From: Sapria himalayana
Lineage: Eukaryota; Streptophyta; Magnoliopsida; Malpighiales; Rafflesiaceae
Length of the DNA stretch: 64,000 nucleotides
Assembly: GCA_029783825.1 (NCBI GenBank)
Contig: JAREIK010003430.1
Location: forward strand, 94,610 to 158,609
Reading direction: 5' to 3'
In this document: piece after piece, positions 1-64,000 of the stretch
Layout: each line of letters opens with the position of its first letter
Position numbering within the stretch: position 1 is the first letter of the stretch
Translations under genes and position numbers: made by a program
Notes under the pieces: model-generated
Told to the model about the DNA's origin: nothing
Database searches by the model: none
What the model saw: only the letters and a program-made list of their open reading frames with translations

Positions 1-3000
1 TTTTGATTTTTTTTGAATTTTTTGATTTCAAAAGGTTATAAGCATTAAAAATAAAATAATTTTTAAAATCTTTGAAATGTGAATACCATGTATAATTATT
101 AATCTTATTAATTATATATCATATAAAATCAATATAAATAATTTAATGATAGATATTATAAATAATGATTAAAATACTAAATTAATAAACTATTATTAAT
201 AATATAAATATTAATTAAAATATATTACATAACACAAAATTATTCAAAATAAATTAAAAATATATTACTAAATAATAATATTTAATTTTTAAATTTTTCT
301 ATCTTTTTATAAGCTTATATTTTTTTATGATTAAAAATAAGGTTTATGTATTTAGGGATTTTGGGTTTTATGAGCTACTGATTTAAGTAAGTAAACATTT
401 AGTGGTCTATTGGTTTTATTTAAAAAAGAAATAATAAAAATTTATTTTTTGTATTCTTTCTCACTTTTTAAGATTAAAACCTTTGAAAGTATAATAATTT
501 TTAAATTTTTTTCAAAAGTGAATACATTATTTATTTATAATAATCATAATAATTATATATCATATAAATTCAATATAAATAATTTTATTCATAGATATTC
601 TAATAATTATCAAAAATAAATTAAAAATCTATTATGAATAAGATTGATATTACTTAAAATATAATATCAAAACCTAAAATAAATCAAAAGTAAAGCAAAA
701 TATATTACTTAATAATAATTATTTGTTTTTAAATTTTTATTCTTTTTATAAGTGTATCTATTTTTTGATGAAAAATTATTTATATAAATTATATTTCAAC
801 TCAATTTTTTTTATAATTAATATATATATATAAATAAAAAACTTAACAATCAAAATGAATTTTTTAAATTATACTGAAAACAAATAAAAATGAGATTATT
901 AATTATTATTTAGGGTATACCGGTTTAAAGGATTATCTATATAGGGGAATCATGATTTTGTAGTTTAGTGATTTAAGTGTTTAGGCATTTAGTGATTTAT
1001 AGGTTTTATTAAAACAATGAAATAACAAAAAAAATATTTTTTATCTTTTTTCACATGTTCGAAGGTTATATAATCTTTGAAAATATAAAAATTTTAAAAC
1101 TTTTTCAAAAGTGAATACAATATTTAGTTATCAGAATTAAAATTTATATATCATATAAATTCAATATAAACATTTTTATTGAATATTATTCTAATAATGA
1201 TCAAAAAATAAATTAATAATTTATAATTAATAAGATAGATATTAATTAAAATATAATTAAAAAACCTAAAATGATTCAGAAGCAAAGCAAAATATATTAC
1301 TATATAATAATTTTTTGTTTTAATTTTTTTTTTTATTTTCAAAAGTTTATCTATATTTTTTTGATGAAAAATAATTTATATAAATTATATTTGTGTAACT
1401 CTTAATTTATTTTGTTTTTAATATTTATATAAAAATAAACAAATAAATAATTAAATTTAATATATAAAATTATAATGAAAAAAATGAGATTTATTATTTA
1501 TTATTTATTATTTAGGGTATACCGGTTTAATTTAAATTATATCTATCTCACTAATAATTTATTTTGTATTTAATATTTCTATAAAAATAAACTGCTAAAT
1601 AATTAAAATAAAAATTTAAAATTCTATTGAATAAAAATTAAAATGAGATTTATGATTTTTTATTAATGTATACTAGTTTAATGGTTTTGACATTTTGGAG
1701 TTTATAGATTTATGTTATTATGCATTTAGTATTTTATAGGTTTTATTTAAACAATAAAACAACAAAAAAAAATTTGTAATATATTCTCATTTTTAGAGGT
1801 TATAACCTTTGAAAATATAATAAAATTTAAGATTTTCTGAAATGTGAATACAAATTTTAATTATAATAATATTAATAATTATATATCATATAAATTCAAT
1901 AAACAATTTTATTGATAAATATTATAATAATGATCAAAAATTAAATTAATAAACATTTAATAATAAGATAGATATTAATTAAAAAATAATTAGAAAACCC
2001 AAATTGATTCAAAATAAAAGTAAACTATATTACTTAATAATAATTTTTAATTTTAAAATTTTACTTCTTTTATAATCGTATATATCTTTTTTGATTAAAA
2101 ATAAATTATTTAAATTATATTTGTCGCACTCATAATTTATTTTGTAATAAATATTTCTATAAAAATAAACTAATAAATAATTAAAATGAATATTTAAAAT
2201 TATAATAAATAGAAATAAAAATTATATTTAATAATTATTATGTATTATATAGCGGTTTAATGGTTTATGTATTTAGGAATGACTAGGTTTAGGAGTTTAC
2301 TGATTTAATTGTGTGTGCATTTAGTAGTTTATAGGTTTTATTTAAAAAATAACATAACAAAAAATATATTTTTATTATTTTTTGATATTTTCAAAGGTTA
2401 TAACCTTTAAAAATATAATTAGTTTTTATTTTTTTCAAAAGTGAATTAAATATTTAGATATAATAATCATTATATTTATATTTCATATAAATTCAATATA
2501 AATAATTTTATTGATAGATATTCTAATAATTATCAAAAAATAAAATAATAATCTATTATTAATAAGATAGATATCAATTAAAATATAATTATAAACCCAA
2601 AATTGATTCAGAAGCAAAGCAAAATATATTATTATAATAATTTTAATTTTGAAATATTTATTTCTTTTTAAAACTTTATTTATATTTTTTTGATGAAAAA
2701 TAATTTATATAAATTATATTTGTCTAACTCATAATTTATTTTGTAATTAATATTTATATAAAAATATACAAATAAATATTAAAATGAATATTTAAAATTA
2801 TACTAAAAAAATTGATATTTATACTTTATTATTTAGGGTATACCAGTTTAATTTAAATTATATCTGTCTTACTAATAATTTATTTTGTAATTAATATTTC
2901 TAAAAAAAATTGTTTAATAATTTAAATAAAAATTTAAAATTATACTGAATAAAAATTAAAAAGATATTTATGAATTATTATTAATGTATACTAGTTTATT

Positions 3001-6000
3001 GGTTTAAGTATTTAGATGTTTTGTCATTTAAAAGTTTAGCGATTTATGTTTTTAGGCATTTAGTAGTTTATAGATTTTATTTAAACAATGAAATAACAAA
3101 AAAATTATTTTTGAAATTTTTTTATATTTTCAAATGTTATAACATTTGAAAATATAATATTTTTAATATTTTTTCAAATGTAAATATAATATTTAGTTAT
3201 AATAATATTAATAATTATAAGTCATTTAAATTCAATATAAATAATCACATATCTAGATATTATAATAATGATCAAAAAAAATTAACAAACTATTATTAAT
3301 AAGATAGATAATATTTAAAATATATTTGCAAAATCTAAATTTATTCAAAATCAAAGTAAAATATATTACTTAATAATAATTTTTTTTAATGTTTTGCTTT
3401 TTTATAAGTTTATATTTTTGTTTTTAAAAATAAATTATTAAAATTATATTTGTCTTACTCATAATTTATTTTGTAATTTATAATTCTATAATAATAAACT
3501 AATAGATAATTAAAATGAATATTTAAAATTATAATGAAAACAAATAAAATTGAGATTTATTATTTATTATTTAGGATATACTGGTTTAATGGTTTAAGTA
3601 TTTAGGTGTTTTGTGGTTTAAGAGTTTTGTGATTTAATTGTTTAGACCATTAATGATTTATAGTTTTTATTTAAACAATGAAAAAACAAAAAATTTAATT
3701 TTTTGATTTTTTTAATTCTTGAAGGTTATAACCTTTGAAAATATAATAATTTTTAATTTTTTTTAAATGTGAATATAATATTTACTTATAATAATCTTAA
3801 TAATCATATCTAATGTAGACTAAATATAAATAATTTTATTGATAGATATTATAATAATGATAAATAAATAAATTAATAAACTAGTATTAATAAGAATGAT
3901 ATAAATTAAAATATAATTGTAGATTCTAAAATGATTCAAAATCAAAATAATATATATTAATAAAAAATAATTTTTTATTTTAAAAATTTTGCCTCTTTTT
4001 ATAAGCACATATTTTTTTTTGATGAAAAATAAATTATTTAAATTATATTTGTCTCACTAATAATTTATTTTCTAATTAATATTTCTATAAATATAAATTG
4101 ATAATTAATTAAAATGAATATTTAAAATATAATGATTACTAATAAAAATGAGAATTATGATTTATTATTTAGACTATACTAAAATAATGTTTTGTGTATT
4201 TATAAACTTCAGGGATTAGGAGTTTAGTCATTTTAGTATTTAGTCATTTAGTGGTTTATAGGTTTAATGTAAATAATAAAAATAAAAATTTTTTTTAGAT
4301 TTTTTCTGAATTTCAAAGGTTATAAACTTTGAAAAGAAAGTAATATTTAAAATTTTTTGAAATGTGAATACCATTTATAATTATATTAATCTTACTAACT
4401 ATATATCATATAAATTAAATATAAATAATTTTAATGATAGATTTTATAATAATGATCAATAATTAAATTAACAAACTATTATTAAAAATTTAAATATTAA
4501 TTAAAATATATTTACATAACAAAAAATGATTCAAAATCAAATCAAAATATATTACTAAATAATAATATTTAATTTTTAAAATTTTTCTTCTTTTTTTAAG
4601 CCTATATTTTTTTTGATTGAATATAAATGATTTAAATATTATTTGTGTCATTCGAAATTTATTTTGAATTAATTTTTCTAAAAAATTAAACTATAAATAA
4701 TTAAAATGAATATTTAAAATTATACTAAATAGAAATATAAATGAGATTTATTATTTAATAAGGAGAATATAGCTATTAAAAGGTTTGTGTATTTAGGGGT
4801 TTCGGGGTTTATGAGTTTACTGATTTAAGTAAGTAATCATTTACTGATCTATAAGTTTTATTTAAAAAATGAAATAACAAAAAATTTATAATTATTATTT
4901 TTTCTCATTTTATAAGCTTATGCCTTTTGAAAATATAATTATTTTTAAATTTCTTTCAAAAGTGAATACAATATTTATTTATAATAATCATAATAATTAT
5001 ATATCATATAAATTCAATATAAACAATTTTATTGATAGAGATTCTAATAATTATCAAAAAATAAATTAAAAATCTATTATGAATAAGATTGATATTATTT
5101 AAAATATAATATCAAAACCTAAAATGATTCAAAAGCAAAGCAAAATATATTTCCTGATAATAATTAATTGTTTTTATATTTTTATTCTTTTTATAAGCTT
5201 ATCTATTTATTGATGAAAAATAATTTTTATTAATTATATTTTTAACTCATAATTTATTTTATAATTAATACAAATATACAAATAAAAAACTAAAAATCAA
5301 AATGATTTTTTTTTTAAATTATAATGAAAACAAATAAAAATGAGATTTATTAATTATTATTTAGTGTATACCAGTTTAAAGAATTATCTATATAGGGGTA
5401 TACAGATTTTGTAGTTTAGTGATTTACGTGTTTAGGCATTTAGTGGTGTATAGGTTTTATTTAAACAATGAAATAATAAAAAAAATATTTTTTTTATTTT
5501 TTCACATTTTCAAATGTTATAACCTTTGAAAATATAATAATTTAAAAATTTTTTTCAAAGGTGAATATAATATTTTGTAAGAATAATCATTATATTTATA
5601 TATCATATAAATTTAATATAAACATTTTTATTGATAAATATTCTAATAATGATCAAAATATAAATTAATAATTTATTATTAATAAGATATATTTCATAAA
5701 AAATATAATTACAAATTTTAAAATGATTCAGAAGCTATGCAATAATATTTAGTTATAATAATCTTAATAATTATAAGACATTTAAATTCAATATAAGTAA
5801 TTTTATAGATAGATATTATAATAATGATCAAAAATAAATTAATAAACTATTATTAATAAGATTGATAGCAATTAAAATATAAATGCAAAACCTATAATGT
5901 TACAAAATCAAAGTAAAATATATTACTAAATGATAATTTTTTTATTTTTAAATTTTTACTTCTTTTTATAAGCTTATATTTATTTTTTGATTAAAAATAA

Positions 6001-6320
6001 ATTATTAAAATTATATTTGTCTCATTCATTATTTATTTTGCAATTAATATTTATATAAAAAATAAACTAATAAATAATTAAAGTGAAAATTTAAATTATT
6101 ATGAATATAAATTAAAATGAGATTTATGATTTATTATATATGGTATACCATTTTAATGGATTATTAATTTAGTGGTTTTGTCGTTTAGGAGTTTAGCAAT
6201 TTATGTATTTAGGCATTTGCTTTATAGTTTGTATTTATATAATAAAAATAAAAAAAAATTGATTTTATCTGATTTTCAAAGGTTATAACCTTTTAAAATA
6301 AAATAATTTTTAAAATTTAT
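1..6320 (-). repeat. AT-rich satellite array 1 (minus orientation)
   Basis: Tandem satellite units, read on the minus strand. The anchor phrase GGCATTTAGTGGTTTATAGG or a close variant recurs near 397, 983, 1723, 2318, 3056, 3643, 4243, 4837, 5437 and 6214. Spacings are about 590-600 bp, with some longer units of about 740-780 bp. Two long units (near 1.55 and 2.85 kb) contain a linker in which the GGTATACCGGTTTAA motif runs straight into the body of the next unit without an octamer block. Unit types near 0.4 and 0.98 kb recur near 4.84 and 5.43 kb, giving a local higher-order period of about 4.4 kb. Short open frames here (for example 410-619 and 1151-1342) are low-complexity shadows. I see no gene. 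Confidence 0.9.
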
Positions 6321-6340
6321 ATAATAGAAAAATTAATTAC
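6300..6340. other. Satellite orientation switch 1 (minus to plus)
   Basis: Left of this point the units read on the minus strand and right of it on the plus strand. Type-a units face each other here (anchors near 6.22 and 6.75 kb). The last minus-strand text is the palindromic core with its AATAATTTTTAAAATTT tail. The first plus-strand text is AATTACAAAATAAATTTCG. The exact break lies within about 20 bp of AT-rich sequence, so I give a range. Confidence 0.7.
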
Positions 6341-7348
6341 AAAATAAATTTCGAGTGAGACAAATATTATTTAAATAATTTATTTTTAATCAAAATAAAA
6401 TAAGCTTATAAATTGAAGGACAAATTTAAAAATTAAATATTATTAATTAGTAATATATTTTGATTCGATTTGAATCATTTTGTGTTATGTAAATATATTT
6501 TAATTAATATCAATATTATTAATAATAGTTTATTAATTTAATTTTTGATCATTATTATAATATCTATCATTAAAATTATTTATATTGAATTTATATGATA
6601 TATAATTAGTAAGATTAATATAATTATACATAGTATTCACATTTAAAAAAAGTTTAATATTTATTTTATTTTTAAAGGCAATAACAATTGAAAATCAAAA
6701 AAAAAATCAAAAAAAAAAATTTTTTTTTTTTAATATAAATAAAACTTATAAACCACTAAATACCTAAAAACATAAATTGATAAACTCCTAAACGACAAAA
6801 TGCTTAAATAATCAAACAATTAAACCGGTATACCACATATAATAAATCATAAATCTCATTTTAATTTGTATTCATTATAATTTTAAATATTCATTTTAAT
6901 TATTTACTAGTTTATTTTTTATAGAAATAATAATTACAAAATAAATAATGAGAGAGACAACTATAATTTTAATAATTTATTTTTAATCAAAAAAAATATA
7001 TAATCATATAAAAAGAAGTATAAATTTAAAAACAACAATTTATTATTTAGTAATATTTTTTACTTTGATTGTGAATCATTATATATAGGTTTTGCAATTA
7101 TATTTTAATTGCTATCAATCTTATTAAGATTAGTTTATTAATTTATTATTCAATCAATTTTATAATATCTAATAATAAAATTACTTATATTGAATTTAAA
7201 TGTCTTATAATTATTATGATTATTATAACTAAATATTATATTTACATTTGAAAAAAATTTAAAAATTATTATATTTTCAAAGGTTATAACCTTCAAAAAT
7301 GATAAAAAATCACAAATATTATTTTTTTATTTTTTTATTATTTAAATA

Positions 7349-7429
7349 AAACATATAAACCACTAAATGCCTAAACATTTAAATCTCTAGACTTCTAAAC
7401 CCCAAAACCCCCTAAATACTTAAACCATA
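7349..7429 (+). repeat. Octamer block, type-b unit
   Basis: This is the part of the unit that contains the anchor phrase. It reads as consecutive 8-bp steps almost all starting with AAA: AAACATAT, AAACCACT, AAATGCCT, and onward through AAACCCCA to AAATACTT. One step is 9 bp long (AAACCCCCT). The same 8-bp register is seen in every complete unit of the window, on either strand. Confidence 0.85.
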
Positions 7430-7863
7430 TAACCTATATAACCTAAATAATAAATCTCATTTTTATTTGTATTCATTATAATTTTAAATATTCATTTTAA
7501 TTATTTTTTAGTTTATTTTTATAGAAATATAAATTATAAAATAAATAATGCGTGAGACATATATAATCAAAATAAATTATTTTTTAAGAAAAAAATATAA
7601 GCTTATAAAAATAAACAAAATTTCAAAAATTAAAATTTTATTTAATAATATAATTTACATTGATTTTGAATTATTTTGGGTCGTGCAAATATATTTTAAT
7701 TAATATTTACCTTATTAATAATAGTTTATTAATTTATTTATTGATCATCAAAATAATATATATTAATAAATTTTTTTATGTTGAATTTACATCAAATATA
7801 ATTATTAAGATTATTATAACTAAGAATTGTATTCTTATTTTAGAACTATTAAAAAAATATTAT

Positions 7864-7891
7864 ATTTTCAAAGGTTATAACCTTTGAAAAT
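7864..7891. repeat. Perfect 28-bp palindromic core
   Basis: The half ATTTTCAAAGGTTA is followed directly by its own reverse complement, with no spacer. Other perfect 28-bp copies are at 24280-24307, 27180-27207, 36011-36038 and 44095-44122. A 26-bp copy is at 61650-61675. Most other units carry a slightly decayed version at the same place, between the AT-rich body and the octamer block. Confidence 0.9.
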
Positions 7892-10800
7892 CACGAAAAT
7901 TTATAAAAATAAATCTTTTGTTATTTCATTTATTAAATAAAACCTATAAACACGTAAAAGTGCAAACATATAAATCAATAAACTCCATTAACCCCAAAAC
8001 CACAAAAAAACTTAAACCATTAAATAGGTATACCATAAATAATAAATAATAAATCTCTTTTTATTAGTATTCATTATAATTTTAAATATTCATTTTAATT
8101 ATGTATCAATTTATTTTTATATAATATTAACTACAAAATAAATTATTATTGAAATAGATATAATTTAAATAATTTATTTTTCATCAAAGAAATATATAAT
8201 TGCTTATAAAATGAGGCAAAATTTTTAAAATAAAAAATTATTATTTAGTAATATATCTTATTTTGATTTTGAATCATTTTAGATTCTACATTTATATTTT
8301 AATTTATATCATTCTTATTAATACTAGTTTATTAATTTATTTATACATCATTATTATAATATCTATTAATAAAATTATTTATATATAGTTTACATTATAT
8401 ATAATTATTAAGATTATTATAACTAAATATTATATTTACATTTAAAAAAATTAAAAATTATTATATTTTCAAAGGTTACAACCTTCAAAAAATTAAATTT
8501 TTTGTTTTTTAATTCTTTAGATAATAACTATAAATCACTAAAGGTCTAAACACTTGAATCACTAAACTCTTAAACCCAAGAACACCTAAATACTTAAACC
8601 ATTAAACTGATATATCCTTAATAATAAATAATAAATCTCAATTTTATTTGTATTCATTATAATTTTAAATAATTATTTTAATTATTTATTAGTTTATTAT
8701 TATAGAATTATAAATTACAAAATAAATTATGAGCAAGACAAATTAATTTAAATAATATATTAATAATAACTAAAATATAAAGTTATGAAAAAAGCAAAAC
8801 ATTAAAAAAATTATTATTAAATAATATATTTTACTTTGATGTTGAATAAATTTACATTTTGCAAATATATTTTAAATAATATCTATCTTATTAATAATAG
8901 TTTATTAAATTTTTTTTGATCATTATTATAATATCTAGCAATGTAATTATTTATATTGAATTTAAATGACTTATATTTATTAAGATTATTATAACTAAAT
9001 ATTATATTTACCTTTGAAAAAAATTTAAAAATTATAATATTTTCCAAGGTTATAACCTTCAAAAATTAAAAAAATAATAAAAATAAATTTTTTGTTATAT
9101 CATTGTTTAAATAAAACTTATAGATCACTAAACGCCTAAACACTTAAACCTCTAAACTCCTAAACACAAAAGCCCCTAAATACTTAAAGCTTTAAACTCG
9201 TAAACCTTAAATATAATTTAAATAATTTATTAAAATATTAATTACAAAATGAATTATGAGTGATACAAATATAATTTAAATAATTTATTTTTCATCAAAA
9301 AAAATATAAGCTTACAAAAAGAAGCACAAACTAAAAAAAATTATTATTTAGTAATAAATTTTACTTGGATTTTGAATATTTGTAGGTTTTGCATTTATAT
9401 TTTAATTTATATCTATCATATTAATAATAGCATATTAATTTATTTTTTGATAATTAATATCATATCTATCAATAAAATTGTTTATATTTAGTTTATATTA
9501 TATATTATAAAGATTATTATTACTAAATATTATATTCACATTTTTAAAAAATTTTAAAATTATTATATTTTCAACGGTTATAATGTTTGAAAATGTGAAA
9601 AAATATCAAAAATAATTTTTTTGTTATTTCATTGTTTAAATAAAACCTATAAACCACTAAATGCCTAAAAATAGTGATATAGATCTAATTTAAATTAGAC
9701 TGGTATACCCAAAATAATAAAGAATAAATCTCAATATTATTTTTTTTTATTATTTTAAATATTCATTTTAATTATTTATTTCTTTATTTTTATATAAATA
9801 TTAATTAAAAAATAAATTATGAGTTAGACAAATATAAATTATATAAATTATTTTTCATCAAAAAAATATGGATAAACTTTTTAAAAGAAAAAAAATTTTC
9901 AAAACAACAAATTTTTATATAGTAATATATTTTGATTTCTTCTTATTCACTTTTGGTTTTTTTATTATATTTTAATTGATATCTATCTTATTAATAATAG
10001 ATTATTAATCTATTTTTTGATCAATTTTTAAAATATATATCAATAATATTGTTTTTTATTTAATTTATATGATATAAAAATATAATGATTATTTTAACTA
10101 AATATTGAAAACCACTAAATGCATACACAGTAAAATCAGTAAACTTCTAAGGCCCGTAATGCCTAAATACATAAACCATTAAATTGATATTACTACTTAA
10201 TAATTAAGAAATCTAGTTTTTATTTCAATTTTTTATTATTTTAAATATTCATTTTAATTATTTATATGTTTATTTTATAGAAATATTTATTACGATATAA
10301 ATTATGAGTGCGACAAATATAAATTAAATAATTTATTTTTAATCAAAAAAAAAATATACGCTTATAAAAGAAGTAAACTTTTAAAAATTAAAAATTATTA
10401 TCCAGTAATATATTTTACTTTAATTTTGAATCAATTTGGGTCTTGTAAATATTTTTTTAATTAATATATATCTTATTATTAATAGTTTATTAATTTAATT
10501 TTTGATCATTATTATAATATCTAGAAATAAAATTGTTTATATTGAATTTATATGATATATAATTTCTAAAATTATTATAACTAAATATTATATTCAAATT
10601 TAAAAAATTTTTTAATATTATTATATTTTCAAATGTTATAACCTATGAAAAAGACAAAAAATTTCAAAATTTTTTTTGTTATTTTATTGTTTAAATAAAA
10701 CCTATAAACCACTAAATGCCAAAAAAACATAAATTGCTAAACTCCTAAATGATAAAACATCTAAGTACTTAAACAATTAAACATGTGTACATTAAGAAAA

Positions 10801-12318
10801 AATCATAAATATCAATTTAATTTTTATTAAGTATAATTTTATATTTTTATTTTAATTATTTATTAGTTTATTTTTATAGAAATATTAATTACAAAATAAA
10901 TTATTAATGAGATAGATCTATTTTAAATAATTTATTTTTTAACAAAAAAAAATATATTCTTATAAAAGGAGGCGACATTTTAAAAACAAAAATTTATTAT
11001 TTTGTAATATATTTTATTTTGATTTTGAATCATTTTAGTTTTTGCAATTATATTTTAATTTATATCATTCTTATTAAAAATAATTTATAAATTTTTTATT
11101 GATAATTATTATAATATCAATTAATAAAATTATTTATATTGAGTTTACCGTATATATAATTATTAAGATTATTATAACTAAATATTATATTCACATTTTA
11201 AAAAAATTAAGTATTATTATATTTTCAAAGGTTATAATCTTCAAAAGTTAAAAAAAATCAAAAAATTAAAATTTTTATTTTTACATTCTTTAAATAAAAA
11301 CTATAAATCACTAAAGGCCTAAACACTTAAATCACTAAACCCTAAAACATCTAAATACTTAAACCATTAAACTAGTTTATCCTATATAATAAATAATAAA
11401 TCTCTATTTTATTTGTATTCATTATAGTTTTAAATATTCATTTTAATTATTTATTAGTTGTTTTTTATAGAATTATAAATTAAAAATAAATTATGAGCAA
11501 GACAAATATAATTTAAATAAAATCTTTCTTATTAATAATAGTTTATTAATTTATTTTTTGATCATTAATATAATATCTACCAATATAATTGTTTATATTG
11601 AATTTACATGATATATAATTATTAAGATTATCAAAACTAAATATAGTATTCACATATAAAAAAATTTAAAAATTTTTATATTTTCAAAGGTTATAACATT
11701 CAAAAATGATAAAATATAACAAAAATTATTTTTTTGTTATATCATTGTTTAAATAAAACTTATAAACCATTAAATACCTAAACACATAAATCTCTAAACT
11801 CCTAAACCCCGAAACCCCTAAATAATAAATAATAAATCTCATTTTTTTTTCATTATTATTTTAAATATTAATTTTAATTATTTATTTGTTTATTTATATA
11901 TAAATATTAATTACAAAATAAATTGAGCTAGAAAAAAATAATTTATATAAATTATTTTTCATCAAAAAATTATAGATAAACTTTTTAAAAGAAAAAAAAT
12001 TTCAAAATAAAAAATTATTATATAGTAATATATTTTATTTTGCTTTTGAATCATTTTAGGTTTTGTAATTATTTTTTAATTGATATCTATCTTATTAATA
12101 ATAGATTATTAATTTATTTTTGATCATTATTAGAATATTTATCAATAAAATTATTTATATTGAATTTACATGATATATAATTATCAAGATTATTATAACT
12201 AAATATTATATTTAAATTTGAAAATAATTTAAAAATTATTATATTTTTAAAGGTTATCATCATTGAAAATGAGATAAAATCATAAAAATAATTTTTTTGT
12301 TATTTTATTGTTTATAAA

Positions 12319-12422
12319 AAACCTATAAACTACTAAATGCCTAAATGCTTAAATCATTAAACTCCTAAACCCCAAAACCCCAAAACTCCAAAACCCTTAA
12401 ATACTTAAACATTTAAACCATC
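12319..12422 (+). repeat. Best octamer block: 13 steps in exact 8-bp register
   Basis: These 104 bp split into thirteen 8-mers, each starting with AAA and none shifted: AAACCTAT, AAACTACT, and so on through AAACTCCT and AAACCCCA (twice) to AAATACTT and AAACATTT. The consensus is close to AAACNCCT; the reverse strand reads like TTTAGGGG. It resembles a degenerate telomere-type repeat but with period 8, not the plant heptamer period. Confidence 0.88.
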
Positions 12423-13752
12423 TTTAAAGGTTTAAGTATTTATAAATAATATATAAATATCGATCAATAAATAATAATTTATTAATTGATTTTTGATCAT
12501 TATTATATTTATATATTTATATTTAGTTTATTAATATCTATTAATAAAATTGTTTATATTTAATATACATGATATATAATTATTAAGTTTATTATAAATA
12601 AATATTGTATTCACATTTGAAAAAAATTTTATAATTATTATATTTATAAAGGTTATAACCATCAAAATAGATAAAAAATTTGAGAAATAATTATTTTGTT
12701 ATTTAATTATTTAAATAAAACATATAAACTACTAAATTCCTAAACACTTAAATCACTAAACTTCTAAACTCCTAAATACTTAAACCATTAAACTGGTATA
12801 CCCTAAATAATTAATCATAAATCTCATTTTTTTTGTATTCATTATAATTTTAATATTCATTTTAATTATTTATTAGTTTATTTTTATATAAATATTAATT
12901 GCAAAATAAAATTATGAATGGGACAAATATAATTTAAATATTTTTATCTACATCAAAAAAAAAAAATAAAAGAAACGAAAATCTAAAAATAAAAAATTAT
13001 TATTTAGTAATATATTTTACTTTGATTATGAATCGTTTTAGGTTTTGCAAATATATTTTAATTAATATATATCTTATTAATAATAGTTTATTAATCTATT
13101 TTATGATCAGTATATAATATCGATCAAAAAAATAATTTATATTGAATTTACATGATATTTACTTTTTATGATTATTATAATTAAATATTGTATTAATATT
13201 TGAAAAAAAAATTAAAAATTATAATATTTTCAATGGTTATAACCTTGAAAATGAGAAAAAATCATAAAAATATATTTTTTGGTATTTAATTTTTTAAATA
13301 AAACCTATAAAACACAAAATACCTAAATACTAAAATTACTAAACTCCTAAACCCTAATACTGCTGCACCACACACACATAGCGACGGACCACAGTACACA
13401 CGTGCACATATTCTTGTAAATTTTGGTGTAGCATTTAGAGGGGCCAGGCAAGTCCTGTAAGTAGCCAAAAGTATGGGCCACCAGCTTGTATAGGGCCCCA
13501 CTAGCAAGCTGGGATGATAACATTAAGACAACTGACAAGACAAAGCAAAATGGTCGGGAGTAAACCTAAGAGTAGCTAGGAGTGGGTCCCACTAGCCCTA
13601 TAAGGTAGCATAGAAGGCCACCCAACCGTCGCCCAACAGGAGTAGCAGGTAATCCATTATTAATTGGAGAGCAGGAAAAATCCGAAGCATCACCAAGTAG
13701 GGCCAGTAAGTAATGGAATCCAGACCAGCCACACGGGAGCGAAAGATTCAAA

Positions 13753-14500
13753 CTTGTAGTTTATGTTTGTAGTCTTATTTGTATTTTGGACTTTGTATGC
13801 ACCATGTACTTGTAGATATGGATCATGACATACTCACACATACAATCTTGTCTATTCTCTGTGTAGCATGCAATGGGGGCAACTGGACCCATGAGTATCT
13901 TTATGTGGGGACCACTAATGCATTTTCTAAATACACATTAGGCGATGCTACACTCCCAGGAGCAGAAGACCGATCTTTATAGCATTATGTAATTTTACTT
14001 GTATTCTAGCTTGGTTGTACGTGTAGATAATTAGATTATGAGATGGACCTAATCACACATGCACACCAATGCATGCATATTTTTTGATATTTTGTCAGTG
14101 CAACATACAGCCACTTCTTGGAGCTCGATGAGGAAGCATTCTAACCCAAGAGATACTCTTTTGAGGATCATTGGAGCAAAAGAATGTGGAATTCAGAGGT
14201 GAGAATAAATTGACAAAGTGCAGTAGATATGAACTTGTGGATTTATGGGTATTCAGTTTTACATGTATTCCATTGCATAGCAATGACATAGACTAACGCT
14301 TGATGTTGCAAGTCACGCACATGCACAATCTTATATTTGCATAGTTTTAATGTGGAGCATCATTCAGGTTACTCTAAAAGGCTTGGACAAATCCGAATGA
14401 AAAAGACGCAGTGCGCATAATGATTCAATGCATGGAAAAGATGTAGTGCGCAGTCTGGGAATGCCAGGTGATTTTAGTTGTATTCGTATGCTTGGAATTA
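13753..14500 (+). repeat. Four degenerate ~215-265-bp quasi-repeats
   Basis: The phrase TTTTANTTGTATTC or a near variant occurs four times: near 13771-13787, 13991-14006, 14256-14271 and 14471-14486. After the first three comes a CACACAT/ATGCAC-rich stretch, and after all four an acceptor-like TAG or CAG. The repeat therefore looks like intron-plus-exon modules. Divergence is high and the reading is by eye. Confidence 0.4.
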
Positions 14501-14619
14501 TTAGGCATTATGTTTTTTATGTATTTTCTGCATAGAATCATTAAGGTCCATAGGATTTGGTGGGCTGGCCTAAATTAGTCAGCTTTTTAGTCTCTTGTAA
14601 GTTGTGTGCCTAAATGATA

Positions 14620-14625
14620 AATAAA
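14620..14625 (+). promoter_or_regulatory. Possible polyadenylation signal AATAAA
   Basis: AATAAA lies in GATAAATAAAGTGTG and is followed 13 nt later by an A-run at 14638-14646. The spacing fits a transcript 3' end. Because the satellite around it is A-rich, chance is possible. Confidence 0.45.
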
Positions 14626-14650
14626 GTGTGTATTTTGAAAAAAAAACCAT

Positions 14651-14727
14651 AAACCCTAAACTTTAAATCCTAATCCTTAAACCATAAACTATAACCCCAA
14701 CTCATAAACCCTAAATCCTAAATCTCA
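14651..14727 (+). repeat. Degenerate interstitial telomere-type array (period 7)
   Basis: About eleven steps of a CCCTAAA-like motif run directly after the A-run: AAACCCT, AAACTTT, AAATCCT, and ending AAACCCT, AAATCCT, AAATCTC. The period is 7, the plant telomere period, with one 6-bp slip. This contrasts with the 8-bp register of the satellite's own octamer blocks. Confidence 0.75.
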
Positions 14728-15786
14728 TGTTTTGAACTTTTATAATCAAATGACTAAGTGTTAAATTTAAATTGAAATTCACAACTTTTTGGAATGTCAC
14801 AGATTTATCTTTTTGTATATGTAACACAAAGTCATGACTCAAGGGGTGAGTTATGGATTCACTCTCTTTCTTGCTTTAGATTATTGTAGCATTAGCAATC
14901 GTCATGATTGTATATTTTGTCTCTATAACACAAAATCATATCGATGAGAAAATGCCATAACTTGTTTCTCTCTATTGATCATATTGTTATGGAACTAATA
15001 ATGATCATGAATACATATTTAATCACTATAATACTGGGTCACAGTATTGGATATAACCATAGGTTGTGCATTTTATCTTTATATTGCAAAGTCATTGCAC
15101 TAGGAATGATTGTAACTTTCGACATTCCTCAAGAGCAAAATTCATGACCCTAGAAATACTTAAAGCTCGAGTACTACTCTTTATAACTTTCTATACCTAA
15201 AATTCTTTGGATTAGAAATATCACTATGGCTTTTTCCTTTGATGTGTGACCTCAAGTGTCAATAAGAAAGACTAATATATTGAGCAATCATTAAAACCTT
15301 TTATACATTTGAATATGATTCATTTACACATTTTTGGGTATTGTGAGCTTGTATACATAACTCATTTTATATAAAAAGAAAGAAATGATACTTTTCATAT
15401 CCATGAGAATATAAAAAGGGGGCTTAGACATGCCAATAAAATAAATTCGTTGATTCTTGATTGAAATAGAGCCATACTTCTTGCCCTGCTCAAACTGCCC
15501 TAGGGCTAGTCTGTTCTAATAGTCTACAAGGTGGTTATTTTTTTAGAGGTGAACAATGATTTAAAAAAATTGCTTTGATTGTGTGCATGAGAGATATTTT
15601 ATAAGAAATTACAATAATCAATAAAAATAGCATCCTCAACAATTAGCTATTTCAACACATATGGGTACAACTTTGCTTTAGTCTATTAGCATACATGAGT
15701 CAAATTACCTTTGATAGCCCAGTGATTCAATATCAAATATAAAGTAAAAGCTCCTATTATTTTGGTTAGAGCTTTAGCAATCATTC
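14728..15786. other. Right half of block copy 1, no recognisable gene
   Basis: This is unique-looking sequence of moderate AT content. The longest frame is 67 codons (14944-15147 +) and shows no motif I know. Phrases such as ATAACACAAAATCAT, AGCTCGAGTACTACTC and GCCCTAGGGCTAG suggest ordinary intergenic or decayed element DNA. I see no terminal repeats, primer-binding site or polypurine tract that would identify an LTR. It is absent from the 46.4-kb copy. Its last ~20 bp recur inverted at the window end. Confidence 0.5.
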
Positions 15787-18700
15787 TAGAGTTGAGAGAG
15801 GACCAAAATAAATTATTTTAATTATTCAGTATAATTTTAATTTTATTTTAATTATTTATCAGTTTATTTTTATAGAAATATTAATTACAAAATAAATTAT
15901 TAGTGAGACGGATCTAATTTAAATTAAATTCGTATATCTAAAATAATAAAGAATAAATCTCATTTTTTTTCATTTTAATTTTAAATATTCAAATTTAATT
16001 ATTTATTTGTTTATTTTTATATAAATATTAATTAGAAAATAAATTATGAGTTACACAAATATAATTTATATAAATTATTTTTCATTAAAATAATATAGAT
16101 AAACTTTTTAAAAGAAAAAAAAATTTCAAAACAAAAAATTATTCTATAGTAATATATTTTGCTTTACTTCTGAATCATTTTAGGTTTTGTAATTATATTT
16201 TTATTGATATCTATCTTATTAATAATAGATTATATGTTATTTTTTCATCATTATTAGAATATTTATCAATAAAAATATTTATATTGAATTTATATGATAT
16301 ATAAATATAATGATTTTTATAACTAAATATTGTATTCACTTTTGAAAAAAATTTTAAAATTATTATATTTTCAAAGGTTACCTTTGAAAATGTGAAAAAA
16401 TAAAAAAAATAAATTTTTTGTTATTTCATTTTTTAAATAAAAATTATAGATCACTAAATGCTTACTTACTTAAATCATTATGCTCATAAATCCCGAAACC
16501 CCTAAATACATAAACCTTTTAACAGCAATATACTACTTAATAAATAATAAATCTCATTTTTATTTTTATTCATTATAATTTTAAATATTAATTCTAATTA
16601 TTTATAATTTAATTTTTTAGAAATATTAATTACAAAATAAATTTCGAGTGAGACAAATATTATTTAAATAATTTATTTTAATAAAAAAAAATATAAGCTT
16701 ATAAAAAGAAGAAAAATTTTAAAAATTAAATATTATTATTTAGTAATATATTTTGATTTGATTTTGAATCATTTTGTGTTATTTAAATATTTTTTTATTT
16801 ATATTAATATTATTAATAATAGTTTATTAATTTAATTTTTGATTATTATTATAATATCTATCATTAAAAAGATTTTTATTTAATTTATATGATATATAAT
16901 TAGTAAGATTTATATAATTATACATGGTATTCACATTTGAAAAAATTTTAAAAATTATTTTATTTTCAAATGTTATAACCTTTGAAAATCAGAAAAAATC
17001 AAAAATAGAATTTTAAATTTTTATTATATAAATAAAACCTATAAACCACTAAATAATCAAACCATTAAACCAGCATACATTTATATTATAAATCATTAAT
17101 CTCATTTTAATTTGTATTCATTATAATTTTAAATATTCATTTTAATTATTTATTAGTTTATTTTTTATAGAAATATCAATGACAAAATAAATAATTAGTT
17201 AGACAAATATAATTTTAATAATTTATTTTTAATCAAAAAAAAATAAGCTTATATAAATAATTAAAAATTTAAAAACAAAAAATTATTATTTAGTAATATA
17301 TTTTACTTTGATTTTGAATCATTATATATAGGTTTTGCAATTATGTTTTTATTGCGATCAATCTTATTAATAATAGTTTAGTAATTTTTTATTTGATCAT
17401 TTTTATAATATCGAACAATAAAATTACTTATATTGAATTTAAATGTCTTATAATTATTAAGTTATTATAAATAAATATTATATTTACATTTGAAAAAAAT
17501 TTTAAAATTATTATATTTTCTAAGGTTATAACCTTCAAAAATGATAAAAAATCACAAAAATAATTTTTTATTATTTTATTATTTAAATAAAACTTATAAA
17601 CCACTAAATGACTAAATATTTAAATCTCTAGACTCCTAAAGCTCAAAACCACCTAAATACTTAAACAATTAAACCTATATAACCTAAATAATAAATAATA
17701 AATCTCATTTTTATTTGTATTCATTATAATTTTAAATATTCTTTTTAAATATTTTTTAGTTTATTTTTATATAAATATTAATTACAAAGTAAATAATGAG
17801 TGAGACAGATATAATTTAATTAAATTATTTTTTTTGAAAAAAAAATAAGCTTATAAAAATAAACAAAATTTCAAAAATTTAAAATTTTATTTAGTAATAT
17901 AATTTACTTTGATTCTGAATTATTTTGGGCAAATATATTTTAATTAATATCTATCTTATTAATAATAGTTTATTAATTTATTTTTTGATCATTATTATAA
18001 TATATATTAATACATTTTTTATATTGAATCTACAACATATATAATTATTAAGATTATTATAACTTAGTATTGTATTCATATTTTAGAACTATTAAAAAAT
18101 TTTTATATTTTTAAAGGTTATAACCATTAAAAATCACGAAAATTCATAAAAATAAATTTTTTGTTATTCCATTGATTAAATAAAACCTATAAACAGGAAA
18201 ATGTGTAAATATATAAATCAATAAACTCTTTAACCACAAAACCAAAAAAACTTAAACAATTAAATAGTTATACCCTAGATAATAAATAATAAATCTCATT
18301 TTTTTTAGTATTCATTATAATTTTAAATATACATTTTAATTATTTATTAGTTTATTTTTATAGAAATATAAATTAAAATATAAATTATTAGTGAGTCAAA
18401 TATAATTTAAATAATTTATTTTTCATCAAAAAATATATAGGCTTATAAATGGATACAAAAATTAAAAATTTAAAAATTTAAAATTAATATTTAGAAAAAA
18501 TAACAAAAATAAATTTTTTGTTATTTTATTTTTTATATAAAACCTATAAACGACAAAATGACTAAATACTAAAATGACTAAACTCCTAAACCCCGAAGCC
18601 AATATAGTTAAAACATTAAATTAGTATAGTCTAAATAATAAATCATAAATCTCAGTTTTATTAGTATTCATTATAATTTTAAATATTCATTTTAATTATT

Positions 18701-21700
18701 TATCAGTTTATTTTTATAAAAATATTAATTACAAAATAAATTATTAGTGCGACATAAATAATTTAAATAATTTATTTTTTATCAAAAAAATGCTTATAAA
18801 AAGAGGCACAATTTTAAAAATAAAAAATTATTATTTAATAATATATCTTATTTTGATTTTGAATCATTTTATATTATACAATTATATTTTAAAAAATATC
18901 ATTCTTATAAATACAAATTTATTAATTTATTTATTGATCATTATTATAATATCTACGAATTAAATTATTTATATTTAGTTTACATTATATAAAATTAAAA
19001 TTATTATATTTTCAAAGTTTAAAACCTTCAAAAATTAAAAAAAAAATCAAAAAATTAAATTTTTTGTTTTTTTCATTCTTTAAATAAAAACTATAAATCA
19101 CTAAAGGTCTGAACAATTAAATCACTAAACCCCTAAACTACAAAACACCTAAATACTTAAACCATTAAATAGGTATATCTTGAATAATAAATAATAAATC
19201 TCAATTTTATTTGTATTCATTATAATTTTAAATATTCATTTTAATTATTTAGTAATTTATTATTATAGAATTATAAATTACAAAATTAATTATGAGTAAA
19301 ACAAATATAATTTGAATAATTTATTTTTAATAACAAAAATATAAACTTATAAAAAAAGCAAAACATTTAAAAAAATTGTTATTTAGTAGTATATTTTACT
19401 TTGATTTGAATAAATTTAGATTTTGCAAATACTTTTTAAATAAAAACTATTTTATTAATAATAGTTTATTAATTTATTTTTTGATCATAATTATAATATC
19501 TAGCAATGTAATTATTTATATTGAGTTTAAATGACTTATAATTATTAAGATTATTATAACTAAATATTATATTTACATTTGAAAAAAATTTAAAAATTAT
19601 TATATTTTCAAAGTTTATAAAATTCAAAAATTCAAAAAATAATAAAAATAAATTTTTTGTTATATCATTGTTTAAATAAAACTTATAAACCACTAAATGC
19701 CTAAACACTTAAACCTCTAAACTCCTAAACACAAAAGTCCGTAAATACTTAAATCTTCAAACTCGTAAGCCTTAAATTTAATTTAAATAATTTATTAAAA
19801 TATTAATTACAAAATAAATTATGAGTGACACAAATATTATTTAAATAATTTATTTTTTATCAAAAAAATATATAAGCTTATAAAAAGAAGTAAAAACTAA
19901 AAAACAAAAATTTTTATTTAGTAATAAATTTTACTTGGATTTTGAAAAAATTTAGGTTTTGCAATTATATTTTAATTTATATCCATCATAATAAAAATAA
20001 CATATTAATTTATTTTTTGATAATTGATATCATATCTATCAATAAAATTGTTTATATTTAGTTTATATTATATATAATTATAATGATAATTATTACTAAA
20101 TATTGTATTTAAATTTTTAAAAAATTTTAAAATTATTATATTGTCAAAGTTTATAATATTTGAAAATGTGATAAAATATCAAAAATAATTATTTTGTTAT
20201 TTCATTATTTAAACAAAACCAATAAACCACTAAATGCCTAAAAACATAAATCGCTAAAGTCTTAAACGACAAAACATTTAAATACTTAAAATATTAAACT
20301 GTTATACATTAATAATAATTCATAAATCTCATTATAATTTTTATTCAATATAATTTTATATTTTTATATTAATTATTTATCAGTTTATTTTTATTAAAAT
20401 ATTAATTACAAAATAAATTATTAGTGAGACAGATCTATTTTAAATAATTTATTTTTCATCAAAAAAAATATATAGTTATAAAAAGAGGCAAAATTTTAAA
20501 AACAAAAATTTATTATTTTGTAATATATTTTATTTTTATTTTGAATCATTTTAGATTTTGCAATTATATTTTAATTTATGTCATTCTTATTAATAATAGT
20601 TTATTAATTTTTTATTGATCATTATTATTATATCTATTAATAAAACTATTTATATTGAGTTTACATTATATATAATTATTAAAAATATTATAACTAAATA
20701 TTATATTAACATTTAAAAAAAATCAAAAATTATTATATTTTCAAAGGTTATAACCTTAAAAAATTAAAAAAAATCAAAAAATTTAATTTTTAATTTTTTT
20801 ATACTTTAAATAAAAACTATAAATCACTTAAGGCCTAAACACTTAAATCACTAAACCCCAAAACACCTAAATACTTAAACCATTAAACTAGTATATCCTA
20901 AATAATAAATAATAAATCTCTATTTTATTTGTATTCATTATAATTTTAAAGATTCATTTTAATTATTAGTTTATTTTTATAGAATTATGAATTAAAAATT
21001 AATTATGATGAAGACAAATATAATTCAAATAATTTACTTTTAATAACAAAAAATATAAATTTATAAAAAGAAGCAAAACATCAAAGAAAGTATTATTTTG
21101 TAATATATTTTACTTTAATTTTGAATAAATTTATGTTTTGCAAATATAATTAAAATAATATATATCTTATTAATAATAGTTTATTAATTTATTTTTTGAT
21201 CATTAATATAATATATTTCAATATAATTGTTTATATTGAATTTACATGATATATAATTATTAAGATTATCATAACTAAATATAGTATTCACATATAAAAA
21301 AAAGATAAAAATTATTATATTTTCAAAGTTTATAACCTTCAAAAATGAGAAAAAATAACAAAAATAAATTTTTTGTTATATCATTATTTAAATAAAAATT
21401 ATAAAACATTAAATGCCTAATTACATAAATATATAAATTCCTAAATCCCGAAGACTCAAAATACTTAAACCTTTAAACTCGTAAACCTTTAGTATAATTT
21501 AAATAATTTATAGAAATATTAATTACAAAATAAATTATGAGTGATACAAATATAATTTAAATAATATATTTTTCATCAAAAAAACATATAAGCTTATAAA
21601 ATGATGCAAAAAATAAAAAAAAAATTTATTTAGTAATAAATTTTACTATGATTTTGAATCATTTTAGGTTTTTTAATTTTATTTTAATTTATATCTATCA

Positions 21701-24700
21701 TATTAATAATAGTTTATTAATTTATTTTTTGATAATTGATATAATATCTATCAATAAAATTGTTTATATTTAGTTTATTTTATATATAGTTATAATATTT
21801 ATTATTACTAAATATTGTATTCACATTTTTAAAAAATTTTAAAATTATTATATTTGCAAAACCTTTGAAAATTTAAAAAAATATCAAAAATAAATTTTTT
21901 GTTATTTCATTGTTTGAATAAAACCTATAAAGAATCAAATGCATAAATACTTAAATGAATAACTTCTAAATCTCGAAAACCCTAAATATATAATTTTTAA
22001 TCCGATATATCCTAAATAATAAACAATAAATCAATTTTTATTTTTTTCATTATAATTTTAAATATTCATTTTAATTATTTATTTGTTTATTTTTATATAA
22101 ATATTAATTACAAAATAAATTATGAGTTACACAAATATAATTTATATAAATTATTTTTCATCAAAATAATATAAATAAACTTTTTAAAAGAAAAAAAATT
22201 TCAAAACAAAAAATTATTATATAGTAATATATTTTGCTTTGCTTCTTAATCATTTTAAGTTTTGTAATTATTTTATAATTGATATCTATCTTATTAATAA
22301 TAGATTATTAATTTATTTTTTGATCATTATTAGTATATTTATCAATAAAATAGTTTATATTGAATTTATATGATATATAAATATAATGATTATTATCACT
22401 AAATATTTAATTCATTTTTGAAAATAATTTAAAAATTATTATATTTTCAAAGATTATAATCTTTGAAAATATCAAAATATAATAAAAATAATTTTTTTTA
22501 TTTATTTTCTTAAATAAAACCTATAAACCACTAAATGCCTAAACACTTAAATCAATAAATCCTAAATCTCTAAAACACTAAATAATAAATAATAATACTT
22601 TTAAACCAGTAACCCTATATAATAAATAATAAATCTCAATATTGTTTTTTTCATTATAATTTTAAATATTCATTTTAATTATTTATTTGTTTATTTTTAT
22701 ATAAATATTAATTAAAAATAAATTATGATTTAGACAAATATAATTTATACAAATTATTTTTCATTAAAATGAAATATAATTTATTTTAAAAGAAAAAAAA
22801 ATTTCAAAACAACAAATTATTATAGAGTAATATATTTTGCTTTCTTATGAATCATTTTTATATAGTAATATATTTTTAATCTAAATATTATTATTTAGTA
22901 ATATATTTTGATTTGGTTTTGAATCATTGTGTTATGTAAATATATTTTAATTATTATTTATATTATTAATAATTGTTTATTAATTTAATTTTTGATCATT
23001 ATTATACTATCTATCATTAAAATTATTTATATTGAATTTATTGATATATAATTATTAAGATTAATTTAATTATATATATTATTCACATTTCAAAAAACCT
23101 TTGAAAATCAAAAAAAAATCTAATAAAAATTTTTTTATTTTTATTATATAAATAAAACCTATAATCCTCTAAATGCATAAAAACATAAATTGATAAATTC
23201 TTAAATGACAAATCTCCAAAATAATCAATCCATTAAACCAGTATACCACATATAATAAATCATAAATGTCATTTTAATTTGTATTCATTATAATTTTAAA
23301 TATACATTTTAATTATTTATTAGTTTATTTTTTATTGAAATATTAATTACAAAATAAATAATGAGTTAGACAAATATAATTTTACTAATTTATTTTTAAT
23401 CAAAAAAAAATATAAGATTATAAAAAGAAGTAAAAATTTAAAAACAAAAAAGTATTTTTTGTAATATATTTTGTTTTTATTTTGAATCATTATATATATG
23501 ATTTGCAATTAAATTTTAATTGCTATCAATCTTATTAATAAAAGTTTATTAATTTATTATTTGATGATTTTTATAATATCTAACAATAAAATTACTTATA
23601 TTCAATTTAAATGTCTTATAATTATTACGATTATTATAACTAAATATTATATTTACATTTGAAAAAAAAATAAAATTTATTATATTTTCAAAGGTTATAA
23701 CCTTCAAAAATGATAAAAAATCACAAATATTTTTTTTTATTATTTTATTAATTAAATAGAACCTATAAACCACTAATGCCTAAACATTTAAATCTCTAGA
23801 CTCCTAAACACCAAAATTGTTTATATACTAAAACATTAAACCTATATAACCTAAATAATAAATAATAAATCTCATTTTTATTTGTATTTATTATAATTTT
23901 AAATATTCATTTTAATTATTTTTTAGTTTATTTTTATAGAAATATTAATTACAAATTAAATAATGAGCGAGACATATAAAATTTAAATAAATTATTTTTT
24001 ATGAAAAAAAAAACAAGCTTAGAAAAATTAACAAAATTTCAAAAATTTAAAATTTTATTTAGTAATATAATTTACTTTGATTTTAAATTATTTAGTTTTC
24101 TCAAATATATTTTAATTAATATCTATATTATTAATAATAGATTATTAATTTATTTTTTGCCATCAAAATAATATATATTAATAAAATTTTTTATATTGAA
24201 TTTACATCAAATAAAATAATTAAGATTATTATAACTAAGTATATATATTCAAATTTTAGAACTATTAAAAAATTAGTATATTTTCAAAGGTTATAACCTT
24301 TGAAAATCACGAAAATTCATAAAAATAAATTTTTTGTTATTTTATTTATTAAATAAAACCTATAAACACCTAAATGTGTAAACATATAAATCAATAAACT
24401 CATTAATCCCAAAACTACAAAAAATTAAACAATTAAATAGTTATACTCTAAATAATAAATCATAAATCTCATTTTTATTAGTATTCATTATAATTTTATA
24501 TATACATTTTAATTATTTATTAGTTTAATTTTAATAGAAATAAAAATTAAAAAATAAATTATTAGTGAGACAAATATAATTTAAATATTTTATTTTTCAT
24601 CAAAAATTATAAATGCTTATAAATGCCTACAATAATTTAAAAATTTAATAATAATATTTCGTAAAATATTTCACTTTGATTTTAAAACATTTTAAGTTTT

Positions 24701-25045
24701 GAAAATATATTTTAAACAATATTTATCTTATTAATAATTATTTATTAATAAGATAATATAATTATCAAAGGTTATAACAATTATATGATATATAATTATT
24801 ATGATAATTATAATTTCATAATATATTCACTTTTCAAAAACAATTATAAATTATTATATTTTCAAAGGTCATAACATTCAAAAATCAGAAAAAATAACAA
24901 AAATAAATTTTTTGTTATTTTATTTTTTATATAAAACCTATAAACCACTAAATGACTAAATTCTAAATGACTAAACTTCTAAACCCTGAAGCCCATAAAT
25001 ACTTAAAACATTAAATTTGTATAGTCCAAATAATAAATCATAAAC
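15787..25045 (+). repeat. AT-rich satellite array 3 (plus orientation)
   Basis: Sixteen plus-strand units with anchors near 16.45, 17.04, 17.60, 18.19, 18.55, 19.09, 19.69, 20.23, 20.82, 21.41, 21.93, 22.53, 23.17, 23.77, 24.37 and 24.94 kb. The a-b-c run occurs twice (17.04-18.19 and 23.17-24.37 kb). The a unit at 17.04 kb has lost part of its octamer block, going from ACTAAAT straight to AATCAAACC; the same deletion is seen inverted at 62.74 kb. A rearranged short stretch lies near 22.85 kb. Open frames such as 19469-19708 and 23549-23773 are satellite shadows. Confidence 0.9.
24723..24756. repeat. Perfect hairpin, 15-bp arms and 4-nt loop
   Basis: The arm TTATCTTATTAATAA, the loop TTAT, then the exact reverse complement. 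In the sister unit near 27.63 kb the second arm position reads TTATTAATCTTTTGC, so only this copy is a perfect palindrome. The usual text that follows in other units is missing here and an extra partial core (AAGGTTATAAC) follows. Confidence 0.75.
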
Positions 25046-25075
25046 AATTATCAAATAATTATTGATAAAATAATA
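25035..25075. other. Satellite orientation switch 2 (plus to minus)
   Basis: Plus-strand text ends at AATAATAAATCATAAA. Minus-strand text is clear from ATAAACAATTTTATTG onward. The join contains a small hairpin, TTATCAA and TTGATAA seven bases apart. Confidence 0.7.
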
Positions 25076-26785
25076 TAAATTAATATAAACAATTTTATTG
25101 ATAAAACTATATCAATTATCAAAAAATAAATTAATAAACATTTATTAATATGATAGATATAAATTAAAATATAATTAAAAAACCTAAAATGATTCAAAAT
25201 CAAAGTAAAAATTATTACTAAATAATAATTTTTTTTAAGTTTTTGCATAATTTTATAAGCTTATATTTTTTTGTTCAAAAATATATTATTTAAATTATAT
25301 TTCTCACTCATAATATATTTTGTAATTAATATTTTTATAAATTATTTAAATTATATTTAAGGTTTACGAGTTTAAAGGTTTAGGTATTTAGGTGTGCAGG
25401 GTTTAGGAGTTTAAAGATTTATGTATTTAGGCATTTAATAGTTTATAAGGTGTAATTATAACAATTTTTAAATTTTTTTATATGTGAATATTATATTTAG
25501 TTATGATAATCTTAATTATTATATATCATTTAAATTCAATATAAACAATTATATTGAAATATATTATATTAATGATCAAAAAATAAATTAATAAACTATT
25601 ATTAATAAGATAGATATTATTTTAAATATATTTGCAAAATGTAAATTTATTCAAAATCTAAGTAAAATATATTACAAAATAATACATTCTTTGATGTTTT
25701 GCTTCTTTTTATAAGTTTATATTTTTTGTTATTAAAAGTAAATTATTTAAAATATATTTGTTTTCCTCATAATTAATTTTTAATTTATTATTCTATAAAA
25801 ATAAAATAATAAATAATTTAAATGAATATTTAAAATTATAATGAATACAAATAAAATAGAGATTTATTATTTATTATTCAAAATATACTAGTTTAAGGGT
25901 TTAAGTATTTGGGGGTTTTTGTGTTTAGTGATCTAAGTGTTTAGGCCTTTAGTGATTTATAGTTTTTATTTAAAGTATTAAAAAAAATTAAATTTTTTGA
26001 TTTTTTTTTTAACTTTGAAGGTTATAACCTTTGAAAATATAATAATTTTTGATTTTTTTTAAATGTTAATTTAATATTTAGTTATAATATTCTTACTAAT
26101 TATATATAATGTAAAGTCAATATAAATAATGTTATTAATAGCTATTATAATAATGATCAATAAAAAATTAATAAACTATTATTAATAATAATTATATAAA
26201 TTAAAATGTAATTGCAAAAACTAAAATGATTCAAAATCAAAATAAAATATATTTCAAAATAATAAATTTTTGTTTTTAAAATTTTGCCTATTTTTATAAG
26301 CACATATATTTTTTTGATAAAAAATAAATTATTTAAAATAAATCTGTCTTACTAATAATTTATTTTTGTATTTAATATTTCTATAAAAATAAACTGATAA
26401 ATAATTAAAATAAAAATTTAAAATTACACTTAATAAAAATTAAAATGAGATTTATGATTTATTATTAATGTATACCAATTTAATAGTTTTAGTATTTAAA
26501 AGTTTTGTCATTTAGGAGTTTAGCAATTTATGTTTTTAGGTATTTAGTGGTTTATAGATTTTATTTAAAATATAAAATAACAAAAAAAAATTGTACTTTT
26601 TTGTCATTTTCATAGGTTATAACCTTTGAAAATATAATAAATTTTTAAATTTTTGAAATATGAATACAATATTTAATTATAATAATTTTATTAATTATAT
26701 ATCATATAAATTCAATATAAACAATTAATAAACTATTAATAATAAGATAGATATTAATTAAAAAATATTTACAAAACCCAAATTG
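25046..26785 (-). repeat. AT-rich satellite array 4 (short minus island)
   Basis: Three minus-strand units with anchors near 25.43, 25.95 and 26.55 kb lie between two orientation switches. The octamer wording matches types e, d and a'. The island is about 1.7 kb, so it may be a small inversion or a broken piece of a larger duplicate. Confidence 0.85.
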
Positions 26786-26795
26786 ATTCATTATA
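26781..26795. other. Satellite orientation switch 3 (minus to plus)
   Basis: Minus text CCCAAATTGATTCA passes into plus text ATTCATTATAATTTTTAA. The five bases ATTCA at 26786-26790 fit both sides, which suggests a microhomology join. Confidence 0.7.
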
Positions 26796-27855
26796 ATTTT
26801 TAATATTCATTTTAATTATTTTTTAGTTTTTTTTATAGAAATATTAATTACAAAATAAATAATGAGTGAGACATATATAATTTAAGTAAATTATTATTTA
26901 TTAAAAAAAAATATAAACTTATAAAAATAAACAAATTTTCAAAAATTTAAAATTTTATTTAGTAATATAATTTACTTTGATTTTGAATTATTTTGGGTTC
27001 TGCAAATATATTATAATTAATATCTATATTATTAATAATAGATTATTAATTTATTTTTTGCCATCAAAATAATATATATTAATAAAATTTTTTATATTGA
27101 ATTTACATCAAATATAATTATTATGATTATTATAACTAAGTATTGTATTCAAATTTTAGAACTATTAAAAAAATATTATATTTTCAAAGGTTATAACCTT
27201 TGAAAATCACGAAAATTCATAAAAATAAATTTTTTGTTATTTCATTAATTAAATAAAACCTATAAACACCTAAATGTGTAAACATATAAATCAATAAACT
27301 CATTACCCCCAAAACCACAAAAAACTTAAACCATTAAATAGGTATACCCTAGATAATAAATCAAAAATCTAATTTTTATTAGTATTCATTATAATTTTAA
27401 ATATACATTTTAATTATTTATTAGTTTATTTTTATAGAAATATAAATTAAAAAATAAATTAATCGTTAGACAAATATAATTTAAATAAATTATTTTTCAT
27501 CATAAAATATATAAGCTTATAAATGGATATAAAAATTTAAAAATTTAAAAATTTAAAATTAATATATAGAAAATTATTTCACTTTGATTTTGAATCATTT
27601 TAGGTTTTGTAAAAATATTTTAAACAATATTTATCTTATTAATAGTTATTTATTAATCTTTTGCATGATCATTATTATAATATATATCAATATAAATGTT
27701 TATATTGAATATACCTGATATATAATTATTAAAATTATCATAACTAATAAAAGTATTCACATTTAAAAAAAATTAAAAATTGTTATAGTTTCAAAGGTTA
27801 TATTAAATTTTTTGTTATTTTATTTTTTAGATAAAACCTATAAACCTCTAAATGC
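26786..27855 (+). repeat. AT-rich satellite array 5 (plus orientation)
   Basis: A type-c unit (anchor near 27.26 kb) is followed by a unit whose octamer block is broken by the hAT element at CTAAATGC. The last unit is shortened around its palindromic core (AAAGGTTATATTAAATTT). It reads like type f, unlike the type-g flank on the other side of the element. Confidence 0.85.
27848..27855. repeat. hAT copy 1, left target duplication
   Basis: CTAAATGC. It is identical to the 8 bp at 31470-31477. Eight bases is the usual hAT target duplication length. Confidence 0.92.
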
Positions 27856-30800
27856 TAGGGGTGCTTATGGGATAGGACGGGATTGGGATTACAAATCTCC
27901 AGTCCCTTCCCACAGTTCGTAGATTTTTTTTTGAAGATCCAGACCCATCCAATAGGTTGAAAATATCGGGATGGGACGGTATGGAGATCGGGGATTTTGG
28001 GTAGGAGAAAACGGTTCCGGTACGGAACGGAGTTCGGACATTTTTTTCAATTTATTTTCTTCAAACCAGCCAAGTTAGTTCATGTCGAAATGTTTTGTTG
28101 TACCATTTATCATTACTTAGTTATGTATCTTTTAAACTCAAATTGGACTACTTTTGTTTTGTCAAATAGGCTGAATACCGCAAATGAGTTCCATTACCTT
28201 GTCAAAAGCTTTGATGTGCAGAAAAGGATAGATATGTTAAATAGAACGGGACTGAGTTGTGTGCTTAATTTGTTCTTTGTTTTTTCACAAGTTGGCTTTT
28301 TCAGCCGAGTGAAAGTTAACCATAATAGCAATACTATATTTTTTAAACAATTACTTACACTATTAAAGGAATAGCTAAAAATGACCACACACATTGGTAG
28401 CATCAATTACTACTTAAGTAATTGCTAAAATTAGGAAGCTTAATATAACAAAAAAATACAACTAATAACAACAATGCTAATAATCATTTCAAAGGTTCGT
28501 TTCAGAACAGCAACGAAAATCCAAACCCAATTAATTATCTCTTCTACAACTCCTCCATTTTCTTCCTCCACTATAGAAAGACAACCAAATATGAAAACAT
28601 GTTAATCATGCAGACACAAATTTCTAAGATGAAAGAGTAATAAAAAAACAAAATATTACCTTATAAAATTTAATACACCTATTCCAAATTTAGTTGGCCA
28701 ACTATAGTTGGAAGAATATTTGGATCTTGAGACCCCTCTAAAAATTGTAATTGAACCATATTTTGATTAATTTGAATGAATATAATAATTAAAAGTGAAA
28801 TTAAAATTTACAAGATTTGTATACTAACCAGATTCATTATCATCAAGGACTTGAACTAATTCTTCAATTTCAATAGGTTTGTTTGAGCTTCTCAACCAAT
28901 CTTGTAGACATATGAGAACTTCAGCTGTAATAGGTATTAAAGAACTCCTAAATTTATCTAAAGTTCCCCCCGTAGTGCTAAATGTCGATTCGTACACCGT
29001 AGTAGATGCTTGGATAGCAAATACATATCTTGCTATATTTTCCAAAGAAGGATACCTAACCTCATTTACCCTCCACCAGTTTAAAAGATCAAAATCAATT
29101 CTATTTTTTTCAAATTTGTCCTCCAAGTACCTATCCAACTCTCCCAAAGCTGCAACTTCTTGTTCTTTCTCCAATTCAACAAAAAAAATCTTCAACATAA
29201 GTATCACTACCATCAAAGAAATCATCATTTTTCTTCAACATAGTAGAAGAGAAATCATCTTCTTTTGATTCATCTTCATTTAAATCTTTATAATCATCCA
29301 TCATCTGATTTGAAGCATTTATAACCTTTTTCACCAAATTTTTAGCCAATTACTCTCCATAATTCTAAGTGTACTTAACCTTGAGATATTTGAGCTTATA
29401 TCTAGGATCCAACACTACTGCTAAAAAAACATAATATTTGTTGACTGAAGAGAACCCCAATATTTGTTTAATTTATGCCTCATTTTCATACGCACTTCAT
29501 ACACCATTGTATCTCTACTATTTTCACAAAGCTCAATTTTTTTCAAAATATGAATAATCTCAGGAAAATAAACATGAGAGGTAGAATATTATGAGCCATA
29601 AAATTTACAAGTTACCTCATAAAAAGTTTTCAAGAAACTAGCCAAAATTTTGGCATTTGTTTAGTCTCTCTCAGTTGGAACGTTTAAACCAAACTCCTTC
29701 AAAAACAATTTGTCTTTGTCATCCAACTTATCAAATTCTTTTTGATATTTTATATCAGTTTTTAGCATCAAATAAGTTGAATATTATCTTGTAGTACATT
29801 CTAATTACAATGAAGATCCATATGTCAAGTTTGCTTCTTCAACACATAACTTAAACATATCTAATCTTTTAGGAATGCTACTCACATTTTTCACCACACC
29901 TATAATTCTTTTAATAGCACCCTCAACTACTGGAATGCCAGCTGTGACAATTATGTTTAGGATATGAGCACAACATCTCATATGAAAATGCTCGCCTCTC
30001 ATAGGTACAACACTTTTCTTCACAAGCCTTTTTTTCAATTGTTCAACCGCAACATCATTATTTGATGCATTGTCAACATAATGAACATCAACTTTCTCAA
30101 ACCCCATTCATTCATGCAAAACTCAGTAGCATTTTTAATATTAACTCCAAAATTACTTTTAATTACACAAAAGTTCAAAAGTCTTTTATGCACATTCCAT
30201 TGAGAATCAATGAAATGAATAGTCAAACATATATAATACAAATTTTGAATGCTATTCCAAGTGTCGGTAGTCAATGAAAATCTACAACAATGAGATGATA
30301 TGCTATCAAATTATTTTTTTTCCTTCACGAACAAAGAAAAACAAGCCCTCAACACAGAGTGCATAGATGGAATTTTAAATTGAGACACAGTAACTTCACA
30401 AAACTCATTAAACTCATCCCTCTCAAAAAAACTCAATTTAAACTCATTAAATTGAGGCAATTCATCTTTTATGATCATTTTCACCAAAGCCTCCCAAAAT
30501 AGTTGTTGATTAATTTTCCAACAAGTTAATTTGTTATCCGTTGAACTAGTACCTTTAGTAAAACTCAACAAAGATTGTGACCTGTCTTGACCTTTGTGAG
30601 CTTCTATTAATTCTTTTTTGTGTGGAAATTTCCTACAAGTCTTTCTCAAGTATTTCCATAAACCCGAAGTATCTTTATCACTTTTTTCCAAGTATTCTTT
30701 CCTACACCATATACAAGTTGCCCTACTAGTTTCATTTCGCTCTGAATCAACTAATATCTCAGAAGTTTCCCAAGCAGCAGAGTTATACTTTTTATGAGCT

Positions 30801-31469
30801 TGAGGTTCAGATGTACCTTGACTTTCTTTTACAATTGGAATTGAAGAACCTGCCATAACAATATGAGGGTTCGTGAAAGGATGATGATTTGATTTAGCAG
30901 TACTTTTATCATTCGAGATGTGATCATCTACAATTTATTATATTTTTCGTTTACCACTGGATTGTGCCATCTGCATTGCCATTAATTAATATGATATGTT
31001 AAGCATAAATACATATAAATATTTCAAACAAGCAAGCTCTACAAACCTGACTGTAACACATTCAGCCAACTCCTTCGGCCCAACCACAACACCACAACCA
31101 ATACTCAACAAAACTGACTAAGACACATAATAATACTAATTAATCACTAAATTCTCGTCAGAAAAACAAACCAAAAGGCTGGTGGCATCTGAGACATGGT
31201 GGAGGAACCCAGAAGTGCGACGGAAAAGGGCTGGACCTAACTGAACATGGTTGGAATAGCATGAGGCGGCCTGGTTCTAGTATCAGTTTTTAAGGATAGG
31301 ATGGTTCTCGGGATGGATATTGCTTAATATCCGGAACCATCCCAAAAGAAAAAATACGTGAGAGAATTGAACGGGAAAAGTCAAAGTCAACAGATTTTCT
31401 CAATCCCGATTCTTTCGGGAAAAGACTTCGGGATGGGTCGAGAATCTTCTAGTCCCATGAGCAGCCCAA
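27856..31469 (-). mobile_element. hAT (Ac-like) DNA transposon, copy 1, dead
   Basis: A 3,614-bp element bounded by an exact 8-bp target duplication. Its ends are TAGGGGTGCTTATGGG (left) and, read inward from the right, TTGGGCTGCTCATGGG, which match at 13 of 16 positions. Both ends carry GC-rich subterminal motifs of the GGGATGGG / CGGGA kind, for example near 27875-28030 and 31290-31440. Such motifs are the likely transposase binding sites in hAT elements. The transposase runs on the minus strand and is broken many times. The element sits inside the octamer block of a satellite unit. Its non-coding 3' part (27856-28823) contains a long antisense frame (27997-28374 +), discussed under findings. 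The left flank looks like a type-f unit and the right flank a type-g unit, so the satellite has recombined close to the element while leaving the target duplication intact. Confidence 0.93.
28824..30982 (-). pseudogene. hAT transposase pseudogene, copy 1
   Basis: Remnant of a BED-finger hAT transposase. The likely original start is at 30982; a tandem stop follows 14 codons later (30935-30940). The longest piece, 30311-30856 (181 codons), carries the BED finger with CIWC near residue 48, but the expected zinc-binding His reads Tyr in LWKYLRKTC. It ends in a stop at KEKK. The catalytic-core motif TTDTW follows near 30261-30275 and DNASNND near 30054-30075, in different frames because of a 1-base loss near 30096-30109. 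DPRYKLKY lies near 29388-29417. The C-terminal hAT dimerisation domain is the best-kept part (28824-29228, with YPSLENIARYV and TTGGTLDKFRSSL). Further in-frame stops are at 29661-29663, 29589-29591 and 29365-29367. No active protein can be made. The family assignment is secure. Confidence 0.93.
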
Positions 31470-31477
31470 CTAAATGC
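31470..31477. repeat. hAT copy 1, right target duplication
   Basis: CTAAATGC, matching 27848-27855. It belongs to a type-g satellite unit continuing as ATTTAAAGTTAAATCAGT. Confidence 0.92.
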
Positions 31478-34400
31478 ATTTAAAGTTAAATCAGTAAACT
31501 CTTAAACCCTGTAATGCCTAAATACATAAACCATTAAACTACTAAATACTACTTAATAATTAATAAATCTAATTTTTATTGCTATTTATTATATTTTTAA
31601 AAATTCATTTTAATTATTTATTAGTGTATTTATTTAAAAATATTTATTACAAAATAAATTATGAGTGAGACAAATATAATTTAAATAATTTATTATTTAC
31701 ATAATATAAATATACGTTTATAAAAGATGTATAAATTTAAAAATTAAATATTATTATCAAATAATATAACTTACTTTAATTTTTAATCAATTTGGGTTTT
31801 GTGAATATTTTTTAATTTATATCTATCATAATATTAATAGTTTATAAATTTAATTTTTGATCATTATTATAATATCTATCAAGAAAATTATTTATATTAA
31901 ATTTATATGATATATAATTATTAATATTATTTTAACAAAATATTGTATTAAAATTTAAAAAAAATTAAATTTTTTATATTTTCAAATGTTATAACATATG
32001 AAAATGATAAAAAATTATAGGAATTTTTTTTTGTTATTTTATTTTTTTAAATAAAACCTATAAACCACTAAAAGCCTAAAAACATAAATTGCTAAACTCC
32101 TAACGACAAAACCTCTAAATACTTAAATTATTAAACTGGTATACATTAATAATATTTCATAAATCTCATTTTAATTTTAATTCAGTATAATTTTAAATTT
32201 ATATTTTAATTATTTATCAATTTATTTGATAGAAATATTAATTACAAAAGAAATTATTAGTGAGAGAGATCTAATTTAAATTAATCCAGTTTCCCTAAAT
32301 AATAAATAATAAATTTCATTTTTTTTCATTATAATTTTAAATATTCATTTTAATTATTTATTTGTTTATTTTTATAGAAATTTTTATTACAAAATAAATA
32401 TTGAGTGTACACATATAATTTAAATAATTTATTTTTCATCAAAGGAAATATATACGCTTTTAAAAGAAGTATAAAAATAAGTATTATTAAAAATTAAAAA
32501 TTATTATCGACTGATATATTTTACTTTAATTTTGAATCAATTTGGGTTTAGTAAATATTTTTTAATTAATATCTATCTTATTATAAATAGTTTATTAATT
32601 TAATTTTTTATCATTATTATAATATCTATCAATAAAATTGTTTATATTTATTTTATATGATATAGAATTATTAAAATTATTATAACTAAATATTGTATTC
32701 AAATTTCAAAAAATTTTAAATATTATTAAATTTTCAAAGGTTATAACATTTGTAAATGACAAAAAATTAGAATTTTTTTTCTTATTTTATTGTTTAAATA
32801 AAACCTATAAATCACTAAATGCCTAAAAACATAAATTGCTAAACTCCTAAATGACAAAACCCCAAAATACTTAAACCATTAAACTAGTATACATTAATAA
32901 TAAATCATAAATCTTATTTTAATTTTTATTCAATATAATTTTAAATTTTTTATTTTAATTTTTTATAAGTTTATTTTTATAAAAATAATAATTACAAAAT
33001 AAATTATTAGTGAGACAGATATAACTAAAATTAAACTGGTATATCGTAAATAATAAATAATAAATCTCATCTTTTTATCATTTTAATTTTAATATTCAAT
33101 TTAATTATTAATTTTTTATTTTTGTATAGATATTAATTAAAAAATAAAATATGAGTTAGACAAATATAATTTATGAAAATTATTTTTAATCAAAAAAATA
33201 TAGATAAACTTTTAAAAAAAGAATTTTTTAAACAAAAAATTATTATATAGTAATATATTTTCCTTTGCTTATGAATCATTTTATGTTTTGTAATTATATT
33301 TTAATTGAAATCTATCTTATTAATAATAGATAATTAATTTATTTTTTGATCATTATTAAATTATTTATCACTAAAATTGTTTATGTTGAATTTATATGAT
33401 ATATAAATATAATGATTATTATAACTAAATATTTAATTCACTTTTGAAAATAATTTAAAAATTATTATATTTTCAAAGGTTATACCCTTTGAAATTATCA
33501 AAAAATAATAAAAATATATGTTTTGTTATTTCATTTTATAAATAAACCCTATAAACCACTAATTGCATACACAATTAAATCAGTAAACACCTAAACCCCG
33601 TATACCTAAATACATAAACCATTAAACTGTTATATAATACATAATAAATAATAAATCAAGTTTTTATTTCTATTTATTATAATTTTAAATATTCATTTTA
33701 ATTATTTATTAGTTTATTCTTATAGAAATATTTAATACAAATTAAATTATGAGTGCGACAAATATAATTTAAATAATTTATTGTTAATGAAATAATATAT
33801 ATATACGCTTATAAAAGATGTAAAAATTAAAAATTAAAAAATATTATCTAGTAATATATTTTACTTTAATTTTGAATCAATTTGGGTTTTGTAAATATTT
33901 TTTAATTAATATCTATCTTATTATTAATAGTTTATTAATTTAATTTTTGATCATTTTTATAATATATATCAATAAAATTATTTATATGAAATTTATATCA
34001 TATATAATTACTAATATTATTATACCTAAATATTATATTCACATTTCAAAAAATTTTAAATATTATTATATTTTTTAAGGTTATAACCTATTAAAATGAA
34101 AAAAACTTAGAAAATTTTTTTTTGTTATTTTATTGATTAAATAAACCTATAAACCACTAAATGCCAAAAAACATTAAATCGCTAAACACCTAAAAGACAA
34201 AACCTCTAAATACTTAAACCATTAAACTAGTATACATTAATAATAAATCATAAATATCATTTTAATTTTTATTCAGTATAATTTTAAATTTTTATTTTAA
34301 TTAATTTTCAGTTTATTTTTATAGAAATATTAATTACAAAATAAATTATTAGTGAGACAGATCTAATTTAAATTAAACCGGTATATCATAAATAATAAAG

Positions 34401-37400
34401 AATAAATCTCATTTTTTTTAATTTTAATTTTAAATATTAAAATTTAATTATTTATTTGTTATTTTTATTTAAATATTAATTACAAGATAAATTATGAGTT
34501 ACACAAATATAATTTATATAAATTAAATTTCATCAAAAATTATAGATAAACTTTTTAAAAGAAAAAAAAATTCAAAAAAAAGAATTATTGTATAGTAATA
34601 TATTTCGCTTTGCTTCTGAATCATTATAGGTTTTGTAATTATATTATAATTGATATCTATGCTTTTAATAATATATTATTAAGTTATTTTTTCATCATTA
34701 TTATAATATTTATCAATAAAAATGTTTATATTGAATTTATATTATATAATAATATAATAATTAGTATAACTAAATACTGTATTCACTTATGAAATAAATT
34801 TTAAAAATTATCACATTTTCAAAGGTTATAACCTTTGAAATTGTGAAAAAATAAAAAAAATATTTTTTCTTTATTATTCTATTGTTTAAATAAAACCTAT
34901 ACACCACTAAATGCCTAAGCATTTAAATCACTAAACTACAAAATCCTGATACCCCTATAAATATAATCCTTTAAATCGGTATACCCTAAATAATAATTAA
35001 TAAATTTCATTTTTATTTGTTTTCATTATAATTTAAAAAATTTATTTTGTTTGTTAAGTTTTTTATTTTTATATATGTATTAATTATAAAATAAATTATG
35101 AGTTAAAAATATAATTTATAAAAATTATTTTTCATCAAAAAATTGATAAGCTTATAAAAAGAATAAAAATTTAAAAACAAATAATTATTATTTAGTAATA
35201 TATTTTGCGTTGATTTTGAATCATTTTAGGTTTTGATATTATATTATAGTAATATCAATCTTATTCATAATAGATTTTTAATCTATTTTTTGATAATTAT
35301 TAGAATATCTATCAATAAAATTATTTATATTGAATTTATATGATATATAATTATTATGATTATTATAAATAAATATTGTATTCACTTTTGAAAAAAATTT
35401 AATAATTATTATATTTTCAAAGGTTATAATCTTAAAAAATGAGACAAAATAATAAATATAAATTTTTAGTTATTTTATTTTTTAGATAAAACCTATAGAC
35501 CATTAAATGATTTCTTACTTAAATTAGTAAGCTCATAAACCCTGAAACCCCTAAATACATAAACATTTTAACATCTATATACTACTTAATAAATAATAAA
35601 TCTCATTTTTATTTCTATTTATTATAATTTTAAATATTCATTTTAATTATTTATAGTTTAATTATTTATAAAAATTAAATAAAAAATAAATTTCGAGTAA
35701 GACAAATATTATTTAAATAATTTATTTTTAATCAAAAAAAATATAAGCTTATAAAAAGAAGGACAAATTTAAAAATTAAATATTATTATTTAGTAATATA
35801 TTTTGAATTGATTTTGAATAATTTGTGTTATGTAAATATATTTTAATTAATATTTATATTATTAATAATAGTTTATTAATTTAATTTTTGATTATTATTA
35901 TAATATCTATCATTAAAATTGTTTATATTGAATTTATATGATATATAATTACTAAGATTAATATAATTAATCTTAGTATTCAATTTTCAAAAAATTTTAA
36001 AAAATATTTTATTTTCAAAGGTTATAACCTTTGAAAATCAGAAAAAATCTAAAAAAAAAATTTTATTTTTAATATATAAATAAAACCTATAAACCACTAA
36101 ATACCTAAAAACATAAATTGATAAAGTCCTAAATGACAAAACTCCTAATTAATCAAACCATTAAACCGGTGTACCACATATAATAAATCATAAATCTCAT
36201 TTTAATTTGTATTCATTATAATTTTAAATATTCATTTTAATTATTTATTAGTTTATTTTTTATAGAAATATTAATTACATAATAAATAATGAGTGAGACA
36301 ACTATAATTTTAATAATTTATTTTTAATCAAAAAAAATATAGCATATAAAAAGAAGTAAAAATTTAAAAACAAAAAATTATTATTTAGTAATATATTTTA
36401 CTTTGATTTTGAATCATTATATATACTTTTTGCAATTATATTTTAATTGTTATTGATCTTATTAAGAATAGTTTATTAATTTATTATTTGATCAATTTTA
36501 TAAAATCTAACAATAAAATTACTTATATTGAATTTAAAAGTCTTATAATTATTAAGATTATTATAACTAAATATTATATTTATATTTGAAAAAATTTTAA
36601 AATTATTATATTTTCAAAGGTTATAACCTTCAAAAATGATAAAAAATCACAAATATAATTTTTTTATTATTTTATTATTTAAATAAAACTTATAAACCAC
36701 TAAATGCCTAAACATTTAAAATCTAGACTCCTAAACCCCAAAACCCCCTAAATACTTAAACCATTAAATCTATATAACCTATATAATAAATAATACATCT
36801 CATCTTTATTTGTATTCATTATAATTTTAAATATTCATTTTAATTATTTTTTAGTTTATTTTTATAGAAATATTAATTACAAATTAAATAATGAGTGAGA
36901 CATAAAATTTAAATAAATTTTTTTTTATGAAAAAAAATAAAAGCTTATAAAAATAAACAAAATTTCAAAAATTTAATATTTTATTTAGTAATATAATTAC
37001 TTTGATTTTGAATTATTTTGGGTTCAACAAATATATTTTATTTAATATCCATCTTAATAATAATAGTTTATTAATTTATTTTTTGATCATCAAAATAATA
37101 TATATTAATAAAATTTTTTGTATTGAATTTACATCAAATATAATTATTAAGATTATTATAACTAAGTATTTCATTCATATTTTAGAACTATTAAAAAATT
37201 ATCATATTTTAAAAGGTTATAACCTTTGAAAATCATGAAAATTCATAAAAATAAATTTTTTGTTATTTCATTGATTAAATAAAACCTATAAACACCTAAA
37301 TGTATAAACATATAAATCAATAAACTCATTAACCCCAAAACCATAAAAAACTTAAACCATTAAATAGGTATACCCTAAATAATAAATCATATATCTCTTT

Positions 37401-38790
37401 ATTATTATTATTCATTATAATTTTAAATATTCATTTTAATTATTTATCTATTTATTTTTATAGAAATATTAATTACAAAATAAATTATTAGTGAGACAGA
37501 TATAATTTAAATAATTTATTTTTCATCAAAAAATTATATGTGCTTATAAAATTTGGCAAAATTTTTAAAATAAAAAATTATTATTTAGTAATATATTTTA
37601 TTTTGATTTTGAATCATTTTAGATTCTACAATTATATTTTAATTTATATCATTTTTATTAATACTAGTTTATTAATTTATTTATTAATCAATATTATAAT
37701 ATCTATTAATAAAATTATATATTTTTTGTTATCATTATATATAATTATTAAGATTATTATAACTAAATATTGTATTCACATTTAAAAAAATTTAAAATTA
37801 TTATATTATCAAAGGTTACAACTTTCAAAAATTAAAAAAATTCAAAAAATTAAATTTTTTGTTTTTAAATTCTTTAGATAATAACTATAAATCACTAAAG
37901 GTATAAACACTTAAATCACTAAACTCATAAACCCAAAAACACCTAAATACTTAAACCATTAAGCCGGTATATCCTGAATAATAAAAAATAAATCTCAATT
38001 TTATTTGTATTCATTATAATTTTAAATAATTATTTTAATTATTTATTAGTTTATTATTATAGAATTATAATTTACAAAATAAATTATGAGTAAGAGAAAT
38101 TAATTTAAATAATTTATTTATAATAACAAAAATATAAAGTAATAAAAAAGCAAAACATTAAAAAAATTATTATTAAGAAATATATTTTAATTTGATTTTG
38201 AATAAATTTAGATTTTGCAAATATATTTTAAATAATATCTATCTTATTGATAATAGTTTATTAATTTTTTTTGTTCATTATTATTATATCTAGCAATGTA
38301 ATTATTTATATTGAATTTAAATAACTTATAATTATTAAGATTATTAAAACTAAATATTATATTTACATTTGAAAAAAATTTAAAATTATTATATTTTCAA
38401 AGGTTTTAACCTTCAAAAATTAAAAAATAATAAAAATAAATTTTTTGCTATATCATTGTTTAAATAAAACATATAAACCACTAAATGCCTAAACACCTAA
38501 ACCTCTAAACTCCTAAACCCCGAAGCCCCTAAATACTTAAACCATTAAACTCGTAAACCTTAAATATAATTTAAATAATTTTAATAAATATTAATTACAA
38601 AATAAATTATGAGTGATACAAATATAATTTAAAGATAATTGATATAATATCTATCAATAAAATTGTTTATATTTAGTTGATATTATATATAGTTATAATA
38701 ATTATTATTACTAAATATTGTATAAACATTTTTTAAAAATTTTAAAATTATTATATTTTCAATTATTATAATCTTTGAAAATTTGAAAAA
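31478..38790 (+). repeat. AT-rich satellite array 6 (plus orientation)
   Basis: Plus-strand units with anchors near 31.47 (interrupted by hAT), 32.06, 32.81, 33.55, 34.15, 34.89, 35.49, 36.09, 36.69, 37.29, 37.88 and 38.47 kb. The types read g, a', a', g, a', h, i, a, b, c, d, e. Linkers near 32.27, 33.02 and 34.36 kb, where ATCTAATTTAAATTAA joins two unit bodies without an octamer block, make units about 740 bp long. Short frames (34610-34792, 37002-37229, 37540-37785) are satellite shadows. Confidence 0.9.
35951..35977. repeat. Perfect hairpin, 12-bp arms and 3-nt loop
   Basis: The arm ACTAAGATTAAT, the loop ATA, then the exact reverse complement. In related type-a units (near 6.61, 16.91 and, inverted, 62.86 kb) the second arm position reads ATTATACATAGTATTC or similar. 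Only this copy is a perfect palindrome. Confidence 0.75.
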
Positions 38791-38800
38791 ATTATAATTT
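38780..38800. other. Satellite orientation switch 4 (plus to minus)
   Basis: Plus text (palindromic core plus AAAATTTGAAAAAA) turns into minus text TTTTTTTTTGAAAAGCGAA. The a-b-c units on either side (36.09-37.29 and 39.29-40.38 kb) mirror each other about a point near 38.28 kb, with d and e units only on the left. Confidence 0.7.
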
Positions 38801-41800
38801 TTTTTTGAAAAGCGAATATACTATGAAGTTATAATAATCATAATAATTATATATCATATAAATTCAATATAAACTATTTTATGGATATATATTATAATAA
38901 TGATCATATAAAAGTAATAAACAATTATTAATAAGATAAATATTGTTTAAAATATATTTTCAAAACCTAAAATGATTAAAAATCAAAGTGAAATATTTTA
39001 CGAAATATTAATTTTAAATTTTTAAATTTTTGTATCCATTTATAAGCCTATATATTTTTTGATGAAAAATAAAATATTTAAATTATAATTGTCTCACTAA
39101 TAATTTATTTTTTTATTTATATTTCTATAAAAAAAACTAATAAATATTTTAAAATGTATATTTAAAATTGTAATGAATTCTAAAAAAAATGAGATTTATG
39201 ATTTATTATTTAGGGTATAACTATTTAATTGTTTAAGTTTATTATGGTTTTGGGGTTAATGAGTTTATTGATTTATATATTTACACATATAGGTGTTTAT
39301 AGGTTTTATTTAATCAAAGAAATAACAAAAAATTGATTTTTATGAATTTTCGTGACTTTCAAATGTTACAACCTTTAAAAATATAAGAATTTTTTAATAG
39401 TTATAAATATGAATACAATACTTAGTTATAATAATTTTAAAAATTATATTTTTTGTAAATTCACCATAAAAAAATTAATTAATATATATTATTATAATGA
39501 TCAAAAAAAATAATTAACTATTATTAATAAGATAGATATTAATTAAAATATATTTGCAGAAACCAAAATAATTCAAAATCAAAGTATATTATATTATTAA
39601 ATAAAATTTTAAATTTTTGAAATTTTATTTATTTTATAAGCTTATTTATTTTCATAAAAAATAATTTATTTAAATTATATATATCTCACTCATTATTTAA
39701 TTTGTAATTAATATTTCTATAAAAATAAACTAAAAAATAATTAAAATTAATATTTAAAATTATAATGAATATAAATAAAAATGAGATTTATTATTTATTA
39801 TTTAGGATATATAGGTTTAATGGTTTAACTATTTAGGGGGTTTTGGGGTTAAGGAGTCAAGAGATTTATAATGTTTAGGCATTTAGTGGTTTATAAGTTT
39901 TATTTAAAAAATAAAATAATCTTAATAATTATAAGACATTTAAATTGAATATAAGTAATTTTATTGTTATATATTATAAAATGGATCAAATAATAAATTA
40001 ATAAACTTTTATTACTAAGATTGATAGCAATTAAAATATAATTGCTAAACTTATATATAATGATTCAAACTCAAAGTAAAATATATTACTAATTAATACT
40101 TTTTTGTTTTTAAATTTTTACTTCTTTTTATAAGCTTATATTTATTTTTGATTAAAAATAAATTATTAAAATTATATTTGTCTAACTCATTATTTATTTT
40201 GTAATTAATATTTCAATAAAAAATAAACTAATAAATAATTAAAATGAATATTTAAAATTATAATGAATACAAATTAAAATTAGATTTATTATTTATTATA
40301 TGTGGTGCACCGGTTTAATGGTTTGATTATTTAGGAGTTTTGTCGTTAAATAGTTTATCAATTTATGTTTTTAATCATTTAGTGGTTTATAGGTTTTATT
40401 TATATAATAAAAAAAAATTTTTTTTTAGATTTTTTCTTATTTTCAAATGTTATAACCATTAAAAAAAATTAATATTTACAATTTTTTGAAATGTAAATTT
40501 AATATTTAGTTATAATAATATTAATAATTATATATGATATAAATTCAATAGTAATATTTTTATTGATAGATATTATAATAATGATAAAAAATTAAATTAA
40601 TAAACTATTAATAATAAGATATATATTAATTAAAAAATATTTAAAAAACCCAAATTAATTCAAAATTAAAGTAAAATATATTACTGGATGATAATTTTAA
40701 ATTTTTACTTCTTTTATAAGCGTATATATATTTTTTGATTAAATATAAATTATTTAAATTATATGTGTCGCACTCATAATTTATTTTGTAATAAAAATTT
40801 CTATAAAAATAAACTAATAAATAATTAAAATGAATATTTAAAATAATAAAAAATTGAAATATAAATTCAATTTATTAAGTAGTATATAGTGGTTTAATGG
40901 TTTATGTATTTAGGCATTACTGGGTTTAAAAGTTTACTAATATAACAGTGTATGCATTTAGTGGTTTATTAGTATTATTTAATAAAAAAAATAACATAAA
41001 ATTTATTTTTATTATTTTTTCATATTTCCAAAGGTTATAACCTTGAAAATATAATAATTTTTAATTTTTTTCAAAAATGAATTCAATATTTAGTTATAAT
41101 AATCATTATATTTATATATCATATAAATTCAATATAAACAATTTTTTTGATAAATATTCTAATAGTGATGAAAAAATAAATTAATAAACAATTATTAATA
41201 AGATATATATCAATTAAAATATAATTACAAACCAATAATTACTCAGAAGCATAGCAAATTATATTATTATATAATAATTTTTTGTTTTTAATTTTTTTTT
41301 CATTCAATAAGTTTATCTATATTTTTTTATGAAAAATTATTTATATAAATTATAATTGTGTAACTCATAATTTATTTTGTAATTAATATTTATATAAAAA
41401 TAAACAAATAAATAATTAAAATGAATATTTAAAATTATAAAGAAAAAAATAAAAAAGAGATTTATTGTTTATTATTTAAGATATATCTGATTAAAAAAAT
41501 TATCTATTTAGGGTTTTCGAGATTTAGAAGTTATTCATTTAAGTATTTAGGCATTTAATGGTTTATAGGTTTTATTTAAACAATGAAATAACAAATAAAT
41601 TATTTTGATATTTTTTCAAATTATCAAAGATTATAACCTTTGAAAATATAATAATTTTAAAATTTATTTAAAAATGTGAATACAATATTTACTAATAATA
41701 ATTATTATAACAATATATAATATAAACTAAATATAAACAATTTTATTGATAGATATTATATCAATTATCAAAAAATAAATTAATAAACTATTATTAATAT

Positions 41801-44800
41801 GATAGATATAAATTAAAATTTAATTACAAAAACTAAAATGATTCAAAATCAAAGTAAATTTATTACTAAATAATACTTTTTGTTTTTTAGTTTTTGCCTC
41901 ATTTTATAAGATTATATATTTTTTGATAAAAAATAAATTGTTTAAATTATATTTGTATCACTCATAATTTATTTTGTAATTAATATTTCAATAAATTATT
42001 TAAATTATATTTAAGGTGTGCGAGTTTAAAGGTTTAAGTTTTTAGGGGCTTTGGGGTTTAGGAGTTTAGAGAATTATGTGTTTAGGTATTTAATGGTTTA
42101 TAAGTTTTATTTAAACAATAATATAACAAAAAATTTATTTTTTGTTATCTTTTCTCATTTTTTAAGATTATAACCTTTGAAAATATAACAATTTTTAAAT
42201 TCTTTTTAAATGTGAATACTATTTTTAGTTTTGATAATATTAATAATTATATATCATATAAATTCAATATAAACAATTATATTGATAGATATTATATTAA
42301 TGATCATAAAATAAAATAATAAATTATTATAAATAAGATAGATATTATTAAAATATATTTGCAAAACCTAAATTTATTCAAAATCAATGTAAAATAAATT
42401 ACTAAATAATAATGTTTTTGATGTATTGCTTTTTTTATAAGTAAATATTTTTTCTTCTTAAAAGTATATTATTTAAATTATATTTATCTTACTCATAATT
42501 TATTTGTAATAAATATTTCTATAAAATTAAACAAATAAATAATTAAATGAATATTTAAAATTATAATAAATAGAAATAAAAATTAGATTTATTAATTATT
42601 ATGTACTATATAGTGGTTTAATGGTTTATGTATTTAGGTATTACAGAGTTTAGGAGTATGCTAATTTAATTGTGTATGCATTTAGTGGTTTATAGGTTTT
42701 ATTTAAAAAATAGAATAACAAAAAAATTATTTTTATTATTTTTTGATATTTTCAAAGGTTATAAGGTTTGAAAATATAATAATTTTTAAATTTTTTTTAA
42801 AAGCGAATACAATATTTAGTTATAATAATCATTATATTTATATATCATATAAATTCAATATAACTAATTTTAGTGATTAATATTCTAATAATGATCAAAA
42901 AATAAATTAATAATCGATTATTAATAACACATATTTCAATTAAAATATAATTACAAAACATTAAATGATTCATAATCAAACCATAATATATTACTATATA
43001 ATAATTTTTTGTTTTGTAATTTTTTTTTATTTTTAAAAGTTTATCTATATTTTTTTAATTAAAAGTAATTTACATAAATTATAATTGTCTAACTCATAAT
43101 TTATTTTTTAATTTATATTTATATAAAAATAAAGTATTAAATAATTAAAATGAATATTTAAAATTATATTGAAAAAAAATGAGATTAATAATTTATTATT
43201 TAGGGTATACCGGTCTAATTTAAATTTTATCTGTCTCACTAATAATTTATTTTGTAATTAATATTTCTATAAAAATAAACTAATATAAAATTAAAATAAA
43301 AATTTAAAATTATACTGAATAAAATTTAAAATCAGATTTATGATTTATTATTAATGTATAACAATTTATTAGTTTAAGTATTTAGAGGTTTTGTCGTATA
43401 GGTGTTTAGCGATTCATGTTTTTAGGCATTTAGTGGTTAATATGTTTTATTTAAACAACAAAATAACAAAAAAAAATTTGTAATTTTTTGTCATTTTCAT
43501 AGGTTATAACCTTTCAAAATATAATAATATTTAAAATTTTTTGAAATGTGAATACAATATTTAGTTATAATAATATTAATAATTATATATCATATAAATT
43601 CAATATAAAAAAAATTATTGATAGATATTATAATAATTATCAAAAATTAAATTAATAAACTATTAATAATAAAATAGATATTAATTAAAAAATATTTACA
43701 AAACCCAAATTGATTCAAAATTAAAGTAAAAAAATATTATTGGATAATAATTTTTAATTTTTAAATTTTACTTCTTTTATAAGCGTATATATTTTTTTTA
43801 TTAAAAATAAATTATTTAAATTATATTTGTCGTACTCATAATATCTTTTGTAATAAAAATTTATATATAAATAAACTAATAAATAATTAAAATGAATATT
43901 TAAAATTATAATAAATTGAAATAAAAATTAGATTTCTTAATTATTAAGTAGTCGATAGCATTTTAATGGTTTATGTATTTAGGCATTACAGGCTTTAAGA
44001 GTTTACTGATTTAACTGTGAATGCATTTAGTGGTTTATAAGTTTTATTTAAAAATTAAAATAACAAATTTTTTATTTTTATTATTTTTTTTTATATTTTC
44101 AAAGGTTATAACCTTTGAAAATAATTAATATTTATATAAAAATAGACTAATAAATTATTAAAATGAATATTTAAAATTATAATGAACAAAAAATAAGATT
44201 TATTCTTTATTATTTAGGGTATACCGGTTTAATTTAAATTATATCTGTCTCACTAATAATTTATTTTGTAATTAATATTTTAATAAAAATAAACTGATAA
44301 ATAATTAAAATAAAACTATAAAATTATTGAATAAAAATTAAAATGAGATTTATGAATTATTATTAATGTATACCATTTTAATATTTTAAGTATTTATATG
44401 TTTTGTCATTTAGGACTTTAGCGATTTATGTTTTTAGGTATTTAGTGGTTTATTGGTTTTGTTTAAACAATGAAATAACAAAAAAATTATTTTTGATATT
44501 TTATCACATTTTCAAATTTTATTACCTCTAACTATATAATAATTTTAAAATTTTTAAAAAATGAGAATACAATATTTAGTAATAATAATCATTATAATTA
44601 TATATAATATAAACTAAATATAAACAATTTTATTGATAGATATGATATCAATTATTAAAAAGTAAATTAATATGTTATTTTTATTATGATGGATATAAAT
44701 TAAAATATAATTGGAAAACCTAAAATTATTCAAAATCCAAGTAAAATTTATTACTAAATAAAAATTTTTGTTTTTTAGTTTTTGCTTCCTTTTATAAGCT

Positions 44801-46400
44801 TATATATTTTTTTGATGAAAAATAAATTATTTAAATTATATTTGTATCACTCATAATTTATTTTGCAATTAATATCTTAATAAATTAATTAAATTAAATT
44901 TAAGGTTTACGAGTTTGAAGGTTTAAGTATTTAGGGGCTTTTGTATTTAGGAGTTTAGCGGTTTAAGTGTTTATGCTTTTAGTGGTTTATAAGTTTTATT
45001 TAAACAATGAAATAACAAAAAAAATTATTTTTATTATTTATTTAATTTTTGAATGTTATAACCTTTGAAAATATAATAATTTTTAAATTTTTTTCAAATG
45101 TAAATATAATATTTAGTTATAATAATCTTAATAATTATAAATCATTTAAATTCAATATAAATAATTACATTACTAGATATAATAATTATGATCAAAAAAT
45201 AAATTAATAAACTATTATTAATAAAATAGTTATTATTTAAAAAGTATTTGCAAAATCTAAATTTATTCAAATCAAAGTAGAATATACTACTAAATAATAA
45301 TTTTTATTAATGATTTGCTTTTTTTTAAGTTTATATTTTTCTTATTAAAAATTAATTATTGAAATTATATTTGTCTTACTCATAATTTATTTTGTAATTT
45401 ATAATTCTATAAAAATAAACTACTAAATAATTAAAAAGAATATATAAAATTATAATGAATACAAATAAATTTTATTATTTATTATTTATTATTTATTATT
45501 TATTATTTATTATAATGAATACTATAATAATAAGTTTATTATTTATTATTCAGGATATACCAGTTTAATGGTTTAAGTATTTAGGTGTTTTGTGGTTTAG
45601 GAGTTTAGTGATTTAATTGTTTAGGCCTTTAGTGATTTATAGTTTTTATTTTAAGAATGAAAAATCAAAAAATTTAATTTTTTGATTTTTTTTAATTTTT
45701 GAAGGTTGTAACCATTGAAAATATAATAAATAAAATTATATATAATGTAAAATCAATATATATAATTTTATTGATAGATATTATAATAATGATCAATAAA
45801 TAAATTAATAAATCTGTATTTATAAGAATGATATACATTTAAATATAATTGTATAATCTAAAATGATTCAAAATCAAAATAAGATATATAATTAAATAAT
45901 TATTTTTTAATTTTAAAATTGTGCCTGTTTTTATAAGCATTTTTTTGATGAAAAATAAATTATTTAAATTATATATGTCACAATAATAATTTATTTTGTA
46001 ATTAATATTTTTATAAAAATAAACTGATATATAATTAAAATGAATATTTAAAATTATATTGAATACTAATAAAACCGAGATTTATGATTTATTATTTAGA
46101 TTATACTAATTTAATGTTTTAACTATTTATGGGCTTCGGGGTTTAGGAGTTTAGTCATTTTAGTATTTAGTCATTTAGTGATTTATAGGGTTTATATAAA
46201 AAATAAAATAACAAAAAATTTATATTTGTTATTTTTTTTCATTTTTGAAGCTTATATAACCTTTGAAAATATAATAATTTTTAAATTTTTTTTTGAAAAG
46301 TGAAAACAATATGAAGTTGTAATAATCATAATAATTATATATTATATAAATTCAATATTAACTATTTTATTGATATTTATTATAATAATGGTCACAAAAA
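38791..46400 (-). repeat. AT-rich satellite array 7 (minus orientation)
   Basis: Minus-strand units with anchors near 39.29 (c), 39.88 (b), 40.38 (a), 40.96 (g), 41.56, 42.10, 42.68 (g), 43.43 (a'), 44.03 (g), 44.44 (a'), 44.99 (e), 45.63 (d) and 46.18 kb (f). Linkers of the GGTATACCGG(T/TC)TAATTT kind lie near 43.2 and 44.2 kb. The array ends abruptly inside the body of a type-f unit, where the truncated non-satellite block begins. Confidence 0.9.
45472..45513. repeat. Heptamer microsatellite (TTATTTA)n
   Basis: About six steps of TTATTTA, an expansion of the TTATTATTTATTATTTAGG phrase that normally precedes the GGTATACC motif in each unit. A three-step version is at about 1491-1513. It looks like simple slippage. 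Confidence 0.85.
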
Positions 46401-47380
46401 ATATAAGATTGTGCATGTGCATGACATGCAGCATCAAGCATTTGCCTATATCATTGCTATGCAATCTAATACATGTAAAACTGAATACCCATAAATCTAC
46501 AAGTCCATATCTATGCCACTTTGTCAATTCATTCACACATCTGAATTTAACATTCATTTGCTCCAATGATCCTCAAAAAAGTATCTCATGGGTTAGAATG
46601 CTACCTCCTCAAGCTCCAAGTAATGGTTGTATGTTGCACCGACAAAATATAAAAAATATATGCATGCATCGGTGTGCATGTGTGATGAGGTCCATCTCAT
46701 AGTCTAATTATCCACGCATACAACTAATCTAGAATACAAGTAAAATTACAAAATGCCATAAAGATGGGTATTCTGCTCCAGAAAGTGCAGCATCGCCTAA
46801 TGAGTATTTACAAAATGCATAGTGGGCCCCACTTAGAGATACTCATGGGTCCAGTTGTCCTCATTGCATGCTACATAGAGAACACACAAGATTGTGTGTG
46901 TGAGTATGTCATGATCTGTCTCTACAAGTACATGGTGCATACAGTGTCCAAAATACAAATATGACTATAAACATAAATTACAAGTTTGAATCATTCGCTC
47001 CCGTGTGGCTAGTCTGGAGTCTATTGCTTACTCGCCATGGTTAGTGATGCTTCGGATTTTGTCGGCTCTCCAATTAATCATGGATTACCCGCTACTCCTG
47101 TTGGGCAATGGTTGGGTGGCCCTCTATGCTGCCTGTTAGGGTTAGTAGGACCCACTCCTAGCTACTCCTAGGTTTACTCCCGACCACTTTGCTCGGTCTC
47201 GTCTGTTTTCTGATTATTATCATCCCGGCTTGCTAGTAGGGCCCTCTACAAGCTGGTAGCCCATACTTCTGTCCACTTCCCGGACTTGCTAGCCCCTCTA
47301 AATGCTACACCAAAATGGACCAGAAAATGTGCACGTGTGTACTATGGTCCGTCGCTATGTGTGTGTGGTGCAGCAGTATC
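46401..47380 (-). other. Non-satellite block, copy 2 (inverted, truncated)
   Basis: Inverted partner of 13356-14334. It includes the border CTGCTGCACCACACACACAT (read on the minus strand), the GTGGGTCC and CGGGAGTAAACCTA phrases and one of the quasi-repeats. It stops at CACATGCACAATCTTATAT and lacks the polyA signal, the telomere-type array and the right half of copy 1. The satellite flank next to the shared border also matches copy 1. Open frames 46370-46702 and 46764-46964 show no known motif and are not convincing genes. Confidence 0.88.
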
Positions 47381-50300
47381 AGGGTTTAAGAGTTTAGTAA
47401 TTTAAGTATTTAGGTATTTTGTGGCTTATAGGTTTTATTTAAATAATTATAAAACAAAAAAATTATTTTTATGATTTTTTCTCATTTTCAAGGTTATATC
47501 CATTTAAAATATGATAATTTTTAATTTTTTTTCAAATGTTAATACAATATTTAATTATCATAATCATACAAATTATTTATCTTGTAAAGTCAATATAAAT
47601 AATTTTATTGATCGATATTATAATACTGATCATAAAATAGATTAATAAACTATTATTAATAATATAGATATTAATTAAAATATATTTGCAAAATTTAAAC
47701 CGATTCAAAATCAACGTAAAATATATTACTAAATAATAATATTTTATATTTAAATTTTTTATTCTTTTTATAAGCTTATAAATTTTTTTGATGAAGATAA
47801 ATTATTTTAATTATATTTGTCTCATTCATAATTCTATTTTGCAATTAATATTTCTATAAAAATAAACTAATAAATAATTAAAATGAATATTAAAATTATA
47901 ATGAATACAAATAAAAATGAGATTTATGATTAATTATTTCGGGTATTCCGGTTTAATGATTTAAGTATTTAGGAGTTTAGGTGTTTAGTGATTTAAGTGT
48001 TTCGGCATTTAGTAGTTTATGTGTTTTATTTAAATAATGAATTAACAAAAAAATTATTTTTCAATTTTTTTATCATTTTTGATGGTTATAACCTTTATAA
48101 ATATAATAATTTTTAAATTTTTTTCAAATGTGAATATAATATTTAGTTATAATAAACTTAATAATTATATATCATGTATATTATAAATTAACAATTTTAT
48201 TAATAGATATTAAGAAACTAAATATAAATATAATAATGATCAAAAAATCAATTAATTAATTTTTATTTATTGATAGATATTTATATATTATTTATAAATA
48301 CTTAAACCTTTAAAGATGGTTTAAATGTTTAAGCATTTAAGTATTTTGGGATTTAGGAGTTAAATGATTTAAGTGTTTCGACATTTAGTAGTTTATAGGT
48401 TTTACATAAACAATAAAATAACAAAAAATTTATTTTTGTGATTTTATCTCATTTTCAAAGATGATAACCTTTAAAAAGATAATAATTTTTAAATTATTTT
48501 GAAATGTAAATATAATATTTAGTTAGATTAATCTTTATAATTATATATCATGTAAATTCAATATAAACAATTTTATTGATAAATATTCTAATAATGATCA
48601 AAAAATAAATTAATAATCTATTATTAATAAGATAGATATCAATTAAAATATATTTACAAAAGCTAAAATGATTCAGAAGAAAAGCAAAATATATTACTAT
48701 ATAATAATTTTTTGTTTTAAATTTTTTTTTCTTTTAAAAAGTTTATCTATAATTTTTTGATGAAAAATAATTTATATAAATTATTTTTGTCTAGCTCAAT
48801 TTATTTTGTAATTAATATTCATATATAAATAAACAAATAAATAATTAAAATTAATATTTAAAATTATAATGAAAAAAATGAGATTTATTATTTATTATTT
48901 AGGGATACTATTTTAATTTAAATTAGATCTATCTCACTAATAATTTATTTTGTAATTAATATTTTTATAAAAATAAACTGATAAATAATTAAAATAAAAA
49001 TTTAAAATTATACTGAATAAAAATTAAAATGAGATTTATGAATTATTATTAATGTTTGCCAGTTTAACGGTTTAAGTATTTATATGTTTTGTCATTTAGG
49101 AGTTTAGCGATTTATATTTTTAGGAATTTAATGGTTTATAGGTTTTATTTAAATAATGAAATAACAAAAAAATATTTTTGATATTTTTTCACATTTTCAA
49201 AGGTTATAACCTTTTAAAATGTAATAATTTTAAATTTTTTTAAAAATTTATATATAATATTTAGTAATAATAATCATTATAATTATATATAATATAAACT
49301 AAATATTAACAATTTTATTGATAGATATGATATCAATTATAAAAAATTAATTAATATGCTATTATTAATATTATAGATATAAATTATAATATAATTAAAA
49401 AACCTAAAATGATCAAAAAACAAGGTAAAATTTATTACTAAATAATAATTTTTCTTTTTTAGTTTTTTCTTCTTGTTAAAAGCTTATATAATTTTTTGAT
49501 GAAAAATAAATTATTTAAATTATATTTGTATCACGCATAATTTATTTTGTAATTAATATTTCAATATATTATTTAAATTATATTTAAGGTTTACAAGTTT
49601 AAAGGTTTAATTATTTAGGGGCTTCTGGGTTTAGGAGTTTAGAGATTTATGTGTTTAGGCATTTAATGGTTTATAAGTTTTATTTAAACAATGATATAAC
49701 AAAAAAGTTATTTTTGTTATTTTTTCTCATTTTTGAAGGTTATAAATTTTGAAAATATAACAATTTTTAAATTTTTTTTATATGTGAATACTGTATTTAG
49801 TTATGATAATCATAATAATTATATATCATGTAAATTCAATATAAACAATTATATTAATAGATATTATATTAATGATCAAAAAATAAATTAATAAACTATT
49901 ATTAATAAGAAAGATTTTATTAAAAATATATTTGCAAAACATAAATTTATTCAAAATCAAAATAAAATATATTACTAAATTATAATTTTTTTTTATGTTT
50001 TGTTTCTTTTTATAAGTTTATATTTTTATTTTATTAAAAGTAAATTATTTAAATTATATCTATCTTCCTCATAATTTATTTTTAATTTATAATTCTATAA
50101 AAATAAACTAATAAATAATTAAAATGAATATTTAAAACTATAATGAATACAAATAAAATAGAGATTTATTATTTATTATTTAGGATAAACAAGTTTAATG
50201 GTTTAAGTATTTAGGTGTTTTTGGGTTTAGTGATTTAAGTATTTAGGACTTTAGTGATTTATAGTTTTTATTTAAAGAAAGAAAAAATAAAAAATTTAAT

Positions 50301-52734
50301 TTTTTGATTTTTTTTATTTTTGAAGTTTATAACCTTTGAAAATATAATAATTTTTGATTTTTTTAAATGTTAATATAATATTTAGTTATAATATTCTTAA
50401 TAATTATATATAATGTAAACTCAATATAAATAATTTTATTAATAGATATTATAATAATGATCCATAAAAAATTAATAAACTATTATTAATAAGAATGATA
50501 TAAAATAAAATATAATTGCAAAAACTAAAATGATTCAAAATCAAAATAAAATATATTACAAAATAATACATTTTTGTCTTTAAAATTTTGCCACTTTTTA
50601 TAAGCATAAATATTTTTTTGATAAAAAATATATATTTTAAAATAGATCTGTCTCACTAATAATTTATTTTGTAATTAATATTTTTATAAAAATAAACTGA
50701 TAAATAATTAAAATTTTAAATTACACTTAATAAAAATTAAATTGAGATTTATGATTTATTATTAATGTATACCAATTTAAGAGTTTAAGTATTTAGAAGT
50801 TTTGTCGTTTAGGAGTTTAGCGATTTATGTTTTTAGGCATTTTGTGGTTTATAGGTTTTATTTAATCAATAAAATAAGAAAAAAAAATTTTGAAATTATT
50901 CATCATTTTCATAAGTTATAACCTTTGAGAATATAATAATATTTAAAATTTTTTGAAATACGAATACAATATTTAGTTATAATAATTTTATTAATTATAT
51001 ATCATACAAATTCAATATAAATAATTTTATTGATAAATAAAAATAAAAATGATCAAAAATTAAATTATTAAACTAATAATAAAAAGATATATATTAATTA
51101 AAAAATATTTACAAAAGCCAAATTAATTCAAAATTAAAGTAAAATATATTACTGTATAATAATTTTTAATTTTTAAATTTTTACTTCTTTTATAAGCTAT
51201 TATATTTTTTTTGATTAAAAATAAATTATTTAAATTATATTTGTCGCACTCATAATTTATTTTGTACTAAATATTTTATAAAAATAAACAAATAAATAAT
51301 TAAAATCAATATTTAAAATTATAATAAATTAAATAAAAATTAGATTTATTAATTATTAAGTAGTATATGGCAGTTTAATGGTTTATGTATTTAGTAGTTT
51401 TCTGATTTACCTATATATGCATTTAGTGGTTTATATGTTTTATTTAAAAAATAAAATAGCAAAAAAATTATTTTGGATATTTTTTGATATTTTTAGAGGT
51501 TTAACCTCTGATAATATAATAATTGTTAAATTTTTTTCAAAAGTGAATACAATATTTAGTTATAATAATCATTATATTTATATATCATATAAATTCAATA
51601 TAACCAATTTTATTGATAGATATTCTAATAATGATAAAAAAATAAATAAATAATCTATTATTAATAAGATAAATATTAATTAAAAAATAATTACAAAACC
51701 TAAAATGATTCAGAAGCTAAGCAAAATATATTGTTATATAATAATTTTTTGTTTTAAATATTTTTTTGATGAAAAATAATCTATAAAAATATATTTGTCT
51801 ATCTCATAATTTATTCTGTAATTAATATATTTATAAAAATAAACAAATAAATAATTAAAATGAATATTTAAAAGTATAATGAAAAAAAATGAGATTTATT
51901 ATTTATTATTTAGGGGCACCGGTTTAATTTAAATTAGATATTTCTCACTAATAATTTATTTTGTAATTAATATTTCTATAAAAATAAACTGATAAATATT
52001 TAAATTAAAAATTTAAAATTATACTGAATAAAATTTAAAATGAGATTTATGATTTATTCTTACTATATACCAGTTTAATGGATTAAGTATTTAGATGGTT
52101 TTTTATTTAAGATTTTAGTGATATATGTTTTTAGGCTTTTAGTAGTTTATATGTTTTATTTAATAAAATAAAATATCAAAAAAAATTTCAATAATTTTTT
52201 TTCATATTCATAGGTTATAACCTTTGAAAATATAATAATATTTAAAATTTTTTGAAATGTGAATACAATACTTAGTTATAATAATATTAATAATTATATA
52301 TCATATAAATTTAATATAAATAATTTTATGGATAGATATTATAATAATGATCAAAAATTAAATTTATAAACTATTAATATTAAGATATATATTAATTAAA
52401 AAATATTTAGAAAACCCAAATTGATTCAAAATTAAAGTAACTTATATTACTTGATAATAATTTTTAATTTTTAAATATATACTTCTTTTATAAGCGTATA
52501 TTTTTATTAGATAAATAATATATTATTTAAATTCTATATGTACCACTCATAATTTATTTTGTAATAAATATTTCTAAATAAATACACTAATAAATAATTA
52601 AAATTAATATTTAAAAAAATAGCAATAAAAAATAGATTTATTAATTATTAAGTATTATTTAGCGGTTTAATGGTTTATCTATTTAGACATTACGGGGTTT
52701 AAGAGTTTACTGATTTAACTTTACATGCATTTAG
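47381..52734 (-). repeat. AT-rich satellite array 8 (minus orientation)
   Basis: Minus-strand units with anchors near 47.43, 48.02, 48.39, 49.13, 49.67, 50.26, 50.85, 51.43, 52.14 and 52.73 kb. Read backward they follow array 2 from 13.30 down to 9.65 kb, with one extra a' unit near 49.13 kb. The distinctive phrase near 48.30-48.34 kb (AACCTTTAAAGATGG within the octamer block) is the inverse of 12.41-12.45 kb. The last unit is type g and is interrupted by hAT copy 2. Confidence 0.9.
52727..52734. repeat. hAT copy 2, left target duplication
   Basis: GCATTTAG, identical to 56039-56046. It is the reverse complement of the target duplication of copy 1. Confidence 0.92.
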
Positions 52735-55700
52735 TAGGGCTACTCATGGAACTCGGAGATTTCGACCCGAATGAGTCTCAGTCAGTTTTGTTGACTATTA
52801 GTTGTGGTGTTGTGGTTGGGCCGAATGAGTGGGCCGAATGTGTTACAGTTAGTTTTGTAGAGCTTGCTTGGTTGAAATATTTATATGTATTTATGCTTAA
52901 CATATCATATTAATTAATGGCAATGCAGATTGCACAATCCAGTGGTAAATGAAAAATACAATAAATTGAAGATGATCACATATCAAATGATCAAAGTACT
53001 GATAAATCCAATCATCATTTTTTCAAGAACCCTCCTATTTTTACGGCAGGTTCTTCAATTCCAATTGTAAAAGAAAGTCAAGGTACATCTGAACCTCAAG
53101 CTCATAAAAAGAATAAGTCTGCTGTTTCAGAAACTTATGAGATATTAGTTGATTCAAGGGGAAATAAAACTGGTAGGGCAGCTTGTATATGGTATAGGAA
53201 ATAATACTTGGCAAAAAGTGATCAAGGTAATTCAGGTTTATAAAAATACTTGAGAGAGACTTGTAGAAAATTTCGACAAAAAAAAAGAATTAATAAAAGC
53301 TCACAAAGGTAAAGACAAATCTCAATCTTTGTTGAGTTTCACTAAAGGAACTAGTTCAGAGGATAATAAATTAACTTGTTGGAAATTTGATCAACAACTA
53401 GTTAGGGAGGCTTTGGTGAAAATGAACATAAAAGATGAATTGCCTTTTTGTTTTGTTGATATGGATGAGTTTAAGGAGTTTTGTGGAGTTTGAGTGCCTC
53501 AATTTAAAATTCCATCTAGGCACTCTATACTGTGGGATTGTTTTTCTTTGTTTGTGAAGGAAAAGACAAAATTATTTGATAGCATATCATCTCATTGTTG
53601 TAGAGTTTCATTGACTACCGACACTTGGACTAGCATTCAAAATTTGTCTTATATATGTTTGACTGTTCATTTCATTGATTCTCATTGGAATATGCATAAA
53701 TGGCTTTTGAACTTTTGTGTAATTAAAAGTCATTCTGGAGTTATTATTAGAAATGCTATTGACTTTTGCATGAGTGAATGTGCTTTGAGAAAGTTGAATG
53801 TGCATTACTATTGACAATGCATCAAATAATGATTTTGCAGTTGAACAATTGAAAAAAAGGCTTGTGAAGAAAAGTGTTGTGCCTTTGAGAGGCAAGCATT
53901 TTCATATGAGATGTGCTCATATCCTAAACTTAATTGTCAGAGATGGCATTACAGTAGTTGAGGGTGGTATTCAAAAAATTAGAGGTGTGGTGAAATATGT
54001 GAGGAGCTGTCCTATAAGATAAGATTTGTTTAAGTTATGTGTTGAAGAATCAAACTTGACATATGGATCTTCATTGCAATTAGATTATCCTACAAAATGG
54101 AATTCAACTTATTTGATGCTACAAACTGATATAAAATATCAAAAAGAATTTTAATAAGTTGGAGGACAAAGACAAAAGGTTTTTGAAGGAGTTTGGTTCA
54201 AACATTCCAACTGAGAGAGACTGAACAAATGCCAAAATTTTGGCTCGTTTCTTGAAAACTTTTTTATGAGGTATCTTGTAAATTTTCTGGTTCATAATAT
54301 TCTACCTCTAGTGTTTATTTTCCTGAGATTATACGAATTTTTAAAAAAATTGAGCTTTGTGAAAATAGTAGAAATACAATGGTGTCTGGAATGGGTACCA
54401 AAATGAGGCATAAATTCAACAAATATTGGGGTTCTCTTCAGTCAACAAATATTATGCTTTTTGTAGCAGTAGTGTTGGATCCTAGATATAAGCTCAAATA
54501 TCTCAAGGTCAAGTAAACTTAGCATTATGGAGAGGAATTCGCTAAAAATTTGGTGAAAAAGGTTATAAATGCTTTAAATGAGATGATAGATGATTATAAA
54601 GATTTAAATGAAGATGAATTAAAAAAAGATGATTTCTCTTCTACTATGTTGAAGAAAAATGATGTTTTCTTTGATTGTAGTGATACTTATTTTGATGATT
54701 TTTTTTTGTTGAATTGGAGAAAGAACAAGAAGTTGCAGCTTTGGAAGAGTTGGATAGGTACTTGGAGGACAAACTTGAAAAAAATAGAATTTATTTTGAT
54801 CTTCTAAACAGCTGGAAGGTAATTGAGGTTAGGTATCCTTCTTTGGAAAATGTAGCAAGGGATGTATTGGCTATCCAAGCATCTACTGTGGCCTACGAAT
54901 CTACATTTAGCACTAGGGGGGAACTTTAGATAAATTTAGGAGTTTTTTAACACCTATTACAGCTGAAGTTCTCATATGTCTACAAGATTGGTTGAGAAGC
55001 TCAAACAAACCTATTGAAATTGAAGAATTTGTTCAAGACCTTGTTGATAATGAATCAGGTTAGTATACAAATATTATAAATTTAAATTTCACTTTTACTT
55101 ATTTTATTCATTCAATTTAATAAAAATATGGTTCAATTACAATTTTCAGAGGGGTCACAAGATCCAAATATTCTTCCAACTATAGTTTGCCAACTAAATT
55201 TGGAATGGGTGTATTATATTTTATAAGGTAATATTTTGTTTTTTTATTACTCTTTCATCATAGAAATTTATGTCTACATGATTAACATGTTTTCATCTAT
55301 GGTTGTCCTTCTACAGTGGAGGAAGAAAAGGGAGGAGTTGTAGAAGAGATAATTAATTGTGTTTGGATTTTCGTTGCAGTTCCGGGATGGACCTTTGAAA
55401 TGATTATTATCATGGATTTTATTAGTTGTATTTTTTTAGTTATATTAAGCTGCCTAATTTTAGCAATTACTTAAGTAGTAATTGATGCTACCAATGTTTG
55501 TGGTAAACTTTAGCTATTCCTTAATATTTTAAGTAATTGTTTAAAAAATGTAGTATTGCTATTGTGGTTAACGTTCACTAGGCTTAACAAAGCCAACTTG
55601 TGAAAAAACAAAGAACCAAATTAAGCACACAACTCGGTCCCGTTTTATTTAACATTTATATCCTTTTCTGCACATCTAAGCTTTTGACAAGGTAATGGAA

Positions 55701-56038
55701 CTCGTTTGTGGTATTCAGCCTATTTGACAAAACAAAATTGACCCAATTTGAGTTGGAAAGATACATAACTAAGGAATGATAAATGGTAAAACAAAAGGTT
55801 ACGACATGAACTAACTTGGCCGGTTTGAAGAGAATAAATTGAAAAAAATGTCCTAACTTCGTTCCGTCCCGGATCCGTTTTCTCCTACCCAAAATCCCTG
55901 ATCTCCATCCCAACCCATCCCATCCCGATATTTTCAACCTATGAAATGGGTCTGGATCTTCAAAAAAAAATCTACGAACTATGGAAAGGAACTGGAGATT
56001 TGTAATCCCCATCCCGTCCCATCCCATGAGCACCCCTA
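52735..56038 (+). mobile_element. hAT (Ac-like) DNA transposon, copy 2, dead
   Basis: A 3,304-bp partner of the element at 27856-31469, in opposite orientation. The left end TAGGGCTACTCATGG and the inward-read right end TAGGGGTGCTCATGG match at 13 of 15 positions, and the 8-bp target duplication is exact. Compared with copy 1, roughly 0.3-0.4 kb is missing just inside the 5' end: the text goes from GATTTCGACCCGAATGAG to GTCAGTTTTGTTGA, losing the GC-rich subterminal motifs on that side. The other end keeps them (55860-56035). The 3' non-coding part is 55064-56038. Relative to the satellite unit, both copies have the same orientation and position. Confidence 0.93.
52917..55063 (+). pseudogene. 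hAT transposase pseudogene, copy 2
   Basis: Second remnant of the same BED-finger hAT transposase, running from ATG at 52917 to TAG at 55061-55063. In-frame stops are at 52950-52952 and 52962-52964. The BED finger is destroyed: the second Cys reads Tyr, there are two stops, and the zinc His also reads Tyr as in copy 1. A TGA precedes the 53494-53814 frame. TTDTW is at 53614-53628 and DNASNND at 53813-53833, in another frame. PTKWNSTYLM near 54090-54120 is better kept than in copy 1. Stops at 54222-54224, 54295-54297 and 54520-54522 correspond to those of copy 1. DPRYKLKY spans about 54478-54501. The dimerisation domain starts near 54714 and is broken by an extra G in the G-run near 54914-54920, continuing in another frame to 55063. 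It is certainly inactive. Confidence 0.93.
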
Positions 56039-56046
56039 GCATTTAG
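56039..56046. repeat. hAT copy 2, right target duplication
   Basis: GCATTTAG, matching 52727-52734; the satellite continues as TAGTTTATAGGTTTTATT. Confidence 0.92.
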
Positions 56047-58404
56047 TAGTTTATAGGTTTTATTTAAAAAATAAAATAAATAAAAAATTAATTTTTATTA
56101 TTTTTTGATATTTTCAAAGGTTTTAACCATTGAAAATATAATAATTTTTAAATTTTTTTTAAATGTGAATACAATATTTAGTTATACTAATCATTATATT
56201 TATATATTAGATAAATTCAATATAAACAATTTTATTGATAAATATTCTAATAATAATCAAAAAATAATTTAAACATCCATTAATAATAAGATAGATATTA
56301 ATTAAAATATAATTACAAAACTTAAAATGATTCCGAAGCAAAGAAAAATATATTACTATATAATAATTTTTTGTTTTTGAATTTTTTTTTCTTTTAATAA
56401 GTTTATCTATATTTTTTTGATGAAAAATAATTTATATAAATTATATTTTTCTAACTCATAATTTATTTTGTAATTAATATTTATATATAAATAAATAAAT
56501 AAATAAATAATAAAAATAAATATTTAAAATTATAATGAAAAAAATTAAAATTGATTTATTGTTTATTATTTAGGATATATCGGATTAAAAATTATATATT
56601 TAGGGTTTTCGAGATTTAGAAGTTATTCATTTAAGTATTTAGGCATTTGATTGTTTATAGGTTTTATTCAAACAATGAAATAACATAAAATTTATTTTTG
56701 ATATTTTTTCAAATTTTCAAAGGTTTTGCAAATATAATAATTTTAAAATTTTTTAAAAATGTGAATACAATATTTAGTAATAATAATTATTATAACTATA
56801 TATAATTTAAAATAAATATAAATAATTTTATTGATAAAAATGTGAATACAATATTTAGTATTAATAAAGTTTTATTAATATGATAGATATAAATTAAAAT
56901 ATAATTAAAAACCTAAAATGATTCAAAATCAAAGTAAAATTTATTACTAAATAATACTTCTTTTTAGTTTTTTGCATCATTTTATAAGCTTATATTTTTT
57001 TTATTAAAAATATATTATTTAAATTATAGTTATCACTCATAATTTATTTTGTAATTAATATTTCTATAAATTAGTTAAATTATATTTAAGGTTTACGAGT
57101 TTAAAGGTTTACGTATTTAAGGGCTTCGGGGTTTAGGAGTTTAGAGATTTATGTATTTAGGCATTTAATGGTTTATAAGTTTTATTTAAACAATGATATA
57201 ACAAAAGATTTATTTTTGTTATTTTTTCTCATTTTTGAAGATTATAACCTTTGAAAGTATAACAATTTTTAAATTTTTTTTATATGTGAATACTATATTT
57301 AGGTATGATAATCTTAATAATTATATTTCATGTTAATTCAATATAAAAAATTATATTGATAGATTTTTATATTAATGATCAAAAAATAAATTAATAAACT
57401 ATTATTAATAAGATAGATATTATTTAAAAAATATTTGCAAAACGTAAATTTATTCAAATTCAAAGTAAAATATAATACTAAATAATAATTTTTTTGATGT
57501 TTTGCTTATTTTTATAAGTTTATATTTTTTGTTTTTAAAAGTAAATTATTTAAATAATATTTGTCTTCCACTTAATTTATTTTTAATTTATAATTCATTA
57601 AAAATAAACTAATAAATAATTAAAATGAATATTTAAAATTATTATGAATACAAATAAAATTGAGATTTATTATTTATTAATTAGGATATACAAGTTTAAT
57701 GGCTTAAGTATTAAGGTGTTTTGTGGTTTTGTGATTTAAGTGTTCAGGACTTTAGTGATTAATAGTATTTATTTAAAGAATGAAAAAATAAAAAATTAAA
57801 TTTTTTTATTTTTTAATTTTTGAAGTTTATAACCTTTGAAAATATAATAATTTTTAATTTTTTTTAAATGATAATATAATATTTAGTTATAATATTCTTA
57901 ATAATAATATATAATGTAAACTCAATATAAATAATTTTTTCAATAGATATTATAATAATGATCAATAAAAAATTAATAATCTATTATTAATAAGAATGAT
58001 ATAAATTAAATTATAATTGCAAAATCTAAAATGATTCAAAATCAAAATAATATATATTACAAAATAATAAATTTTTGTTTTTAAAATTTTGATTCTTTTT
58101 ATGAGCATACATATTTTTTTTGATGAAAAATAAATTATTTAAAATAGATATGTCTCACTAATAATTTATTTTGTAATTAATATTTCTATAAAAATAAACT
58201 GATAAATAATTAAAAAAAATTAAAATTATACTTAATAAAATTTAAAATGAGATTTATAATTTATTATTATTGTATACCAATTTAATAGTTTAAGTATTTA
58301 AAAGTTTTGTCATTTAGGAGTTTAGCGATTTATGTTTTTAGGCATTTAGTGGTTTATAGGTTTTATTTAAACAATAAAATAACTAAAAATAATTTTGTAA
58401 TTTT

Positions 58405-58570
58405 TTGTAATTTTCATAGGTTATAATAATATAATAATATTTAGTTATAATAATATTTAAAATATAATAATATTTTAAATATTTATAATATTTATAATAT
58501 CATATAATAAAAAATGATATAAAATTATATTTATTAATTTTCATAGGTTATAACCATTGAAAATATAATA
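58405..58570 (-). repeat. Local duplication of the palindromic-core region
   Basis: The phrase TTTTCATAGGTTATAA occurs twice, near 58411 and 58539. Between them is a scrambled run of ATAATATTTA-type words not found in other units. It looks like a local copy-and-scramble event centred on the core. Confidence 0.6.
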
Positions 58571-59870
58571 ATATTAAAAAGTTTTTTGTAATGTGAATAC
58601 AATATTTAGTTATAATAATTTTAATAATTATATATCATATAAATTCAATATAAACAATTTTATTGATAGATATTTTAATAATGATCAAAAATTAAATTAA
58701 TAAACTATTAATAATAAGATTAATATTAATTAAAAAATATTTACAAAATCCAAATTGATTCAAAATTAATGTAAAAAATATTACAGGATAATAATTATTA
58801 ATTTTTAAATTTTTACTTCTTTTATAAGCGTATATTTTTTTTTGATTAAAAATAAATTATTTAAATTATAATTGTCACACTCATAATTTATTTTGTAATA
58901 AATATTTATATAAAAATAAACTTATAAATAATTAAAATGAATATTTAATAAATTGAAATATAAATTAGATTTCTTAATTATTAAGTAGCATATAGCGGTT
59001 TAGTGGTTTATGTATTTAGGCATTACAGGCCTTAAGAGTTTAATGATTTAACTGTCTATGCATTTAGTGGTTTATAAATATTATTTAAAAATTATAATAA
59101 CAAAATATTTATTTTTATTATTTTTTGATATTTTCAAATGTTATAACCTTTGAAAATATAATAATTTTAAATTTTTTTCAAAAGTGAATTCAATATTTAG
59201 TTATAATAATCATTATATTTATATATCATATAAATTCAATATAAAAAATTTTATTGATAAATATTATAATAATGATCAAAAAATAAATTAATAATATATT
59301 ATTAATAAGATAGATATCAATTAAAATATAATAAAAAATCCTAAAATGATTCAGAAGGAATCAAAATATATCTATATAATAATTTGTTGTTTTGAAATAT
59401 TTTTTTCTTTTAAAAAATTTATTAATATTTTTTTCATGAAAATTAATTAATATAAATTATATTTGTCTAACTCATAATTTATTTTTTTAATTAATATTTA
59501 TATAAAAATAAACAAATAAATAAGAAAAATGATTATTTAAAATTATAAAAAAAATATTGAGATTTATTCATTATTATTTTGGGTATACCAGTCTAATTTA
59601 AATTAGATCCGTCTCACTAATAATTTATTTTGTAATTAATATTTCTATAAAAATAAACTGATAAATAATTAAAATTAAAAATTTAAAATTATATTGAATA
59701 CAAATTAAAATGAGATTTAAGAATTATTATTAATGTATACCAGTTTAATATTTTAAGTAATTAGAGGTTTTTTCGTTTATAACTTTAGCGATTTATATTT
59801 TTAGTCATTTAGTAGTTTATAGGTTTTATTTAAACAATGAAATAACAAAAAAATTATTTTTGATATTTTT

Positions 59871-59903
59871 TCACATCTTCAAAGGTTACCTTTGAAGATG
59901 TGA
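59871..59903. repeat. Perfect hairpin, 16-bp arms and 1-nt loop
   Basis: The arm TCACATCTTCAAAGGT, one T, then the exact reverse complement. The core has lost TATAA-type bases to become GGTTACC. The right arm reads GAAGATGTGA where other units read GAAAATATAA, so it mirrors the left arm including its odd C. Confidence 0.8.
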
Positions 59904-62900
59904 TAATTTTAAATTTTTTTTTAAAATGTGAATACGATATTTAGTAATAAGCATCATTATAATTATATATAATATAAACTAAATATAAACAATTTTATTG
60001 ATAGATATGATATCAATTATCAAAAAATAAATTAATATTTTATTATTAATATGATAGATTTAAATTAAAATATAATTGCAAAACCTAAAATTATTCAAAA
60101 TCAAAGTATAATTTATTACCAAGTAATAATTTTTGTTTTTTTGTTTTTGCTTTTTTTATAAGCTTATATTTTTTTTATGAAAAATAAATTATTTAAATTA
60201 TATTTAAGGTTTACGAGTTTAAAGTTTTAAGTATTTTGGGGCTTTTTGTTTACTAGTTTATAGAATTAAGTTCTTAGGCATTTAGTGGTCTATAAGTTTT
60301 ATTTAAACAATGATATAACAAAAAATTTATTTTTATATTTTTTCTAATTTTTGAATCTTATAACCTTTGAAAATATAAAAATTTTTAAATTTTATTAAAT
60401 GTAATTATAATATTTAGTTATAATAATCTTAATAAATATAAGTCATTTAAATTCAATATAAATAATCACATTGCTAGATATTATAATAATGATCAATAAA
60501 TAAATTAATAAACTATTATTAATAAGATAGATATTATTTAAAATATATTTTCAAAATCGAAATTTATTTTAAATCAAAGTATATATTACTAAATAATAAT
60601 TATTTTAACATTTTGCTTTTTATAAGTTTATATTTTTTTTATTGAAAATAAATTATTTAAATTATATTTGTCCACTTCATAAATTATGTTGTAATTTATT
60701 TTCTAGAAAAATAAACTAATAAATAATTAAAATAAATATTTAAAATTATAATGAATTCAAATAAAATTGAGATTTATTATTTATTATTCAGGATATACAG
60801 GTTTAATGGTTTAAGTATTTAGGTGTTTTGGGGTTTAGTCATTTAAGTGTTTATGCCCTAAGTGATTTTATCTAATTTTTGAAGGTTATAACCATTGAAA
60901 ATATTATAATTTTTACTTTTTTTAAAATGTGAATATAATATTTAGTTATGATAATCTTGATAATTATATATAATGTAAACTCAATATAAATAATTTTATT
61001 GATAGATATTATAATAATGATCAATAAATGAATTAATAAACTACTATTTATAAGAATGATATAAATTAAAATATAATTGCAAAATTTAAAATGATTCAAA
61101 ATCAAAATAAAATATATTACTAAATAATAATTATTTATTTTTAAAGATTTGCCTTTTTATAAGCATTTTTTAATGAAAATAAATTATTTAAACTATATAT
61201 GTCGCACTAATAATCAATTCTTAATAAGATAAATATTGTTTAAAATTTATTTTCAAAACATAAAATGATTTAAAATCAAAGTGAAATATTTTACGAAATA
61301 TTAATTTAAGATTTTTAAAATTTATGTATCCATTTATAAGCCGATATATTTTTTGATGAAAAATAAATTATTTAAATTATATTTGTCTCACTATTAATTT
61401 ATTTTTTAATTTATATTTCTAGAAAAATAAACTAATAAATAATTAAAATGTATATATAAAATTATAATGAATACTAATAAAAATGAGATTTATGAGTAAT
61501 TATTTAGGGTATACCTATTTAATGGTTTAAGTTTATTGTGGTTTTGGGGTTAATGAGTTTATTGATTTATATGTTTACACATTTTCGTGTTTATAGGTTT
61601 TATTTAATCTATGAAATAACAAAAAATTTATTTTTATGAATTTTCGTGCTTTTCAAAGGTTATAACCTTTGAAAATATAATAATTTTTTAATAGTTCTAA
61701 AATATGAATACAATACTTAGTTATAATAATCATAATAATTATATTTGAGGTAAATTCAATATAAAAAATTTTATTAATATATATTATTTTGATGATCAAA
61801 AAATAAATTAATAAACTATTATTAATAAGATAGATATTAATTAAAATATATTTGCAGAACCCAATATAATTCAAAATCAAAGTAAATTATATTACTAAAT
61901 AAAATATTAAATTTTTGAAATTTTGTTTATTTTTATAAACTTTTTTTTTCATAAAAAATAATTTATTTAAATTATATCTATATCACTCATTATTTATTTT
62001 GAAATTAATATTTCTATAAAAATAAACTAAAAAATAATTAAAATGAATATCTAAACTTATAATGAATACAAATAAAAATGAGATTTATTATTTATTATTT
62101 AGTTTTTATAGGTTTAATTGTTTAATTATTTAGGGGGTTTTGGGGTTTAGGAGCCTAGAGATTTAATTGTTTAGTCATTTATTGGTTTATAAGTTTTATT
62201 TAAAAGATAAAATAATAATAAAAAACTTTTGTGATTTTTTATCATTTTTGATGTTTATAACCTTTGAAAATATAATAATTTTTAAATTTTTTTCAAATGT
62301 AAATATACTATTTAGTTATAATAATCTTAATGATTATAAGACATTTAAATTCAATATAAGTAATTTTATTGTTAGATATTATAAAATTTATCAAATAATA
62401 AATTAATAAACTTTTCTTAATAAGATTGATAACATTTAAAATATAATTGCAAAACCTAAATATAATTATTCAAAATCAAAGTAAAATATATTACTAAATA
62501 ATAATTTTTTGTTTTTAAATTTTTACTTCTTTTTATAAGCTTATATTTTTTTTTTCATTAAAAATAAATTATTAGAATTATATTTATCACTCTTTATTTA
62601 TTTTGTGATTGATATTTCTATAAAAAATAAACTAATAAATATTTAAAATGAATATTTAAAATTATAATGAATACAAATTAAAATGAGATTTATGATTTAT
62701 TATATATTGTATACCGGTTTAATGGTTTGATTATTTAGTGGTTTATAGGTTTTATTTATATAATAAAAATTTAAAATTCGATTTTTGATATTTTCTTATT
62801 TTCAAAGGTTATAACCTTTGAACATAAAATAATTTTTAAAATATTTTAAAATGTGAATACCATGTATAATTATATTAATCTTACTAATTATATATCATAT

Positions 62901-63956
62901 AAATTCAATATAAATAATTTTAATGATAGATATTATAATAAAGATCAAAAATTAAATTAATAAACTATTATTAATAATATAAATATTAATAAAAATATAT
63001 TTACATAACATAAAATGATTCAAAATCAAATCAAAATATATTACTAAATAATAATATTTTATTTTTAAAATTTGCCTTCTTTTTATAAGCTTATTTTTTT
63101 TATTAAAAAAAATTATTTAAATAATATTTGTTCACTCGAAATTTATCTTGTAATTAATTTTTCTAAAAAATTAAATTATAAATAATTATAATGAATATGT
63201 AAAATTATAAGAAATAGAAATAAAAATGAGATTTATTATTTATTAAGTAGTATATAGCTATTAAAATGTTTACGTATTTAGGGGTTTCGGGATTTATGAG
63301 CTTACTGATTTAAGTAAGTAAGCATTTAATGAGCTATAGGTTTTATTTAAAAAATGAAATAAAAAAAAATATATTTTTATTATTTTTTTATCATTTTTTA
63401 AGGTTATAACCTTTAAAATTTAATAATTTTTAAATTTGTTTCAAAAGTGAATTAAATTTTTAGTTATAATAATCATTATATTTATATATCATATAAATTC
63501 AATATAAACTATTTTATTCAAGAATATTCTAATAATGATCAAAAAAATAAATTAATAATCTATTATTAATAAGATAGATATCAAATATAAAATAATTACA
63601 AAACCTAAAAGGATACAGAAGCAAAGCAAAATATACTACTATATAATAATTTTTTGTTTTGAAATTTGTTTTTCTTTTAAAAAGTTTATCTAATTATTTT
63701 GACGAAAAATAATTTATATAAATTATTTTTGTGTAACTCTAATTTATTTTGTAATTAATATTTATATAAAAATAAAAAAATAACTAATTAAATTTGAATA
63801 TTTAAAATTAAAATAAAAAAAAATGAGATTTATTATTTATTATTTAGGATATACCGGTTTAATTTAAATTAGATATGTCTCACTAATAATTTATTTTGTA
63901 ATTAATATTTCTATAAAAATAAACTGATAAATAATTAAAATAAAAATTAAAATTAT

Positions 63957-64000
63957 ACTGAATAATTAAAATAATTTATTTTGTTCTTCTCTCAACTCTA
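63957..64000 (-). other. Edge of a third non-satellite block copy, cut by window end
   Basis: The final bases, ACTGAATAATTAAAATAA followed by TTTATTTTG and CTCTCAACTCTA, are the reverse complement of 15787-15830 with about two mismatches. That is the right border of block copy 1. Only about 18-20 bp of block sequence is inside the window, so this is inferred from the border. Confidence 0.75.

Follow-up and report, generated by a model that had tools for sequence, protein, structure and literature searches.

A relic of an 8-bp minisatellite, most likely derived from (TTTAGGGG)n, in an old AT-rich satellite of Sapria himalayana

The row of AAA-starting octamers found in units of an old, AT-rich satellite of Sapria himalayana is a relic of an 8-bp minisatellite, most likely derived from (TTTAGGGG)n. 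We consider it rather probable that the row is a fossil of such an array, captured by the progenitor of the satellite, plausibly as a G-addition variant of the plant telomere repeat, and that it serves no present function. This reading draws its direct support from the 8-bp period, from the ancestral octamer recovered under a simple model, from the inheritance of the row position by position, from changes in its length by whole octamers, and from the equal decay of C/G sites inside and outside the block.

The satellite and its octamer block

The window, i.e. the whole 64,000-bp stretch of DNA that was analysed, and the features within it that are referred to below are as follows.

1..64000, no strand assigned: satellite-bearing window, with 127 profile matches covering 51,573 of 64,000 bp (81%)
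12319..12422, forward strand: flagged octamer block, 13 AAA-starting octamers in a row on the C-rich strand, read directly; the consensus count plus 2
12322..12703, forward strand: rearranged satellite unit with the flagged block (profile matches 12322-12445 and 12457-12703)
20216..20303, forward strand: unit whose 11 octamers, as many as in the consensus, follow one another without a break; read directly
7349..7429, forward strand: second example of the sequence-only reading; AGA start in octamer 6, and a change of register behind octamer 8 through an insertion of 1 bp
47372..47432, reverse strand: inverted example of the same reading; 7 octamers in register, one with an AAG start, ending at inserted DNA
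14644..14722, forward strand: contrast block outside the satellite, a degenerate 7-bp AAACCCT repeat in inserted DNA, from lag analysis and wrap-around scores

The large satellite of about 0.6 kb that had been recognised by eye is confirmed by a profile constructed from repeats within the window. Its monomer of approx. 583-600 bp is AT-rich and diverged, and related copies of it form a long head-to-tail array, as in satellite DNA proper. Satellite-only stretches have a G+C content of about 13%, mean pairwise identity among the 59 full-length units is 0.806, and orientation switches 4 times among 107 long matches. The tests of site conservation, the indel counts of the profile alignment, the comparisons of identity and composition, and the reconstruction from the consensus take their alignment from these 59 full-length units of the 127 matches. 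Some units are longer (e.g. 1021-1741, 34145-34869 and 48417-49143), with model positions 77-229 present in duplicate, and ten pieces spanning positions 1-229 fall into one clade of the tree along with five ordinary units. A 26-bp palindrome, TTTTCAAAGGTTATAACCTTTGAAAA, occurs with at most 3 mismatches at 52 satellite sites (e.g. 7865-7890, 24281-24306 and 61650-61675), compared to 0 in 100 shuffles; it was considered as a covarying hairpin and rejected as such, with 7 compensated cells over 13 pairs and many more broken ones among the 59 full units. Inserted DNA at 13360-15822 and 46400-47372 has 991 bp in common, at 88% identity and in inverted orientation. The satellite match ends in both copies at the same model position (62, within the octamer block), which suggests the inverted duplication of a larger segment. 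No relatives of 12300-12900 were found among plasmids, and none in viral contigs (two patterns) or genome contigs (one pattern); Rfam at gathering thresholds gave no match. The octamer blocks are free of G-quadruplex motifs, the window's three G3 four-tract motifs being located inside hAT elements.

The satellite profile yields a consensus row of 11 octamers, fewer than the 13 of the flagged block: AAACCTAT, AAACCACT, AAATGCCT, AAACACTT, AAATCACT and AAACTCCT (octamers 1-6), followed by AAACCCCG, AAACCCCT, AAATACTT, AAACCATT and AAACTGGT (octamers 7-11); for the final base of octamer 7, the profile consensus gives G, and A is the majority base among the 59 aligned units. The 13 unslipped 8-mers initially reported at 12319-12422 are indeed there on direct reading, as AAACCTAT, AAACTACT, AAATGCCT, AAATGCTT, AAATCATT, AAACTCCT and AAACCCCA (1-7) and AAACCCCA, AAACTCCA, AAACCCTT, AAATACTT, AAACATTT and AAACCATC (8-13). 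A run of this length is an extreme case, seen in this one block of 84. Unbroken AAA runs span from 2 to 13 octamers over the 84 blocks and reach at least 10 in 15 of them, so the unit at 12319-12422 is the best case and atypical of its family. In the profile search, this unit aligns with model positions 2-109, and then a gap extends until positions 363-585. Right after the octamer row, at 12400-12460, a portion of it recurs in inverted orientation as a short copy (TTTAAAGGTTTAAGTATTTA), and this copy, followed by the restart of the satellite match at model position 363, suggests that the unit may have undergone local rearrangement.

Two further statements of the sequence-only reading had to be narrowed. 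The presence of octamers in every unit of about 0.6 kb, as it held, was not demonstrated: 84 blocks were found in the 127 matches, a good number of which are incomplete or interrupted by inserted DNA. Of the common register that it saw in both orientations, the inverted example stands, with 7 octamers keeping step near 47.38-47.44 kb, whereas the row at 7349-7429 slips owing to its AGA start and 1-bp insertion. In the profile alignment, a single-site insertion is present in 7 of the 59 full units.

Period and ancestry of the octamers

The period of the row is 8 bp rather than 7 bp, as was first noticed by eye: among periods 4-14, a period of 8 wins in 83 of the 84 blocks, the fixed spacing of a minisatellite nested in the monomer. 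Autocorrelation over the same blocks peaks at lag 8, with a mean self-identity of 0.55 compared to 0.336 in dinucleotide shuffles, and shows harmonics at lags 16, 24, 32 and 40; self-identity at lag 7 is 0.413. Over the whole 64,000-bp window, AAA recurs at period 8 up to 13 times in a row on the forward strand and up to 12 times on the reverse strand, while runs at all other periods from 4 to 14 do not exceed 6, a limit also observed at any period in 40 Markov-simulated windows. Likelihood testing of the consensus block gave a gain at period 8 alone among periods 4-14 (+45.7 log units relative to a composition model), and the top period-8 score elsewhere in the monomer was -17. A period of 7 was discarded for the satellite block, being beaten in lag, wrap-around and likelihood tests. 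A tandem-repeat finder gives 24-bp periods in several octamer blocks. A higher-order unit of 24 bp was also considered and rejected, as similarity between octamers follows no three-octamer cycle (0.377 at lag 3, about 0.45 at lags 5 and 6). Since the units have a shared ancestry, agreement among them does not amount to independent evidence, which is provided instead by the periodicity inside one row.

AAACCCCT, i.e. TTTAGGGG on the other strand, came out as the most likely ancestor of the consensus row of 11 octamers at 8 of 8 divergences tried, and the same octamer was recovered as ancestral in 61 of the 84 individual blocks; these reconstructions presuppose a star tree and a substitution matrix estimated in the same satellite family, from sequence outside the block. 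In wrap-around scoring of the consensus block, AAACCCCT obtained the best score of nine units tried (50, compared to 35 for AAACCCT), and the satellite block thus lacks the 7-bp TTTAGGG register of the Arabidopsis-type interstitial repeat. Within the consensus row, 36 of 55 variable positions agree with the majority base of the 11 octamers, relative to 28.6 when permuted (p = 0.0008). At positions 4-7, agreement (26/44) is only what composition predicts (26.2), so the inner C4 of the reconstruction leans on C-richness and AT-ward decay; such a lack of excess agreement is expected if the four inner sites were all once C. Exact AAACCCT plus one base is present in 82 of 553 octamers, which share ancestry, compared to 28.6 (maximum 42) for within-octamer shuffles.

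An origin from a variant telomere repeat, as proposed in the sequence-only reading, is compatible with the ancestor TTTAGGGG, and telomere descent of the block is plausible. Descent as such is unproven, because 36% of permutations that preserve the C-rich, G-poor composition of the block yield a majority octamer of the type "telomere heptamer plus one base", and 8.7% yield exactly AAACCCCT. These frequencies are also what lends weight to the foremost alternative, namely that slippage gave rise to an ordinary C-rich 8-bp minisatellite whose likeness to TTTAGGGG is a convergence of AT-plus-C-tract sequence, with no telomere ancestry. We regard this as a possible but somewhat doubtful origin. It agrees with the lack of column-specific signal at positions 4-7 and with the lack of any intact tandem pair of TTTAGGG or CCCCTAAA in the 64,000-bp window. 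No TTTAGGGTTTAGGG was found in the window either, nor any CCCCTAAACCCCTAAA in these 64,000 bp, which may lie away from any chromosome end.

However, the composition of the block (23.2% C and 5.1% G) differs from that outside it (5.5% C and 5.4% G), and a neighbourhood with 5.5% C does not account for a C-rich origin. Moreover, AAA followed by five bases drawn at approximately satellite composition has a probability of 0.0005 of giving a telomere-plus-one octamer. The strand bias of the block (23% C, 5% G, with 5.5% C in the satellite) resembles that of telomere repeats, and the reconstructed unit obeys the formula TxAyGz which telomere repeats follow, as stated in the available part of a telomere review (PMC7046594). 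We infer that the octamer may have arisen from the plant telomere heptamer TTTAGGG by addition of a G, and that this variant may have been inserted, or amplified, in an interstitial position.

Inheritance, length change and selection

At variable positions, the same octamer compared across units shows an identity of 0.646, while different octamers within a unit show 0.388. The row is thus passed on position by position, without ongoing homogenisation. Length change by whole units, as is typical of a minisatellite, is evident in the profile alignment of the 59 full units, where 7 of 8 block deletions of at least 3 bp measure 8 or 16 bp, compared to 2 of 57 outside the block (tallied per unit, not per event). 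It is weaker in the unit-by-unit alignment of 84 blocks to the consensus, in which damaged copies and those at hAT junctions were retained: here, 9 of 21 block deletions of at least 3 bp are of 8 or 16 bp (flanks: 4 of 22), and neither length occurs among the 5 block insertions of at least 3 bp. The net change in block length by this alignment is 0 in 47 of the 84 units. Ten units show a net change of -8, of which two (7352 and 12322) were treated as artefacts with a gap at the right edge of the block, leaving 8 units at -8, with 2 at -16. The other net changes are -31, -26, -6, -3, +5 and +13 (once each), -2 (three units), -1 (nine), +1 (five) and +2 (two).

When mapped onto a tree of 80 units, built from sequence outside the block and omitting unit 12322 (match too short), with length labels set by hand, the -8 state (8 units) requires 3 changes, the -16 state (2 units) 2 changes, and the +1 slip (5 labelled units) 2 changes. 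If the flagged unit, with its two additional octamers, is included, whole octamers may have been gained or lost about six times in all, which fits slippage or unequal exchange. Slippage would be the probable mechanism of octamer length change, and since either process moves whole octamers, phase could be retained without selection.

Selection for an A-tract spaced at 8 bp, the other origin considered in the sequence-only reading, is unsupported. It would make the row a binding array or a structural element requiring TAAA every 8 bp, which we judge quite improbable. Conservation above background, as a selected array would display, was not found: AAA sites in the block are conserved at 0.931, much like A/T sites outside (0.913, p = 0.43), and C/G sites are conserved to the same extent inside (0.697) and outside the block (0.698, p = 0.74). 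Compared with isolated AAA elsewhere, AAA trimers of the block remain whole in somewhat more of the units (0.822 vs 0.735), and TAAA tetramers behave likewise (about 0.79 vs 0.73); this is in the direction that selection predicts, but neither difference is significant (p = 0.15 and p = 0.42, respectively). The constant net block length of the majority of units noted above also agrees with a selected spacing. Nevertheless, the block is less conserved overall than the rest of the monomer (pairwise identity 0.738 vs 0.817), and sites of 1-2 bp indels are of similar density inside and outside (15.1 and 19.7 per 100 positions, respectively). Eleven tracts at a spacing of 8 bp are out of step with the helix, reaching 12% of the helical in-phase sum, which argues against helical phasing of the A-tracts.

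The A-tract ladder thus mostly shows no sign of selection. The one contrary result concerns the 13 inner A/T sites (positions 4-7), whose conservation (0.806) is lower than that of A/T sites outside (0.913, p = 0.04) and also lower than that of the AAA sites (0.931, p = 0.04). We read these 13 sites as putative former C sites that still vary between subfamilies; mild constraint on AAA also fits. The block presumably has no present function. AT-ward decay can mimic a selected 8-bp A-tract ladder in neutral DNA, which calls for caution in motif-spotting in AT-rich satellites.

Host telomere, hAT insertions and known repeats

It could also be imagined that the telomere of the host itself is, or formerly was, the 8-bp TTTAGGGG, and that the block was copied from this telomere. 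The identity of the reconstructed octamer with TTTAGGGG agrees with this, and there is a precedent for 8-bp telomere repeats in other green lineages, TTTTAGGG (PMC7046594, available part). However, the contrast block at 14644-14722 in the same window behaves as a heptamer repeat, with an identity of 0.67 at lag 7 and 0.44 at lag 8, and scores 49 with AAACCCT and 31 with AAACCCCT, the opposite order to that found for the satellite block (35 and 50, respectively). Furthermore, TTTAGGGG is absent from the available portion of the text of the same review (PMC7046594), and elsewhere in the telomere literature, as far as available in excerpt, it appears as a variant of TTTAGGG (e.g. PMC10601145). 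A telomeric octamer in the host is thus very improbable.

The window contains two copies of a hAT element of 3.3-3.6 kb with a dimerisation domain (PF05699), at 27856-31469 and 52735-56038. Its protein presumably resembles plant hATs, which agrees, like the PF05699 domain and the 7-bp AAACCCT block, with a plant as the host; a search with the hAT fragment retrieved two matching proteins, neither of them named. The copies, in opposite orientation, align over 3,342 bp at 90.5% identity and are counted as one insertion because both sit in a longer duplicated segment (26832-31128 vs 57070-52771, 87% identity). The element lies inside octamer 3, flanked by an 8-bp duplication, CTAAATGC, which is the one observation in keeping with the notion that the octamers accumulated as 8-bp target-site duplications of repeated, since departed hAT insertions; this is hardly credible, as a single insertion event is seen and separate insertions would be unlikely to share one C-rich octamer.

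The fossil minisatellite is therefore retained as the preferred reading, and its history may be envisaged as follows. An array of 8-bp units, most likely (TTTAGGGG)n, i.e. (CCCCTAAA)n, would have become part of the sequence from which the satellite monomer later arose. This capture would have predated amplification of the monomer, and the octamers would already have diverged by then. The block would subsequently have been copied along with the monomer, while decay of C/G sites to A/T left a TAAA skeleton at 8-bp spacing, and slippage or unequal exchange between octamers may occasionally have gained or lost whole octamers. If the block is of telomere descent, a G-addition variant can expand to an array of its own and become locked in a satellite, and satellites could serve as archives of past telomere-like repeats. 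It is tempting to go further and to imagine that the lineage once had a uniform (TTTAGGGG)n array, a G-expanded repeat of telomere type, which either seeded a major AT-rich satellite or was taken up by one. Although this is unlikely, the satellite units would in that case record a past 8-bp telomere-like repeat, perhaps due to a templating slip of telomerase RNA.

In our literature search, no description of (TTTAGGGG)n as a telomere or as the seed of a satellite came up, and other registers of TTTAGGGG in connection with satellites and telomeres led, in the excerpts available, only to human chromosome engineering. In its form, the block is a variant of known plant interstitial telomere-like repeats. 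As described in the available parts of the respective reports, interstitial telomeric or telomeric-like repeats in Arabidopsis centromeres and Cycas pericentromeres are likewise degenerate, away from chromosome ends and in repeat-rich surroundings (PMC8621592, PMC2883606, PMC9498494, PMC9827991). Unlike the 7-bp units of these repeats, the Sapria himalayana block has an 8-bp register, with about 11 units fixed inside a monomer of approx. 600 bp. The telomere variants described for Cycas are substitutions, in contrast to the octamers found here, and the Cycas study, as excerpted, sought substitution variants only and would miss octamers. The potato subtelomeric satellite CL34 (339 bp) also harbours short direct subrepeats in its monomer, yet this monomer is of a different length, and the available description mentions no telomere-like octamers (PMC3276127). 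The Chlamydomonas telomere repeat TTTTAGGG is an 8-bp TxAyGz repeat like the reconstructed octamer (PMC7046594, in part), but of the form T4AG3 instead of T3AG4, and scores 37 on the consensus block compared to 50. In barley telomeres, 75-87% of additions are G, yielding TTTAGGGG, according to the part of that report available (PMC10601145). This variant is identical to the ancestor reconstructed here; in barley it is found among variants in live telomere arrays, whereas in Sapria himalayana the array lies within a satellite.
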